Positions 1 through 64,000 of a DNA stretch of 64,000 nucleotides are shown one piece after another (position 1 is the first letter of the stretch; each line of letters begins with the position of its first letter). The translations under genes were made by a program, and so were the position numbers. Source of the DNA: Aestuariispira ectoiniformans (GTDB lineage Bacteria; Pseudomonadota; Alphaproteobacteria; UBA8366; Aestuariispiraceae); NCBI RefSeq assembly GCF_025136295.1, contig NZ_CP062788.1, positions 1 through 64,000 on the forward strand, in the 5' to 3' direction. Below the pieces are notes generated by a model. The model did no database searches. It saw only the letters and a program-made list of their open reading frames with translations, and was not told the origin of the DNA.

Positions 1-100
1 GGGTGAAATCATTGGAGGCTGCCATATGGATCCCAACCCCCATGCCGAGGATGGCATAGACGATGGCACAAAGCAGAAAAGCCCTGGAATATCCCGTCAT
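1..100 (-). CDS. Small membrane protein, 5' part only
   Basis: The first 33 codons of a minus-strand gene that runs off the left edge. The start ATG is at 100 and is preceded by an AGGGAG ribosome site about nine bases upstream. The visible peptide has a hydrophobic helix (about residues 6-24) followed by GIHMAASNDF. From memory, this resembles the N-terminus of short cbb3-oxidase-subunit-I-like membrane proteins of alphaproteobacteria, which start with a helix and a histidine in that position. The function cannot be settled from the fragment; that it is a real start is fairly sure. Confidence 0.5.
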   Translation of the reverse strand, partial: MTGYSRAFLLCAIVYAILGMGVGIHMAASNDFT

Positions 101-167
101 ATCACACTGCTCCCTATCGCCGCCCCCCGAACAGAGGAGTGTAGCACAATAGTACAGCAATTCAGAA

Positions 168-194
168 CACCGCCCGGCCATAGGCCGGGCGGTG
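168..194 (-). terminator. Hairpin after the chemoreceptor gene
   Basis: A perfect 12-bp inverted repeat (168-179 with 183-194) around a three-base loop, very GC-rich. It lies 28 bases past the stop of the chemoreceptor gene. The tail after the stem on the minus strand is only weakly T-rich, so termination is likely but may not be purely intrinsic. Confidence 0.6.
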
Positions 195-222
195 ATTCCT
201 TAACGCTGATTTTATGGGCCGG

Positions 223-2289
223 TCAGGCGGTACGTACGCTGTCCAGAAAACCCTGAATGCGCTGACGCAACTCGCCGACATGCTCATGAACTTCTTTTAC
301 AAGACCGTCCATGGCATGCGACTCTTTGCGGGTGTCGTTGGCCGCCCCGCGTACGTCGTCCATCACACCCCGGATGACGCCGACACGGCTGGACACAGAC
401 TGGACCTGGCCGGAGATTTCCTGCGTGGCCATTCCCTGTTGTTCAACCGATGCCGCAATCGATCCGGAGATGCTGTCGATATTCGCGATGATCTCACGAA
501 TGTCTTCGATCGCCTTCACGGCACGGCCGGTCTCGCCCTGAATGGAATTGACCTGGGCTTCGATTTCCTCCGTTGCCTTGGCCGTCTGGGAGGCAAGGCT
601 CTTCACTTCATTGGCGACCACCGCGAAGCCCTTACCGGCCTCTCCGGCGCGCGCCGCTTCGATGGTGGCATTCAACGCCAGCAGGTTGGTCTGTTCGGCG
701 ATATCGGTGATCAACTTGACCACTTCACTGATCCGTTCCGCATTGGTGGCCAGTTTGCGGACCGTCTCATCGGTTTCGCCCGCCTGCGTCACGGCCCGGT
801 TCGCCGTCTGCGTGGCGTCTCTGACCCGCCCGGAGATTTCGTTGACCGACGCCGACAGTTCTTCGGCAGCGGCAGCCACCGCCTGGATGTCATTCGCCGC
901 ATCCGTCGTATTACCGCTGGCGTGGTCCACCTGAGTGCTTGTATTCGTCGACATATCCGTCAGCGAGCCCGCCTTCTGGCGAATACCGCCGACCGCGGTT
1001 TCCACCTGTGCGGCAATCGCCTCGACCTCGTCTTCGAATTTCTTGGCAAGGTCCGCCATAGTCTGCTTGCGTTCCTGTTCCGACTGTTCGGCAACACGGC
1101 GGCGCTCATCCTCCAGCCGGGCCTTCTCCAGAACGTTCGACCGGAAGACCGCAACGGATTCCGCCATGGCGCCGATCTCATCGGACCGGCCCTGACCGGG
1201 GATGTCCACATCAGTGTCCCCCTGGGCAAGCTCTGCCATCGAATGCGCCATGCGCCCGACCACGCCTGTCATCCGCGACACAAGAATCCAGATCAGGCCG
1301 AGCACGACCAGCAGTACAGCGGCAGCCAGAACGATCAGGCCGGTGCGAATTTCCTCGGCTTTGGCCAGCACCTCATCCACGGGCGCGGAAACAATCACGC
1401 CCCAGGTCGCATCGGACTTGCCCAGAGAAATCGGCGTAACGGCCGTCAACATGTCCTCGCCGGTTTTCTCATCCGGCAGGACAGCGATAAAGCCCTTGCC
1501 TTTTTTCAAGCCCTCAATGGCGCGTTTGGCAAGCGCATCCGTGGCCGGTTTGGCCAACAGGGCGGCATCCGGGTTCGACACCCAAAAGCCTGTTTCGGTC
1601 ACAAGGCTGACGGTTCCCGTCTCATAAACCTTATAGTTGGAAAGGCGGTCCTGAATGTCGGACAGGGCCAGGTCGACCGTTGTAACACCGATGGCCTTAT
1701 CCGCCTTGTCGAACATCGGTACCGAAGCTGTTGTCATCAGGACGTCGACACCGCCAACCGGATAGAGATAGGGGTCCGTCACCGTTTCGCGACGGGTGTC
1801 TTTCGGCAGGTCGTACCAAAGCTCTGATCCGCTGTCGCCGCCCATGACCAGGGCTTCCCAACTCACTTTGCCACCATCATGGAAGAAATAGGGAAGCAGG
1901 CGTCCCTGAGCATCATTATACAGCTTTCCGGCAAAATCTGCGTCGGTTCCCCCGACATCAGGATCCAGCCCGACGGCGCCACCGACAAAGCCGGGGTTAC
2001 GCGCGATGGTATTTTCAACAATCTGCCCAAAGGCCGTACGGTCCTTGCTGCCATTTTGCAGCAGACCTTCAATACCGTGGGCCATGCCACGCGCCGCGAC
2101 GACCGCCGCATCGATATCCCTGGCAATCGCATTGGCGTGCTGTGCCGCCGTTGCCTGAAGCAACGCCTCACCACTTTCGCGTTCGGATTGAAAGGTAGAA
2201 TAGACTGTATAAGTTACGGTACCGACAAAGGCGATTGCTACGACAATCGCCGTGACCAGAATAATCTGGCCCCTTATCCCCAATTTCAT
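223..2289 (-). CDS. Methyl-accepting chemotaxis protein with dCache sensor
   Basis: A 688-residue transmembrane chemoreceptor. Membrane helix 1 is near residues 7-29, then a periplasmic double-Cache-type sensor (about 35-310), helix 2 (about 318-340), a HAMP domain, and a cytoplasmic signalling coiled coil with the MCP hairpin core ([19 protein letters not shown]) that contacts CheA and CheW. Small-molecule binding outside the cell should modulate the histidine kinase CheA and so the flagellar motor. Start ATG at 2289 follows GGGGAG with eight-base spacing. No che genes are nearby, so it is an orphan receptor; the ligand cannot be told from sequence alone. The family call is very secure. Confidence 0.97.
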
Positions 2290-2381
2290 GACGGTGTCTC
2301 CCCGGTCACACTATCCCAAGTTCGGAAGACAGAATAGGTGACTGAGTGTTAATGAACAGTAACTAATTGTTCACGCAAGGC

Positions 2382-2933
2382 TTATTCAGCGGCCATGGCG
2401 ACAAGGGGACGTTCGATCCAGTCCTCGTCCTCATCGTCGTAAAAGCCGATCTGCTGGCCGTTTTGGCTCATCAGACGTGCCAGAGCCATGATATCAATCG
2501 CGGGTTCCGCCCGATGATAATCCGGAAACAGGTTTTCCAGCACAATCGCGAGGAAATCGAATTCATCGCGCTGAACAGCGGCCAGACCGCGCAGGACCAG
2601 CATCTCATCGGGCGTCGGATGCGACTGTCCCTGCTCACCGACCCACAGGCTGCGCTTGCCCCTGGTGGCAATGGCAAGCATGACATCCTCGAAATGTCCG
2701 AGCGCCCAGGCCCCCTTTTCGTCACCCAACATGGTGTTGAACTCACGGCGCATCAGATGCCAGTTGCGTTTGCCCCCGTGCCAGACACGTATCGCCTCGA
2801 CAAGCATACATGATGTCCGATCCAAAACGATCTCACCATTTTCGGCAGTGCGCCACACAGTCGGTCTCCTCGGTAGCACGGGACGTGTCATTGAACCGAG
2901 GGAGGCTTTAAAGGCGTATCGTGACACTTTCAT
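2382..2933 (-). CDS. Conserved-looking protein of unknown function, divergent from a Fur-like box
   Basis: A 183-residue cytoplasmic protein I do not recognise. It has no signal peptide or membrane helix, is rich in Trp, Arg and acidic residues (for instance DDEDEDWIERP near the C-terminus), and looks helical. An in-frame upstream ATG at 2993 exists, but it would place the start inside the Fur-box-like palindrome at 2982-3000, so 2933 is preferred. Its divergent partner starts at 3047. Together with the palindromes this suggests iron-dependent control (inference). It could be an accessory protein of iron or redox homeostasis; nothing in the sequence proves that. Confidence 0.6.
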   Translation of the reverse strand: MKVSRYAFKASLGSMTRPVLPRRPTVWRTAENGEIVLDRTSCMLVEAIRVWHGGKRNWHLMRREFNTMLGDEKGAWALGHFEDVMLAIATRGKRSLWVGEQGQSHPTPDEMLVLRGLAAVQRDEFDFLAIVLENLFPDYHRAEPAIDIMALARLMSQNGQQIGFYDDEDEDWIERPLVAMAAE

Positions 2934-2981
2934 GGCAGTAACGTGATCTCTTTGCGATGGCTGGGATAGCCCAAATAAGTA

Positions 2982-3000
2982 ATTGCGATTCATTCTCAAT
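2982..3000. promoter_or_regulatory. Fur-box-like operator
   Basis: The 19-base sequence ATTGCGATTCATTCTCAAT is a 9-1-9 dyad in which 7 of 9 positions are symmetric. It is very close to the classical proteobacterial Fur-box form with TTGCGAATCATTCTCAA at its core. It lies between two divergent genes, where a repressor would be expected. That it binds Fur is inferred. Confidence 0.55.
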
Positions 3001-3009
3001 GTCAATATA

Positions 3010-3028
3010 GTTGCGAATAACTCGCAAC
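3010..3028. promoter_or_regulatory. Perfect 7-bp inverted repeat beside the Fur-like box
   Basis: GTTGCGA and TCGCAAC are perfect inverted copies separated by five bases. The site starts ten bases after the Fur-like box and ends 18 bases before the start codon of the plus-strand gene. It shares the TTGCGA half with the neighbouring box, so it may be a second operator of the same or a related regulator. Confidence 0.4.
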
Positions 3029-3046
3029 AAAAGCAGTGACCTGACA

Positions 3047-3580
3047 ATGCATAAAAAACCCATTTACACAGAAGACGGACATGATCTGCATCAACCTGCG
3101 GATGAATTTTCGGACCTGCGTTTTGCAGAACAACTGACAGTCTGGAGCCTGCGGTTCTGGGCCGATTGCCATAAGCGGGACCAATCCCCTTACGAACCGT
3201 TGAAACAGGCCTATATCCTGGCAAAATCGAAAGATGCCATGGCGGCTTTCGATGGCTTCATGAGTGTTCTGGTCGTGGGCCTGTACCGGCAGATGGATGT
3301 CCGTTGCATGAAATGCGGCGGCATATCCATGGATGAGAAAATCATCCTCTCCGCTCTGTCGGCAGAACAATGTGGCGACAGCAGGGAAAGCCAAAACCTG
3401 CTCGGGCGGCTGCTATCGCCTTCCGCGCTTCGTATCGGCCATAACATGCTGTCGGCCTGGGCATCGAACCTTGCCGCGGCAGGTCACCGTATTCCCGGCC
3501 GGAACTGGGACATACTGGAAGACGACTACCAGGAAATTTTCGAAAATCCCGCCTATTACAGCCCGGCCATTTTGCATTAG
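3047..3580 (+). CDS. Protein of unknown function next to Fur-like box
   Basis: A 177-residue soluble protein, mostly helical, that I do not recognise. It contains a short CMKC pair (residues about 86-89) that could bind metal or form a disulfide, and a Trp-rich N-terminal third. An upstream non-ATG start at 3011 would lie inside the inverted repeat, so ATG 3047 is chosen. The next gene on the same strand encodes a secreted cupredoxin-like protein, so an iron- or copper-linked locus is possible. The reading frame is open with no competing frame, so it is likely real; its function is unknown. Confidence 0.6.
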   Translation: MHKKPIYTEDGHDLHQPADEFSDLRFAEQLTVWSLRFWADCHKRDQSPYEPLKQAYILAKSKDAMAAFDGFMSVLVVGLYRQMDVRCMKCGGISMDEKIILSALSAEQCGDSRESQNLLGRLLSPSALRIGHNMLSAWASNLAAAGHRIPGRNWDILEDDYQEIFENPAYYSPAILH

Positions 3581-3700
3581 GCCATACGCCATGAAGACAG
3601 AACACATCGCACTAACACCAACGTGACATCGGTTGATTTGTCCACGCCCCGGGAAACGCACATGTTGGGATCAATAACCAATGCTTGCGAGGACATTTCC

Positions 3701-4180
3701 ATGAAAACTTTGATACCCGCCGTCGCCGTTGCCCTTGTCTTCGCCGGGACCGTTGCCCGGGCCGACGAAATGCAAAAGGATCATGTCGTTACGCTAACGC
3801 AAACCGCCTGTCAGTTTATTGAGTCGGAAGATGGCGTCGATCGTGGTTTCAAATCCACCTCCAAGGCCGATTGTGACGCCATAAATGCCCAAAGCGGGGA
3901 ACAACGCGTCAACGGGTCCAAGCCTCTCGTTTTAAAACCCGGCACCTATACCTTCCGTGTCAAAAATCGCGACGTGCCCTATGAACTGGGGTTCTGGCTG
4001 CGCGAGGCGGATTACGACTGGCGCAATCCCCTGCACAAACTGACCAAGACCAGCGTTTCCGGTGGCGGCCTGACCACGGGCACGGCCAAGGACTATACTG
4101 TCGAGCTGAAACCCGGCGAATATCTCTATTCCTGTCCGCTGAATACCACCCCGGACTATCACCTGATCGTCCGCGAATAA
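3701..4180 (+). CDS. Periplasmic cupredoxin-like protein
   Basis: A 159-residue secreted protein. Residues 1-21 are a signal peptide ending ARA; the mature part is beta-rich, with motifs typical of a cupredoxin-type sandwich (KPGTYTFRVKN, ELKPGEYLYSCPLN). Two Cys in the first part (TACQF and ADCDA) could pair, and a third sits in the YSCPL loop where blue-copper folds keep a metal ligand, but I see no full His-Cys-His-Met set. ATG 3701 follows AGGA with suitable spacing. It lies 120 bases after the unknown gene by the Fur-like box and may be co-expressed. A role in periplasmic metal handling is inference. Confidence 0.7.
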   Translation: MKTLIPAVAVALVFAGTVARADEMQKDHVVTLTQTACQFIESEDGVDRGFKSTSKADCDAINAQSGEQRVNGSKPLVLKPGTYTFRVKNRDVPYELGFWLREADYDWRNPLHKLTKTSVSGGGLTTGTAKDYTVELKPGEYLYSCPLNTTPDYHLIVRE

Positions 4181-4221
4181 GTCCTTTGCCGCAAGGAATA
4201 AGGAAACAAGCGCAATCCCGC

Positions 4222-4249
4222 TTGCTCCACAGCGGTCATTGCCTATACT
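4222..4249 (+). promoter_or_regulatory. Possible promoter of argG
   Basis: TTGCTC (4222-4227) and TATACT (4244-4249) with a 16-base spacer match the -35 and -10 boxes of housekeeping sigma factors reasonably well, 51 bases upstream of the argG start. Confidence 0.4.
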
Positions 4250-4299
4250 CCGCGCGAATACAAGGCTTCTATTAAATCGTGCGCTTGGGGTTCTAGGTT

Positions 4300-5505
4300 A
4301 TGACCGATACCGTGAAAAAAGTCGTCCTCGCCTATTCGGGCGGTCTGGACACCTCCATCATCCTGAAATGGCTGAAAGAGACCTATAATTGCGAAGTGGT
4401 GACCTTCACTGCCGACTTGGGTCAGGGCGAGGAACTGGAACCCGCCCGCAAAAAAGCCGAGATGATGGGCATCAAGGAAATCTACATCGAAGACCTGCGC
4501 GAGGAATTCGTGCGCGATTATGTCTTCCCGATGTTCCGCGCCAATGCGCTTTATGAAGGCACCTATCTGCTGGGCACCTCCATCGCGCGTCCGTTGATTG
4601 CCAAGCGCCAGATCGAGATCGCGCTGGAAACCGGCGCCGATGCTGTCTCCCACGGAGCCACCGGCAAGGGCAACGACCAGGTCCGTTTCGAACTTGGTTA
4701 TTATGCCTGCAAGCCGGACATCAAGATCATCGCCCCCTGGCGCGAATGGGATCTGACCAGCCGTACCAAGCTGATCGAATATGCCGAAAAGCACCAGATT
4801 CCGGTACCGAAGGACAAGCGCGGCGAAGCACCCTTCTCCCAGGATGCCAACCTGCTGCATATTTCCTCCGAAGGTAAGGTTCTGGAAGACCCCTGGGTCG
4901 AGCCGGATCTCGACCTCGTGCTCAGCCGTATGGTCAGCCCGTTCAACGCGCCCGACAAACCGACCGAAATCACCATCGACTTCGAAGCCGGTGACCCGGT
5001 TGCGATCAACGGCGAGAAAATGTCCCCGGCGACATTGCTCACCAAACTGAACGAACTGGGCGGCGCCAACGGTATCGGTTGCATCGACATCGTCGAGAAC
5101 CGCTTTATCGGTATGAAATCCCGCGGCATCTACGAAACGCCGGGCGGCACGGTTCTGTTCCACGCACGCCGCGCGATGGAAAGCCTGACGCTGGACCGTG
5201 GCGGCATGCACCAGAAGGACGAGCTGATGCCGCGCTATGCGGAACTGCTCTATAACGGTTTCTGGTTCTCGCCGGAACGCGAAATGCTGCAGGCAGCCAT
5301 CGACAAGGTCAGCGAGAAAGTCACCGGTACGGTTCGCATGAAGCTCTATAAGGGCAATGTCCTTATCACCGGCCGCAAGTCGCCCTACAGCCTCTACAGC
5401 GAAGGCATGGTGACCTTCGAGGAAGACGATGTCTACGATCAGCGCGACGCCGAAGGCTTCATCAAGCTGAACGCCCTTCGTCTTCGCCTGCGCAAAGGAC
5501 TGTAA
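4300..5505 (+). CDS. argG: Argininosuccinate synthase
   Basis: A 401-residue enzyme, the usual length, that joins citrulline and aspartate with ATP to give argininosuccinate, the next-to-last step of arginine synthesis. The N-type ATP-pyrophosphatase loop AYSGGLDTS is at residues 11-19, and family motifs such as [10 protein letters not shown] and [14 protein letters not shown] follow. It stands alone, with a candidate promoter upstream and a strong terminator downstream. Identity is essentially certain. Confidence 0.98.
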
Positions 5506-5547
5506 GGCCGGTCATCTTGACCTCTGGTCAATTGCCGATCATGCTGA

Positions 5548-5580
5548 CGGGGCTGATTATTTCAGCCCCGTTTGCTTTTT
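5548..5580 (+). terminator. Rho-independent terminator of argG
   Basis: A 9-bp stem (CGGGGCTGA with TCAGCCCCG, 5548-5556 and 5562-5570) with a five-base loop, directly followed by TTTGCTTTTT. It sits 43 bases after the argG stop codon. A classic intrinsic terminator. Confidence 0.85.
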
Positions 5581-5601
5581 GACCCCGGATCGGAGCCCCA
5601 T

Positions 5602-6042
5602 ATGAAAACCCATATCCGCACTGTTGCCCTGGTTGCCCATGATGCAAAGAAAGCGGCGCTGGCGGAATGGGCTCATGTGAACCATGACAAACTGAAACCC
5701 TGCCGCATTTTTGCAACCGGGACGACGGCGCGAAAAATCAAGGAACGCTGCCCGGAACTGGACATCACCGCCCTGAAAAGCGGGCCACTTGGCGGAGATC
5801 AGCAATTGGGTGCCATGATTGCCGGTGGCGATCTGGACGCCATGATATTCTTCACCGACCCTATGACGCCATTGCCCCATGATGTGGATGTCAAGGCGCT
5901 GACCAGACTGTCGACGCTCTACAACATTCCCATGGCCTGCAACCAGGCAACGGCTGATTTCATTATCTCCAGTGCATTGTTTGTCGAGGGCTATCACCGC
6001 GAGGAAACGGACTACGAGGCCTATACCAGCCGCGAGGTCTGA
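5602..6042 (+). CDS. mgsA: Methylglyoxal synthase
   Basis: A 146-residue enzyme that turns dihydroxyacetone phosphate into methylglyoxal and phosphate, a bypass of lower glycolysis when phosphate is short. The family block GPLGGDQQLGAMIAGG is at residues 61-76, with the catalytic aspartate at 66 (Asp71 in E. coli), and FFTDPM and PHDVDVKAL follow. ATG 5602 has GGAG seven bases upstream; an earlier TTG at 5572 falls inside the argG terminator and is rejected. It ends seven bases before the convergent GGDEF gene. Confidence 0.95.
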   Translation: MKTHIRTVALVAHDAKKAALAEWAHVNHDKLKPCRIFATGTTARKIKERCPELDITALKSGPLGGDQQLGAMIAGGDLDAMIFFTDPMTPLPHDVDVKALTRLSTLYNIPMACNQATADFIISSALFVEGYHREETDYEAYTSREV

Positions 6043-6049
6043 CGCCTCC

Positions 6050-7081
6050 TCAGGCCGCTTCGGCCTCCCGGCTGCGGGCGATACGATGGCCGCGCGGGGG
6101 GAGCCGGTATTTGGGATGGGCCGGAACGACCCTGTTTCGCCCCAGTTTCTTCGCCTCATACAAAGCCGAATCCGCCCGGATCAACATCTGGTCAATGTTG
6201 CGATCCGACCGTTGCAATGTCGAGACACCGATACTGACCGTTATAAAGAATATATCCTTGCCCGCCGGGATACCGCGACGGGCAATGTTGCGGCGCAGGC
6301 GTTCGGCAACGTCGACGGCCGCGGCTATATCCATCCGCGGCAGCAGAATTGCGAATTCCTCGCCTCCCAGCCGCGAAAGCCCTGCCTCTTCCGGCAGGTT
6401 GGGAACGGCCTTGGCACAGGTGATGCGGCATTCTTCCGCCAATGTCTTCAGGGCAAGATCACCCACCGCATGCCCGCGGGTATCATTCACATTCTTGAAA
6501 TGGTCCAAATCCAGCAGCAGAACCGACAGGTCACCATCCCCCTCCTTGGCCTCTTCCAGAAACTTGTTGCCCGTTTCGACAAAATGGGCGCGGTTGTAGC
6601 AACCGGTCAGCGGATCGGTAATACTCATCCACAGAAGCTGCTGTTCCTTTTCCTTCAACAGGGTCACATCCTGAATCAGCACCTGCGCCAGCGGCGTTCC
6701 TTCCCACGGCAGGCGACCGGCAATGATCTGGACATAGCGTTGATCACCCGTTGCGGAAATCAGTTCGGCAGCATCGATTTTGAGGGTATCGCCCCCCTCG
6801 AACAATTCATGGAATTTCTCTATAGCCTCCCAGTCATCATCCGCATCAATGAAATCCAGAATATGCCGCCCGACCAGCAGTTCCGGCGTCTCACCCAGCA
6901 ATTCCGAGGCCGCCTTGTTGGCGTATATGATGCTTTGTTCCTGATGGATCAGAAGACCGACAGGCATAAAATCAAGGATGACGCCCATGCGTTGCTGGGT
7001 ATCAATCAGTGTATTCCAGGTAATGTCGGCAACCTGCGCCCTGACATCTGCCGGGATCGTCGGTCCGTTTTCGCCTTCCAT
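6050..7081 (-). CDS. PAS-GGDEF diguanylate cyclase
   Basis: A 343-residue cytoplasmic protein: a PAS sensor (about residues 30-145) followed by a GGDEF domain with the active motif GGEEF at 239-243, so it should make cyclic di-GMP from two GTP. The RxxD product-inhibition site normally found just before GGDEF is absent, so feedback control may be missing. ATG 7081 is chosen because GGAGAGG lies seven bases upstream; a frame-matched ATG at 7144 has no such site. No membrane segments. Cyclic di-GMP commonly controls exopolysaccharide and motility, which fits the neighbouring glycan island, but no direct link is visible. Confidence 0.92.
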   Translation of the reverse strand: MEGENGPTIPADVRAQVADITWNTLIDTQQRMGVILDFMPVGLLIHQEQSIIYANKAASELLGETPELLVGRHILDFIDADDDWEAIEKFHELFEGGDTLKIDAAELISATGDQRYVQIIAGRLPWEGTPLAQVLIQDVTLLKEKEQQLLWMSITDPLTGCYNRAHFVETGNKFLEEAKEGDGDLSVLLLDLDHFKNVNDTRGHAVGDLALKTLAEECRITCAKAVPNLPEEAGLSRLGGEEFAILLPRMDIAAAVDVAERLRRNIARRGIPAGKDIFFITVSIGVSTLQRSDRNIDQMLIRADSALYEAKKLGRNRVVPAHPKYRLPPRGHRIARSREAEAA

Positions 7082-7196
7082 GGATAACCCTCTCCAGGCG
7101 GACCATCTGACGGGCAGCATTCTGCCCATACTGGCTCGTTTCATTATCGTTAGAAAACTAGCTTATCACATTCCACTAACGGAATCCTCACGCGGA

Positions 7197-7898
7197 TTAC
7201 GCTAGTGAAATCAGTGGAATACCCGCAAACCAGCCGTGCCCGAGGAGAAGCAAAACAAAGAGGACAATCCCGCCCAACAGGCGAAGCCAGCCAATCCCGG
7301 CCCAGTCCACCGACACCCGCCCCTGCAGCACGGCTCGGAAAGGCACAAGAGAGGTGCACATGGCAAAGGGCCCCCAATCCGCGCCAAGCTGTGCGGCCCG
7401 CCGCTGATCAATGTGCATCATCCCAACCAGGCTCAGCAGCAGCAGCCCGCCGAAAAGCACAATCGAGGCGCTGTCCCCATTTACCGTCAGATGGGATATC
7501 GCCCAAAGGACAATCCCCCATTGGAAAGGATGGCGGGTGATGGTGAGAATGCCTTTCACCGGACGGGGCAGATCGTCAATCAGCTTTTCGCCGCCAACTG
7601 CAGTCGGGCTGCGCGTGGACAGACCACTGACCACGAAAAAGCTGGCGATGGGCATGAGAACCATCGGAACGAGCCGCAAGCCCGCAGGTGGGTGCCAGAC
7701 CATCACCTGAGGCGTTGCGCCATAGGCGAACAACATCCAGACAAAGGCCAGGCCGACGACGAGGGAATAGACGCCTCGAAAGGGGTTATCCCCCAGACGC
7801 AAAATCAGGGTCTCGCGAAGCGGGCTGGATGACAAAAGAAAATGCCCGCCAACAAAAGCGAGCGTTGCCAGAAATAGCTGTTCAAGTCCCCCGGTCAT
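7197..7898 (-). CDS. NnrU family membrane protein
   Basis: A 233-residue integral membrane protein with about six hydrophobic helices and the conserved stretch ITRHPFQWG, typical of NnrU/isoprenylcysteine-methyltransferase-like membrane proteins. NnrU was first linked to nitrite and nitric oxide reduction in Rhodobacter, but many members have no denitrification neighbours, as here. The exact role is unknown. The start ATG at 7898 overlaps the region where the divergent small gene begins. Confidence 0.85.
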   Translation of the reverse strand: MTGGLEQLFLATLAFVGGHFLLSSSPLRETLILRLGDNPFRGVYSLVVGLAFVWMLFAYGATPQVMVWHPPAGLRLVPMVLMPIASFFVVSGLSTRSPTAVGGEKLIDDLPRPVKGILTITRHPFQWGIVLWAISHLTVNGDSASIVLFGGLLLLSLVGMMHIDQRRAAQLGADWGPFAMCTSLVPFRAVLQGRVSVDWAGIGWLRLLGGIVLFVLLLLGHGWFAGIPLISLA

Positions 7899-7944
7899 GG
7901 CCCTAAGTATGGACAGGCAGCGTCAACCTGTCCATAGTCCAGTC

Positions 7945-8229
7945 ATGATCTGGAAAGACATTTTAAACCGCTTGGTGGGCTTCCGCAGAATGCGCAGCAC
8001 GGAAGATGTGCAACGCGCCATTCTGACCTATCTCCACGGACACCGTGAAGCCACGATGGCGACGATCATCGCCCATATGTTTCCGGAAGAAAACGAAGGG
8101 ACAATATTGCCAGAGGTCTTGCAAGCCGCGCAGATTCTGGTAAACCGCCGCCAACTGACCGCCTGGCGGGGCGCTGCTACCGTAGACCCCGTGCATGCAG
8201 GGGCGGAAACCTTGTTGCGCTTATCCTAG
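7945..8229 (+). CDS. Small protein of unknown function
   Basis: A 94-residue protein with no recognisable domain. It looks helical and winged-helix-like (TEDVQRAILTYLHGH, then a hydrophobic helix and RRQLTAW), which would fit a small DNA-binding or regulatory protein, but that is a guess. ATG 7945 is preferred because upstream ATGs at 7897 and 7909 overlap the divergent NnrU start. It is followed closely by the DUF3253 gene. Confidence 0.55.
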   Translation: MIWKDILNRLVGFRRMRSTEDVQRAILTYLHGHREATMATIIAHMFPEENEGTILPEVLQAAQILVNRRQLTAWRGAATVDPVHAGAETLLRLS

Positions 8230-8265
8230 GGTTCGATATCGACCCGCTCTGATTGGAGACTGTCC

Positions 8266-8565
8266 ATGGTGGAACAGAATAATGAAAAACCGCTCGATCC
8301 CGTTGCGGAAATAATCTTGGACCTCCTGGAAGGAATGGAGCCCGGCAAGTCCATTTCCCCGCAGGATGCGGCCAAGGCCGTCGCGGAACATAAACGCAAG
8401 CCCAATGACGGCCCGCAATTGTGGCGTCGCTACATGAATGCCGCCAAGCAGCAAGCCCTGCATCTGGCGCGTATCGGCCGTGTGGAAGTCATCCGCAAGG
8501 GTGAGCCCGCCGACCTGAACGACCTGAAGGGTCTGTGGCGCGTGCGCCTGCCGCAGAAGGACTGA
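8266..8565 (+). CDS. DUF3253 winged-helix-like protein
   Basis: A 99-residue protein matching the DUF3253 pattern from memory: an N-terminal helix (ILDLLEGM), PGKSISPQDAAKAV, a Trp-Arg pair, a helix of Ala, and GRVEVIRKG before the C-terminal strand. This is a winged-helix-like fold of unknown role. GGAG lies eight bases before ATG 8266. A strong hairpin terminator follows at 8594. Confidence 0.75.
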   Translation: MVEQNNEKPLDPVAEIILDLLEGMEPGKSISPQDAAKAVAEHKRKPNDGPQLWRRYMNAAKQQALHLARIGRVEVIRKGEPADLNDLKGLWRVRLPQKD

Positions 8566-8593
8566 TCTCCTCCTGCATGGCCTGCAAGAAAAA

Positions 8594-8620
8594 ACGCCCG
8601 GCAATGTGCCGGGCGTCTTC
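8594..8620. terminator. Bidirectional terminator between DUF3253 gene and folD
   Basis: A perfect 10-bp stem (ACGCCCGGCA with TGCCGGGCGT, 8594-8603 and 8607-8616) around ATG as loop. On the minus strand the stem is followed by a run of six T, giving a textbook terminator for folD; on the plus strand the tail is CTTCGTTTT. Confidence 0.85.
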
Positions 8621-8646
8621 GTTTTACCAATGCGGCAAATAGCGTA

Positions 8647-9540
8647 TTAAAGCGCCGGCGCTTCAATCCCGTTTTGCTGGCAGGCAGCCGTCAGGGTGTT
8701 CGCCAGCAGGCAGGCGATGGTCATCGGACCAACGCCACCCGGAACCGGCGTAATCGCGGAGGCGCGCTCTTTCGCGCTTTCAAAATCCACGTCACCCACC
8801 AGGCGGGTACCGCCTTCCGGCTTTTCGATGCGGTTAATGCCAACGTCGATCACGACCGCACCATCCTTCAGCCAGTCGCCCTTGACCATTTCCGGACGAC
8901 CGACCGCCGCCACGACGATATCCGCCTGGGAGACTTCTTCCGGCAGGTCCTTGGTGCGGGAATGCGCAACCGTCACCGTGCAGCTTTCCTGCAGCAGCAG
9001 GTTGAACATCGGCTTGCCGACGATGTTGGAACGGCCGATGACAACGGCTTTCTTACCAGACAGGTCACCACCGAAATGGTCCTTCAGCAGCATGGTGCAG
9101 CCCAACGGCGTGCAAGGCACGAGGCCTTCTTTGCTGCCGGTGGAAAGACGCCCGACGTTGACCACGTGGAAACCGTCCACATCCTTGTCCGGATTGATGG
9201 CGGCCAGAACGGCCTGTTCGTCGATCTGTTTCGGCAGGGGCAACTGCACCAGGATGCCGTTGACTTCCGGGTTGTTGTTCAGCTCTTCCACCTTGGCCAG
9301 CAGGTCTTCCTGACTGGTGTCTTCCGACATCTTGAACTCAAGGCTGTTCATGCCGGCCTCAACCGTCTGCTTGCCCTTGTTGCGGACATAGACCTGCGAG
9401 GCGGGGTCTTCACCCACCAGGATCACCGCGAGACCCGGCGTGATCCCCTTTTCGGACTTCAGCTTTTCAACTTCTTTGGCAACACGTTCGCGCAGCCCTG
9501 CGGCAAAGGCCTTGCCATCAATAATTTTAGCCTCTGGCAT
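8647..9540 (-). CDS. folD: Methylenetetrahydrofolate dehydrogenase/cyclohydrolase
   Basis: A 297-residue bifunctional enzyme that converts 5,10-methylene-THF to 10-formyl-THF, supplying one-carbon units. Family blocks are present: [14 protein letters not shown] with the catalytic Tyr and Lys, [28 protein letters not shown] for NADP binding, and [11 protein letters not shown] near the end. ATG 9540 overlaps the stop of the DUF167 gene by one base (TGATG), a sign of translational coupling; a GTG one codon earlier is possible. The 10-formyl-THF product is also the donor needed by the formyltransferase at 26118, though no special link is implied. Confidence 0.97.
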
Positions 9541-9860
9541 CACACTTCCCGAAAAAATTCTGATAATTGTTCTGTCAACAATGCCGGATCCCCGGCAATT
9601 TCGACGACTTTATTCCGATCTGTCTGGCCGGAAACCACCGACAGCGACGTTTTCGGTAGCTTCCACGCCTTTGCCAGCAATTTTACCACAGCCTGATTGG
9701 CCTTGCCGCCTTCCGGCACGGTCGTCACCTGCAGTTTCAGACGGAGTTTTCCGTCAGCATCCTCAACCACGCCCTGAATTCGGTTGGCCGACGCCTTCGG
9801 CGTCACCCTCAGGGCAACCCGGACAGCCCCGTCACATTGCTGGATGATATCAGATGTCAT
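9540..9860 (-). CDS. DUF167 (YggU-like) protein
   Basis: A 106-residue protein of the DUF167/YggU family: [16 protein letters not shown] near the N-terminus and [16 protein letters not shown] in the middle are the two conserved blocks. The biochemical role is unknown. Its position between yggT and folD is common in alphaproteobacteria. It is spaced 15 bases from yggT and overlaps folD by one base. Confidence 0.9.
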
Positions 9861-9875
9861 CGGTCCAGCCGGACC

Positions 9876-10169
9876 TTACATCGACATCGGCCAATAGGAA
9901 ATCACAAGGCGCTGTATGAAGAACAACAGCAGGATCAGGACAACCGGGGATATATCAATGCCGCCGATATAGGGAATGACTTTCCGGATCGGCCGAAGCG
10001 CAGGTTCAGTGATTTTATGCAGGAAAAGCCCTACCGAATAAACCAACTGGTTACGCGTATTGACGACGTTGAACGCCACCAACCAGCTCAGGATGGCATT
10101 TGCGATCAACAGGAAAACATAAATATCAATGACCTTCAAAATCAGCCAAAGGAATGGTGAAATATGCAT
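9876..10169 (-). CDS. YggT family membrane protein
   Basis: A 97-residue integral membrane protein with two hydrophobic helices and the family motif PALRPIRKVIP between them. YggT proteins are small inner-membrane proteins linked to osmotic stress or cell-division scaffolding in some bacteria; the role here is not shown. It is the first gene of a three-gene operon with DUF167 and folD. Confidence 0.9.
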   Translation of the reverse strand: MHISPFLWLILKVIDIYVFLLIANAILSWLVAFNVVNTRNQLVYSVGLFLHKITEPALRPIRKVIPYIGGIDISPVVLILLLFFIQRLVISYWPMSM

Positions 10170-10212
10170 ATGGTTCGCCTACCCGAGGATCCTGTCTGTT
10201 ACAATTTTCGCA

Positions 10213-10242
10213 AGATTACGCTGTACCATATAGGAAAGACAA
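10213..10242 (-). promoter_or_regulatory. Possible promoter of the yggT-folD operon
   Basis: On the minus strand, TTGTCT (10237-10242) and TAATCT (10213-10218) with an 18-base spacer resemble -35 and -10 boxes, about 44 bases upstream of the yggT start. Fit is moderate. The rest of the interval between 10170 and 10471 shows no gene. Confidence 0.3.
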
Positions 10243-10471
10243 GCCGCGTTCGAAAGGGGATATCGAAATCTGACAGGTCCCTTTCAACCCACAGCTTCTA
10301 CTTTTCGACGAACAGGATAGACAGCTTCACCAGGTATGAACTATTGATGCATGACGTGACGGTTTGCCTGTTCGCCACATATTACCGGTTACCATCGTTA
10401 TGGCAGGCAAGGCATGAAACAGGCCTAAGTCGGCTGATTTCCTACTGTGACAGGCAAGCTTGAGGTGTCCG

Positions 10472-11353
10472 ATGAAGCTCTATTATCACATAGACCCTCT
10501 TGGGAATTTCGGAGACGATCTGAACCCGTGGCTGTGGGAACGACTGCTGCCTGACGTCTTTGACGGCATCTGCCCTCATGATCCGGGCCTTCGCAAGGGC
10601 AATGAAGGAAGCGACGCGCTATTCATCGGGATCGGCACGCTTCTCAACCAGAACATCCCGAAAGACGTGCCCAAGGCTATTTTCGCGACCGGATCAGGCT
10701 ATGGCAGCGATCCTGTCCGCGACGACAGTTGGCATGTCTATTGTGTCCGCGGCCCAAGAACCGCCAAAAAATTGGGGCTTTCCCCTGATCACGCCATCAC
10801 AGACGGCGCCGCCCTTGTCGCGACCCTCGGCCTGGATCGTTTGCCTCGGCGCATTCCCCTGGCTTTCATGCCTCATGTCTCCTCGGCCCGTGCCGGATAC
10901 TGGGAGGCGGTCTGCAACGCCCTGGGCATTCACTACATTGATCCGCAGGGGGATGTCGAAACCGTCTTTGGCCAGCTTCTCGCCACCGACCGCATCATAA
11001 CGGAGGCCATGCATGGCGCCATTCTGGCGGACACACTAAGAATTCCCTGGATACCCGCAACCTCCAACCCGAATATCCTGGCATTCAAGTGGCTCGACTG
11101 GTGCGAAAGCCTCAACCTCCCCTACGAACCGCAGCAATTGCCGTCGCTTTGGGGCTCCATTGCTGATACCCCCTGGCCACGCAAGGCCTTGAAGCTGGTT
11201 AAATACAATATGGCCAAACAGGCGCTCCGGAAGGCAGCCAAGGCCACACCGCAATTAAGCGATGAAACTCTTTTCCAACAACGCCTCGACCAGTTGCAGG
11301 ACCGGCTTCGCTGTTTCAGGGAAGACGTTACGCGAGGAGAATATGCCGTGTAA
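10472..11353 (+). CDS. Polysaccharide pyruvyltransferase-like protein
   Basis: A 293-residue protein of the polysaccharide pyruvyltransferase superfamily (ExoV/GumL/CsaB type), which adds ketal pyruvate from phosphoenolpyruvate to sugars of surface glycans. Supporting blocks are an N-terminal GNFGDDLNPWL, VRGPRTAKKLG with the conserved RGPxT, SSARAGYW in the middle and ITEAMHGAILADTLRIP near the end. ATG 10472 follows GAGG at 10463. The last 26 bases overlap the end of the convergent glycosyltransferase gene. It marks the left edge of the glycan island. The superfamily is secure; the acceptor is unknown. Confidence 0.85.
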   Translation: MKLYYHIDPLGNFGDDLNPWLWERLLPDVFDGICPHDPGLRKGNEGSDALFIGIGTLLNQNIPKDVPKAIFATGSGYGSDPVRDDSWHVYCVRGPRTAKKLGLSPDHAITDGAALVATLGLDRLPRRIPLAFMPHVSSARAGYWEAVCNALGIHYIDPQGDVETVFGQLLATDRIITEAMHGAILADTLRIPWIPATSNPNILAFKWLDWCESLNLPYEPQQLPSLWGSIADTPWPRKALKLVKYNMAKQALRKAAKATPQLSDETLFQQRLDQLQDRLRCFREDVTRGEYAV

Positions 11354-12200
11354 ACGGCAGGAACTGCCAGCCGTCACCGACAAAAAGCGATTTCAGGTGA
11401 TAGTGCCATGCGCACCCTTTGCGGCCGTCTTTCAACATCAGGTCCGCAACGTGATGTAGCGCCGCCGAACGCTTGTGAGCCAGAAGCCGCTGCAGGTCGG
11501 GCCGGTCCGTCATTTCCTCCATCATCTTCAACGCCTTCGGGCTTTCCTCGAAATAGTTGAGGCTTTGACTGGCCCGTCTGCCGTGGTCTTCATGAATGAC
11601 AAAGGCCGGATAGTCGACACCGACAACCTTGCGCGTCAGGGCGAGACGAAAGGCCAGGACGGTCAGTTCCAGATAATCCGGCAAACCCGCCAAAAAATCG
11701 GGGCCGATGGTTTCGGTTCTGTAGAATCCGCCTGCAGACATAAGCCAGTTTTTTTGCAACAACGCCAGCGCAGGGTCCTTGTTCATGGCGTCAAAGCTGG
11801 GCTGGAAGACCTCTCTTTGTCCGTCATACTGTCGAAATCCGTTCAGGGCGATTACATCCGCGCCATGCTGTTCAAGCGCCACCATCCCTTCCCGCGCTGC
11901 GCCTTCCAGGAACATGTCATCATCGTCCAGCAACATGAAATAAGGGGTATCGACCAGCAAGCGCCCCTGATAACGGGCATTGGAGACACTGGCCTTTTCC
12001 GCATGATGCAAACGGATATCGTCACGACTGCGCAAGGCATCCATCACCGCCTGGTCATAGACTTGACCGTTCACCACAACCAATGGGAGAGTTTTTGCGC
12101 CTTCCTGTATCAGAACGCTATTAATCGCACGGTTCAGCTCTTCCTGGCGCTGACCGAGTGTCGGAATAACAACTGTCACGAGGGCATCATTTTCGGGCAT
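11328..12200 (-). CDS. Family 2 glycosyltransferase
   Basis: A 290-residue GT-A fold transferase. The N-terminus TVVIPTLGQRQEELNRAI binds the nucleotide sugar, and LLDDDDMF supplies the metal-binding DxD. It should transfer a sugar from a UDP- or similar donor in the cytoplasm during surface-glycan assembly; donor and acceptor cannot be told. It is convergent with the pyruvyltransferase-like gene and shares 26 bases with its 3' end. The start is divergent from the GT4 gene at 12573. Confidence 0.88.
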   Translation of the reverse strand: MPENDALVTVVIPTLGQRQEELNRAINSVLIQEGAKTLPLVVVNGQVYDQAVMDALRSRDDIRLHHAEKASVSNARYQGRLLVDTPYFMLLDDDDMFLEGAAREGMVALEQHGADVIALNGFRQYDGQREVFQPSFDAMNKDPALALLQKNWLMSAGGFYRTETIGPDFLAGLPDYLELTVLAFRLALTRKVVGVDYPAFVIHEDHGRRASQSLNYFEESPKALKMMEEMTDRPDLQRLLAHKRSAALHHVADLMLKDGRKGCAWHYHLKSLFVGDGWQFLPFTRHILLA

Positions 12201-12572
12201 TTTTCGTCAGGGAAACAACGAGCCTGTCCCCCTTATTCCTTCATCCAAGCCGACAACCTTAGAGATCATTCTATTCTATTAATAAGCAAGCCCCTACCAG
12301 TTTTTCAAACCGACCAGAAAATGCCCTGCAGGTTTACGGGAAATTGCAAACAACCTGTACACAGGACGGACCACCCGGATGAAGCAATTGATCTTATTGC
12401 CGTTTCCCGCGGGCGTTGACAACAATTCACGCCACAACTAGCTTACGGTTAGAAAACTTGTTAATTTTTATGATTTTCTCACTGGTCCCCATATCACTGC
12501 GATAAGGACATTAAACCTTAAAATTCATTTCTTAAGGTCGGCGCTGCATGTAGGGGAAGGGCGGACTGACCA
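12201..12572. other. Intergenic region between divergent glycosyltransferases
   Basis: About 370 bases with no gene that I can support. It is A+T-rich from about 12430 (for example TTGTTAATTTTTATGATTTT) and should carry the promoters of the two divergent transferase genes. No JUMPstart element was seen. Confidence 0.5.
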
Positions 12573-13814
12573 ATGAATGGTCAGACGGAAAGGTTGTCTG
12601 CGATGAAGGTATCAGGTCATGTTGATGAGCGCAAACCAAGTGCGCTGATCGAAATCCCTTGGCTTCCCGAATATCATGGTGGTGTAAACGTTGTCGTCCT
12701 GACCCTTCTCAAGCATTTGAGCCGGAACAACGACTTCGACCCCGTCCTGCTGGTCAACGATTGGGACGCCCGTGAGCCGGAACAGTCCGAATTCCGCGGA
12801 TACCAAACGGTGAAATTAAATCTGGTGGGGCCGCAGCGTGGCCTCAAAAGTGTTTTGTCTTTTGTCCGCAGGATGCCAAAGCTACTGCGGCAATTGCAGG
12901 ACATGATAAAAGCCAGGAACGTGAGGCTCATTGATGTCCACTACCCCACCACGGACGCCCTCGGCTTTGCGATCTTGAAGAAGCTGGGACGTTACAGCGG
13001 GAAATTCTTCCTGTCTTTCCACGGCACCGACGTCCTCACCTATAAAAGCAGTTCTTTCCTGGAGCGGTGTTTCCAGAACTTCATCATCTCCCAGTCCGAC
13101 CGCTTGATCGTATGCTCTGACCAATTGGGAACGGAGCTCCGCAGTGCTGTTCCTGAAAAATACCGGGAAAAAATCATCACGATCCGAAACGGTGTCGACC
13201 ATGAGGCCTTCCTGCATGACGACTTCCGCCAGCCGGACTTTCTGGAGCAACTGGAACAGCGCGACTACATTCTCTGCGTTGCCAAATACACGCCGAACAA
13301 GGGCCTTAAGACCCTGATCACGGCCTTCAGCAGAGTTGCCCCGGCCCATCCGGACTTATACCTGACCCTGGTCGGCGCCAGCACCCCTTATATCGATGAG
13401 CTGCGGGCCCTGGTGCAAGACCTGGACATTGCGGATCGCGTGACCTTCTTCGAAGACGTCGAACATGCCAATCTTCCCAGCTTTTATCTCAACGCAAGAA
13501 TGCTGGTGCTTCCCTCCTTCCGCGAAGGTGCGCCTCTGGTACTTCTTGAGGCAGCCCTATGCAAACTGCCGGTCATTGCGACCCGGGTCGGCGGAATTCC
13601 GGAACTGATCAAACATGACCAGAGCGGCCTTCTGTTCCCCAGCGGCGATGACAACGCGCTGACAGAAGCCCTTGAACGGGTGCTGGACGATGAAGCCGTT
13701 GCGCAGCGTCTGGCGACCCAGTTGCATGAGCATGTAATGCAGGAAATGACCTGGCAGAGCCGATACAACAAATACATTGATGTGGTTGCCGGGCAATCGC
13801 GCGCAACCGGGTAG
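12573..13814 (+). CDS. Family 4 glycosyltransferase
   Basis: A 413-residue GT-B fold transferase (GT4 type). The C-terminal half has the donor-binding block: EGAPLVLLEAALCKLPVIAT followed by GGIPELI, with the conserved EX7E glutamates, and a KYTPNKGL region for the phosphate-binding Lys. The N-terminal half has EYHGGVNVVVLTLLKHL, the acceptor-side glycine loop. A second in-frame ATG at 12603 is an alternative start. It probably acts on a lipid- or glycan-linked acceptor at the inner face of the membrane. The sugar is unknown. Confidence 0.9.
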   Translation: MNGQTERLSAMKVSGHVDERKPSALIEIPWLPEYHGGVNVVVLTLLKHLSRNNDFDPVLLVNDWDAREPEQSEFRGYQTVKLNLVGPQRGLKSVLSFVRRMPKLLRQLQDMIKARNVRLIDVHYPTTDALGFAILKKLGRYSGKFFLSFHGTDVLTYKSSSFLERCFQNFIISQSDRLIVCSDQLGTELRSAVPEKYREKIITIRNGVDHEAFLHDDFRQPDFLEQLEQRDYILCVAKYTPNKGLKTLITAFSRVAPAHPDLYLTLVGASTPYIDELRALVQDLDIADRVTFFEDVEHANLPSFYLNARMLVLPSFREGAPLVLLEAALCKLPVIATRVGGIPELIKHDQSGLLFPSGDDNALTEALERVLDDEAVAQRLATQLHEHVMQEMTWQSRYNKYIDVVAGQSRATG

Positions 13815-13853
13815 AACGATCCCGGCGAAATTCTCAGACGTTGGACGACTGCG

Positions 13854-13876
13854 CCCCATCCTGCCGGAGGATGGGG
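13854..13876. terminator. Hairpin between convergent genes
   Basis: A 9-bp stem (CCCCATCCT with AGGATGGGG) with a five-base loop lies in the short gap between two convergent genes, the GT4 gene and the flippase gene. It has no T-run on either side, so intrinsic termination is doubtful but the position fits. Confidence 0.4.
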
Positions 13877-15391
13877 TTACAGACCGGCCTTCACGTCACG
13901 CGCCCCGCCAAACAGCCTCTTTTTGACGACATTCAGGACCCGCGTCTCAAAGCCGTTCGGTCTACCTTCGGCATACCATGCCGCCATATGAATGCCCGTA
14001 TAGGCCGCTGCGCCCATAACGACTTTCAGGAAAGCGACAAGGTAGAGATGCATGTCGGTGAACCAGCCGTTCTGCTCTGCGAAATAGATCAGCAACGCCA
14101 TCCCCGTGACCGCCAGGACGCTGCGCCGGATACGCAGGATGTACAGATAGCTCGGGGTGCCGAGCATATGCTGCAACATCATCAGGTTCAAAAACAGTGC
14201 GACGATACGCGCCGCGGCAAAGGCGGCAAGTATGCCGATAAGCCCCCAGAGATACCCGCCAAGGACTTGCATGCTGAGCGCAAAGAGCGTGACAATTGTC
14301 TGGCGGGTAAAGATCCGCTTGGTATGGCCCAACGCCAGGGCGATGGAATCCGCAACCGTCGCCACGCGCTCTATGGCCAGGGCCGGAACGAGAATTTGCA
14401 GGACGATCGTCGCCTCCAGCCATTTCTCGCCGTAGATAATTGCAATCAGCTCATGTGCGACCATGGCAAAGCCAACCCCGACGGGCAACGCCAACGCCCC
14501 CAGGATTTCGGCGCTTTCCAGTGCCTTTGACTTCATATCCCCGCCGGACTTCCGGACCGAGGAGAATGCAGGGTGAAGGGCCCTGTTCAACGGCGCAATC
14601 ATTTCGGTCGTCGGAATCTGGGCCAATTGCTGGCCCACATGGTAGATACCAGTCGTTTTCGTCCCCAGCAGAGCCGCCACAATCAGCTTGTCCATCTGCT
14701 GGCCAACGGAACGCAGAAGGGTCGCCCCCATCAACCAGCCGGAGAATTGGATCAGTTTGCGGTGGGACGCGAAGGTAAAAGACGGCCGAAAGGGCATCAG
14801 GGCAAAGCTCAGGGTGACCTTTGCAAAGGCGCCAAAGAGGGTGCCAATCACCAGAACCCAGTAATTCTTCAGAAGAAACGCCAGCACGACCGTCAGGACC
14901 ACGGAAAGGAACTTTGTCCCCACCGCCAGGATCATCTCCCGGGAGAAATCCAGGTTCTTCTCAAAGGTGATGAATTTGGCATTCGCACTGCCTTCCAGCA
15001 GCGGAAATACCGACAGGACGGCAATAACCGGGCCCAATCGCGGCTCGTCCAGCATCGCCGGAAGAAATGAGGAGCTTGCCAGCGTGATCAGGGACAGGGC
15101 CACGCCACGCAGAACATTCAAGGTCCAGGCAGTGCTGAAATCCGCGTCCGTCGGATCGCTTTCGGTAATCAGGGCCTTCTGGAAGTTGAGGTCGCTGATC
15201 CCGATGAAGAAATGAATATAGGACAGGGCGATTGCCACGAGACCGAAATCTTCCGGCATCAAAAGCCGGGCGAGGATAACGGTGCTCACCAGCCCCATGG
15301 TGCGGGCCAGCAGACGGGTAAAGCCCATTACCGCCGCGCCCTTGGCAACCTTGCTGGCCAGGGCCGGGCTTTCGCCGCCGTCTATGGACAT
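13877..15391 (-). CDS. Wzx/WzxC-type oligosaccharide flippase
   Basis: A 504-residue membrane protein with about 12-14 hydrophobic helices, of the MOP/PST flippase superfamily: ARLLMPEDFGLVAIA near the N-terminus and an IYHVGQQLAQIPT block are typical of the WzxC/lipopolysaccharide-exporter group. It would move a lipid-linked glycan unit from the cytoplasmic to the periplasmic side. The window also holds an ABC (Wzm/Wzt) exporter and a PglK-like exporter, so more than one glycan may be made. No Wzy-type polymerase is next to it. Confidence 0.88.
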   Translation of the reverse strand: MSIDGGESPALASKVAKGAAVMGFTRLLARTMGLVSTVILARLLMPEDFGLVAIALSYIHFFIGISDLNFQKALITESDPTDADFSTAWTLNVLRGVALSLITLASSSFLPAMLDEPRLGPVIAVLSVFPLLEGSANAKFITFEKNLDFSREMILAVGTKFLSVVLTVVLAFLLKNYWVLVIGTLFGAFAKVTLSFALMPFRPSFTFASHRKLIQFSGWLMGATLLRSVGQQMDKLIVAALLGTKTTGIYHVGQQLAQIPTTEMIAPLNRALHPAFSSVRKSGGDMKSKALESAEILGALALPVGVGFAMVAHELIAIIYGEKWLEATIVLQILVPALAIERVATVADSIALALGHTKRIFTRQTIVTLFALSMQVLGGYLWGLIGILAAFAAARIVALFLNLMMLQHMLGTPSYLYILRIRRSVLAVTGMALLIYFAEQNGWFTDMHLYLVAFLKVVMGAAAYTGIHMAAWYAEGRPNGFETRVLNVVKKRLFGGARDVKAGL

Positions 15392-15845
15392 TTACGAAGT
15401 CCTCCAACGCATCCGGCAAACCACCGGAACCAAGTCTCGAAAAATAACAGCCATGGCCCTCCGGCCCACAGGATAAAACACTTACAAGGCTACCGTGACT
15501 TTGTCGAGGATGTATTGCCTTGGCATGAAGGAGACCATCCAGCCATTTTATGTGCAGACATAAGATACTGTAGTATCGCGCTGTTCGCCCCGAACAAACG
15601 GCCGCATCAGGGTTTTATGGTTAAATTGCCCTATTGTGATTCGGTCGACGCCCCCCATCTTCACCCTTCAAAGTTTGGAGAACGGATCATGTGCTTCCAA
15701 GCATAATCCAATCAGTACACTTGCAACAAATAGGATAGCGATATGGACGTACTGAGCCAGGCTTCCGTTCGAACTGTCCGCACGACACTTGTACAACTTA
15801 CCGTCTGCAACAATCAAATCTGCAGACACCCGGCCAAGCCGAACA
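15392..15845. other. Intergenic region upstream of the flippase gene
   Basis: About 450 bases with no gene that I can support; reading frames here are short and lack family features. It should hold the promoter of the minus-strand flippase gene and the end of the minus-strand operon that finishes at 15846. A 7-bp inverted repeat with a loop (15805-15829) is the only hairpin seen and lacks a T-run. Confidence 0.5.
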
Positions 15846-17069
15846 TCAACAGGCCTCCTCTACCCCCATCAGTATATCCGATAGTTCGGAAATACGCGCA
15901 CTGTATGTATGCATCTCCAGAATGTATTCACGAGTCCTTCGGACCATTCTTTCTCTATAGGGGACATCTTCAAATTTCGCCATTACATCGAGGAGATTCG
16001 AGAAATCAGACTTGATCGGGATGAAGTGTTCATCAGGTTGCAAGATGTCGTTATAACGGCCTTCAACCAGAATCTGGCATGTTTCTGTTCCAATGGCGTC
16101 GAAGTGGCGTGAAGAGATGCATTTGCCGTAAAACTTTGGTCGCGGCCTGTCTTTGAAAAAATGTTCATAGATTTCATCGAAAGGAAGCTCTTCTGTTACC
16201 TTACTTTCGTGACGCAGCATGCCGTGCCCTAAAATGCGTCTCAAGAAACTCCTGGCCCACCACGGCAATTGATGCCCCCAGGTTCTCAAGGGAGAATCAT
16301 TGGCTATGATGATAAACCCATCAGCATAATGTTTCTTCGTCCAGGCACGAATTGCTTCCACAGTCTCGTCATTTCGTTCCAGATACCAGCTCCCAGCTTG
16401 TGATGAGACCGTTGCGTTACAGTTTCTCAGAAAATCCGCCCAACCTTCACGGTTGAGGCGTGCAGTAGAAATATCCACGTTTAGATATGAAGGCACATCA
16501 CCGTGCGCAAATAAGTCATGGATTTGATTTCGTTCCTGATCGCCTATATGCGGTAAATAGCGAACAGCCCGGACCCCGATGTCTATATGCCTTTGGCGCG
16601 CGCCCGGCGCGATATTAAAAACAGTCGGATTCAATGCATGCGGGACGGAGATTACTTTCTTTCGAACGAGGTCCCCCCAAAGAAACTCCCCAGCCTCCTG
16701 CAATAGTTGAGTTGCAATGAAGTCAGGTTGAATAACCCTAAAGACGTCACGTTTCGCGGCGATGGGCGAACCAGGGAGATTAACCTCGTTACCGACAAAA
16801 GTTACCAGCGGGCACTTTCGATCAGACAAAATAGGCGCTAATGGCTCCAGGTAAGTCGTTGTATCGCCGTTAGTTGAGTGCAGCAGAACGATCAGTTCCA
16901 CTTCCTTCATCATCTGTTGAAGGTGTTGGCCTGCATCCCTTTGACAAATATCAAGTGTGCTGACATGAAACTGAGGAGCATCCTTGAAGGCATCCAGCCA
17001 GTCATCATAATAGCTGAGGCGTGTCGTATAATTCGCAAAAAGGAGAAGAGCCTTGATCTGCGAACTCAC
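15846..17069 (-). CDS. CgeB-like GT-B glycosyltransferase
   Basis: A 407-residue transferase with a C-terminal block (FDAIGTETCQILVEGRY, then DEHFIPIKSDFSN) that recurs in the paralogues at 38628 and 40415. That block is typical of the CgeB/spore-maturation glycosyltransferase-like group, whose EX7E-type donor site is degenerate. Start is GTG at 17069, one base after the stop of the 2-epimerase gene, so the two are translated together. It is the last gene of the diacetamido-uronate operon and likely transfers one of the sugars made there (inference). Confidence 0.75.
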   Translation of the reverse strand: MSSQIKALLLFANYTTRLSYYDDWLDAFKDAPQFHVSTLDICQRDAGQHLQQMMKEVELIVLLHSTNGDTTTYLEPLAPILSDRKCPLVTFVGNEVNLPGSPIAAKRDVFRVIQPDFIATQLLQEAGEFLWGDLVRKKVISVPHALNPTVFNIAPGARQRHIDIGVRAVRYLPHIGDQERNQIHDLFAHGDVPSYLNVDISTARLNREGWADFLRNCNATVSSQAGSWYLERNDETVEAIRAWTKKHYADGFIIIANDSPLRTWGHQLPWWARSFLRRILGHGMLRHESKVTEELPFDEIYEHFFKDRPRPKFYGKCISSRHFDAIGTETCQILVEGRYNDILQPDEHFIPIKSDFSNLLDVMAKFEDVPYRERMVRRTREYILEMHTYSARISELSDILMGVEEAC

Positions 17070-17070
17070 C

Positions 17071-18114
17071 CTACAACCTCATTAAGTAGTCAACAATCGC
17101 CTGTGCAGCCTGGCCGCTTCCATAGTCACTGATTTCGGTTTGGTCCCGGTACCCGTCTGGGGCCTTCCACAAACGGTTCCAGCCTGCCTCGATTGTTTCG
17201 CCCCATTCCGTCTCACTGCGCAAAGTCGTACACCGTTTTCGATGGAAATAGGCTTCCTTCTGAACTCCACCGGAGTCAGTTATGACATCGGAGCAACAGG
17301 AGAGTAGGCGGGCCATATCGAGATAACCAATTGGTTCAATGACATGCACGCCGCTAAGACTGAGGCCAAAACGATCGACAGCCTGCTTAGTCCGCGGATG
17401 CAACGGCAAAACGATAGCATTATCATTACTTCGCCGTTTAAGGTAGTCTATTATCTCAGAGAGGTTTTCTTTTGTATTGGTATTCTCGGCACGGTGAATA
17501 GTTGCCAAAGAAAACTCTTTTCCGTCCAAACCAAGGTCGGCGAGAATGGTCGATTTTTCCGCCGCCTTTTCTATCGCATGCAGCGTAGCATCGAACATGA
17601 CATCACCGACGTGGTGAACCCCCTCAACGATACCCTCCCGTGCCAGATTCTCTATAGAGGTCCTGGTTGGGCAAAAGAGAAACCGGCTCACATGGTCCGT
17701 CATGATCCGGTTGATTTCTTCCGGCATGGAACGATTGAAACTACGTAGACCGGCCTCCACATGTGCTATCGGCAGCAAAAGCTTCGAAGCTGCCAACGCA
17801 CCGGCAAGAGTGGAATTAGTATCTCCATAAACCAACACGCAGTCGGGCTGCTCTTCGAGCATGACTGTCTCAAGCTGTTCCAGCATCCTCCCGGTCATCT
17901 GGCCATGCCCACCGCCACTAACACCAAGATAATGGTCAGGCTTGGGAATACTCAGTTCTTCAAAGAAGATATCAGACATTCCACTATCGAAATGCTGTCC
18001 GGTATGGACCATAACTTCCTGCAAGCCATCTTGGGTGGCAATACAACGACTTACAGCAGCCGCTTTTACAAATTGAGGCCGCGCTCCGATAACTGTCAGG
18101 ACCTTAGCTGCCAT
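17071..18114 (-). CDS. wbpI: Non-hydrolysing UDP-sugar 2-epimerase (WbpI/WecB type)
   Basis: A 347-residue enzyme of the UDP-GlcNAc 2-epimerase family. GARPQFVKAA is at residues 10-19, HTGQHFD at 37-43, GDTNSTLAG with Asp97, and HVEAGLRSF with Glu119; EEIN with Glu132 completes the active site. Within the family, the IPKPDHYLGVSGGGHGQMTGRM stretch and the WbpB-WbpD-WbpE genes in the same operon favour WbpI, which turns UDP-2,3-diacetamido-2,3-dideoxy-glucuronate into the manno form, rather than WecB. The final choice is inference. Confidence 0.88.
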   Translation of the reverse strand: MAAKVLTVIGARPQFVKAAAVSRCIATQDGLQEVMVHTGQHFDSGMSDIFFEELSIPKPDHYLGVSGGGHGQMTGRMLEQLETVMLEEQPDCVLVYGDTNSTLAGALAASKLLLPIAHVEAGLRSFNRSMPEEINRIMTDHVSRFLFCPTRTSIENLAREGIVEGVHHVGDVMFDATLHAIEKAAEKSTILADLGLDGKEFSLATIHRAENTNTKENLSEIIDYLKRRSNDNAIVLPLHPRTKQAVDRFGLSLSGVHVIEPIGYLDMARLLSCCSDVITDSGGVQKEAYFHRKRCTTLRSETEWGETIEAGWNRLWKAPDGYRDQTEISDYGSGQAAQAIVDYLMRL

Positions 18115-18116
18115 AT

Positions 18117-19169
18117 TTACACTCGCTTCATGAAATAATCATGCTGACGAATGCAGCGCTCAATCGTATCTTTGTTTGCCTGGGTCCAGGCAATAGTTTT
18201 CTCCAGACCATCCCTGACAGATACCGACGCTTCAAACCCCAGCTCACGACGGGACTTTTCTGTTGCCCCAAAGCGGCGGCCGGAACGATCCCAATCACGG
18301 GCCGGTTTCAGGTCCACCGGGGTTGGGTTGTCCGCCAGTTCGTTGATATACTCTGCCAACTCCCGAATGGTTGTTTCGACACCCGATGCCAAATTATAGA
18401 CTTCGCCTTCTTCTCCGTTGGCGGCGCATGCCATCAGGCCTCGTGCCATATCTTCAACGAAGATAAAGTCACGACTTGCATTGCCCCCATTATCCAACGG
18501 GAGTGCTTCATGGTTCAGTGCTTTCCAAATAAAAGTCGGAGTGACGTTACGCCATACCGAATGCACTGTACCACGCCAACGCCCCGCCCCAAGAATCTCG
18601 CGAGGTCCGTAGACATTCTGAAAGCGCGCTTTCACAATGGGCAGACCATGGCGCATCCAATAATAGTTGCCGTATAGTTCGCCGATCAACTTAGAAATTG
18701 AATAAGGGCTGTCATGATACAAGGAGACCGGAGCATCTTCGAAAGTAGCAGACGCTTCGTCATAGGTTTTTTCCGCGACAGCACATCCGGCAGCAGCATA
18801 GACAACCTTCTTGAGAGTCTTGATATCCTTTAGCCGCTCAAACAACTTGAGGCTGGTAAGGGTGTTATTCTCATGATCTGCCAGCGGGTCGTGAATAGAC
18901 GACTGGTTGCCATGGTAACATGCCAAGTGCCACACATAGTCCAGGTCTTCCGGCAACGCCTTAAGAATCCGTTCTTCAGTAATACTGCCGAACAGGAAGT
19001 TCACTGCGGGATGTTCAGGAACATTGCTGATATCCGATGACAGTAGGTTGTCAACAATAGTCAGGCTACGCGGTTCCTGTTCAAGCAATTGGGCAACCAG
19101 GTTGCTTCCAACAAAACCCGCGCCGCCAACGACAAGAATATTATTACCTTTAAACGGCGAGTCGGTCAT
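18117..19169 (-). CDS. NAD-dependent SDR epimerase/dehydratase
   Basis: A 350-residue extended SDR enzyme. The NAD loop VVGGAGFVGSNL is at residues 13-24. The catalytic Tyr-Lys pair is in DSPYSISKLIGE, but where GalE has the catalytic Ser of its SSS motif this protein reads YAAAGCAVAEK, with Ala. This pattern recurs, from memory, in a common family of such epimerases, so the protein is likely active with altered chemistry. It lies two bases upstream of the 2-epimerase gene. The reaction, for example C4 epimerisation or dehydration of a UDP-sugar, is not fixed. Confidence 0.82.
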   Translation of the reverse strand: MTDSPFKGNNILVVGGAGFVGSNLVAQLLEQEPRSLTIVDNLLSSDISNVPEHPAVNFLFGSITEERILKALPEDLDYVWHLACYHGNQSSIHDPLADHENNTLTSLKLFERLKDIKTLKKVVYAAAGCAVAEKTYDEASATFEDAPVSLYHDSPYSISKLIGELYGNYYWMRHGLPIVKARFQNVYGPREILGAGRWRGTVHSVWRNVTPTFIWKALNHEALPLDNGGNASRDFIFVEDMARGLMACAANGEEGEVYNLASGVETTIRELAEYINELADNPTPVDLKPARDWDRSGRRFGATEKSRRELGFEASVSVRDGLEKTIAWTQANKDTIERCIRQHDYFMKRV

Positions 19170-19190
19170 TGTCCGTATTCCTGAATATGG

Positions 19191-20123
19191 TTAGGTGCTC
19201 GGGGCAGAAAGGTGGCTATAGACGTCAGTAACGCCATGAGCATCATACCAAGACAACATTCGGCGAATTGTTTCCTCAAAGCCGATCCCTGCCTTCCAGC
19301 CAAGAACAGCTTCGGTCTTGGAAGGGTCCAACACAACAGCAGGCACATCGTCATCTCCAGGAGGGACAATGGGGACCGGTTGATCAAGAGTGATACCCAG
19401 GTAATCAGAAACAACGTCAAAGACGTCCTTAATGCTTCGCCCTTCACCCGTGGAAATATTAAACACACCTGTTGGCGAGCCCTCTTCCAAGACAAGGTCC
19501 ATGACGGAGAAAAAGTCCTCCATATCCATGAAGTCCCTGACTGTATCGGAACAAAAGCAGCTCTGCCCGGCCTTCAGGCGCTTATAAAATGTCGGTATGG
19601 GGCCAATTGCCAGCCGTGGTCCGGTGATGTTCGCCAGGCGCAACGACGTGACCGGCAGGTCAGACATCATCGCGTAAAGTTCGCCTGCGGTTTTAGAGAT
19701 ACCGTAACTGGTGAAAGGCTGCACTGGATGATCAACGGGGATCGGCACCTGATTTGGGCGACCGTAACACAGAGCCGTTTGAAGGTTCACAAAGCGCTTT
19801 ACATTATGCCGTTGCGCCGCTTGCAAAACGTTAATGGTGCCCTCGACATTGGTTGCAGCATCTTCTCGCCAATCCATTGGGTCTTTATAGGCTGCTGCAC
19901 TATGGATCACATAATCTGGCTCGAAGCGATCAAAAGCATCGCAGACAACTCCGTTGTCGACGATACTTCCTTCGACCACAGTCAATCCCGGGACCTGCGG
20001 CAATACTTCTCGTTTGCCGGTCGCAAAGTTATCGAGGGCTAATACCTCATGACCTTGCCCGATATAGCGTTCAATCAGGTTAGACCCAAGACAGCCGGCC
20101 CCACCGGTAATTAAGATATGCAC
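19191..20123 (-). CDS. SDR sugar epimerase, first of a tandem pair
   Basis: A 310-residue extended SDR protein with NAD loop ITGGAGCLGSNL at the N-terminus, an active-site Thr in LQTALCYG, and YGISK for the Tyr-Lys pair. It is clearly paralogous to the next gene (shared YKDP-DW, QTALCYG and RLANxxGPR blocks), so a duplication gave two related enzymes. The layout recalls the WbmF/WbmG-type pairs of Bordetella O-antigen loci that act on 2,3-diacetamido-uronic acids. Substrate is inferred from the operon, not seen. Confidence 0.82.
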   Translation of the reverse strand: MHILITGGAGCLGSNLIERYIGQGHEVLALDNFATGKREVLPQVPGLTVVEGSIVDNGVVCDAFDRFEPDYVIHSAAAYKDPMDWREDAATNVEGTINVLQAAQRHNVKRFVNLQTALCYGRPNQVPIPVDHPVQPFTSYGISKTAGELYAMMSDLPVTSLRLANITGPRLAIGPIPTFYKRLKAGQSCFCSDTVRDFMDMEDFFSVMDLVLEEGSPTGVFNISTGEGRSIKDVFDVVSDYLGITLDQPVPIVPPGDDDVPAVVLDPSKTEAVLGWKAGIGFEETIRRMLSWYDAHGVTDVYSHLSAPST

Positions 20124-20132
20124 GATCTACCC

Positions 20133-21071
20133 TTATTTCTTATCGTCATGTTTCAAATGCGTATAACCGCCATGAACCCCGAATTCTTTGAAGTATTCCA
20201 CACCGCGGCGAACTGTTTCTTCCAGGGGAGTGAACTCGATGTCACCGAAATCAGCAAAGGTGCGCGATGGGTCGAGCAGAATGGACTCTGCGTCATCCTC
20301 CCCGATTTCGCGGACTTCGGGTTCCGGGTAGTTGTTGAGTTTCATTGCCTTCACAACAGCGTCGTAAAGTTCGATGATGGCAACATCGGTACCAGAAGAG
20401 AAGTGATAGGTACCATTTCCCTGGCCATCCGCTGCCTTGACCGCATATCGGGCCAAGTCACCGACGAACACAAAGTCACGACGCGATTTAGTGACAAAGC
20501 ACCCTTTACCTTGGCTCAAGCGATCATAGAAGATCGGCAGAGGGCCGCTGACGTTGCGGGGACCAATAACATTTGCAAGCCGGAACGTGACATAGTCGAT
20601 CCCGGACAGACGCAAGTATTCCTCTGTCACGGTTTTTGAGATCGAATAGCTGGAGTTGTCAGCGTTGATCGGATGGTCCAACGTTACCGGCTGCTCCGTC
20701 GGCTTTACACCATAGCAAAGCGCAGTCTGGAAATAAATGAAGCGTCCGACATTGAACTCTTTGGCGGCATTGACGAGGTTAGCTCCACCGACACAGTTTG
20801 TCATGGTATCGCTGTACCAATCACTCGGGTCTTTGTAGGATGCTGCCGTATGGACAATCACATCCGGGCGGAAATCCCCAACAACCTTGTCGATTAGTTC
20901 TTTATCGGCAATCGAGCCTTCAATCTGGGTCAATTTGGGATGTTCCGACAGATGCTCGGGCCGACCGGTTGCATAATTGTCGATACTGACGACTTCATCC
21001 CCTCGGGCGAGGAGAATTTCAGCAATATGTGAACCTACCTGCCCACAACCACCTGTAATGAACGCTTTCAT
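20133..21071 (-). CDS. SDR sugar epimerase, second of a tandem pair
   Basis: A 312-residue extended SDR protein: FITGGCGQVGSH NAD loop, HTAASYKDPSDW, FQTALCYG with the catalytic Thr, and SSYSISK for the Tyr-Lys pair. ATG 21071 is chosen for the MKAFITGG start, with AGGAAG upstream; an in-frame start at 21116 lacks a clear ribosome site. It is the paralogue of the gene at 19191. The pair may act as a heterodimer or on successive steps of the same sugar (inference). Confidence 0.82.
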   Translation of the reverse strand: MKAFITGGCGQVGSHIAEILLARGDEVVSIDNYATGRPEHLSEHPKLTQIEGSIADKELIDKVVGDFRPDVIVHTAASYKDPSDWYSDTMTNCVGGANLVNAAKEFNVGRFIYFQTALCYGVKPTEQPVTLDHPINADNSSYSISKTVTEEYLRLSGIDYVTFRLANVIGPRNVSGPLPIFYDRLSQGKGCFVTKSRRDFVFVGDLARYAVKAADGQGNGTYHFSSGTDVAIIELYDAVVKAMKLNNYPEPEVREIGEDDAESILLDPSRTFADFGDIEFTPLEETVRRGVEYFKEFGVHGGYTHLKHDDKK

Positions 21072-21116
21072 ATAATCACTTCCTACTGCAAAACTGATAG
21101 CATAAAATCCGCGCAC

Positions 21117-23030
21117 CTAGCGCAACATTGCCCGGTACTCGGCCGCCTTATCATGAAACTGTTGATGCCACAATTCCAGACTCAACAACCCCCAGGTCTT
21201 TCGTGAGAAGCGTCCCACTTTGTCAAAATTCTGCAACACTGCATCGTAATTGATGAAGTCCCTGGTCTTTGTTTTGGAGCCGTGGAAAATGTCCTGAACC
21301 ATATCAGAAAGCTCGCCCGCAAACCACTCACGCAACGGCACAGGAAAGCCCATTTTATCTCGCCGGTGCACCAATTCTGAGGGCAGCACATCTTTGTAAG
21401 TCTGCTTTATCATATGTTTCATATGGCCGCTTTCAAATTTGATGTCAGCGGGCACAGTCGCGACGAATTCTATCAGCCTGTGGTCAAGAAACGGGACCCG
21501 GCTTTCAAGTCCATGCGCCATACTCATACGATCTTCAACTTGCAGGAGCGCCGGCAGCAGACACTTAAAGTCAAAGTGGGTCATGCTATCGAAATATGCC
21601 TCTTTGCGAACGTTACGATGGTTATTGAAGATCGCCTTGAAGTCTTCAAATACCTTTTCGCGATTGAGACTATGCCAGTCGACTTCATCCTTCATATCGG
21701 TCGAGCGATCTACCAAACGGAAGTAACGCGCATCCAGCGGTTCAAACAGACCTTCGCGCCAGAATTCCTTGATAAGGGGCTTATATTCACGCAGAACTCC
21801 GAGATTAGGAATGATCGATTCCGGCGTAACAACGAAGTTTCCGTTTTTATATGTACCGTCTATGGCCGCTTTGATTGCCTGCTCAAAATAGGCGACAACA
21901 TAGCGGGCGTAACCACCGAAAATTTCATCCCCACCTTGGCCACCGAGAACGACTTTCACATGCTCACTGGCCAGCTTCGAGACCATATACTGAGGAAAGG
22001 AGCCGGGGCCGGCTGTCGGTACGTCAAGATGATAGACAACCTTTTCGATATGGTCGCAGAAGTCTTTCGCGGATATGTCGATCTGGTGCAAGTTCTGACC
22101 ACAGGAGTCAGCTGCCATCTGTGCGTAATGGCTTTCGTCATAGCCGTCAAAGCATGTGAACTTTCCGTGAAAAGCTTGATTGTTTTCCGGCGAGTGACGT
22201 ATGGCCAGACTTGCGATTAGGCTTGAGTCGATGCCGCCGGAAAGATAACTGCCAATCGGAACATCACTGCGAAGATGCACGTCAATGGAATCGTCCAATA
22301 ACTCCCTAAGGCGTTCATCGAAATATTTGGCGGTATGCATATAGTCAATGTCATAGCAGACATCCCAATACCGCTCGATTTTGATCTGCCCGTTTTCCAG
22401 TACCAACTGGTGACCGGGCATCAACTGCTTCACGCCTTCGAATAAGGTATGTTCGCCTATCGTATATTGAAATGTAAGATATTCTGAAAAGGCACCTGCA
22501 TCCGTCCGAATATCGGGAAGTAACGGGAGAAGCGCTTTGATCTCAGAAGCAAAGATGAGTGTGTCGCCAACAACTGCATAGTAAAATGGTTTGATACCGA
22601 ACCTGTCGCGTGCGGCAAATAAGCGCTTTTTACGTTCATCCCAAACAGCAAAGGCAAACATTCCACGCAGATGGCTTGTGCAATCGCTACCGTATTTTTC
22701 GTACGCAGCGAGAATCGTTTCGGAGTCCGACGAGCTCTCAAAGTTCCATTCTGAGGAGAGCTCCCTTTGCAATTCGAGATAGTTGTAAATTTCACCGTTA
22801 AACGTAAGCACCGAACCATTTGGGGCGGTCATTGGTTGCGCACCGTGATCGGTGAGGTCGATAATGGACAGTCGGCTGTGCGCAAACCCGACGTTCGCCT
22901 CTTGCGCCATCCACGTGCCGGCACCATCGGGTCCCCGATGCACGATCAACTGATTCATTACATTGAGTTTGTTCTCTAGATTAGGAACAAAGCCGTTGTT
23001 CAGGTTTACAATTCCCGCGACACCACACAC
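21117..23030 (-). CDS. asnB: Asparagine synthase-like glutamine amidotransferase
   Basis: A 637-residue two-domain enzyme: an N-terminal glutaminase of class II that must start with Cys right after the initiator Met, and a C-terminal AsnB synthetase domain with YLSGGIDSSL (pyrophosphate loop SGGIDS at about 264-269). An upstream ATG at 23042 would bury the Cys, so the GTG at 23030, directly before the TGT of CGVAGI, is the true start. HRGPDG and FNGEIYNY are the glutaminase blocks. In glycan operons such enzymes can turn a sugar carboxylate into an amide, which fits the diacetamido-uronate genes beside it. A true asparagine synthase is the other option. Confidence 0.93.
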   Translation of the reverse strand: MCGVAGIVNLNNGFVPNLENKLNVMNQLIVHRGPDGAGTWMAQEANVGFAHSRLSIIDLTDHGAQPMTAPNGSVLTFNGEIYNYLELQRELSSEWNFESSSDSETILAAYEKYGSDCTSHLRGMFAFAVWDERKKRLFAARDRFGIKPFYYAVVGDTLIFASEIKALLPLLPDIRTDAGAFSEYLTFQYTIGEHTLFEGVKQLMPGHQLVLENGQIKIERYWDVCYDIDYMHTAKYFDERLRELLDDSIDVHLRSDVPIGSYLSGGIDSSLIASLAIRHSPENNQAFHGKFTCFDGYDESHYAQMAADSCGQNLHQIDISAKDFCDHIEKVVYHLDVPTAGPGSFPQYMVSKLASEHVKVVLGGQGGDEIFGGYARYVVAYFEQAIKAAIDGTYKNGNFVVTPESIIPNLGVLREYKPLIKEFWREGLFEPLDARYFRLVDRSTDMKDEVDWHSLNREKVFEDFKAIFNNHRNVRKEAYFDSMTHFDFKCLLPALLQVEDRMSMAHGLESRVPFLDHRLIEFVATVPADIKFESGHMKHMIKQTYKDVLPSELVHRRDKMGFPVPLREWFAGELSDMVQDIFHGSKTKTRDFINYDAVLQNFDKVGRFSRKTWGLLSLELWHQQFHDKAAEYRAMLR

Positions 23031-23169
23031 TCTAATCACCATCCACTACAAAAAGCGGTTTTTTCACGAGTAAGACCGCATAAACGCACGCACAGGCTTC
23101 TTTACCAAAACGTGTAGGACTTGTAACCCTTTCAACGCAACCAGATGAAAAAAATTAAAGTTCATGGGG

Positions 23170-24294
23170 CTACGCCACCGCAGAAGTGACTGCTTCCACT
23201 ACTCTGTCGACCTGATCATTCGACAAATACGGATGCATCGGAATGCTGATCACATGTTTTGCAAGTTTCTCCGATACGGGCAAACCTCCCTGCACGACTG
23301 GAAACGACTTGTAGCCGGTTTGCTGATGCATCGGCAGAGGATAATAAACTGCGGTTGCAACCCCGTTGCTTCGGCATGCAGTTTGGACAACATGCCGATC
23401 CTCTACGACAAGCGTGAATTGCGCCCAAACAGACTTAAGCCCTCTTGGCACTTTCTGCCGTTGAATATTTGACGGAAGCTTTTCCGCATAGCAGTCGGCT
23501 ATGCAATTTCTAGCACGAATCTCATCTTCAAATATCGCCAGCTTCTCAAGAAGAATTGCCGCCTGCATCGTGTCCAGGCGACTGTTCAGCCCCAAGCGGA
23601 CATTATCGTATTTATCGGCGCCTTTGCCATGGAAACGAAGGGAACGAAGCAGTTCCGCTTTTTCCGGGGAAGACGTCATGACCGCGCCGCCATCCCCATA
23701 ACAACCCAGTGGCTTCGCCGGAAAGAAGCTTGTCGTAGTGTAATCCGCCAGGGTTCCAGTGCGCATACCATCCAATTCAGAACCCAGGCTCTGCGCAGCA
23801 TCGGCCACAAGGAGCAGTCCTTCGCGATCTGCTATTTTTCGCAAGGCAGGATAATCACAGGGAAGCCCGAACAGGTCCACGGCAACAACGGCCCGTGGTT
23901 TCAAGCCAAGCCCGCGTGCGGTTTCAAGGCCCGCCTCCAGGCTCTTGGGGTCGATCGTGAATGTGTCCGGGTCCACGTCCAAAAAAATCGGGGTAGCACC
24001 AGTTGCAGGCACGACTTCAGCCGTAGCAACAAATGTAAATGACGGGGCGAAAACAGCATCCCCTTCGCCAATCCCTTCGGCCATCATCACCAAAGATAGG
24101 GCATCGGTTCCGTTCGCACAGGTCACGACATGATCGGCCCCGGTAAAATCGGAAAGCTCTTCTTCAAGTTTCGTGACTTCGGGACCCAGAATATATTGGC
24201 CATGATCGAGGACCCGTTTTATTGCATCATCCACCCGATCACGAATCTTTAACTGCTGTGCGGCTAGGTCAATTAGAGCAATCGGAGCCGTCAT
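23170..24294 (-). CDS. wbpE: WbpE-type UDP-3-keto-sugar aminotransferase
   Basis: A 374-residue PLP enzyme of the DegT/DnrJ/EryC1/StrS family. [16 protein letters not shown] holds the PLP lysine at residue 194; VADAAQSLG holds Asp165 and Gln168 for cofactor binding. The GCYGDGGA form and the neighbouring WbpB and WbpD genes point to WbpE, which puts an amino group at C3 of UDP-3-keto-GlcNAcA. It overlaps the WbpD gene by 26 bases, so the two are translationally linked. Confidence 0.9.
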
Positions 24295-24871
24295 CGGTAA
24301 TTTCCTCTAGAATGTTTTCCCCAACCTGCCGGTAACGATGCCCCTCTCTTGGGCAGACAAGATCCTCGCCGAGGATTTCTCCGGAGCGGCTGACCCAGCC
24401 GATTCTTTTCGCAGGAACCCCTGCCATCAAAGCAAAAGCAGGCACATCTTTCGTAACGACCGCCCCCGCTCCTACTAAGGCATATTGACCGATGGTGACG
24501 CCACAGACGATTGTACAATTCGCGCCGAGAGAAGCCCCCCTCTTAACAATCGTATCCCGATACTCGTCCTTCCGCTCTACGGCAGCACGTGGATTGATGA
24601 CGTTCGTGAAGACCATACTTGGCCCACAAAACACTTCGTCTTCAATTGTGACGTTATCGTAGATGGAAACATTGTTCTGAACTTTAACCCTGTCCCCCAG
24701 GACAACACGATTGGCAACAAAGACATTCTGACCGAGAGAACAGTCCTCCCCGATCACAGCACCTGCACAAACGTGCACCCAATGCCAGACACGACTGCCC
24801 CCTCCTATGGAGGCGCCCTCATCGATGATCGCCGTGTCATGAAAGACAGGGCCCCGTTTATCAATCGGCAT
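24269..24871 (-). CDS. wbpD: WbpD-type sugar N-acetyltransferase
   Basis: A 200-residue left-handed beta-helix acetyltransferase with hexapeptide repeats ([31 protein letters not shown] and others), and the family block [14 protein letters not shown]. WbpD uses acetyl-CoA to acetylate the C3 amino group made by WbpE, giving UDP-2,3-diacetamido-2,3-dideoxy-glucuronate. The pattern and neighbours fit this well. The 3' end overlaps the start of wbpE. Confidence 0.92.
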
Positions 24872-24872
24872 A

Positions 24873-25820
24873 TTAGGCCTCTACCTGGCGACACAATGGA
24901 TGATAGTCACCTTGCAATGGTGACTTGGCGCTATGGCGGATATCGTACACTGTTTCAATGCAGGGACGTGCATCGTCCAGACCAAAGCCACCGCCGGAGA
25001 GGACATCCCGATAGCTTTCTGTATGAAGTTCAGTAAATCCGTCGGAGAACTCAAGCTCTTCGGTGCCAATGCGAATAGACCGGAAAGTCCTCTTTCCAGC
25101 ACTCACAGCCTGCTCAGGGAGGTAGTTCGCATTGATTGAGAGGAACCAACGCACCCGGGCTCGCTCATATTCCAAATAGCCAGACGCAACGTCGGCTTCA
25201 TGCAGATGCACGGTGTTTTTCTTCACTCGGCCAAAGACCCACCCGAGCATATCGAAAAAATGAACGCCAATATTCGCCGCAACACCGCCGGATTTGGTGT
25301 CGTCCCCTTTCCAACTGACGCTATACCAGTGACCACGGGACGTCAGATACGTCAGATCAACGTCAAAAACTTCGTCGGAAGATGAGTTCTTCACCTTTTC
25401 CCGCAGCGCCTTGATTGCCGGATGCAACCTCAGTTGCAGTATGTTGTAGATGCGGGCATCGCCCTCCCGCTCTACCTCGCGGAGGGCATCGACATTCCAC
25501 GGAGTGAGCACAATCGGCTTCTCACAAATTGCGTGGGCATTATTTCGAAGAGCATGGCGGATATGAGCATCATGAAGGTAGTTCGGGGAGCAAATGCTGA
25601 AGTAATCGACAGCCTTGTTACGCCGACGGAGCAGGTCTATGTGCCGGTCAAAGCGCTCAAACTCGACAAAAAAATCCGCCTCAGGAAAAAAGCTATCGAT
25701 TATTCCAACCGAGTCATTGGGATCAAAGGCGGCAACAAGTTGGTTCCCGGTATCCTGAATAGCTTTCATATGACGTGGTGCAATATACCCAGATGCCCCA
25801 ACAAGCGAAAAATTTTTCAT
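24873..25820 (-). CDS. wbpB: WbpB-type UDP-GlcNAcA 3-dehydrogenase
   Basis: A 315-residue Gfo/Idh/MocA oxidoreductase that oxidises C3 of UDP-N-acetylglucosaminuronate. The NAD(P) loop [10 protein letters not shown] is near residues 8-17; the catalytic EKP is at 100-102 in ICEKPIVL. The ATG at 25820 is chosen, preceded by GGGAGAGG; an upstream in-frame start at 25847 has no such site. It is the first gene of the minus-strand operon that runs to 15846. WbpA, which makes the substrate, is not in the window. Confidence 0.9.
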
Positions 25821-26117
25821 AGCCTCTCCCCCGAAAGATGCCTGCAAACAACCCTATAAAAAACCACATGTTTAAGGGTAGAATCATTAGTGATGGCGAA
25901 ACACCGCGTTTTATCTATAATAAAACTTGGTATTTTGAAACTGGAAACATAAATATCTATCCGCCCTTTTTGGAGTTGGCCTATTCCAGCCAACCGTTGA
26001 GATGACGTCCAAATGTCCGTAACACTCTGGAGAAAAACAACCTTCGGCGCGAGTGTGGCACACCCCCTTTAACTGGCCAGTACATTCGCCAGTTTACGTT
26101 CGAAACCCAATTGCAAA

Positions 26118-26969
26118 TCACCCCCATCTAAAAGCCGCAAGCATTAATCGCATAGCCTCACCGGGCGTAATTAAAGCTTTCCGCTGGCGGTGCAGCACTT
26201 TTAGTTCATCCGGTTTTGGCCAAGAATGATAGGACGATTTTAACTGTGACTGGGGGGTATAGAGTTCGAACGACGGTGCACTGCATTGAAATGCCTGCAG
26301 CACCATCGACGCCAGAAGCTTACCCGCGGCAATATTATTGTTGACCATATGCTGGAAGACACTACCGGTCTCGTCGCGTTGAATGGCGACCTGGCCAAGA
26401 GGAGTTCCCTCATCCAGGGAGGGTGTAACCTCGAAGACGGTCGATCCAATCGGCGCTCGTTTTGTTCGCAATGCGTGGAATTCCCCCGCGATCCCTTTGA
26501 ACGAAGGAAGCAGGCTCGAATGAACGCACCACGTTCCATAATGCGGAATGTCCAATATTTTGGGTTGAAGAATATCCCCCACCCTAATGATCAATAAATC
26601 AACGTTACTATTCTGAAGTTCCGCTGCGATTTCCGGAGAAGAGAAGTCCGCAACTTTCCGATAGCGGACCCCTCGCAGTTGCGCGGCACGTCGGAGTGAA
26701 TAGAAGGTCCCGGTTTGTGGGGAACAGCGGAACACTAAGGTCAGAAACTCATAGACTTTAAAGGCGCCGTTGGTAAAAACCAGAAACAGCCAGTATCCGA
26801 ACGCCATACGCCGTAAAAGGGATATTGCTCCACCTATTATTGACGAGGTTCCTTTTCGCGGCGATGCCGCAATGTACAAACCAGTGATCTGAATATCGGA
26901 CATATTGAACAACTGAGCGAATATAATATTCGACGTCATATCGTCATTAGCGAATATGGCGACTTTCAT
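26118..26969 (-). CDS. Sugar formyltransferase-like protein with altered active site
   Basis: A 283-residue protein of the methionyl-tRNA/sugar N-formyltransferase fold. VHSSLLPSFKG carries the catalytic His (residue 150), SLDEGTPL carries the Asp (186), but the first residue of the triad, normally Asn two places before the His (NxH), is Cys148. A long hydrophobic insert near residues 55-80 is unusual. It could formylate an amino sugar made by the DegT enzyme upstream, or have lost that activity. It is preceded by GAGG eight bases from ATG 26969. Family placement is fairly sure; activity is not. Confidence 0.75.
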   Translation of the reverse strand: MKVAIFANDDMTSNIIFAQLFNMSDIQITGLYIAASPRKGTSSIIGGAISLLRRMAFGYWLFLVFTNGAFKVYEFLTLVFRCSPQTGTFYSLRRAAQLRGVRYRKVADFSSPEIAAELQNSNVDLLIIRVGDILQPKILDIPHYGTWCVHSSLLPSFKGIAGEFHALRTKRAPIGSTVFEVTPSLDEGTPLGQVAIQRDETGSVFQHMVNNNIAAGKLLASMVLQAFQCSAPSFELYTPQSQLKSSYHSWPKPDELKVLHRQRKALITPGEAMRLMLAAFRWG

Positions 26970-26982
26970 TGTTTGGCCTCGA

Positions 26983-27858
26983 TCAAGGTTTTTTAGCCCA
27001 AACAGAAATTGGTTCGTCTTCATCGGAGGATACGACCTGGCATCCCAAGCCAATAAACCGCTCACAAATCTCGTCCTGTGTTGGGAAAATAAGACTCGGC
27101 GGAGCTATATTTACCAGAACGACCTCCCTGCACGATGCCCATGAAGCATTGCTCAGACTAATTCCGCTTGCAGTTGGCAACAGCGACAAAAATGGCACAA
27201 TTAGATCGGCCACACGACTTTGAAGGAATGCGGGAAGCCTCGTGACCATGGAGCGGACCAAACGGAAAATCAATCCAAACGCATCGTTTTTTCGAGGGTA
27301 AAACCAAACACCGATGATCCCACCCGGCCGGGTAACGCGGACCATCTCGGAAAGGCCTTTCCACGGGTCTTCCATATAGGCCAAGACACCGTATGAAAAA
27401 CAAGCATCCACAGTGTCATCCTGAAGAGGTATGGATTGACCATCGGCATGGAGAAGCGTGGCACCAGGAACTCTTTGAGCCACAGTACACAAGCCCGATT
27501 GCGAGATATCCAATCCAATCAGGTCGAGTTCAGGATTAGCCTCTTTCGAAAGCGCCAAATGAACGCCATCCCCCGTCCCAACATCCAGCCAGCACCCTCC
27601 ACCACTTTTCGAAGAGGCGGATTTTAGCAAAAAAGTCAAAAACCGGTGGGCGGTTTCTTTTTTTGCGGTAGGAATGTCCGGTATTCGGTTCTGCTGCCAA
27701 TGCTCATCAAAATACCCCGACTTATCCTGCAGGAATAAATATATGCCTTCTGAGTTTCTCTTGAATTCTCCGTGTGTCGGGCATTGGACCGCCCCATACG
27801 TCCCCTGAAGCTGTGTATGACAATACGGACAACGCATTCGGCCATTAATCGTGTTCAC
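26983..27858 (-). CDS. SAM-dependent methyltransferase with zinc-ribbon start
   Basis: A 291-residue class I methyltransferase. An N-terminal zinc-ribbon-like segment (CPYC with a second Cys near QCPTH) precedes the SAM loop LDVGTGDGVHLAL and the block DACFSYGVLAYMEDP (methyltransferase 11 type). A GTG at 27858 preceded by GGGG has the best ribosome site; an upstream ATG at 27888 overlaps the DegT stop, and an ATG at 27837 is also in frame. It sits between aminotransferase and formyltransferase genes and probably methylates the same sugar or its glycan (inference). Confidence 0.82.
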   Translation of the reverse strand: MNTINGRMRCPYCHTQLQGTYGAVQCPTHGEFKRNSEGIYLFLQDKSGYFDEHWQQNRIPDIPTAKKETAHRFLTFLLKSASSKSGGGCWLDVGTGDGVHLALSKEANPELDLIGLDISQSGLCTVAQRVPGATLLHADGQSIPLQDDTVDACFSYGVLAYMEDPWKGLSEMVRVTRPGGIIGVWFYPRKNDAFGLIFRLVRSMVTRLPAFLQSRVADLIVPFLSLLPTASGISLSNASWASCREVVLVNIAPPSLIFPTQDEICERFIGLGCQVVSSDEDEPISVWAKKP

Positions 27859-27868
27859 GCCAAAGCCC

Positions 27869-29068
27869 CTAATTCTGCATGATTTCAATAATGCGATTGG
27901 CGGTTTTCAAATCCACCCCACGATGAACCGGCAGGTTCACAACGCAGTTGACATAATCACGGCCGAACCCTTCACCAAAGCTCAAATGGTTCTTGTAGGC
28001 AGGTAAATCCGGAATGAAATAGTCGATGAGCTCACCCAATTCGATCCCAACATCACGCGCTGATGACAGATAGCGCGCCGCATCATTCGTACGAACAACA
28101 TAGTGTGAATAGGTGGACCCATCGACATGGTCGGGCAGAGTGATGTTCGAGACATTCATCAAGTTCTGCCTGTAGTGATCAGCAATCATGCGGCGGTGCG
28201 AAACAATATCCCGATATTGCGAGATTTGCGAGATACCAACCATGGCTTCAAAAGGACTCATCCCCGAAAGATAGTCCAGAGGCATATCTATTTTGTATTC
28301 GTCAAAATAGCGGATAAAGCGATCCAGGACCCCTAAACCGGACAATTTATGAGTAAGACCAAACATCGCGGGGTGAAGAGAACAAATCGCTGAAATATAA
28401 TAGAGACGCCTCAGAACCGCTTTCTTCTGCGTTGCCGGACTAACTAAACGCTGTCGGGAGACGCGGACAGCCTCTGCCAAATCCGGATCATCGGTCGTGA
28501 CCATGCCCCCAAATACGCTCGTTATTAATTTGCTGAAGTTGAGGCCATAGACGGCTGCAACGCCATGTTTATGTACGGGCTGACCGTTATGCGTACAAAA
28601 GAAGCTATGTGCACAGTCCTGAATAACTGGGATATCGGGGAAACGACGTTGAAATTCTGATAGTTTTTCCAGATCAACGGGCTCGCCGAAGATCGATGTC
28701 GCAATTAGAGCACCGGTATTTTCGTTTGCGGCTTGTTCCACCAAAGCCATATCCATCAAAAAGCTATTCTTAGCAACATCGACAAATACAGATTCATTAC
28801 CGCTATATTCGACTGCATGGGGCACCACCACACAAGTGTAGGAAGGACAAATAACCTGACGGCCCGTCAATCCCAAAGCATCGAGCAAACAAATAAGGCC
28901 GGTTCGTCCATAAGGGAAGGCAATGGCATGGCGTGTCCCTGCCAATTCGGCAAAGGCCGCTTCGAATAAAGCAACGGCATCTGAAGGAGAGGGGCGCAAA
29001 ACATCAAAAATTCCGGACAGGGGAATATTGGGACTTAGACGGGGAACCATCATCTGTCGTCCGAACAT
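27869..29068 (-). CDS. DegT/DnrJ/EryC1/StrS family aminotransferase
   Basis: A 399-residue PLP enzyme for amino sugars. The PLP lysine lies in GLNFSKLITSVFGG, and VIQDCAHSFF carries the cofactor-binding Asp. It is more distant from the WbpE and PseC types in this window, with PYGRTGLICLLDAL at the front, so its sugar differs. ATG 29068 follows AGGGA with good spacing; a nearer ATG at 29053 would give a shorter overlap with the upstream gene. No dedicated dehydratase for its 4-keto substrate is nearby on this strand. Confidence 0.85.
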   Translation of the reverse strand: MFGRQMMVPRLSPNIPLSGIFDVLRPSPSDAVALFEAAFAELAGTRHAIAFPYGRTGLICLLDALGLTGRQVICPSYTCVVVPHAVEYSGNESVFVDVAKNSFLMDMALVEQAANENTGALIATSIFGEPVDLEKLSEFQRRFPDIPVIQDCAHSFFCTHNGQPVHKHGVAAVYGLNFSKLITSVFGGMVTTDDPDLAEAVRVSRQRLVSPATQKKAVLRRLYYISAICSLHPAMFGLTHKLSGLGVLDRFIRYFDEYKIDMPLDYLSGMSPFEAMVGISQISQYRDIVSHRRMIADHYRQNLMNVSNITLPDHVDGSTYSHYVVRTNDAARYLSSARDVGIELGELIDYFIPDLPAYKNHLSFGEGFGRDYVNCVVNLPVHRGVDLKTANRIIEIMQN

Positions 29069-30612
29069 TGCCAGTATCCCTGGCTTGCCATGTGAATAGC
29101 CTGAAAGGAATTTACGTGCTCGACTCTTTCCAGGCCCGCCACGGGAACGTCCCAGGTGTCCTCAATAGAGAAATCCGGACCCAACTTTATCGTCCTTTTG
29201 AAGATAGCACCCGATACACGTTTTCGCGTAATGAGGAGATACACAAGTATCTTTTTGATTGCATTTCTAGTGCATTTAAAACGCAGTGCGGTTAGACCAA
29301 GCAACCTAAGAACAATCATTTGAAAGGACGAGGGGAGCGCAACATGGTACTTCAGCAACGGCCCTTTCACACAAAGCGTTTCTGAATTCAGCCATTCCGT
29401 CTCTATGTGGTCGCTAACAAGCTGGCCAGTATACCAATCCCCTTTTCTGTCACGGGCACAGAAACCTGCATTAACTTGACAGCTTTTTTCAGAGTAGCGC
29501 TGTACCACGCCCCCCTTTTTCCAATTGATGACCGTGTAAGCCCCACTGGATCGGTGAAACAGCAGTCCGGCATCATCAAACCGCTTTGTCTCACTTCCCT
29601 CTCTCTCAAAGGGTAGTGATTGCCCTTCGGGTTCAGTTTTTTTTGTTGCTGCAACTGCAGCACGGCAGAAGCTGTTAAACATCGGAATTAAATTGGAATC
29701 ATCCATTGCGGCAAGACCGACGACGCTTCGCTCCGCATGCGATCGGCGCATAAATTTCGCCATTGATGCAGCCATTGGGATAGTGCCTGCCAACTCTTCA
29801 ATACCGGCGGGATATAAGAAACGCGTATTCCGGCTCCCATACAGGCCACCATAAGAACCGTCCGGATGGCAACACCATGACAGGAAGTCAAGGGCCTCCG
29901 CAAGCTTTGGCTGAAGGCCCAATTCAGGAGCCACCCGATCAAGATCTACAAGATAGTCCATAGTCAGGGATTGATACCCTGGGTCAGCTCCCTCGTATTC
30001 CCGAAACCACCCTTCCGGCGATCGATGCTTTAGTATAACGGCCAGTACTGCATCAATGTGGTCCGTTTGGTCTTCTCCCGTTTCGCTGTGCCACCGCGCC
30101 AGTGCCGCCGCTGCCACACTGAGGTGGTTGCTAATGATCCCGTGGCTTTCCCGGTTACTGGACAAATGAGATATCAGAGGAGACACAATTCCCAGATATC
30201 TTTGCACCTGTTCTTCTTTAATTGCTGTACGCACAAGCGAAATAACACGCAGCAGGTCGAAGGCAACAAGAGCGGTGACACAATAGCTGGACTCATTCGG
30301 AAGTATTTCATCCAAGCTACCATTCTTCCGAATGAGTTTTGATGTGCCTTCAAAAATACCTTCTATGCGGTTCAGGACAGCCGTTTCCGGAAACCAACTC
30401 GGCAGAAGACCGCCGGCCAACAACGCTGCCATACCATGGGCAGCTCCTTGAAAGGTTCCATTGGCAAAATCTGTCCCTTTCCACGCCCAGCGATATCGGT
30501 CGCCAATTCCATAGGTCGTACTGATTATATTTGTATCGAACAGGGAGAGCACCCTCGGAAGAACGGACTGCACATCGTCGTAATAGGGCACGTGGAGACT
30601 AGAATCCTGCAT
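29050..30612 (-). CDS. Putative alpha/alpha-toroid protein of unknown function
   Basis: A 520-residue soluble protein that I cannot assign. The first 300 residues show repeated paired helices with conserved aromatic turns (KHRSPEGWFREYEGADPGYQ, LSWCCHPDGSYGGLYGSRN), a layout found in alpha/alpha-barrel enzymes such as polysaccharide lyases, heparinases and terpene-cyclase-like proteins. The C-terminal 150 residues are beta-rich, as in the beta-sandwich of heparinase-like lyases. No signal peptide is seen, so an intracellular role, for instance glycan trimming, is possible. The end overlaps the DegT gene. Confidence 0.5.
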   Translation of the reverse strand: MQDSSLHVPYYDDVQSVLPRVLSLFDTNIISTTYGIGDRYRWAWKGTDFANGTFQGAAHGMAALLAGGLLPSWFPETAVLNRIEGIFEGTSKLIRKNGSLDEILPNESSYCVTALVAFDLLRVISLVRTAIKEEQVQRYLGIVSPLISHLSSNRESHGIISNHLSVAAAALARWHSETGEDQTDHIDAVLAVILKHRSPEGWFREYEGADPGYQSLTMDYLVDLDRVAPELGLQPKLAEALDFLSWCCHPDGSYGGLYGSRNTRFLYPAGIEELAGTIPMAASMAKFMRRSHAERSVVGLAAMDDSNLIPMFNSFCRAAVAATKKTEPEGQSLPFEREGSETKRFDDAGLLFHRSSGAYTVINWKKGGVVQRYSEKSCQVNAGFCARDRKGDWYTGQLVSDHIETEWLNSETLCVKGPLLKYHVALPSSFQMIVLRLLGLTALRFKCTRNAIKKILVYLLITRKRVSGAIFKRTIKLGPDFSIEDTWDVPVAGLERVEHVNSFQAIHMASQGYWQCSDDR

Positions 30613-30717
30613 TGCGACCTAACTTATCCAAATCCTGAAAGCCAAGTTGAGGAACTGGCTGCTTGTTTCGACTGCCTGTAGTATAGGATGGCCTTCCGCA
30701 TTAGGCCCCGTAATTCT

Positions 30718-32799
30718 TCACTGTCCGGTTTCCCAGACAGAAGCCTTAAACACCGTCACCAACCCCTGCTTTTCAAAGTAGCGGTCCACAATCTGGCCAA
30801 AGGTCCTCACCCGGTTACCCCCATGGTGATCCGGAACGGTTTCTGTCCGGCGTTCGAATTGGGTGTTCACCCAACTTACTAAAGTGGAGGAGGCGTTGCG
30901 TTGCAGGATGGTGTCCGATCTCGTGGTGTCGCCCACCAGTAGAGCAAGATAGCGCGACATATAATTGACTTTTTCATCCTCGCTGAATGCAAGCCAGTCA
31001 TCTGCCATCAAATTACGGTATTCACGAATTTCTTCGTCATAGCGCATCAAAAACACATTATTGCCGATAATATGCAGTCCTCTAGCCACACCACTACACC
31101 GCGTTTCGTTCTTGAGTTTCTTGTTATTCACGTCCGACAGAAAAACCGTAAGATACACGTTTGGCTGTCGAGCTATACGTCCGGAAACATTATAAAATTC
31201 CTTGGGATCCACCAACCCAACAGAGAGGTATTCTTGGAATTTCCCTTCCCAGACTAGAGGGTTGTAATAAAGATTTTGCCATCCGTGCCCCGAATCCGCA
31301 TTGACCATTACATTGACGCGATCACCGATCGACCGCTGGCGTGTGTCGTAGGGAATAGTCGCGGTGCGATAGGAGATCCCGGGTCCTTTCCGGTAATAGC
31401 GAATTAGTCCCCGGAGGCTCCAATCCGACGGCTGGGGAATTGCCTCTTCCGCATATAGGCGCATTGTCGTGAGATATGGCCGGTCGTAGAGATATTGATA
31501 CCCGCTACTACCAAGAAGAATTGTCGCGTCATCCGGTATCCCGCAAAACAATCCCTCACGTATGGAAGAATGCAGACTTTTCTCACTTAGGCTGGCAATG
31601 TTGGCCGCTGAAAACGTTTTTGTGGCATACGGCGATAACCACAAGAAAACAAAAGACAGTATGAGGGTGCCACCGTTAGCCAAAATCTTGCGTTTTTTGA
31701 ATAAAGCTCCCAGTTGGCCAATCATCAGAAAATAGCCGATGGCCGACAGAGGCACGAGTATGATTGCAATATTTGCGCTGTAGCGGGGCGCTTTGTTTGC
31801 AACCAGGAAAACAAAAAACAGCTCATACAGAACTATGTTTAGAACAAGAAAGGTCGCAAGTGCCACCGGCCTAGACACCGGCCTTTTGACGATAGTAGCG
31901 CGCAGCCATTCGAAACAACAAAAGCCTATCGAAAATACGCAGCCGACCAGCACAATTCCGCCACCGGGCCAGTCCGTTAAAAACTTCAAATAGTGGGAAA
32001 ATGGAATATGGAGCACCTCAAGGAAGGTGTTTCCTTTCATGAGTATGGTCAGGGCCCCGAACCAGAAGTCATTTCCGAAAATGTACCACCAAATTAGAAA
32101 AACAAAGCCGCCTCCACTCGCAAGGGACAGGATTGGCTTCCATGCTTCTTTGCGGAGCCTCCAACCCAGGTAGAGCGCAATAGCCGGAAAATACAGCATG
32201 ACAAAATAGCCATACCAATGCACCGCAAGGCTCGCCGCAATACTCACCCCCACCAACGCGGACAGTACCAGCCCCTTCCTGCCTTTGTAATTGCACAGCA
32301 AAAGATAGGAAAAAAGGACCACAATGGCGAAAACCAGACCAAAAGAAAGATCAGGCCTTACAGAAACCATCGTATGCCGAAGGCCCGCAAAAATGGTAGC
32401 AAGCGCCAAGGTCAAAATTGCTGCCCCATCGCCAACTTTCAAACGGATAAAATAGGACGCACCCAGGATTCCTGCAATGCCGGCAAACGTTGACTGCCAA
32501 AGAAGTTGCCATGGCCCAATGCCAAATAACCGAACCCAAATCGACACCAGGTAATAGTGCAGGGGAGGATGAATTATGAACTTGTCCACTCCAGGATAGA
32601 AGAGGTCCTGAGCATGAAATGGGTACGTCCAGTTACCGGTGAGGACATAGTTAATAGGGACATTGGAAACAGAAACACTCTCTCCATCCAATATCGTTGT
32701 GGAGAGGAGTATAAAGATGGCACTCCATATAAATATACCGGCGACAACCAGATAGGAAGTTAGCTTCGCCCCCCTGCACAATAAAGCACTCTTCACCAT
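30718..32799 (-). CDS. GT39-type membrane glycosyltransferase
   Basis: A 693-residue integral membrane protein. The first 400 residues have about 10-12 hydrophobic helices with FIIHPPLHYYLVSIWVRLFG, the HPPL-type loop of the ArnT/PMT (GT39-like) superfamily; the C-terminal 290 residues form a soluble domain. Such enzymes use polyprenyl-phosphate sugars on the periplasmic side; the DPM1-like and flippase-like genes at 36654 and 37483 could supply that donor. The sugar and acceptor are unknown. Confidence 0.8.
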   Translation of the reverse strand: MVKSALLCRGAKLTSYLVVAGIFIWSAIFILLSTTILDGESVSVSNVPINYVLTGNWTYPFHAQDLFYPGVDKFIIHPPLHYYLVSIWVRLFGIGPWQLLWQSTFAGIAGILGASYFIRLKVGDGAAILTLALATIFAGLRHTMVSVRPDLSFGLVFAIVVLFSYLLLCNYKGRKGLVLSALVGVSIAASLAVHWYGYFVMLYFPAIALYLGWRLRKEAWKPILSLASGGGFVFLIWWYIFGNDFWFGALTILMKGNTFLEVLHIPFSHYLKFLTDWPGGGIVLVGCVFSIGFCCFEWLRATIVKRPVSRPVALATFLVLNIVLYELFFVFLVANKAPRYSANIAIILVPLSAIGYFLMIGQLGALFKKRKILANGGTLILSFVFLWLSPYATKTFSAANIASLSEKSLHSSIREGLFCGIPDDATILLGSSGYQYLYDRPYLTTMRLYAEEAIPQPSDWSLRGLIRYYRKGPGISYRTATIPYDTRQRSIGDRVNVMVNADSGHGWQNLYYNPLVWEGKFQEYLSVGLVDPKEFYNVSGRIARQPNVYLTVFLSDVNNKKLKNETRCSGVARGLHIIGNNVFLMRYDEEIREYRNLMADDWLAFSEDEKVNYMSRYLALLVGDTTRSDTILQRNASSTLVSWVNTQFERRTETVPDHHGGNRVRTFGQIVDRYFEKQGLVTVFKASVWETGQ

Positions 32800-32852
32800 A
32801 TTACTTCACCTGAATGCGTTGAGTCACTTGAAGCAGGAACATCACGAAATAC

Positions 32853-34040
32853 TTACTTCAAACGATTTTTCAAACAATTGCTGTTCTGTGATATCAATAT
32901 TGGATTTTCTACAGAATATAGACTTAGTCCCGGCTTACTAATCCGGAAATAGGGAATCTGCCTATCAAAAGCTGGATCAATCGACCAAGGCCCGAAGGGC
33001 GTCGATGCCGTCATGCGAACCACTACTTCAGACGTAACTCGCGGAAAAGCTCCGAAAACCGTGAAGTACCCGTTCCACTTATCCCCCTTCTTGAAAACAA
33101 AGCTTGGGTCTACTTTGTTCCTGAATATTGATGCGATTCGAAAACCGGAACTATCAAAAACCAACGGCCTATCCAGGAAAACCCTGCTTTTATCGGTTTT
33201 GGTAGCAACCAAGACCTGTACGTGATCCCCCTTATCATCCGAAATTACGACCGGCAAACCGGGCCGTAACCCGTTCACATCCTCAACCTCCAACTCAAAA
33301 GATGATCGTTCCCCAGAAGTGACGAGGCCATGATATCCGCCATTCTTATACATGACCTGATGGTTCTTATATGGCCCGAGCACGGAGCCCTGCGACACGG
33401 CAACTGCAGCCACCGCCTCACTATAGGAAGGCTCGCCGAACGCCAGATAAAACAAATAATATGTATCTTCCGATTTGCACAGATATGACGGTGCAACGCC
33501 TGACGCTTCAAACTCTTGGTCGACGGTAAACGCAATTCCCTGATACGTCCAATTCACGCCGTCTTTACTACGACTGACGCCAAGTTTTTGGCCGGGACCG
33601 GACGGCCCCCTAATATTAGCAATCATAAGAAACGGGAACTCTTCTTCGGGAAAATAGCCAATATGTGTCGATCCAATCCCTTTCTCTTCCGCGCCGGGAA
33701 TGTCTTTCGAGGAGAAAACGACGCCTTCATAGGTAAATGCAGAGCCGTTCTGAGATGTCCACAAGCCGACTTTGTGCCAACCTCCCGAATAGATAGAACT
33801 ATACAGGTAGGTCTTACCACCAACTCTTACCGCAGATGGCCATGCCAAATGCCGTGCGCCGATCGATTTAGGAGATAGGACTACGTGCGACCTGGGATAC
33901 CCGTCTTCATTGTATTCCGATATCGAATAATACCGGTCTGCACCATACTGATTCAGGAAAAATGCGTTTTCAGCGTGACCATCCTCTAAATAAAAAAAGC
34001 CACTTAATAAAATGAAGAAAAATAAAAAAGAATCTCTCAC
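32853..34040 (-). CDS. Secreted beta-propeller protein, glycosidase-like
   Basis: A 395-residue protein with an N-terminal signal peptide (about residues 1-22, FFFILLSGFFYLEDGHAE), then a repeating pattern of blades (WPSAVRVGGKTYLYSSI, HIGYFPEEEFPFLMIANI, YLFYLAF) like the five-bladed propellers of GH43, GH32 and GH117. I see no clear full set of three catalytic acidic residues, so it may bind rather than cut glycans. It lies 53 bases upstream of the GT39 gene. The IS element is just upstream of it, so its own promoter may have been separated. Confidence 0.65.
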   Translation of the reverse strand: MRDSFLFFFILLSGFFYLEDGHAENAFFLNQYGADRYYSISEYNEDGYPRSHVVLSPKSIGARHLAWPSAVRVGGKTYLYSSIYSGGWHKVGLWTSQNGSAFTYEGVVFSSKDIPGAEEKGIGSTHIGYFPEEEFPFLMIANIRGPSGPGQKLGVSRSKDGVNWTYQGIAFTVDQEFEASGVAPSYLCKSEDTYYLFYLAFGEPSYSEAVAAVAVSQGSVLGPYKNHQVMYKNGGYHGLVTSGERSSFELEVEDVNGLRPGLPVVISDDKGDHVQVLVATKTDKSRVFLDRPLVFDSSGFRIASIFRNKVDPSFVFKKGDKWNGYFTVFGAFPRVTSEVVVRMTASTPFGPWSIDPAFDRQIPYFRISKPGLSLYSVENPILISQNSNCLKNRLK

Positions 34041-34265
34041 TCTTCTCTCTCTATCATATTTAAGTGAATCATTAATTATGACTCAATTATAAAAAATATT
34101 ACAAGTATATATCAATATACCGTTCAATAACATCAAACGACTATTCTGCATATGAAGCCTAATGAATTTACCAAGCCTATCCTGCATCACCTTTACCCAC
34201 CAGCAAGCGAATGACAATGCCATAAGACACTTGCTGTTTCCTGTCACCTCCAATTGGACATTTTA

Positions 34266-34694
34266 CTAGGCCGCAGACTCATAACTTCTGATCCAGATGC
34301 GGCATGAAGCGAGCTTGACGGCAGCCAGGAAATTCTCTGGGTTACGGTCGTATCGCGTGGCGATGCCCCGGAATTGCTTGAGCTTGTTGAAGAAGCGCTC
34401 GACGAGGTTGCGCTGGCGATAGACCCAGCTTGAGAAGGCGAAGGTCTTTTTGCGGTTCCGTTTTGGCGGAATATTGGCCCAGGCCTTGCGCGCGTCGGCA
34501 AGGGCGCGGATGGCGTCACTGTCATAGGCCCGGTCGGCCAGCAGGATGGCCCCCTCCTTCAAGTCTTTGAGCAGGCCCTCCGCTGATCGGCCGTCATGAG
34601 CTTGCCCCGGCGTGAGGGCCAGTTTCACCGGCCGACCTTCAGCGTCGACAAGGGCATGGATCTTGGTCGTCAGTCCACCCCGGGAACGGCCCAT
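34266..34694 (-). CDS. IS5-family transposase, second frame (orfB), made by -1 frameshift
   Basis: The C-terminal half of the transposase, 142 residues from the first ATG: MGRSRGGLTTKIHALVD, the second catalytic Asp in LLADRAYDSD, and the catalytic Glu in VERFFNKLKQFRGIATRYDR. Reading the frame back to the slip site gives KGGSDDGCMGRSRGG, joining smoothly to orfA, so this is programmed shifting, not decay. Its stop codon TAG lies in the flank: the TA of the target plus the next base. Confidence 0.85.
   Translation of the reverse strand: MGRSRGGLTTKIHALVDAEGRPVKLALTPGQAHDGRSAEGLLKDLKEGAILLADRAYDSDAIRALADARKAWANIPPKRNRKKTFAFSSWVYRQRNLVERFFNKLKQFRGIATRYDRNPENFLAAVKLASCRIWIRSYESAA
34269..34284 (+). 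repeat. Left terminal inverted repeat of the IS
   Basis: Sixteen bases matching the right end inverted with two mismatches, at the sixth and eighth positions. Confidence 0.85.
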
Positions 34695-35041
34695 GCAGCC
34701 ATCGTCAGATCCCCCTTTTTACCGGTCGCACCATGCTGATGGACCCGGACGCAACTACTGTCGATCATGACGATGTCGCTGTCGTAAGCCGCTGAGATTG
34801 CCTCCAAAAGCCGATCCCATACCCCGGCCTTGCGCCAGCGGACGAAGCGATTGTAGCAGGTCGTATGGGGGCCGTAACGCTCCGGTATCTCCGCCCAAGG
34901 CGTGCCTGCCCGGAACCGCCACAGAATGCCGTTCAGCACCCGCCGGTCATCGACACGTGGTACCCCGCGCGGCTTGTTCGGCAGCAAAGGTGCGATAATC
35001 GACCATTCGAAATCTGTCAGTTCGTAGCGGCGGCGGCTCAT
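34670..35041 (-). CDS. IS5-family transposase, first frame (orfA)
   Basis: A 123-residue N-terminal half of an IS5/IS427-type transposase. It holds the DUF4096-like DNA-binding part (YELTDFEWSIIAPLLP, GILWRFRAGTPWAEIPERYG) and the first catalytic Asp in MIDSSCVRVHQHGA. ATG 35041 is used (MSRRRYEL); an in-frame start at 35065 is upstream. The last residues after GKKG are out of the family register; the product is likely read into the next frame by a -1 shift at the A5G5 run at 34711-34720. Confidence 0.85.
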   Translation of the reverse strand: MSRRRYELTDFEWSIIAPLLPNKPRGVPRVDDRRVLNGILWRFRAGTPWAEIPERYGPHTTCYNRFVRWRKAGVWDRLLEAISAAYDSDIVMIDSSCVRVHQHGATGKKGDLTMAAWAVPGVD

Positions 35042-35104
35042 GAAAACTCCCTCGTTCGGCAACAAGAGACATGAATCACATCAAGACCGAAAGGGGAATC
35101 CTGT

Positions 35105-35120
35105 TTATGAGTTTACGGCC
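35105..35120 (-). repeat. Right terminal inverted repeat of the IS
   Basis: Sixteen bases, the inverted partner of 34269-34284. It abuts a TAG flank that, with the last C, reads CTAG, mirroring the left CTAG at 34266. Confidence 0.85.
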
Positions 35121-35328
35121 TAGCGAGACCAGGCCGCACTGCAGATCACCCTTTCAACTTTCCCGACACTATTGGCATAGTATCGCGAAGGGACCTATAT
35201 GCGGACATGCTCCGATATAGACCAAATCTTTTAATATGACTATTTCACATTAGGAAAGAGCATGCCTCGACAGGGCTGCACTTAAAGCAAGCCACATAAC
35301 AAGACCCTGCCCCGGTCTTTGAGTGTCA

Positions 35329-36657
35329 TTATATGGACTGACCGTCTTTATCTCGTCGCGTATCGAAAATCAGTGTCAGCAAGTCCTCAAAGCCTTCGCG
35401 CCAATCGTAGTCCTCAGACAAGGTATGAGGGTGCCAAAGAACCGAAACCTCACCCTGAACAGCTGAAACTTCGGACAATATCCGCTTCATCGCTTGAATA
35501 CGGCCCTCTCTGGAAAGAGGCTCATAGGCATATAGATGTGAATCCATCAGGACCAGAGGACAGATAGTAACGTCATGCGCGCACCCCTTCGCAAAGTTCC
35601 AGGGCCGATAGGCTAAAGCCGTACTGGCGCGAAATCCCGGGCGATTATTGAACCCAAGCGTTGCATCACTGGAAAGGCCTGCGCCAGCCTGGCATTGCCA
35701 TGTATGTTGCCATGAAAACCGCAACCAGTGTTGTCGTATAGTGGATACTTCCGTTCCACAGGCTTTTTCCAAAGCTATTTTTTCTCTTTGGAGAAGAGCT
35801 GGGTTCGCCCAACTGTCAAAAGAGCCATGCAAGCCAATACGCACCCCCCTGTCTGCCGCTGTTCGCAGAAAACCTGCAATGCGCTTGTCAGTCAGGCGAT
35901 ACCCTGGATCGAACAGCCATTGCCGAAACGACCGGAAACGCTTTTCCGGATGGGCATAAACGTAGAATGTCGGCCGGTACTGGTACCGCTCACTATATTC
36001 CACGAGTTTTTCCAACTGGTAATAATCAGGTGTGTAACATGCCATCCTAAAGAGATTCTTGAGGGACGCCTTAACCCCGACGGCCTCACCCCTCACCACC
36101 ATTCTGACTGTATTGAATACCTCGAAGGCCGACTGTTTCAAACGGATCGCCAGCGTTTTGTCCAATGCGTCGACGTCATGACCGATATTAACCTTCGGCA
36201 CCGTTTTTCTTCTTGCTCTGCTTGGAAAATACAAATCCCTGATGATTAGAAAAATGCGGTTTGCCCAGGCATAATCAAACAGCTCATCAGGCTGAAACGT
36301 TAACTTTGTCGAGTATGATTGAACGCTGCCAAAGCGCTTTTCATATTGGTATTCCCCCGCGCCACTCAGGAATGAAAAAGCCGCTAGGATCCAGTCGTAT
36401 TGGTCGCCTTCCGGATAGACTGCTGCGTTATCCATCAGTAGTTCGCCAGCGACCCCATGAGTTTGCAACTCCTCTGGCAAAACTATCCTCCGCCATGAAC
36501 ATCCCAGGTGACGGGGAGAAATCAGCACGTCGGCAGCACGTCGTTCAAAAAAGACCGCCATTTCCGATGCAGGTATCTCCCCCCAATAATGGGCCCCGGC
36601 ATTCAAGACGTAAGCAACAATATCGCGATAAGTGATGTCCGGATCGCGGATGGTCAT
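35329..36657 (-). CDS. Polysaccharide-deacetylase-like (NodB-fold) protein
   Basis: A 442-residue protein. A front domain (1-145) is followed by an NodB/CE4-like core: NIGHDVDALD with the paired Asp residues, RIGLHGSFDSW with the first metal His but without the usual second His of HxxxH, and LWHPHTL with the last His. Such divergent members occur in surface-glycan loci; whether they deacetylate is not shown. The start ATG at 36657 overlaps the stop of the DPM1-like gene (ATGA), so both are translated together. Confidence 0.72.
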   Translation of the reverse strand: MTIRDPDITYRDIVAYVLNAGAHYWGEIPASEMAVFFERRAADVLISPRHLGCSWRRIVLPEELQTHGVAGELLMDNAAVYPEGDQYDWILAAFSFLSGAGEYQYEKRFGSVQSYSTKLTFQPDELFDYAWANRIFLIIRDLYFPSRARRKTVPKVNIGHDVDALDKTLAIRLKQSAFEVFNTVRMVVRGEAVGVKASLKNLFRMACYTPDYYQLEKLVEYSERYQYRPTFYVYAHPEKRFRSFRQWLFDPGYRLTDKRIAGFLRTAADRGVRIGLHGSFDSWANPALLQREKIALEKACGTEVSTIRQHWLRFSWQHTWQCQAGAGLSSDATLGFNNRPGFRASTALAYRPWNFAKGCAHDVTICPLVLMDSHLYAYEPLSREGRIQAMKRILSEVSAVQGEVSVLWHPHTLSEDYDWREGFEDLLTLIFDTRRDKDGQSI

Positions 36658-37451
36658 TGTTCAGATCGTTGAACTCTTAATCTTTTTCGAACCGTGCGAC
36701 GCCAGCCACCTTGCGGCCAATGATACAATATAGTCATCATCGCATAACCGAATGTGGTTACGTTCAATGCAATCTTGCTTTCACTGGCTTTCAGGTCATA
36801 GCGCAGAACAAACGGTACTTCCTGAAGCTTGGCTCCCAGCAACTTGAGTTTCACCAATTTCTCGACGGTACAGCAGAACCCCAACCCGCGTAATTGAAGG
36901 AAATTTCCTTTGTAAAAGTCAATAGCGCGTTGAATAAGACTGGCTCGATAGGCTCTGTAACCGCAGGTATATTCCTGTAATCCCCCCATCGGAAAACAGA
37001 CCCGAAAGATAATATTCGCCACTTTGCTAATCACGGTCCGGTCATTCGACAGGCCGACCATTCCACCACCAGGCAGGAAGCGAGAGGCTATGGCAATATC
37101 CGCACCGTCGCGAATGGCATTCACCAGATCCGGGATATACTGCGGGGCATGCGTATTGTCTGCGTCTAGCCTAATAATGATGTCGTCGGCCCCGGATAGT
37201 TCGGCAGCACACTCGAACCCGTCGCGAATTGTTTCCCCCAACCCACGGTTCAGGCGGTGCTCAACAATATGCGACTCATAGCGTTTCGAGAGTTCCTCCA
37301 AAAGCTCTTTAGAGCCATCAGAAGAACCATCATTCACGCAGACCAGGAAATATCTTAGTTGTGCCTCAGTACAGGCCTTATCGATATCTGCGAACAGTTT
37401 TTCAAGATTTTCCCGCTCATTGTATATTGGCAGGACGATATTCAGCCGCAT
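36654..37451 (-). CDS. Family 2 glycosyltransferase, dolichol/polyprenyl-phosphate-mannose-synthase-like
   Basis: A 265-residue GT2 enzyme: VLPIYNERENLEKLF, VNDGSSDGS, IRLDADNTH with the DxD-type metal site, and SRFLPGGG. This DPM1-like pattern belongs to enzymes that link a sugar to polyprenyl phosphate. It would supply the GT39-type transferase at 30718 (inference). It has no extra membrane helices. The gene is followed with overlap by the deacetylase-like gene and preceded by the flippase-like gene. Confidence 0.9.
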   Translation of the reverse strand: MRLNIVLPIYNERENLEKLFADIDKACTEAQLRYFLVCVNDGSSDGSKELLEELSKRYESHIVEHRLNRGLGETIRDGFECAAELSGADDIIIRLDADNTHAPQYIPDLVNAIRDGADIAIASRFLPGGGMVGLSNDRTVISKVANIIFRVCFPMGGLQEYTCGYRAYRASLIQRAIDFYKGNFLQLRGLGFCCTVEKLVKLKLLGAKLQEVPFVLRYDLKASESKIALNVTTFGYAMMTILYHWPQGGWRRTVRKRLRVQRSEQ

Positions 37452-37482
37452 GTTTCTTACCCAAGGTAATTGACCACATCTT

Positions 37483-38460
37483 CTAGGTTACGGTCTGCTT
37501 CCTACTTTTTGTAACTGTAGACAATAAATCTCCAACCCCAGTAGATGTGGTAAGCAACAACACTGGTGCAGTCAAAGCAGAAATGAGAATTTCGGCGATG
37601 TGGAGCGCCACCGACAAAGTAAATGCAGTATCGACATCAATCCCCATTGACGTCAAAGTAAGGGTTACTGCAGCTTGGACAACACCAATCCCCGCCGGCA
37701 GCCCCGGCATGGCCGCAGCAAAAATAATCGCCCCGAAGACCAGGGATGCCTGCTCCCAGCTTAAGGAAACGTCAGGCAACAAAAAGAAGAACAGCCATAT
37801 TCCGACAAAATGAACCCCCCAAGAAAGAAAAGTTAGACTACTCACAGACATGATGTTACGCCGACTGAGCGTAGTCTGAATATGAATACATGTTTCGCGT
37901 ATAAAACCTGCAAACCTACCCTGCCTGTCCCCAATTAAATGACGGCCATAAACAGCGGCTGGCTTGGCCAGCAGAAGCCCCGCGCCTCCAACTACCGCCA
38001 TCAAAGTTGGAACATAGGAACTTTCCAGATAGATACCTGTGAACCCGATCAATCCGATAATGGAAACCGCCAGTAGATCGAAAAGACGCTCAACAAGTAG
38101 CGCTGCGCCACTGGTGGGAAAGGATATACCTGCGTTTTTACGCAAGTAGGTGAGTTTCACCAATTCGGAAATACGACCAAATGTAATAAGGTTAATCCCA
38201 GCGGATAACAGCAAAGCCTTGAGACAAACTCCAAAGGTGACGCGGTCTCTACCAAGCAGAACGGAATGACGAAGAGCCACAGCGCAGGTAGCAGCAAAAA
38301 AAAGCGATTGCACCGCTGCTACAGCAAGGAACAATTCCACTCTGATCAGGGCAAATACCTGCTCAAAAGACACAAAATAAGCAAAATAGACAATGCAGGC
38401 GGAAAGTATTCCCAATTTGAGCAACCAACCTGCCCTGCTTTTAAAATTCGAGTTTTGCAT
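37483..38460 (-). CDS. Flippase-like membrane protein (LPG-synthase TM / UPF0104 type)
   Basis: A 325-residue integral membrane protein with about eight hydrophobic helices. GRISELVKLTYLRKNAGIS and LLVERLFDLLAVS are the family signature of lysylphosphatidylglycerol synthase/AglD-type membrane domains. In other glycan loci these sit beside DPM1-like enzymes and may flip polyprenyl-phosphate sugars. It lies 32 bases before the DPM1-like gene. Confidence 0.85.
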   Translation of the reverse strand: MQNSNFKSRAGWLLKLGILSACIVYFAYFVSFEQVFALIRVELFLAVAAVQSLFFAATCAVALRHSVLLGRDRVTFGVCLKALLLSAGINLITFGRISELVKLTYLRKNAGISFPTSGAALLVERLFDLLAVSIIGLIGFTGIYLESSYVPTLMAVVGGAGLLLAKPAAVYGRHLIGDRQGRFAGFIRETCIHIQTTLSRRNIMSVSSLTFLSWGVHFVGIWLFFFLLPDVSLSWEQASLVFGAIIFAAAMPGLPAGIGVVQAAVTLTLTSMGIDVDTAFTLSVALHIAEILISALTAPVLLLTTSTGVGDLLSTVTKSRKQTVT

Positions 38461-38627
38461 ACTGGAAGACTCTACACAGATAGGGTTAAAAAGGTCACTT
38501 CAAACTGGCCGCGTCTTTCCCTGTTCTTCGGTGAAAACAGGTTTCAGGGTGATGAAAGATGTCAGCAATTACCGGCTACTGGCAATAGCGCTGTAAAAAA
38601 AATCGGCAAGCCCCAAGTCCCGTTTGC

Positions 38628-40397
38628 TCAGTTTTTGGGAGGAACGGCGTATTCTTCTTTTTCCCCACCGCATTGTGCCGGCATGCCCTTGGCACCAATG
38701 GACGAAAGTATCCTGGCCACGTCGTATGGGAATTTCCGCCCGACTTCGCGAACAGCCTCAAAGGGGTAAATTCCATAGACAGGGCTGATGCCTTCCAGCA
38801 TTTTTGGGCGATCATCATATGCAAGGTCCGCCATCCATCGGATAGCAGTTACTTGTCCTGCTTCCAGCGATTGAAATAATCGCTTTATGTCAACAGGTGA
38901 ACGATAGTCAGGCGCCCCAGCGAGGCTTCCCTCAATAACTACCGTGTCCTCGACCATCACCGTCTGCACATACAATGACTTTCCACTATGCTTGCCTCGA
39001 AGCTTCGATTTTTGCAAGACGACCAGGCGCGCCAGTTCAGGCAGGAGCTTCCTCAATTTCTGAACATTACCATGTTCGGCAATCATGACCTTGATGACCA
39101 GTAGTGAAGCTCTCCAACTGCTTGCACAGAGAAACAGAATATGACCGATCTGACTAAGCAGGCTCCACTGGGCCCGCAATTGCCAAAACGGCTTGGATAT
39201 TGTGGCCGCCAGCCGATGATTTTCTGTGGAACGAGCCTTAATCAATCCCTGCTCCAACAAACGCCCGTGCTCTGCCTCAAGAGCAGTATCAACCAAATTC
39301 GCAAAGGATTGATAAGAATAGCGCCCGGAAGCGATTAAATCATCATATGCACGATCAGTAATACTTTCCAGAAAATCGTCATCATGAATCAGTTCCGCGA
39401 CCTCTGGAAAATTGGAGAAATCCCGTTCCAAGGGGATATAGTGTTGCCATGGCTGAATGACATTCCCGTAATGACCTGGAAACATTACCATTGCAGTACG
39501 TGTTATTGCCGCTTCGAATACTCTGGGCGAAATCGTGTCGATGACCTCGTTCCCCTCAAAGGGTGCAAGGACTCCTCGCGCGATTTCCTCGTACCCCGCG
39601 GCGGGTATATGTCGCAAATAGTTATGGACGCGGGTCTCAACCTGGCCGTCGAAGTCAACAATGCTTGCACCGCTGGGCGTCCCCAGAACTACACGGCAAT
39701 TCGACAGAAAGCGTTCCCAGTTTGACCCATAAATTCTATCAACTTCGCGGACGGACACATCTGTACTAAGCCCATATGCTGACGCTATTCGCTGGACACC
39801 TTCTGCTATAAGGACTTTTTCCCGCGCCAGATTGCCCAGCCAGGGTGCATTTTCACGGGACCGATACCCGACGTCAATTTTGCGCTGAGCCAACGAAACT
39901 GTGGGAAGGTTGGCAGCAAAATCCGGATGAACATATCCCGTTAAAACAGGAACGATCGTCATACTTTTTGCGTAAGGCTGCCGGTACACAGCATTTATGT
40001 TTTCTGACGGCACACAAGAAAAGAGTAGTCGAATTCCAAGCTCTTCCATGTGTGAAACGGTCAAGTCCACGTAACGGTATTCGTCCTGTATGAACTGTGC
40101 CTTCAAACAACGTGCCTGGCTGATGGCTTGCCGCCACGCTTTAGGGAGGTAAGCATCCCACAGGACCCATATCGAATAGTGAATAAGGATAACATCGAAG
40201 ACGTCGAGGGCGTTTTTCCCGGGAGCGCCTTCACGACGCGGGTTCCTTAACGTTACGTTATGCTGTGAATATTTTTCTATCGCGCCTATGTGCTCTAGGA
40301 TCGTACCAGCATGCGTGGGATTATTATGGTCAGCCAAAAGCAGTACGTTAAGCCGCTTCACGGTTTGTCTCTTTTCATTGCATAAACTCAATCGCAC
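38628..40397 (-). CDS. CgeB-like glycosyltransferase, single module
   Basis: A 589-residue protein with one copy of the module seen twice in the gene upstream: LLLADHNNP, IHYSIWVLW, FIQDEYRYVD, RIYGSNWERF, GASIVDFDG, SPRVFEAA and HYIPLERDFSNFPEV. The module (about residues 15-380) is a CgeB-type GT-B transferase; about 200 further residues resemble the tail of the bigger paralogue (a C-terminal beta-rich end with EAVREVGRKFPYDVARIL). Starts are uncertain: GTG 40397 or GTG 40361. It lies 17 bases after the tandem protein gene. Confidence 0.7.
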   Translation of the reverse strand: MRLSLCNEKRQTVKRLNVLLLADHNNPTHAGTILEHIGAIEKYSQHNVTLRNPRREGAPGKNALDVFDVILIHYSIWVLWDAYLPKAWRQAISQARCLKAQFIQDEYRYVDLTVSHMEELGIRLLFSCVPSENINAVYRQPYAKSMTIVPVLTGYVHPDFAANLPTVSLAQRKIDVGYRSRENAPWLGNLAREKVLIAEGVQRIASAYGLSTDVSVREVDRIYGSNWERFLSNCRVVLGTPSGASIVDFDGQVETRVHNYLRHIPAAGYEEIARGVLAPFEGNEVIDTISPRVFEAAITRTAMVMFPGHYGNVIQPWQHYIPLERDFSNFPEVAELIHDDDFLESITDRAYDDLIASGRYSYQSFANLVDTALEAEHGRLLEQGLIKARSTENHRLAATISKPFWQLRAQWSLLSQIGHILFLCASSWRASLLVIKVMIAEHGNVQKLRKLLPELARLVVLQKSKLRGKHSGKSLYVQTVMVEDTVVIEGSLAGAPDYRSPVDIKRLFQSLEAGQVTAIRWMADLAYDDRPKMLEGISPVYGIYPFEAVREVGRKFPYDVARILSSIGAKGMPAQCGGEKEEYAVPPKN

Positions 40398-40414
40398 CGC
40401 TGACCACAGGAATC

Positions 40415-43400
40415 CTACCTTGCATTTTCTATATAATAGACGAGATATCCCTTCCGATACTGATGAAGACGAGACAGGAAACGTAGTACATACTTTCCAT
40501 CGACTTCCGCATCCGTCTCAATGACAAAACGCCCCCCATCCTGTATCACGCTGGTGACGATAGACGGCATGAGCTCAAAGTCGTCGCGATAGTCGAAAGT
40601 GACCTTGATCTTGTCTCGCGCGCCAACCAGTTGCCAGAATTCTTCTGGTTTTACGCCCGCGTGTTGCCGACCATTCACGTTACCCACATGCACCTTGACG
40701 GTAATTGTACCCGATGCCATGTCAAAGACGATGGCGAATGGATAGGCTTCATCTCGCAGGCTTGCATTCACAATTCTCAGAATTTCCACCAGCGATCTTG
40801 TGTTCTGTCGCGCCGAAGAGTTCTTGCTATCATTCCTGAACCAGAATTTCAGCCCGTTGATGAAGTTCTCCAGCAGGTAAGACGCTTTCGTTATCAAATG
40901 CCATCTCAGCCACACACTTTTGGCATGCACACGATGCACAAACGATCGCAACTTAATGAGAGACAGGATGCAAACAGCATCAACGGACTTCAGGATCGGT
41001 TTGATTATGCTGGCAATGAGTGTCGGCAGCCTTGGAAGGAGGACCTCACCAACCCAGCATACAAGTGCCAGTCTTTTTCTTGCTGCAAAATTTACACATC
41101 GTTGAGGAAGGGAGAACAAGCGAGACAAAGTTAAGGTCCACGTTCGGGTTACCCTTCCATATCTCTTGAATTCTGGGACTATTATCCCTTTTGCACCGCT
41201 AATGGCGGCAGCAAACGCACTAAAAGACCTGCGGGCAAAACGTGTAGCAAGGGACGGCTTCCAAGGTAATAGATGTGCTTCAAACGGTTTCTTTTCTTGC
41301 TTTTGCTTTGCTGTCGCCTCGATAACGTCGTCAAAAGTTTGGGCCAAAACATCATACTGGTAAGCCGGGTTCTGGCCGATTTCCCAATAAGCACGGTCCG
41401 TAATCTCTTTGATTTTTTGAGAGTCGCGAAGGACGGCCACGACTTCATCCATATTGGAATGGTCTTTTTTCAAAGGCACATAATGGACCCAAGGCTCCAG
41501 GATGCCGCTGTATTCACCTTCATACAAGATCAGAAGAGTGTGGACCGCAACGCATTCAAATATGCGCGGCGACACCTGATTCAGGCGAATCTTGCCTTCC
41601 TCTTCTGCGAAATAAAGCTCTTTCAGTTCCTCAAATGTTGCGTCCGGGTTTTCTTTCACATGGTCGTCAACACGTTTTTGAATTTGACCGGTAAAATCGA
41701 AGACACTTGCGCCACTTTCAACGCCCAACATCGCCTTGCATCTGCATAGGAACGCGAGCCAATCCTCGCCATATAGACGATCCCCCTCCGTCCAACGGAT
41801 ATCGGTATTCAAGCCATATGTCGGGGCTTCCTCTTCAAAGCGGCGACCGATATGCATCTTCTCCTGAGCCAGCTCACCCAACCATGCAGGGAGATCACGA
41901 CCGCGATAGCCGACATCGATCGGCCGGTCATCGACATCGGGCGTATGACGCGTTGGCAAACCCGGCGGTACATACCCTGTCAACAATTGAACTCTCGTCA
42001 ACCCGGGCAAGTCTTCTGAGCTATAAACCTTCTCCCACTCTGACTGGGGTACACATGTGAAGAGCACATCCGCGTTGATCGAGAGAAGCGCAGCTTTCGT
42101 TCGGTCGACAAAGCGGTATTCATCCTGAATGAACACGGCTTTAACAGCATTTGAACGGGCGATACGGGCACGCAGGGCCGGTTCAATATAATTGTTGCGA
42201 CCGAGAATTACAGTCCAGTGAATGACGATGACGTCATAGGAATTCAAGTCGACATGCGCGGGAATCTTCGTCAAAAAGTTAATACATTCTACGTTGTTCC
42301 GCGACAGCTTCTCCAACGTATCGATCGACAGATTCCCGGATGCTCCGCGCTTGAATTGAATATTACACAACAGTGCAATACGTAATGGGCGCCTAACCTC
42401 TTTTACGTTCATACGCGCCGCGAACTCGTCTCGGCTGCGTTCGGAACTGTATAACTCCTGAAGATAACCACTTTCCTGGGGCCTGGGACGGCTTGTTACC
42501 TGAGTTTCGCGATAACGCTCATCGTTCAGGAAGCGGCAGATATCAACAATCTGCGACGCGCCGCGTGATCGGCTGTTCTTCTCAGGCAAAACCAATAATG
42601 GCGTCGCAGCGGATTTTTCTTTCAGGCGATGAAGCGAACGGTCAACCGCACGATCAAACTGTCTGGCAAAATGCGGCCAGGAATACTGATCGGATAGAGC
42701 CACGTCTTCGAAGGCCCTGTTTGCCATAGTCTGAAGGAAATCGACATCCTGGAGCATCTGGCAGACATCGTCGGCATTCGACATATCATGCTTCAGGGAG
42801 ATATAGTGCTGCCCCGGAACAATTGCGTCCCTGTAACGCCCCTCCAAAAGTACAAGTGGCGTACGCAGTGCAATCGCTTCGAAGATGCGGGGAGTGATTG
42901 TGGTGTGTACAATGTTTCCTTCATAAACAGACAACACCTTTTCGAAGACAGTATCGAAATCTGCATCCGGGTAGTCATCCAGAAAGACGCGAGCTCTGTC
43001 TGCGACGCCGTCAAAATCGAATATACTAGCCCCTCCTTCGCTCCCTAAAGTGGAGCGGGCCGAGCAAATGAAGCGGGTCCAGTCTTCGCCGTATATTCGG
43101 TCCTCATTTCTGTTGCTAAGGTCAACACGCAAACCAGCATTTTTTGCAATTGGACCGAATTCCTCAACAAGGACACTTTTCAAACGCGCCTGCCGACCCA
43201 GCCAATAGGGCAGATCATGGGTCCGGTATACAGAATCCAATTTGCGGTCTGCAATTTTCGGCACGTTCATGTCCACCAGGTCGCGCGTCACCACCCCCGG
43301 GAGGCTGGCGTAGGCTATCAGGTCCTGCTGCCCCGAATAAACCCTTTCAATATTTGCAGGCTCCAAAGATGAAAACAGGACATGAGTGCCCAACCTTTTC

Positions 43401-43855
43401 ATCTTTGCGTTCATATCAGCGATGTTTCGATATTCATCCTGAATGAACTGGAATTTGGGACCTTGGAAGTTGGCGATAAATTCTTCAATTTCCGGCGGCA
43501 GAAAGAACTTGCCGAGAGTATAAATGGAGTAGTGAATCAGGATTGCATCAAAATCCTGATCCTCCAACCCCATGGGAGAAGTATTAAGTATTGGATTTAA
43601 TTGATGAAAGTTGTGTTTTGAATAACTGACAAACGAATTGATATGGTCGCGGACTGCAGCAGCCGGATGCGAGTTGTCACAAATAAAAAGGAAGTCCAGG
43701 GAACGACTAACGAACTCATCCGTTTCAGGCACATCAGCCAAAAAAACGGGAGTGTCAGTCATCCCCGGACAGATCGACAGTTCTTTTTCAGGCTTCAGTC
43801 GCGGCCTGGCATGTCCGGATTCCCCGTTCAACTTGGCCCGACTATTTAGATACAT
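40415..43855 (-). CDS. Tandem two-module CgeB-like glycosyltransferase
   Basis: A 1146-residue protein with two homologous GT modules, at about residues 54-408 and 491-850, joined by an 80-residue linker, then a 300-residue tail with several hydrophobic stretches. Both modules share IHYSI/IHWTV, FIQDEYR, RxYGEDW, SGGAS/SGAS-FDF, SPRIFE and HYxxLKxDxSN. Each may transfer one sugar, as in bifunctional polymer-building enzymes. ATG 43855 overlaps the hydrolase stop by ten bases and follows AAGG; an earlier non-ATG start at 43891 is less likely. Exact reactions are unknown. Confidence 0.8.
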   Translation of the reverse strand: MYLNSRAKLNGESGHARPRLKPEKELSICPGMTDTPVFLADVPETDEFVSRSLDFLFICDNSHPAAAVRDHINSFVSYSKHNFHQLNPILNTSPMGLEDQDFDAILIHYSIYTLGKFFLPPEIEEFIANFQGPKFQFIQDEYRNIADMNAKMKRLGTHVLFSSLEPANIERVYSGQQDLIAYASLPGVVTRDLVDMNVPKIADRKLDSVYRTHDLPYWLGRQARLKSVLVEEFGPIAKNAGLRVDLSNRNEDRIYGEDWTRFICSARSTLGSEGGASIFDFDGVADRARVFLDDYPDADFDTVFEKVLSVYEGNIVHTTITPRIFEAIALRTPLVLLEGRYRDAIVPGQHYISLKHDMSNADDVCQMLQDVDFLQTMANRAFEDVALSDQYSWPHFARQFDRAVDRSLHRLKEKSAATPLLVLPEKNSRSRGASQIVDICRFLNDERYRETQVTSRPRPQESGYLQELYSSERSRDEFAARMNVKEVRRPLRIALLCNIQFKRGASGNLSIDTLEKLSRNNVECINFLTKIPAHVDLNSYDVIVIHWTVILGRNNYIEPALRARIARSNAVKAVFIQDEYRFVDRTKAALLSINADVLFTCVPQSEWEKVYSSEDLPGLTRVQLLTGYVPPGLPTRHTPDVDDRPIDVGYRGRDLPAWLGELAQEKMHIGRRFEEEAPTYGLNTDIRWTEGDRLYGEDWLAFLCRCKAMLGVESGASVFDFTGQIQKRVDDHVKENPDATFEELKELYFAEEEGKIRLNQVSPRIFECVAVHTLLILYEGEYSGILEPWVHYVPLKKDHSNMDEVVAVLRDSQKIKEITDRAYWEIGQNPAYQYDVLAQTFDDVIEATAKQKQEKKPFEAHLLPWKPSLATRFARRSFSAFAAAISGAKGIIVPEFKRYGRVTRTWTLTLSRLFSLPQRCVNFAARKRLALVCWVGEVLLPRLPTLIASIIKPILKSVDAVCILSLIKLRSFVHRVHAKSVWLRWHLITKASYLLENFINGLKFWFRNDSKNSSARQNTRSLVEILRIVNASLRDEAYPFAIVFDMASGTITVKVHVGNVNGRQHAGVKPEEFWQLVGARDKIKVTFDYRDDFELMPSIVTSVIQDGGRFVIETDAEVDGKYVLRFLSRLHQYRKGYLVYYIENAR

Positions 43856-44493
43856 TTCCGAATAACCTTTTCCAGCAACGGCGCGACACAATTGTAATAA
43901 AGATCATGCCCCTTGATGCTCAGATGCAACCCGTCATCCAGAACATGACCAGCAACACCATCATCCGTCTCTGCAATATGGGAACGAAAATGGCTTTCCA
44001 TATCGTTGAGCCATACATCCGCCCCTTCTTTCCGGGCGACCTCCCGAATGATTTCATTGTAGCGTTTATTGCCGGATTCGTATGCTTCTCCACCTGCCAA
44101 AATCTTATCTGTTAACGTGGTCGGGTGGTTTGTATTGAGAATAATTTCACGAGCACCAAACTTACGGCCACGCTCAATAATCTCATGAAGATTGGCGGCA
44201 AATGCGTCTGGACTGACACGCGGAAGTCCGCGGTCCGTCTGCCAGAAGTTGCAGTCATTCATACCGAACTGCACCAGAAGAAGATCAACACCCTGAGACT
44301 GAACTTCATATGGCATATTCTCAAGAGCATCACGAGTTGTACGACCGTTCTTGGATGCGTTTACAATGACCATTTCGCGGCCAAGCTCAGCGGCAAGTTC
44401 GTCAACCCGCGCAGCAACACGTGGAACCCAGCCCTTGTGGATGGATACCCCCTGCCCAAAGCAAATCGAATCACCGAAGAAAACGACCTTCAT
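43846..44493 (-). CDS. SGNH/GDSL-type esterase or acyl-hydrolase
   Basis: A 215-residue SGNH hydrolase: GDS with Ser9, an SKNGR block, GMND with Asn79, and DDGLHLS with Asp187 and His190 complete the catalytic set. No signal peptide. In a glycan operon such enzymes often remove or shift acyl groups on sugars. ATG 44493 overlaps the methyltransferase stop (ATGA), and its stop overlaps the start of the tandem transferase. Confidence 0.9.
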   Translation of the reverse strand: MKVVFFGDSICFGQGVSIHKGWVPRVAARVDELAAELGREMVIVNASKNGRTTRDALENMPYEVQSQGVDLLLVQFGMNDCNFWQTDRGLPRVSPDAFAANLHEIIERGRKFGAREIILNTNHPTTLTDKILAGGEAYESGNKRYNEIIREVARKEGADVWLNDMESHFRSHIAETDDGVAGHVLDDGLHLSIKGHDLYYNCVAPLLEKVIRKCI

Positions 44494-45188
44494 CTTGACT
44501 GGTCCCCTTTGATTGTCGTGACTATTACATGCCGTCCGTTAGGAAATATACTGTCGGATTTCGTTTCAAAAATATCCGCTGAAAAACCTTCGATCCGGCC
44601 TGCATACCGCTCAATCACCGGCCGAAGCATCGCCCCATTCCAAGCCAACAAGTAAAGAATTTCGTCACCATTCACGCGGCGTGTCTGGTAATAGCGGAAA
44701 TTGTTATAAACTGTCAGCGTAAGACGGATTTCCCCGCAAATTGGCAGAAAGTGTTCGATGAATGCCTCAACACGCTGATCAACATTGGGGAAAAGGTCGT
44801 TGGCGATCACCACATCAAAAGTCCCGGTGGAGGGCACATCGAGCCAGTCCTGTTTCCGAACCGCAAGATTTGGTGCCGCGTCGAAGAACGTCTGGACACT
44901 TTCTTCGGTATCATGCGCCAAAACGTCAACCAGTGTGCAATCATGCTTTTCGGAAAGAACCCGCTGGATTGTCGTCAGGCCCCCGCCAACATCCAGGATA
45001 CGACAACCGGACGTTTCCAAAAGGTCACTATAGACGGAAGAAGTCGCATAACGTTTTGCGGCACTGTCCATAAGCCACTGCTGACAAGTCAGCGATTTTT
45101 CATGCTCGAGGGCGCTATCCGATAGAAACCGCCCCAACCGATCATCTTCACTATATTTCGTCAGGCCTTCGCCACTTAACAGAAACAT
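44490..45188 (-). CDS. SAM-dependent methyltransferase
   Basis: A 232-residue class I methyltransferase: the SAM loop ILDVGGGLTTIQ, the acidic LVDVLAHD and DVVIANDLFPN. ATG 45188 (MFLLSGEGL) is chosen, with AGAGGG before it; upstream in-frame codons would overlap the sulfotransferase. It overlaps the SGNH gene by four bases. Together with the sulfotransferase it suggests a modified, probably capped glycan; methyl capping next to an ABC exporter with a Wzt binding domain is a known way to set chain length (inference). Confidence 0.85.
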   Translation of the reverse strand: MFLLSGEGLTKYSEDDRLGRFLSDSALEHEKSLTCQQWLMDSAAKRYATSSVYSDLLETSGCRILDVGGGLTTIQRVLSEKHDCTLVDVLAHDTEESVQTFFDAAPNLAVRKQDWLDVPSTGTFDVVIANDLFPNVDQRVEAFIEHFLPICGEIRLTLTVYNNFRYYQTRRVNGDEILYLLAWNGAMLRPVIERYAGRIEGFSADIFETKSDSIFPNGRHVIVTTIKGDQSR

Positions 45189-45199
45189 CCCTTTTCCCT

Positions 45200-46165
45200 C
45201 TATAAGAACCGCAGCGATGCCAACCGGTCGCCATTGGTTTCCACATACCGCTTGATCAGATCTACGTCCGATGTCGGCATTGCCCACGTTTTTCTGCCGG
45301 AAGCGCCAGAATTCAAAACACCCCTTCCCGACGGCGGGGTGACAGATACCCCCGTTAGACAGTCAATGGAAGAGGCTATCCGGCGTATTTCCCCCTCAAA
45401 ATCCTGCTTCAGGTCCTCGTACCACACCTCGACGAACCTCTGGCTTGGTAAATCATTCAAAGATTCTGACAAAGCCCGTCCGAATTCGTACTGATTTTCC
45501 ACCACCTGTTCGTAGTAAGGCCTTTTAAGCAAGTCATCATAATTACGAGGAGTTGCAGAATTCCAGGCCAAAGGATCGCCTTTGGTTACATAACGTGCAG
45601 CAAGGTCCGAGCTTGCGGCGTCGGCGATATCCCGCTTCAGCCAAATAAATGCGGCATTGGGGAATATCTCGCGAATTTGCTGCACCCGAAAGCAATTCCA
45701 AGCGTTTTTAATCAAAAAGGGTTTGGAGAACAACGCATATGCCGATTGGAATGTCTTAACAATGTGGCTGAGTTTCCCTTCTTGTATGCGTGCGCTTACT
45801 GTCTCCGAGGGATGCCCGCCGCCAAACCAGTTCGTCATGATGGCAGATGCTTCGGAAGGCTGCCATGCTCCTCCGGTTTTCCCAAAGGAACTCTCGAAGC
45901 TGATCGGAACATCGCCAATGGCCGCCCTTATGGTGAGCCCAATCATTGGCGTCTCAGCAAAATGCTCGTTTGTATTGTTATCAAAATAGGGTAATCCGAG
46001 TGCCGCCACCAAACTTTGGTACAAGAACGTGCTTCCCGTGCGCGGGGATGCCAGAATAAAGACCACAGGCGCGGTACTTGTATCGCCGCAGCTTGACGGC
46101 AAAAAAGTTTCAAAAAGCAGTTTCTCCATCTTGGGTAGTTTCTTGCTGTCACATTTTGCAGTCAT
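45200..46165 (-). CDS. Sulfotransferase
   Basis: A 321-residue sulfotransferase. The 5'-phosphosulfate loop ASPRTGSTFLYQSL is near residues 40-53, and FIWLKRDIADAASS carries the 3'-phosphate-binding Arg-Ser pattern; together they bind PAPS. It should add sulfate to a sugar of the glycan made here. GTG 46177 is an alternative start to ATG 46165. No PAPS-making genes are in the window. Confidence 0.88.
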   Translation of the reverse strand: MTAKCDSKKLPKMEKLLFETFLPSSCGDTSTAPVVFILASPRTGSTFLYQSLVAALGLPYFDNNTNEHFAETPMIGLTIRAAIGDVPISFESSFGKTGGAWQPSEASAIMTNWFGGGHPSETVSARIQEGKLSHIVKTFQSAYALFSKPFLIKNAWNCFRVQQIREIFPNAAFIWLKRDIADAASSDLAARYVTKGDPLAWNSATPRNYDDLLKRPYYEQVVENQYEFGRALSESLNDLPSQRFVEVWYEDLKQDFEGEIRRIASSIDCLTGVSVTPPSGRGVLNSGASGRKTWAMPTSDVDLIKRYVETNGDRLASLRFL

Positions 46166-46329
46166 CAGCTGTGGCACATCCTTCCTGTCATCGTTTCAAG
46201 CCCCCCTCAAACACCCAATTCAAAGGCATAAACCCCAAGCATATTCAGTCAGGAAACACACGTATTTTGCAGGTCACTGATTATGGGTATCGGGGAAACG
46301 TCAGAGTATCACCCGTCTCGCTCCGTACC

Positions 46330-47817
46330 TCACTCACCCCCCAAGCAAATACTCGGCACATTCTGAACTTCTTCACCATCTTGAAGAACCCATTTTGCAG
46401 GATGGTGGAATCGCGCCGGCTCGGAAGGGAACCGCGGCCTGACTTTGAACTTAAAACTTCTGGAGACCAAGTCATAGCGTACTGCAGTCGTCGAATTCAT
46501 CGGATCATAGTGTTTGAAAATACCCACAGAAAAGACGAAATCCCCCGAAGCAAGAAGGGTTTGGTCATATTTCAGCTTCACAACGCCTTCTTCGCCTTCC
46601 TCTAAATCAAACGTCATTTCATCACTCAGGTGACGTACGAATGGAGCCCCCTGGAGCGTCATGAGAAGTATGGTGAAACGCGCTGAGAATTCCCCTTTGA
46701 ATTCTGCTTTGAAACAAATTTCGATTTCGATCGGTTCGCCGCTATCAATGGTATCAGTCGACAAACCTTTGCTATTCAATACTGAAACGTGACTGATCTT
46801 CAGACCACGTTCGGATAACCAACGCGACCATTTCTTTTGCACATTTTCAGAGTTGGCTTCATCGGCGGGTCCATCCGCCGCAAGCAGGTTCATCATGCGG
46901 TCTTTTTGCCAATCCGGTGTCTCAAAATCCGAAGCCTTGCCTACGGCATTTCTCTGCTGCGCCTGCCCCCAGGAATGTTGTTGGCGCATTTTGGCAATGA
47001 ACTGCTCGTATGACTTTACAACATGCAGCGCTTCACCTTCCTCGACAACGCGCCCCCCCTCAATCCAAACGGCTCTGTCACAGAATTGAAGAATTTGCGC
47101 GGTCGAGTGGGACACCAATAACAATGTGCATCCCGATGCCGCCAACTTTTGCATACGGTACGCCGATTTTCCGGAAAAATACGCATCACCAGCCCCAAGA
47201 ACTTCGTCCACGATCAAAACATCCGGGCGAATAGACGTCGCTGTTGCAAACTGCAGACGCGCACGCATGCCTTTTGAGTAAGTCTTTAATGGTTGATATA
47301 GGAAATCGCCAAGTTCCACGAAATCGATTATTTCGCTGATGGCATTTTCCATCTGCTTTTCGTTCAACCCGGTATAAAGGAGGGCTGAACGAATATTCTC
47401 GATGCCGCTCAACTCTGCATGGAAGCCAAGCCCCGTCGACATCAATGCCTGGACAGATCCGTCAACTTTCACGTAGCCGCTCGTAGGGGCGAAGTTGCCC
47501 GTCAGCAACTTCAGCAAGGTCGTCTTGCCCGCACCATTACGGCCGACAATACCCACCCGTTCCCCGTGATGAATCGTGAGATCAACGCCGTTAAGCGCTA
47601 CATGTTCTTTACGTTTCTTGGGCTCATTTTTCCGCCAGAAGGCGAGTTTGTTCAGGTTGAGGAGCTCCGCCATCATTTCTCGCGGGCTGCCATACAGCCG
47701 GTAGGTTTTCGTCACTTGCTCGCAATGGATTGCAACCGAGGGATCCTCCGCGCCGACTTTCTCCGAAACTGGGGCTTTGGAGCGGCCAAGAACCTTGGCT
47801 GTGTTATGCGTAGTCAT
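46330..47817 (-). CDS. wzt: ABC exporter ATP-binding protein, Wzt type with C-terminal glycan-binding domain
   Basis: A 495-residue protein: the ATPase half has Walker A GRNGAGKTT (92-100), the signature YSKGMRARL and Walker B VLIVDEVL; from about 300 a beta-rich Wzt C-terminal domain follows, with EPIEIEICFKAEF and FSVGIFKHYD, as in Wzt of E. coli O9a, which recognises the capped glycan end. It energises export of a finished polysaccharide through Wzm. It overlaps the permease gene by 14 bases. Confidence 0.95.
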   Translation of the reverse strand: MTTHNTAKVLGRSKAPVSEKVGAEDPSVAIHCEQVTKTYRLYGSPREMMAELLNLNKLAFWRKNEPKKRKEHVALNGVDLTIHHGERVGIVGRNGAGKTTLLKLLTGNFAPTSGYVKVDGSVQALMSTGLGFHAELSGIENIRSALLYTGLNEKQMENAISEIIDFVELGDFLYQPLKTYSKGMRARLQFATATSIRPDVLIVDEVLGAGDAYFSGKSAYRMQKLAASGCTLLLVSHSTAQILQFCDRAVWIEGGRVVEEGEALHVVKSYEQFIAKMRQQHSWGQAQQRNAVGKASDFETPDWQKDRMMNLLAADGPADEANSENVQKKWSRWLSERGLKISHVSVLNSKGLSTDTIDSGEPIEIEICFKAEFKGEFSARFTILLMTLQGAPFVRHLSDEMTFDLEEGEEGVVKLKYDQTLLASGDFVFSVGIFKHYDPMNSTTAVRYDLVSRSFKFKVRPRFPSEPARFHHPAKWVLQDGEEVQNVPSICLGGE

Positions 47818-48589
47818 AAAAAACCTGCTTCACTCGAGAAAAGACCTTAAAGCCTATCAAAGAAACCAGCCACCCAAGTAGCAAGAACCCAACGCCGACC
47901 CCAACTCCCGGCATAGTTTGATAAACCAGGGCATGTTGATACATGCGAACGAAATAGTAGAGCGGGTTTATCAACAGCACCGGTTCAATACGGGAAGGAA
48001 CCATATCCTGGGTATATGCAATCGGGGTCACAACCAGCAGCGATATAATGATATATTGAAGAATGTGCTGAATGTCCTTTACCGCAAGAGTGAGCAACGA
48101 GAGCATCCACGCTATGCCACAGGAGAATAGAATCTGGAAGAGCATCACAACCGGCAATAACAGCATTGTCCAGGACGGACCAACGATCACCGCAGCAGCA
48201 ATAGCAATGATTGGCACTCCAAATAGAAGCGGTCCGCTGGCTACGAGAACAGCGCGAACGGGTAACAGTTCCGGTGGATAGCTTGTGCTGACAAGAACCT
48301 CTTTGCTCGTCCGAATGCTCTGGGAACCGGAGGACAAGGCACCTGCAAATGCCATGAACGGTAATAGGCCGGACATCACATGCAGCACATATTGTCCCGT
48401 TGTCAAAGCGACCGGGCGAACCTGGAAAACCACAACATAAATAGCAGCATAAAGACCGATAAGCAGCGCAGGTCCCAAAACAGCCCAGAGAACGCCAAGA
48501 ACCGACCCCGCATATTGTTTTTTTAGTTCCAAAACCGTCGAACGCCAAAGTAATTGACGGTTCCGATAAATCGAGAGCAGTGCTTCCAT
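47804..48589 (-). CDS. wzm: ABC exporter permease, Wzm type
   Basis: A 261-residue integral membrane protein with about six helices of the ABC-2/polysaccharide-export type: QLLWRSTVLELKKQYAGSVLG at the front and the INPLYYFVRMYQ loop near the end. It forms the channel with Wzt for an undecaprenyl-linked polymer. It is the first gene of the minus-strand run that reaches 26118. The gap at 48590-49478 holds its promoter. Confidence 0.93.
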   Translation of the reverse strand: MEALLSIYRNRQLLWRSTVLELKKQYAGSVLGVLWAVLGPALLIGLYAAIYVVVFQVRPVALTTGQYVLHVMSGLLPFMAFAGALSSGSQSIRTSKEVLVSTSYPPELLPVRAVLVASGPLLFGVPIIAIAAAVIVGPSWTMLLLPVVMLFQILFSCGIAWMLSLLTLAVKDIQHILQYIIISLLVVTPIAYTQDMVPSRIEPVLLINPLYYFVRMYQHALVYQTMPGVGVGVGFLLLGWLVSLIGFKVFSRVKQVFYDYA

Positions 48590-49478
48590 AGAGCTCTATA
48601 TCCTCAGTAATCAACGCCCACTGTTTAGCACAGGAAATTGAAAAAAGTCAGCCTATTGATTGTTCTATTCTGGCTATAGCTTTCCCCCTCGACGATCAAC
48701 AGAATTAGAAGCCAAATCCAACGATCATCCGGTCAACGCCGAAGGGCCATTTATTCAGGCGATGCAACTGGGAAAGCCATGTTCGGGGGCTTCCTACATC
48801 CCAAACGTGGGTGCAAAACAAACAAAGCAGCCAACAACTTGAGAGAACTACTCCCGATAATGCCAGGACCAGAAAATAGGTTCGCCGTGGCCTGGGAAGC
48901 CCTTCAAATGCGAAATCAAACCTGCATGCAAACCCTCGCCCCAACGCTCAGGGCGTATTCGAATTTGCTTTAATTTTGGCATGAGGCGGGCTATCTGAGT
49001 GGCAGATTTTTTTGTGGCTCTCTTCATAATATCAGCTGTGGAGCGGTAGGATGTCCGTTTTTTCGGGTGCATTGAGCGCACCGTTCACCCGATCAAATGC
49101 TATATTGGAAAAGGTACTCTGAAGTATAAGTATTTTTCACAGGACTTGAACCACGATCGAGCATTCAGACAATGTGAAGTCCGTACTCGTGGAGAGACAG
49201 TCAATCTGGTACATCATGGAAAGAGAGTGTGGGGCCGTTCGAAAGTTGCAGCCTAAAACCCGTTAACCGTCGCTACAACTGGACTTTCCCGGACTTCATT
49301 TCCTCTATTGTACGAAAAATGTATTAATCATTTACCCGTATCACCTAGATCACAAAACCAGCTCTCCCGATGATAATTTCTATTATACAACAAACCACAA
49401 ACGCTTCGGAAGCCCTCTGCTCTCGCTAACCACGTCCAGAACTATCAAGCGCGTAGACTTGGAGATACACAGGCCCCC
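48590..49478. other. Long intergenic region between divergent exporter operons
   Basis: About 890 bases, A+T-rich, with no gene that I can support. Short reading frames on the minus strand (48848-49081 and 48705-48944) are basic or hydrophobic and could be pieces of a decayed gene, but lack any recognised motif. It must carry the promoters of the Wzm/Wzt run (minus) and of the nonulosonate operon (plus). No IS ends or repeats were found. Confidence 0.5.
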
Positions 49479-51314
49479 ATGAAACAAACCGATGCCCGCC
49501 GCCCCATATCAATCAGAGAATTCCTGTCTGTCAGTCACGCATTAGGCCTTCCCAAGGCTTTGATCGCTATCACTGTTGCCTTCACTGCATTGTCCACCTT
49601 ATTCGAAGGTGCCGGACTGGTGATGCTTGTTCCCGTTTATCAATATCTGGATGCAACTGGAAACATCAGCCTTCTGATTGAACAACACGAACAGTGGCAA
49701 TGGATCGACAGCGCCTTTCGTTATTTCGGATTGCAGCCATCTATTGAAGGATTGGTTCTTTTCGCAATAGTGATGGTTGCTTTTCGGCAGGTGGCCACAT
49801 TCTCGCGCCTGCTTGTTCTCGCCAAGGCACGTGAAACGATGAACAGGAAAGTCCGGGAAACAGTTTTCCGGCACTACCTCGCCGCGACACTTTCCTCACA
49901 GGAAAAGCTTGCAAAAGGCGACATTATCAACGACCTCACGTTGGAACTGCAGCGCTACGGAACCGGCTTGATGGGCGCAGTAAACATCGCCGGCATCGCC
50001 GCATTAGCGACGGTATACGCCATTCTCGTCTTCAATATCTCCTGGGAATTGACCTTAGCCTCTATAGCGATGATCGTTCTCGGCCTTTTTCCCGTCCGCT
50101 TCCTTTACACGAAAATGGGCAAAGCTGGGCATGAATCGACCGCCGCAAACAATCAGACTGGACGTTTTCTCATGGAACGGCTGCAGGCTGCCCGGCTCAT
50201 CAGGCTCGCAGGGATCGAGGCCGCGGAATGGGAAAACATGAGACACTTTGCGTCCAAACAGCAAGAAACAACAGTACAGGTTGACCGGTTAATGGCAGGC
50301 ATCGCGATCTCGGTTGAACCCGTTATCTTGACGCTTGCTCTTGGCTTGTTGATTTTTTCGATCAACATCCTTCACTTGGAAATAGAGACTTTAGGTCTGT
50401 TTCTGGTCATTGTTCTGCGCCTCATGCCTGTCGCAAAAGACTTCATGAAAGCCCGCCAACTTGTAGCCTCTTGCTCTGGCAGCGCTGCGGCCATTAAAGG
50501 GCGCATCGCAGTCCTCAAAGCAGATCGCGAGGTAGATAGTGGAACAATCGAGTTTACACATCTCGACAACAGCATAACTTTGGAAGATGTGAGCTTCCAA
50601 TATGAGGCCGACGACTCAACGGCTTTGCGCAATCTGAATTTGACGATCCCCGCAAAAAAAATTCTGGCAATTATTGGCCCATCCGGGTCAGGGAAATCCA
50701 CTCTTGTTGACATGCTCCCCCGCCTGCGGTCCGTTTCCAAAGGACGGATTTGCTTTGACGGGACGCCTATCGACCAGTTCACCCTGACATCTTTACGACG
50801 CGGGATAGCCTATGTACCGCAAACTCCGCAAATTTTTGATGCTTCGATCGCCGACCATATTCGCCTCGGCAAGGATCACGCCTCCTTGGAGGACGTGAAG
50901 GCTGCAGCGAGATTGGCTGGCGCGGCGGATTTCATTGAAGGCCTGCCTGACGGATATGATACACGTGTCGGTGAAGGTGGAAGCCGCCTGTCGGGTGGAC
51001 AGAAGCAGCGACTTGATCTCGCTCGGGCAATCATCAGAAACGCCCCCATATTGCTCCTCGATGAACCCACAAGCAACTTGGACGCAAAGTCGGAAAGTGA
51101 GTTTGTCAACGCGCTGGAGAGAATTAACCGGGAGTGCGAAACGACTATTATTGTAGTTGCGCATCGGCTCACCACAATTAAGGATGCAGATATGATTGTC
51201 GTCTTGAAGAGCGGGAAAATTGAAGCTAGTGGACCTCATGATGAACTCATCAAGACTTCCATGTGGTATAAAAACCTAATGCATCCGACGGGCCCAGGCG
51301 GTCGAAAACAATAA
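49479..51314 (+). CDS. ABC exporter with fused membrane and ATPase domains (MsbA/PglK-like)
   Basis: A 611-residue type IV half-exporter: about six helices in residues 25-320, then an ATPase domain with Walker A GPSGSGKS (400-407), LSGGQ (504-508) and Walker B ILLLDE (524-529). Such homodimers flip lipids or lipid-linked oligosaccharides; PglK does so in Campylobacter. As the first gene of the nonulosonate operon it may flip the lipid-linked glycan carrying that sugar (inference). Confidence 0.9.
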   Translation: MKQTDARRPISIREFLSVSHALGLPKALIAITVAFTALSTLFEGAGLVMLVPVYQYLDATGNISLLIEQHEQWQWIDSAFRYFGLQPSIEGLVLFAIVMVAFRQVATFSRLLVLAKARETMNRKVRETVFRHYLAATLSSQEKLAKGDIINDLTLELQRYGTGLMGAVNIAGIAALATVYAILVFNISWELTLASIAMIVLGLFPVRFLYTKMGKAGHESTAANNQTGRFLMERLQAARLIRLAGIEAAEWENMRHFASKQQETTVQVDRLMAGIAISVEPVILTLALGLLIFSINILHLEIETLGLFLVIVLRLMPVAKDFMKARQLVASCSGSAAAIKGRIAVLKADREVDSGTIEFTHLDNSITLEDVSFQYEADDSTALRNLNLTIPAKKILAIIGPSGSGKSTLVDMLPRLRSVSKGRICFDGTPIDQFTLTSLRRGIAYVPQTPQIFDASIADHIRLGKDHASLEDVKAAARLAGAADFIEGLPDGYDTRVGEGGSRLSGGQKQRLDLARAIIRNAPILLLDEPTSNLDAKSESEFVNALERINRECETTIIVVAHRLTTIKDADMIVVLKSGKIEASGPHDELIKTSMWYKNLMHPTGPGGRKQ

Positions 51315-51332
51315 AAGAAGTGTTTTTTTAGT

Positions 51333-52364
51333 ATGACAAAACCGAACTACATCCGTGATTTCTCCGATCTGCCCGTGGATCTTAATGGCAAATCCATTCT
51401 GGTAACCGGCGGCACCGGTAGTTTTGGCCGCCGCTTCGTCAAGACGGTACTTGAACGATACAAGGTCAACCGCTTGGTGGTTTTCTCCCGCGATGAGCAA
51501 AAGCAGTTCGACATGGCGCATGAGTTGCCGGTGACCGAGTATCCGGAGCTGCGCTACTTTATCGGCGACGTGCGGGACGCAGCGCGTCTGGAGTTGGCAA
51601 TGTCAGGCATTGACTATGTCATCCATGCCGCGGCGATGAAGCATGTCTCCATTGCCGAATATAACCCGTTCGAATGCATCAACACCAACGTCCACGGTGC
51701 GGAAAACATTGTCCGCGCGGCAATACGCCAGGGTGTCAAACGTGTCATCGCACTTTCGACGGATAAAGCATGCAGCCCGATCAACCTCTACGGAACGAGC
51801 AAGCTGGCATCCGACAAGATCTTCGTTGCCGGCAATCACCTTGCCGGTTCAAACGGGCCGCGGTTTTCCGTTGTACGCTACGGTAATGTTGTCGGCTCCA
51901 ACGGCAGCGTCGTCCCCTTCTTCAAAAAATTACTTGAACGGGGTACGGACCACCTGCCGATAACGCATCCGGACATGACCCGTTTTTGGATTACTCTGGA
52001 ACAGGGGGTGGATTTTGTCCTCTCCTGTCTTGAACTCATGCAGGCCGGTGAAATTTTCGTACCAAAGATTCCATCGATGCGTGTGGTTGATCTGGCCAAA
52101 AGCATGGCACCGGATCTGGAACACAGGACCATCGGTATCCGTCCTGGAGAAAAGCTTCACGAAGCCATGATCACTGTTGATGACGCTCGACAGACCGCTG
52201 AGTTGGATGATCGATATGTTATCCTCCCGGAGATAAGGCTCGATATTGTCACAGAGTACTGGAACAGTACACGGCGGGTGGCTTCCTCTTTCCAATATAC
52301 CAGCGACAGCAATCCTGAATGGCTAGACACCGCGGCTATCAAGCATCTTTTGGAAAATTACTAA
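51333..52364 (+). CDS. pseB: UDP-GlcNAc 4,6-dehydratase (inverting), PseB type
   Basis: A 343-residue SDR enzyme for the first step of pseudaminic acid synthesis, UDP-GlcNAc to the 4-keto-L-arabino-hexulose. The TGGTGSFG NADP loop is at 25-32, the SRDEQKQ block typical of this family at 52-58, Thr143-Asp144-Lys145 and Tyr153-Lys157 make the active site, and PKIPSM follows. It starts 18 bases after the exporter gene. LegB-type and CapD-like relatives exist, but the PseC next door makes PseB most likely. Confidence 0.93.
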   Translation: MTKPNYIRDFSDLPVDLNGKSILVTGGTGSFGRRFVKTVLERYKVNRLVVFSRDEQKQFDMAHELPVTEYPELRYFIGDVRDAARLELAMSGIDYVIHAAAMKHVSIAEYNPFECINTNVHGAENIVRAAIRQGVKRVIALSTDKACSPINLYGTSKLASDKIFVAGNHLAGSNGPRFSVVRYGNVVGSNGSVVPFFKKLLERGTDHLPITHPDMTRFWITLEQGVDFVLSCLELMQAGEIFVPKIPSMRVVDLAKSMAPDLEHRTIGIRPGEKLHEAMITVDDARQTAELDDRYVILPEIRLDIVTEYWNSTRRVASSFQYTSDSNPEWLDTAAIKHLLENY

Positions 52365-52402
52365 CGCAACAGGCCCATAAAGAGCCTGGCAGGAGCGTCT
52401 AA

Positions 52403-53617
52403 ATGACCAGTGGCTTCCTCCCATACGGCAAACAATACATCAACGAGGACGATATCCAGGCCGTCGTTGATGTCCTGAAATCGGACTGGCTGACGACCGG
52501 TCCCGCTGTTGAGGCTTTTGAAAAAGCTCTTGGAGATTATGTCCGTGCTCCACATGTTGTGGCCTGTGCAAACGGAACTGCAGCCCTGCACCTTGCGGCC
52601 ATGGCATTGGACTTAGACGAAAACTGTGCTGTGATCGTTCCTGCCATTACATTCCTCGCCACTGCGTCGGCCCCCCATATCAATGGCGCGGAAATTGTTT
52701 TTTGCGATGTTGACCCGGAAACGGGCCTGATGACCGCGGACAGCCTACAAGCCGCAATTGACACGCATGAAGGAAAGCCACTCAAAGCTGTTTTTCCGGT
52801 TCATCTTGCCGGGCAACCCTGCGACATGCCCGCAATCCAGGAAACAGCCCGCAAATACGGGCTTTTCGTGATCGAAGATGCCTGCCATGCCTTGGGTGCC
52901 CGCTATCACAGTGGAAAAGGCATGGAGCATTTTGTCGGCGCCTGTGATCATTCCGACCTTTGTGTTTATTCCTTCCACCCTGTCAAGAATATCGCAACCG
53001 GCGAAGGCGGGGCTCTGACGACAACATCCCCGTCAATCGATCAAGCTCTACGAAAACTGCGCAGTCATGCCATGACACGCTCCCCCGAAGACTGGGTCAA
53101 TCTGGACATGGCCTTCGACGAGGACGGCACCCCGAATCCCTGGTACTATGAAATTGCTCGCCCGGGCCTCAACTACCGCCTCAGCGATATAAATGCCGCA
53201 CTCGGCACTAGCCAGTTGAAGCGGGCAGCCCCCATGCTCGAGCGTCGGCATGAGTTAGTGGGACTGTATAAGGAAGCGCTCGCAACGTTAGATGCCCCCA
53301 TCCGTTTTGTCCCTCAAAGGGAAGGCACCTATTCCGGACTGCATTTATTTTCAGTCTTGATTGATTTTTCCAGATTGGCTAAATCGCGGGCGAAACTAAT
53401 GAAGCAGCTACACGACGCAGGCATTGGAACACAGGTCCACTATATACCGGTACCATGCCAACCTTATTTCCGTGGTCTTCAGCAAAATTTGCGTATACCT
53501 TCCGCAAACCTATATTATGAGCAAACTCTATCCCTGCCACTATGGCCCTCAATGCGCGACCAGGACGTTTTCCGGGTTGCCGACTGTTTGGCCAACAGTC
53601 TTCGCTCCAACCTATAA
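52403..53617 (+). CDS. pseC: UDP-4-keto-sugar aminotransferase, PseC type
   Basis: A 404-residue DegT-family PLP enzyme that adds the C4 amino group to the PseB product. The PLP lysine is Lys195 in SFHPVKNIATGEGG, and IEDACHALGA carries Asp159. The SFHPVKNIATGEGG block is the PseC signature. ATG 52403 follows AGGAG with ideal spacing, 38 bases after pseB. Confidence 0.94.
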   Translation: MTSGFLPYGKQYINEDDIQAVVDVLKSDWLTTGPAVEAFEKALGDYVRAPHVVACANGTAALHLAAMALDLDENCAVIVPAITFLATASAPHINGAEIVFCDVDPETGLMTADSLQAAIDTHEGKPLKAVFPVHLAGQPCDMPAIQETARKYGLFVIEDACHALGARYHSGKGMEHFVGACDHSDLCVYSFHPVKNIATGEGGALTTTSPSIDQALRKLRSHAMTRSPEDWVNLDMAFDEDGTPNPWYYEIARPGLNYRLSDINAALGTSQLKRAAPMLERRHELVGLYKEALATLDAPIRFVPQREGTYSGLHLFSVLIDFSRLAKSRAKLMKQLHDAGIGTQVHYIPVPCQPYFRGLQQNLRIPSANLYYEQTLSLPLWPSMRDQDVFRVADCLANSLRSNL

Positions 53618-53650
53618 TGGCAAAAATACCATCAGACGAGAATCAATTTC

Positions 53651-54790
53651 ATGCTGAATCTATGTACTAGTTGTTTGTATCCAGAGACTAAACCCGACCT
53701 GGTTTTTGATGAAAGTGGAGTTTGCAGCGCGTGCAACAACTTTCAACAACGCAAAGCAGTCGACTGGGACAAAAGAAAGCAGGAACTGGTCGAAATCGCA
53801 GAGCGATATCGTTCGAAAGATGGATCAAACTACGACTGCGTCGTGCCGGTCAGCGGTGGTAAAGACAGTACCTACCAGGTAATTCGAATTCTTGAACTCG
53901 GACTTAACCCGCTCTGCGTAACTGCAACCACCGATTCTCCGTCTGAACTCGGCCGCCGCAATATCGAGAACATTAAACGGCTGGGTGTTGACTATATCGA
54001 AGTATCCGTAAACCCCGTCGTCCGAAGAAAACTAAACCAACTTTGCCTTGAAGAGATCGGGGACATTTCCTGGCCCGAACATGTTACGATCTTTACACTC
54101 CCCGTGCGTATCGCGGTTCAAATGGGAATCCCGTTAATTGTCTGGGGCGAAAACCCACAGAATGAATATGGCGGCCCTGCTGCTGCTGCAAGCGGCCAAA
54201 CCCTTACCCGGCGGTGGCTGGAGGAGTTTGGTGGGCTGCTTGGCCTAAGGGTTTCCGACTGGGTAGGCAGGCATGGCATAGAGGCTAAACATCTGATCCA
54301 ATACTCTTACCCAAGCAACGAAGAATTAGAGCGCGTTGGGGTAACCGGCATTTTTCTGGGTCATTATGTGCCATGGGACGGCATGCAAAATGCAATAATC
54401 GCCCAGGCACACGGTTTCGAATATTATCCTCACCTGGTGGAAGGGTCGCTCGCCAGTTATGAGAACCTCGACAACTATCAAACCGGAATTCACGATTATT
54501 TCAAGTATTTGAAGTTTGGTTTCGGTCGAGCCACAGACATCGCCTGCAATCACATTCGCCGGGGCCGTTTGCTCCGGGAAGATGCCTTGAAATTGGTGGA
54601 AATGCATGACGGGCAATTCCCTTGGACATGCCTTGGCAAGCCAATTGAAGAAATTCTCGCAGAAATTGACATGACTTTGGACGATTTTCTTGTTGTTTGT
54701 GATCGCTTCACCAATCGCAAAATTTTCCAGACCGATAACGAGGGCAATATAATCCGTGACGAAGACGGCAATCCGATCAAACGGCATTAA
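53651..54790 (+). CDS. pseA: N-acetyl sugar amidotransferase, PseA/WbpG type
   Basis: A 379-residue ATP-pyrophosphatase enzyme: SGGKDS at 68-73 and a zinc-binding four-Cys set (Cys5, Cys8, Cys25, Cys28). PseA of Campylobacter and WbpG of Pseudomonas turn an acetamido group into an acetamidino group, with ammonia from HisH/HisF-like partners, and those two genes follow here. It is 34 bases after pseC. Which amino group is changed is not shown. Confidence 0.92.
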   Translation: MLNLCTSCLYPETKPDLVFDESGVCSACNNFQQRKAVDWDKRKQELVEIAERYRSKDGSNYDCVVPVSGGKDSTYQVIRILELGLNPLCVTATTDSPSELGRRNIENIKRLGVDYIEVSVNPVVRRKLNQLCLEEIGDISWPEHVTIFTLPVRIAVQMGIPLIVWGENPQNEYGGPAAAASGQTLTRRWLEEFGGLLGLRVSDWVGRHGIEAKHLIQYSYPSNEELERVGVTGIFLGHYVPWDGMQNAIIAQAHGFEYYPHLVEGSLASYENLDNYQTGIHDYFKYLKFGFGRATDIACNHIRRGRLLREDALKLVEMHDGQFPWTCLGKPIEEILAEIDMTLDDFLVVCDRFTNRKIFQTDNEGNIIRDEDGNPIKRH

Positions 54791-55508
54791 CCGACGAAGG
54801 CCTGTGCCGGCCCAAACCGCCCTCCGTAAAGGGAAGCGGTTAGCTGACCGTTCCCGTTTGCAAAGTAGCGACAAAGTTTCGAGCGCCACAAAAAAAGAAG
54901 TTGTCATTGTCGACACTGGACTATGCAACCTCGGCTCCATAAAGAGAGCGTTAGAGGTCAACGATTGTAGGGTCCTCGTGGCGCTGTCGCCGTCGGAGAT
55001 TAAAAATGCCAGCCGTCTTGTAATCCCTGGCGTAGGTGCGTTTGCCTCAGCCATGGAACGCTTAAACAAAAGCGGTATGACGGATGAAATCATTTCCGCT
55101 GCACTTGGTCGAAAAATTCCGGTTTTAGGTGTTTGCCTTGGTATGCATTTGCTTGCTCGCATCGGCTGGGAAGAAGGCGAGACAGAGGGTTTAGGGCTGC
55201 TTGGTGGCAGCGTCATGCCTCTTCAGCCAACTAGCAGGCAGGAGCGCGTTCCACATGTTGGGTGGAATTCAGTGCAAGTCACCAACGATTCACTTTTAAC
55301 TAAAGACCTGCCTTTGGATGCAGATTTCTATTTTGTCCATTCCTACCATTTTGTGGCAGATACCCCAGACAGCATAATCGGAAGAACCCCATATTGCGGT
55401 GGTTTCACCTCGATAATAAACCACGAAAACATTTACGGAACTCAGTTTCACCCGGAAAAAAGTCAAAAAAACGGAAAAATAATACTTAAGAATTTTTTGT
55501 CATTGTAA
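54756..55508 (+). CDS. HisH-like glutamine amidotransferase for a sugar amidotransferase
   Basis: A 250-residue class I glutaminase. The triad is Cys127 in GVCLGMH, His232 and Glu234 in QFHPEK. About 45 residues precede VVIVDTGLCNLGS, the usual start of HisH proteins, so the start is unsure: GTG 54756 overlaps pseA by 35 bases, and TTG 54858 would give a normal-length protein. It supplies ammonia to its HisF-like partner and PseA, not to histidine synthesis, since no other his gene is nearby. Confidence 0.88.
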   Translation: MTKTAIRSNGINRRRPVPAQTALRKGKRLADRSRLQSSDKVSSATKKEVVIVDTGLCNLGSIKRALEVNDCRVLVALSPSEIKNASRLVIPGVGAFASAMERLNKSGMTDEIISAALGRKIPVLGVCLGMHLLARIGWEEGETEGLGLLGGSVMPLQPTSRQERVPHVGWNSVQVTNDSLLTKDLPLDADFYFVHSYHFVADTPDSIIGRTPYCGGFTSIINHENIYGTQFHPEKSQKNGKIILKNFLSL

Positions 55509-55517
55509 AGAAAAACA

Positions 55518-56270
55518 ATGTTAAAATTACGCATAATACCAACATTACTCTTCAAAGATACTGTATTAGTTAAAAGTATACAGTATGGGTCGCTCAGACG
55601 CGTTGGCTCCGCCAGGCAGGCTGTCCGCGTCAACAATCTCAGAAACGTCGACGAGTTACTTTTTGTGGACATCGGCGCAACACGCACAAATAGTATCCCT
55701 GACGTTCAACTAATCGACGATATTGCAGACGATTGCTTCATGCCATTAACTGTCGGTGGAGGCATCAAAACCCTGCACGACGCTCGCTCACTTTTCGCTG
55801 CTGGGGCCGACAAAATCACATTGAATTCCGCAATAGCAAGCAACCCCGGCATAGTTCAAGAGATCGCACAGATATTTGGAAGCCAAGCGGTTGTCGCTTC
55901 AATAGACGTACGTTGCATTGATGGGCAGTATACTTGCTACACAAATAACGGCGAAAACCCGCTCGACACCCCCCCTGCCGAACTCGCGCAGCGGCTGCAG
56001 TCTCTTGGAGCAGGTGAAATACTTCTAAATTCCATCGACAAAGACGGGACAATGGATGGGTATGACCTCACAATAATCAAAAAGATTAGCGAGGCAACGC
56101 AGCTCCCCATCATCGCATCTGGTGGAGCGGGAAAGCTGGAGCATTTTGCACAAGCAGCCGCCGCCGGAGCCAATGCGCTTGCTGCGGCAAGCCTCTTTCA
56201 TTTTACCGAGATTACGCCGTCTGATGTGCGAAATTTTCTTGGCGAACAAGGTTTCAACGTCCGCAAATGA
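55518..56270 (+). CDS. HisF-like partner lacking the first catalytic Asp
   Basis: A 250-residue TIM barrel of the HisF family. The normal CLDVKD motif reads TLLFKD, so Asp11 is Leu, while Asp130 in ASIDVR is kept. Without Asp11 it cannot be a proper cyclase of histidine synthesis; it likely passes ammonia from the HisH-like protein to PseA, as proposed for WbpH/WbpI-type and PtmF-like partners. It starts nine bases after the HisH-like gene. Clear family; role by context. Confidence 0.9.
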   Translation: MLKLRIIPTLLFKDTVLVKSIQYGSLRRVGSARQAVRVNNLRNVDELLFVDIGATRTNSIPDVQLIDDIADDCFMPLTVGGGIKTLHDARSLFAAGADKITLNSAIASNPGIVQEIAQIFGSQAVVASIDVRCIDGQYTCYTNNGENPLDTPPAELAQRLQSLGAGEILLNSIDKDGTMDGYDLTIIKKISEATQLPIIASGGAGKLEHFAQAAAAGANALAAASLFHFTEITPSDVRNFLGEQGFNVRK

Positions 56271-57892
56271 CAAGCCAGACTACAAAAAAACAAAACATTC
56301 CGTTTTCTCTTAACGGCAAAGAGGTCGGAAAGCCTAGCTGGCTCAAAGCCTTTTCCTGGCCGGTTTCTCCCAGCACCACCATTGCCATCGCGCCCCGCGT
56401 CTACGAGCGCTACATGAACTTCGCCATATCGCAATCGGGCCGCTGCCGCGATCTAATATTAATGGCGAAATGTGCAAACGAGGCGACAACACTTATTGAA
56501 ACAGCATTTGTATGCTCTGCAGCGGGAACCCATCACCTTGAAATGGTCGGCAACGACACCATTCAGACAATCAATACCGGTTACTATAAGGCGGACACTG
56601 CAAAAAATGACCTGCAACAGATGGGGCTTCGCCATATTCAACAGAAAATCAATTTCAAATTCCTACGCCAATTAGCAAGGGTGCGGAGTTGGTCGTCTCC
56701 CGGAAAAGCCATTTGCACGCTCTTAAAACCTGATGCGTTAGCCATCACTCACAATGCCCTGTTGCGAGACACTGCAAAGAAGTCGCATATCAGGCTAGCT
56801 TTTCAGCATGCCATGCCGTTTTTTGAGCGAGCCCTGCAGGAAGGGCGTAGGCGGCCAGACCGTTTCATGTCGGACTTGGACTTACGTAACCTCGCACAAG
56901 AATACTCTTTTGTCCTCGCAGCAGATCCGATCCTTTTAGAACATCAACGCATTAATGTAGCGTCTCTTTTGGAGCCAGTGGCACTCCAACAACTTGAATC
57001 CGCACATGAAATTCTGTCATGCCTAACATCTGTCCGGCACCTCCCCGGTGAACTTTGGACAGGCAATGGTGATTTCCTTCCTTCACGGGCCTTGGGACTG
57101 GAAATACGTAGACGAGGCGGCGCGGTCAAACGCTTTGATCATGGAGGAACTCTCTCACTTGTGGACAGCCCTCACTACCAGGCCCATCAGGATTTTGCCG
57201 TTGCTACAGAAGCCGTTGTCCCAACGCCTATCGCTGCGAGACTGCCCAATGTCCAAAAAGCGAAAGCAATAGCTGCAGCCTTCTACCCGGTTAAGATAAC
57301 GGGAGCCGAAGGGGATCCGTCTCTACGCCCAGACGTTCAGCAGACAAAAACAAACAAACAACCGCACAGAGTCCCTCGTGTTCTCTATGCCGCGACGGCA
57401 TACTATGGCTTCTTTCAATCATATCCGGCTTTCACCAACGGTCCGGTATACCTGGACTGGCAATATCGCCTGATGGACAGCTTCAAAGACATTGATGCCG
57501 AATTCATACACAAGCCTCATCCAGGAGGCCTGTACAACGGCACTCCGCCCGGGCTCGCCGCATATGCACCCAGCAATGTCAAAACCGTTCAGACACCTTT
57601 CGAGGCTGTCTTATCCGATGCAGATCTGTTTCTTTTCGACTTTGCCGGCTCAACTACTTTTTCCATAGCACTTTGTACTGACAAGCCAATAATCCTACTC
57701 GACCTTGGCAATCTCACTTTTGGCGAGAAAGTAGATCTGGAAATCCGGAAGCGCTGTCACGTGATATCAGTCGGGATAGATGAGAGGAACCGTCCCGTCA
57801 TTGATACCAATGACCTTAAAGAGGCTATAATCTCATTAACTGGATGCTCATTTGATCCAACTTACTTCCGTAACTTGTTCCTAAATGACTGA
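56267..57892 (+). CDS. Putative GT-B transferase of a nonulosonate cluster
   Basis: A 541-residue protein with two Rossmann-like parts. The C-terminal part has HKPHPGG, DLFLFDFAGSTTFSIAL and LCTDKPIILLDLG, like capsule-synthesis and LIC12162-type transferases found next to pseudaminic acid genes. FDHGG sits near the middle. The start ATG overlaps the hisF-like stop (ATGA). It may move the nonulosonate to the glycan. It is not a confident family call. Confidence 0.6.
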   Translation: MTSQTTKKQNIPFSLNGKEVGKPSWLKAFSWPVSPSTTIAIAPRVYERYMNFAISQSGRCRDLILMAKCANEATTLIETAFVCSAAGTHHLEMVGNDTIQTINTGYYKADTAKNDLQQMGLRHIQQKINFKFLRQLARVRSWSSPGKAICTLLKPDALAITHNALLRDTAKKSHIRLAFQHAMPFFERALQEGRRRPDRFMSDLDLRNLAQEYSFVLAADPILLEHQRINVASLLEPVALQQLESAHEILSCLTSVRHLPGELWTGNGDFLPSRALGLEIRRRGGAVKRFDHGGTLSLVDSPHYQAHQDFAVATEAVVPTPIAARLPNVQKAKAIAAAFYPVKITGAEGDPSLRPDVQQTKTNKQPHRVPRVLYAATAYYGFFQSYPAFTNGPVYLDWQYRLMDSFKDIDAEFIHKPHPGGLYNGTPPGLAAYAPSNVKTVQTPFEAVLSDADLFLFDFAGSTTFSIALCTDKPIILLDLGNLTFGEKVDLEIRKRCHVISVGIDERNRPVIDTNDLKEAIISLTGCSFDPTYFRNLFLND

Positions 57893-58628
57893 CGGGTTCC
57901 CAATGGTACGTACCGTAGTAATCGCTCAGGCGAGGATGGGCTCCAGCCGGCTTCCCGGCAAGGTGCTGGAGCAACTTGGCAGCAAACCGGTACTTCTTCA
58001 TGTCTTGGACAGAGCCAGCCAAATTGCCGGAGTTGACGATGTATGTCTGGCAACAACCGATCTCGCCCGGGATGACGCCGTAGCAAAGATCGCGTCGGAT
58101 GCGGGCTACCCGGTTTTCCGTGGTAGCGAGGAAGACGTCCTCAGCCGTTACGTCGGTGCGGCACAAATGCTTCAGGCGGATCGTATTATACGCATTACCT
58201 GCGATTGCCCTTTGATTGACCCGACAATATGTGGAGACGTCCTCGCTTTGATAGAAAACGGGGCTGCCTACAGCTCAAACGTTCCAGATGAGGGGCGCAG
58301 TTGGCCGCATGGCCTTGATTGTGAAGCCTTCCTGCGCTCAGAACTGGAACGTGCGCATGAGTGCGCTGAAACCCCGGATGACAGGGAACATGTCACCCCC
58401 TGGTTGCGTAGGAACTCCAAACCGCGTGGATACGTCCCTGGTCCGGGCGGTGAGGCAAGCAAGCAACGCTGGACGCTGGATTATCCAGAAGATTTGGCGC
58501 TATTAAAGGAAGTTTTCAAACTCCTGCCGTCCAACAGCACAACTATCGACTGGCATGAAGTAATGAAACTTGTTAAATCGCACCCGGAACTAACCGCAAT
58601 TAACGCACATCGCCGTATAGCTAACTAG
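57885..58628 (+). CDS. SpsF-type cytidylyltransferase
   Basis: A 247-residue nucleotidyltransferase with QARMGSSRLPGKVL (about 15-28), the CTP-binding loop, and CDCPLIDP for the metal site. It belongs to the spore-coat SpsF group rather than the classical PseF/NeuA (GGSKRIPRK) type. As the only such enzyme in the operon it probably makes CMP-nonulosonate here (inference). It overlaps the preceding gene by eight bases; ATG 57903 is an alternative start. Confidence 0.85.
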   Translation: MTDGFPMVRTVVIAQARMGSSRLPGKVLEQLGSKPVLLHVLDRASQIAGVDDVCLATTDLARDDAVAKIASDAGYPVFRGSEEDVLSRYVGAAQMLQADRIIRITCDCPLIDPTICGDVLALIENGAAYSSNVPDEGRSWPHGLDCEAFLRSELERAHECAETPDDREHVTPWLRRNSKPRGYVPGPGGEASKQRWTLDYPEDLALLKEVFKLLPSNSTTIDWHEVMKLVKSHPELTAINAHRRIAN

Positions 58629-58646
58629 CTTTTTTGGAGAACACCA

Positions 58647-59279
58647 ATGTCAAATAATGACAACGTCACACCGCAGGGTAACTTCTGGCAAGGCGAGTTC
58701 GGCAATGAATATACAGAGCGGAACGCATCTGACGAGATGTTGGCTGCACGTCGCATGATGTGGAAAAAGTTACTGCCCCTGCTCAGTCCAGCCCCTCAGA
58801 GCATCCTCGAGGTTGGCTCCAACCGCGGTAATAATTTAAATGTGTTATCAGAGTTGTCGGAGGCAACGCTCTTCGCCCAAGAACCTAACGACAGTGCGCG
58901 TAAGATCCTAGAATCGTCCGGCTTTGTACAACCTGATAACGTGAAAGCCGGTTTCGGTGACAATATCCCTATTGCGGATCAAAGTATCGACTTTGTTTTC
59001 ACCAGTGGTGTGCTAATTCACGTTGCCCCCGAGAAGCTTGGGGAGACATGCGACGAGATGTATAGAGTTTCCAGGCAATACATTGGCTGTATTGAGTACT
59101 TCTCACCTCACGAAGAAGAAATCGCCTACCGTGGGCATAGTGAGCGTCTTTTTAAAAGAGATTTTGGCGGCTATTGGATGGATCGACATCCGGATCTGCA
59201 GTTGATTGACTATGGTTTTTTCTGGAAGCGGGTCACCGGGCTTGACGACTTGACCTGGTGGCTTTTCAAGAAAGGCTAG
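58647..59279 (+). CDS. Pseudaminic-acid-associated methyltransferase
   Basis: A 210-residue SAM enzyme. The start FWQGEFGNEYTERN and the SAM loop ILEVGSNRGNN, with VLIHVAPEKL and CIEYFSP, match the family of pseudaminic acid biosynthesis-associated methylases (TIGR03587 as I recall it). It likely methylates the sugar or an acetamidino group. ATG 58647 follows GGAG with eight-base spacing. It is followed by a 91-base gap. Confidence 0.88.
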   Translation: MSNNDNVTPQGNFWQGEFGNEYTERNASDEMLAARRMMWKKLLPLLSPAPQSILEVGSNRGNNLNVLSELSEATLFAQEPNDSARKILESSGFVQPDNVKAGFGDNIPIADQSIDFVFTSGVLIHVAPEKLGETCDEMYRVSRQYIGCIEYFSPHEEEIAYRGHSERLFKRDFGGYWMDRHPDLQLIDYGFFWKRVTGLDDLTWWLFKKG

Positions 59280-59370
59280 TCCATACAAATATCGGGCTGC
59301 CGCCCGGAGCTGCAGCCAATTAGCCAGGCTCCAGTGCTGTGAGTAGATAGCCTTCCCCCTAGACCAACCG

Positions 59371-61062
59371 ATGGAACGCTCCTTGAATTCAATCCAGACA
59401 GCTGACTGTGTATCATTATCAGGCTTTCACCCGCATATGGGTTGGCACATGAAGCCTCTTGAGGAATGCACAGTCTATTACAAAGGGTATGTTCACGATC
59501 GCAACATCGAAGACGTTGCCGTAGAACTGGCATTGCAACAAGACTGCGATGCTGTGAAAGTCAGCGAGCTTTTAGCATCGTTGGAGGGGCATTTCGCATT
59601 TGTCGTGTTGCAGCGGGATAGTACACTACTAGCAGTGGATTGGGCTCGCTCCATTCCCTTACTTTTTACTTTTCGTAAGAATAGGTGGAATATTGCAGAC
59701 AATGGCGGTGACTTAAGGTCGGTTGCGGGTTTATCTCTTTCAGACGTCAATTTGGACCAGGCCCAGGTTATGGCCATGGCCGGATTTACCTTGGCCGACA
59801 ATACTCTCTACAAAAACGTATGGAGCGTTCGGCCTGGCCATTTTGTCATTCTGCATTCTGGAACCGAAAGTAGCACGGCAACGCATTATGGCCGCTTCGA
59901 ACCCTGGCGAGTAGATAACTCCCTGTCCGACGAGCAATGGCAGGAGTCTGCGAAAGAACAGCTTCTTGGCCTCATGCAACGCACGGCATCCACTGCAAAC
60001 GGCCGCCAGATATTATTGCCTCTCAGTGCCGGGCTGGATTCCAGGCTCATAGCATCAGGTCTAAAAGCCGTTGGATATGACAATGTTGCTTGTTTTTCAT
60101 ATGGCCTTGAAGGCAACTATGAAGCGGATGCGGCGCGGCGCATAGCCAAACATCTTGGTTATCCCTGGCATTTCTTAAGTTCCACACCAAGGCTGTTTCG
60201 CCAGCGCCGCAATGCGACAACCTATCAATCGTTTCTGAGTTATGCTGACGCGCTAACGGCCGTCCCCACCGAACAGGATGCAACAACAATCAGCGAGTTG
60301 CGAAGCAAACCCTGGGTGAATAACGACGCAATAATTATCAACGGCCAATCAGGCGACTTTATCACCGGGGGCCACGTTCCCGATATACTTGCCAACATGC
60401 CCGTAACATCTTCCCAAAAGGACCGCGAAGACAAAATATTCGACGCAACGGTTAAAAAGCACTTCGGTCTGTGGCAGTCACTTCGCACGTCGGACCGCCT
60501 TGGTATGATCCGGGAGCTCCTCTTCGACGAAGTGAGACAAGCAGACGCGCCAATGCATGAGGCAGCTCTATGCTACAGCCTGTATGAGTATTCCGAATTT
60601 GCCAATCGACAAATCAAATATGTTGTGCAAGGCCAAAGAGCATACGACTATTATGGTTTCCAATGGCAACTACCGCTTTGGGAGCCTGACATGATCCGTT
60701 TTTGGCAGTCTGTTCCGTTACATCTGAAGTTGGGCCAGAAGTTGTATCGAGACAGCCTGCTCGACATGAACTGGGGCGGGGTATGGCAAGGGTTTCCTGT
60801 ACGCAGTTGGATAACGCCCCAGTGGATTAGACCGCTACGCACAGTTGCAAAGGTAATTTCAGCACCGGGTGGCAAGAACTTTTGGCATAAGATGGAACGA
60901 CGTTTTTTCGCATATCATATGGATGTCCTCACCAATTATGGGGTCTGTTCCTGGCTTGAGGTGGCAACCGGTAAGAGAGATCACCGCAACGCCATTTCCT
61001 GGCTATGCAAAGACTATCTGTTCAAGCACGGCCTGGATTTTGACGGTTCCCCATTACGGTAA
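59371..61062 (+). CDS. Asparagine-synthase-like protein without glutaminase Cys
   Basis: A 563-residue AsnB-fold protein. The synthetase loop LSAGLDS is at 218-224 (Ala in place of the second Gly), but the N-terminus has no Cys right after the start, so the glutaminase part is likely inactive or uses other ammonia sources. Residues 30-180 still show the NTN-hydrolase-like fold. It might form an amide on a sugar, like the AsnB at 21117, or act as a ligase. ATG 59371 has no clear ribosome site; ATG 59437 is another start. Confidence 0.78.
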   Translation: MERSLNSIQTADCVSLSGFHPHMGWHMKPLEECTVYYKGYVHDRNIEDVAVELALQQDCDAVKVSELLASLEGHFAFVVLQRDSTLLAVDWARSIPLLFTFRKNRWNIADNGGDLRSVAGLSLSDVNLDQAQVMAMAGFTLADNTLYKNVWSVRPGHFVILHSGTESSTATHYGRFEPWRVDNSLSDEQWQESAKEQLLGLMQRTASTANGRQILLPLSAGLDSRLIASGLKAVGYDNVACFSYGLEGNYEADAARRIAKHLGYPWHFLSSTPRLFRQRRNATTYQSFLSYADALTAVPTEQDATTISELRSKPWVNNDAIIINGQSGDFITGGHVPDILANMPVTSSQKDREDKIFDATVKKHFGLWQSLRTSDRLGMIRELLFDEVRQADAPMHEAALCYSLYEYSEFANRQIKYVVQGQRAYDYYGFQWQLPLWEPDMIRFWQSVPLHLKLGQKLYRDSLLDMNWGGVWQGFPVRSWITPQWIRPLRTVAKVISAPGGKNFWHKMERRFFAYHMDVLTNYGVCSWLEVATGKRDHRNAISWLCKDYLFKHGLDFDGSPLR

Positions 61063-61067
61063 CTCGC

Positions 61068-62213
61068 ATGGTAACGAGAATTGCATATCCCTTTGTCGGT
61101 GACTCTGTCGGGGGAAGTCATATTTCATCCCTTGTACTCATACAAAACCTTGATAGGAAGCGGTTTGAACCCCTCATAATATTGCATGAGCTGGGTCCCC
61201 TGGCGGATTACCTAAACCAGAAAAATATTCCTTTCATCCACTTACCGATACCCGCCTATGCAGGTAGCACTCCCAATCCACTAAAAATTCTTTGGAACGC
61301 CATCAGATCGGCCCCGACGGTCCGGTCTTTCGTCCAGGATAACCGTGTCAACATTGTTCATACAAATGATCTACGTATGAATTTAACTTGGTCTCTGGGC
61401 TGCATAGGCAAGTTGACAAAATCCATATGGCATCAACGATCTTTGCCAAAATCACGCTCCTACCTATGGCAAGCAATTCCTTTTTTTACAGATCATACAA
61501 TTGCTATTTCCCACAAGGCAGAAGGCTCGCTCCGGCATAGCAATAGGTTTCAGATATCAACGATATATAATCCCGTGGTTAAACCGGGCCTCATCAAGCA
61601 TGAAAACATTAGAACCCAACTGGGGATTGCTCACGATGCTACAGTACTTATTTTCATCGGACGATTGGTTGAATATAAAAGGCCTAATTTCTTTATTGAA
61701 GTTGTCGCCAAAGCACAAAAGAAAAGTATAAAACCTGTTCACGGCATATTACTTGGTGCTAACCAAGAAGGCCGTAAAAACGACCTTCTTCAACAAACAG
61801 CCTCCAATGATCTCAATGCAAACATTCACTTTGTCGACTTCCAAGCATCGGTAACACCATATCTATTGGCTTCTAATCTACTCATTGCTCCATGCAAAAT
61901 CGAAGCCTTTGGCCGCACGCTTGTAGAAGCAATGTTTGCTGGCGTTCCTGTTATTGCCGCTGATGCAGGCGGCCATCAGGAAATCATAGACAGGCCAGGC
62001 GTTGGTTTTCTATGTGCACCCAATTCAGTTGACGCCTTTGTGGAAAAAATCGTGGAGCTGGAAGCTGACCCAGCTTTATACCAGTCGATTAAAGCCCAAG
62101 CTCTCGATATGGCATCCAAAAGGTTTTCTGTAGAATCTCACGTTGCCAGTGTCTCCCGCATCTACGATGACCTTGTTAAGCCTAATGACGTCGAACCAAG
62201 GCAATTTCTATGA
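61068..62213 (+). CDS. Family 4 glycosyltransferase
   Basis: A 381-residue GT-B transferase. The donor site is EAFGRTLVEAMFAGVPVIA, with the EX7E glutamates; VLIFIGRLVEYKRPNFFIEV carries the phosphate-binding Arg-Lys. The N-terminal part has a SVGGSHIS glycine loop. Part of the nonulosonate operon, five bases after the AsnB-like gene and overlapping the next GT4 by four. The donor is unknown. Confidence 0.88.
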   Translation: MVTRIAYPFVGDSVGGSHISSLVLIQNLDRKRFEPLIILHELGPLADYLNQKNIPFIHLPIPAYAGSTPNPLKILWNAIRSAPTVRSFVQDNRVNIVHTNDLRMNLTWSLGCIGKLTKSIWHQRSLPKSRSYLWQAIPFFTDHTIAISHKAEGSLRHSNRFQISTIYNPVVKPGLIKHENIRTQLGIAHDATVLIFIGRLVEYKRPNFFIEVVAKAQKKSIKPVHGILLGANQEGRKNDLLQQTASNDLNANIHFVDFQASVTPYLLASNLLIAPCKIEAFGRTLVEAMFAGVPVIAADAGGHQEIIDRPGVGFLCAPNSVDAFVEKIVELEADPALYQSIKAQALDMASKRFSVESHVASVSRIYDDLVKPNDVEPRQFL

Positions 62214-63319
62214 CTATGCTGTCACAAACGAAACTGCTTTGTTTCCTTTCCGATCTTGATGGCGGGGGCGCTCAGCGCACGATGGTCAACATCGTAAATC
62301 AACTGGCGAATACCCCTGATTTGGACATTGTTTTCGTTGTCGCCCATTGCCGGGGCGCTGGACAGCAGTGGGTAGATAAAAACATACGATTGATAGATTT
62401 GGCATCTCCTCGCCTTCGCAGCAGTCTGTTCAAGCTTGTGAAGGTCATTAACACCGAAAAGCCCGACATTGTTTTCTCGACAATGCTGGACTCGAACGTT
62501 GTCGCTACATTGGCCACCCGACTTAGCAGGCAGAGCCCCAGATTAGTCCTGCGAGAAACCAACAGTCACCGTGCACGCAATGACCTCGGAGCGATACGGA
62601 AACAGCTCGCTGGTTGGGCCTATCGACAGGCTGATCGGGTTATAGCACTTTCAAACGGAGTGGCGGACGAGATTCTGGCGGACTGCAAAGTAAAAAGAGA
62701 AAGCCTTCTCACGTTGCCGAATCCTGTGGATGTGAGCGGAATAAAAGAAAAGGCAGAAAAAGCCCGTCTGAACGATGCCCCATTCTCTGCGAAGGAGCCC
62801 ACCATCATCAGTGTTGGGCGTCTCACCACACAGAAGAACTTCGACCTTCTCATATCAGCATTTTCTCAGCTGAAAACAAAGGCAAACCTTATTATTCTTG
62901 GGGAAGGCCCGGATAGAAAGACCTTGGAAGCGCAAGTGGAAAGGCTCCATTTGGTGGACAGAGTTATGATGCCCGGCTTCGTCAAAACCCCTGAGGCGTG
63001 GCTGTCCCACGCTGACCTCTTTGTTCTGTCGTCCCGCTGGGAAGGCTTTGGGCATGTCATTGTCGAAGCTATGGCTTGCGGTGCAGCCGTTATTGCGACC
63101 GATTGCCCACATGGGCCGCGCGACATCATCACCAGCGGAAAGAATGGCATTTTGGTGCCAATGGGCGATAAGGACACCCTAAGCCGTAGCATGGATGAAG
63201 TTCTTCAGTCAAAACCGCTTAGAGACAAGCTTTCAGCTGAAGGCTCGCGGAGAGCGGAGGCATTTGAACTCAATGCCATCGTTGAACGCTACAAGGAAGC
63301 ACTCCTTGGAGCCAAGTAG
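62210..63319 (+). CDS. Family 4 glycosyltransferase
   Basis: A 369-residue GT-B transferase with SDLDGGGAQRTMVNI near the start, SVGRLTTQKNFDLLI, and EGFGHVIVEAMACGAAVIATD for the donor EX7E site. It is like N-acetylgalactosaminyltransferases such as PglA/PglH, which share the DGGGAQR and WEGFG patterns (family similarity only). ATG 62210 overlaps the upstream stop (ATGA). It is the last gene of the plus-strand operon. Confidence 0.9.
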   Translation: MTMLSQTKLLCFLSDLDGGGAQRTMVNIVNQLANTPDLDIVFVVAHCRGAGQQWVDKNIRLIDLASPRLRSSLFKLVKVINTEKPDIVFSTMLDSNVVATLATRLSRQSPRLVLRETNSHRARNDLGAIRKQLAGWAYRQADRVIALSNGVADEILADCKVKRESLLTLPNPVDVSGIKEKAEKARLNDAPFSAKEPTIISVGRLTTQKNFDLLISAFSQLKTKANLIILGEGPDRKTLEAQVERLHLVDRVMMPGFVKTPEAWLSHADLFVLSSRWEGFGHVIVEAMACGAAVIATDCPHGPRDIITSGKNGILVPMGDKDTLSRSMDEVLQSKPLRDKLSAEGSRRAEAFELNAIVERYKEALLGAK

Positions 63320-63492
63320 CCCACTGTGAATGGCTTTGCGTCCAAACCTCCACAAATTAGAATCTTCAGGTCTGAAAAAACTCTCATTTCTTGATGATAT
63401 ACATACAGCGGTCCAATGTTCCCTTCCAAACAGGAAGATGTCACGAAGTATCAGATTTTTAGACCGGGAACGTATGTAACCAGAACATTTTT

Positions 63493-64000
63493 TCAGTCGA
63501 CATAGTGCCATTGCAAAGCCGTACCGCGTTTGATCTTAGCTTTTGCCTTCCTGCCAACAACATCCTGAAAATGTTTCGGGGCCAAGCCATATCCCGGTCG
63601 AATAATTCTTATCTTATCGGAAGTTATTCTCTCACCTGCATCAATATCTCTGATGGCATAAATTGATCGCCGAAACTTAATATTGGCTTCTTCCGCCGGC
63701 TTTAGATCATATCCAGCCTTGCCCAAAGCCAACCAAGCGGCCTTTGCACTGGAACATAAGTCCCTCAGTTCGGAGGGTTCAAGAGAGAATTCAGAGTCCG
63801 GCCCTTTGTCCGCACGACTAAGGGTTACATGTTTTTCAATAAAACAAGCGCCCAAGGCAACACTCGCGACAGATGCGGTAACACCAAGTGTGTGGTCGGA
63901 CAGACCAACCAATGTACTGAAACGATCTCTCATATCTGGAATCGTTCTTAAATTGGCCTCTTCAATCGGTGCCGGATAACTGCTGATACAATGCAATAGC
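63493..64000 (-). CDS. pseI: Pseudaminic acid synthase (PseI/NeuB family), 3' part
   Basis: The C-terminal 168 residues of a nonulosonate synthase that condenses a modified hexose with phosphoenolpyruvate. CISSYPAP, the GLSDHTLG loop, CFIEKHVTLSR and GPDSEFSLEP are family blocks; the end is a SAF (antifreeze-like) domain with FRRSIYAIRDI and RPGYGLAPKH. The 5' part lies beyond the right edge. The gap 63320-63492 holds only weak hairpins. It completes a pathway with the plus-strand pse genes. Confidence 0.93.
   Translation of the reverse strand, partial: LLHCISSYPAPIEEANLRTIPDMRDRFSTLVGLSDHTLGVTASVASVALGACFIEKHVTLSRADKGPDSEFSLEPSELRDLCSSAKAAWLALGKAGYDLKPAEEANIKFRRSIYAIRDIDAGERITSDKIRIIRPGYGLAPKHFQDVVGRKAKAKIKRGTALQWHYVD

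Follow-up and report, generated by a model that had tools for sequence, protein, structure and literature searches.

In ABC transporter-dependent pathways, cytoplasmic glycosyltransferases, one or a few in number and often multi-module, polymerise the polysaccharide chain, and a coiled-coil length ruler is a marker of several such polymerase systems. In the S-layer glycan cluster of Geobacillus stearothermophilus, WsaE, with two glycosyltransferase domains, and WsaF are encoded next to wzm and wzt and jointly make the repeat (PMC2943079). In Klebsiella pneumoniae O7, ORF6 (two glycosyltransferase modules) and the standalone ORF7 polymerise the chain in vitro, and several characterised ABC-dependent modular polymerases have founded new glycosyltransferase families (PMC11231755). 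KpsC also contains two glycosyltransferase modules, followed by an amphipathic C-terminal membrane anchor; these modules are Kdo transferases that make only the short capsule linker (PMC10148158). In the wbsalmo cluster of Aeromonas salmonicida, the genes of Wzt, a sulfotransferase-like protein and the multi-glycosyltransferase protein WbbB of 1122 aa follow each other in that order (PMC4483657).

We analyzed positions 1 to 64,000 of contig NZ_CP062788.1 of Aestuariispira ectoiniformans (the window), where a tandem two-module glycosyltransferase and a single-module relative are encoded together with a Wzm permease and a Wzt ATPase. By analogy, the nearest layout is that of WsaE and WsaF, which likewise combines wzm and wzt with a two-glycosyltransferase protein and a separate single glycosyltransferase. 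WsaE is, however, a rhamnosyltransferase with a methyltransferase domain in its own chain, whereas the methyltransferase-like protein of the window has its own gene and the modules belong to an uncharacterised family. The O7 system shares the two-glycosyltransferase chain, the standalone enzyme and the ABC-dependent pathway, but the ORF6 modules are of the GT2 type and its chain includes coiled-coil and terminator domains, in contrast to the GT-B modules seen here, beside which no such domains were found. The two related modules in one chain, the basic amphipathic C-terminus and the ABC-dependent pathway are shared with KpsC, which differs in sequence family and in its role in Kdo linker synthesis. 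The likeness to A. salmonicida WbbB, described as a homologue of Klebsiella WbbB, is in the order of Wzt, sulfotransferase-like and multi-glycosyltransferase genes (PMC4483657). An earlier reading of the sequence alone, which knew of no enzyme with the arrangement found here, was thus too broad with respect to WsaE/WsaF and O7 ORF6/ORF7, and stands for this family. A dual-glycosyltransferase protein with a single glycosyltransferase in an ABC transporter-dependent cluster is already known; what is new is a same-family tandem of an uncharacterised GT-B family. No description of such a tandem was found in the literature searched, which lay mostly outside subscription journals.

Relationship, fold and integrity of the modules

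The tandem gene (40415-43855), which like all genes of the operon and the distant relative treated below is on the reverse strand, starts with an ATG at 43855 and ends with a stop codon at 40415. Within one frame, the family profile matches its 1146-residue product twice (E 4e-139 and 5e-160). The first module, m1, comprises residues 51-430 (42566-43705), and is followed by a linker of residues 431-495 between the aligned modules (42371-42565; pLDDT mostly <50). The second, m2 (residues 496-880; 41216-42370), is the more canonical of the two as judged by alignment, conservation and tree. The C-terminal tail (40418-41215) is basic by charge (+18 over residues 881-1060) and has amphipathic stretches by hydrophobic moment, followed by a small terminal region; it may contact the membrane. 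No significant relative of the tail was identified among the fetched sequences. The single-module gene (38628-40397) begins 17 bases past the end of the tandem gene with a GTG start codon and encodes 589 aa, with the module at residues ~11-390 and a basic tail at ~391-589 (+12) that also has amphipathic stretches. A tail domain common to the tandem, the single protein and their relatives was suggested by eye, and gained no support from BLAST or hhalign.

BLASTP comparison of m1 and m2 gave 32.6% identity over 347 aa (E 3e-62), while the module of the single protein shared 38.2% with m1 (E 6e-80) and 36.9% with m2 (E 3e-81). These E-values exclude chance similarity, and agree with the sequence-only reading that one module occurs twice in the tandem protein and once in the next gene. 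The more distant copy that it saw at 15846 (C407; 15846-17069) was also recovered by BLASTP, tree and alignment, with weak BLASTP matches to the operon modules (23.8-37.8% identity locally, E 1e-11 to 2e-13); C407 is located outside the operon, next to a WecB-like/epimerase/AsnB cassette. No other family members were found in the whole 4.36-Mb genome. The C-terminal halves of m1 and m2 (35% identity) are more alike than the N-terminal halves (26%); since the family medians are 33% and 26%, respectively, this is the usual pattern of the family and says nothing about whether the two modules share a donor.

No Pfam or NCBIfam model matched the tandem or single protein above its cut-off. PF13524 (Glyco_trans_1_2) scored 22.2 bits against the tandem (curated cut-off 25) and did not match the single protein, so that the family name 'CgeB-like', given to the modules at first, is unsupported. 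The protein of the distant gene scored 23.7 bits with this model (25.9 in a six-frame search), and some relatives elsewhere exceed the cut-off (e.g., L022 with 27.4 bits). The GT90 model PF05686 matched m2 only, at 11.6 bits (E 0.13; curated cut-off 24 bits). A PDB search with a profile of 11 relatives retrieved the GT90 enzyme POGLUT1 (E 1.7e-4), with an alignment confined to PWxHYxP in the donor half. The modules resemble GT90 (POGLUT1/Rumi) and PF13524 locally, around PWxHYxPxxxDxSN in their C-terminal donor half, but both proteins of the window are below both curated cut-offs. We found no characterised member, with a known activity, of the family.

In AlphaFold models, built with alignments for m1 and the single protein, confidence was high over the module and low for the tails. 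In structural comparison, phage T4 alpha-glucosyltransferase (AGT; 1y6f) matched over ~305 residues with Z ~20-21 (20.9 for m1 and 20.8 for the single protein), and GlgM and BshA with Z ~19-20. Judged from the models, the single protein and m1 have a GT-B fold, with two Rossmann-like domains that match solved GT-B enzymes, which agrees with their initial designation as glycosyltransferase modules; m2 would share this fold as judged from its sequence. The nearest match, T4 AGT, points to a GT-B fold only. Most of the top matches are retaining enzymes; inverting GT-B enzymes (T4 BGT and, among the Foldseek matches, POGLUT1) match as well, and the stereochemistry of sugar transfer can therefore not be read from the fold.

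The motifs IHYSI/IHWTV, FIQDEYR, RxYGxxW, GASxxDFxG, S/TPRxFE and HYxxLxxDxSN, named in the sequence-only reading as shared by all four copies, are present in all three operon modules and largely changed in the distant gene. We scored 26 near-invariant residues, conserved in at least 90% of a 64-row family alignment. All were kept in m2 and the single module. In m1, three of the 26 differ (T to P, Y to V and S to T), including the TGY motif. All three modules keep the conserved Arg, Lys and Glu (R169, K184 and E285 in single-module numbering), which by analogy with GT4 enzymes are putative donor-phosphate and donor-sugar residues. None thus lacks all donor-site residues, and a degenerate module in the operon is unsupported. 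Because nearly all near-invariant residues are kept, the operon shows no alternation of plainly dead and live modules, for which the sequence-only reading had proposed to look. The only clearly altered copy in the genome is the distant gene, with D95 to N, K184 to R, D238 to E and E285 to D in the same numbering.

In a maximum-likelihood tree, m2 is nested among many ordinary members with a single module and the single gene groups with proteins from another alphaproteobacterial family, while m1 branches deep, and its branch is longer than those of the other two operon modules. Forcing m1 and m2 as sisters was rejected (AU p 0.0127) in a tree where several forks are weakly supported and the m1 branch is long. 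A recent in-place duplication of one module was therefore discarded. Since the tree separates m1 from m2 and rejects their sisterhood, fusion of two already diverged single-module paralogues is the likelier origin of the tandem.

Gene neighbourhood and distribution of the family

The partly overlapping genes of the run are arranged in the order wzm, wzt, sulfotransferase-like, methyltransferase-like, GDSL-like, tandem and single. Wzm (47804-48589) is an ABC-2 permease with six hydrophobic segments (PF01061, E 9e-9; Wzm/RfbD model E 1e-9, under its cut-off). Wzt (46330-47817) is a polysaccharide-export ATPase with a Wzt_C domain (PF00005, E 4e-24; PF14524, E 3e-9), for which the top NCBIfam classes were TagH and Wzt/RfbE, both under their cut-offs. 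Next are the sulfotransferase-like gene (45200-46177; PF13469, E 2e-19), the methyltransferase-like gene (44490-45287; PF13649, E 4e-4, under its cut-off) and a gene for a GDSL/SGNH hydrolase- or acyltransferase-like protein (43846-44493; PF13472, E 7e-22), which overlaps the tandem gene by 10 bases. The methyltransferase-like and GDSL-like pair (43846-45287) recurs in G179 (L061:5033-6930), where the cluster likewise encodes Wzm/Wzt and a family module. A crude heptad scan revealed no coiled-coil length ruler in the operon genes; Wzt_C is present. Genes for an LPG_synthase_TM protein, a GT2 and a VimE-like deacetylase are located 3' of the single gene. Pieces of a DDE transposase, likely a decayed insertion element, are found at 34266-35065, after the operon and ahead of the next genes.

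Five other genomes, a Bacillota among them, have a Wzt/TagH-class ATPase in the vicinity of family members, namely Cohnella (L014), G179 (L061), G786 (L087), G863 (L091) and G1003 (L093). Many members elsewhere have no ABC transporter within the stretch read, and many adjoin an AsnB/epimerase/WecB-like cassette, showing that the family is not specific to the ABC-dependent pathway. This cassette (AsnB-like, three epimerase/dehydratase and WecB-like genes) is located at 17071-23042 in the window, beside C407, and was also observed in L053, L089, L090, L013 and L060; it recurs beside family members or beside C407 in several genomes. As a guess from the neighbourhood, it may supply the donor sugar. 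A flippase-like gene in the window (13877-15391) and Wzy_C proteins in the genome show that a second assembly route exists. Wzy_C (PF04932) itself had no match within the window, where other Wzy types could escape the model; the two matches of the genome are at 1.03 and 3.82 Mb.

At 53651-56270 of the window, HisH-like and HisF-like genes that follow a Pfam-less gene of 379 aa resemble sugar-amidation sets, and genes related to this set were also found near a family member in L054 (G350). A 395-aa protein (32853-34040) gave faint GH43/GH32-like matches only; it has a homologue (L095:10319-11512, E 1e-44) that is located close to a family member in G969. The GC content of the window is ~0.57 in the first 12 kb and ~0.50 over most of the remainder, a drop that would fit a horizontally acquired surface-glycan island.

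Our survey covered ~1,255 genomes, and a contig collection of 84,980 species was scanned once with a pattern. The family is sporadic, found in ~10 of 385 genomes of the class and 3 of 398 of the phylum at E ≤ 1e-25 (counts that include the genome of the window), and is commoner in some orders. Beyond this genome, carriers were 20 of the ~1,255 genomes, 10 named contigs (Bradyrhizobium, Caulobacter, Cohnella and a gammaproteobacterial MAG among them) and eight viral contigs. The family is scattered in Alphaproteobacteria and also occurs in Gammaproteobacteria and Bacillota, often with several paralogues per cluster. The eight viral contigs, all single-module, are from IMG/VR; tblastn searches of plasmids and phages and single-sequence viral queries were without a match, and a plasmid or phage origin was not retained.

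Members elsewhere are mostly single-module, and among all those found in these genomes and contigs no other same-family two-module frame was identified. Separate neighbouring family genes were observed in G786 and G831 (two single-module genes with a third a few kb off) and in G1003 (two), consistent with an origin of the tandem by fusion; the close-set pairs of G786 and G1003 are a split form of the tandem. Another kind of double, in which a canonical GT4 precedes one family module in the same open frame, was found in G766 (L057:14424-17108, 895 aa) and G969 (L095:4566-7208, 881 aa), and is possibly another dual-module polymerase type. The G969 protein has a coiled-coil-like stretch at its end.

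Candidate function of the tandem and single-module proteins

A two-module protein and a third copy that adjoin an exporter of finished chains probably build a sugar chain. Based on the precedents of WsaE/WsaF, Klebsiella O7, KpsC and Aeromonas WbbB, we therefore consider it reasonably probable that the tandem and single proteins act in the cytoplasm as glycosyltransferases that extend the chain of an ABC-dependent, O-antigen- or capsule-like polysaccharide. The modules would be held at the inner membrane face through their basic tails and take turns in adding sugars to a lipid-linked chain, each forming one linkage, so that up to three residues of the repeat could be placed by m1, m2 and the single module. 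A chain end decorated with a sulfate, methyl or acyl group may be read by Wzt_C, before export by Wzm/Wzt. Counting against this reading are the negative result of the crude scan for a coiled-coil ruler, the second assembly route and the many family members that occur away from ABC transporters. The earlier proposal that a bifunctional transferase or polymerase acts with the single-module paralogue is partly supported, by the polymerase-like context beside Wzm/Wzt and the intact-looking modules; the bifunctional polymerase itself we infer.

The main rival is a bifunctional, non-processive tandem that adds two successive residues once, as in an adaptor, primer or side branch, while another enzyme polymerises. 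KpsC, whose two modules make no more than a short linker in an ABC pathway, is a precedent, and further glycosyltransferases are encoded in the window (GT4 at 12573, 61068 and 62210; GT2 at 36654). No other glycosyltransferase gene is located between wzm and the tandem, however, and the third paralogue directly downstream is a better fit to a repeat-unit set, which leaves this explanation rather unlikely. Still less probable is that m1, as the most diverged module, serves as a non-catalytic binding or scaffold module in an enzyme of one activity: its altered near-invariant residues, the TGY motif among them, and its long branch point in this direction, but the Arg, Lys and Glu that a donor site would be expected to contain are all retained, and the AlphaFold fold of m1 is as good as that of the single module.

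Alternatively, other genes of the island might make a glycan, either of Wzx/Wzy type or linked to protein, on which the modules act, the nearby ABC transporter being unrelated. In keeping with such a role, the island encodes a flippase-like protein (Polysacc_synt_3) and, next to sugar-modification genes, an MsbA/PglK-like ABC protein. This alternative is highly improbable, given that the tandem overlaps the gene 5' of itself in the wzm-wzt run and that export ATPases recur near family members in other genomes.

Beyond the predicted chain-extending role of the two proteins, we tentatively suggest that this uncharacterised GT-B family, which touches PF13524 and GT90 in the donor half, may include processive polymerases, with three diverged paralogues, two of them fused in one protein, that would each set one repeat linkage of an ABC-exported, possibly sulfated polysaccharide; both the CAZy family and the type of polymerase might then be new. 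The tandem and the split pairs of the family offer a natural comparison for module fusion and linkage setting in polymerases.
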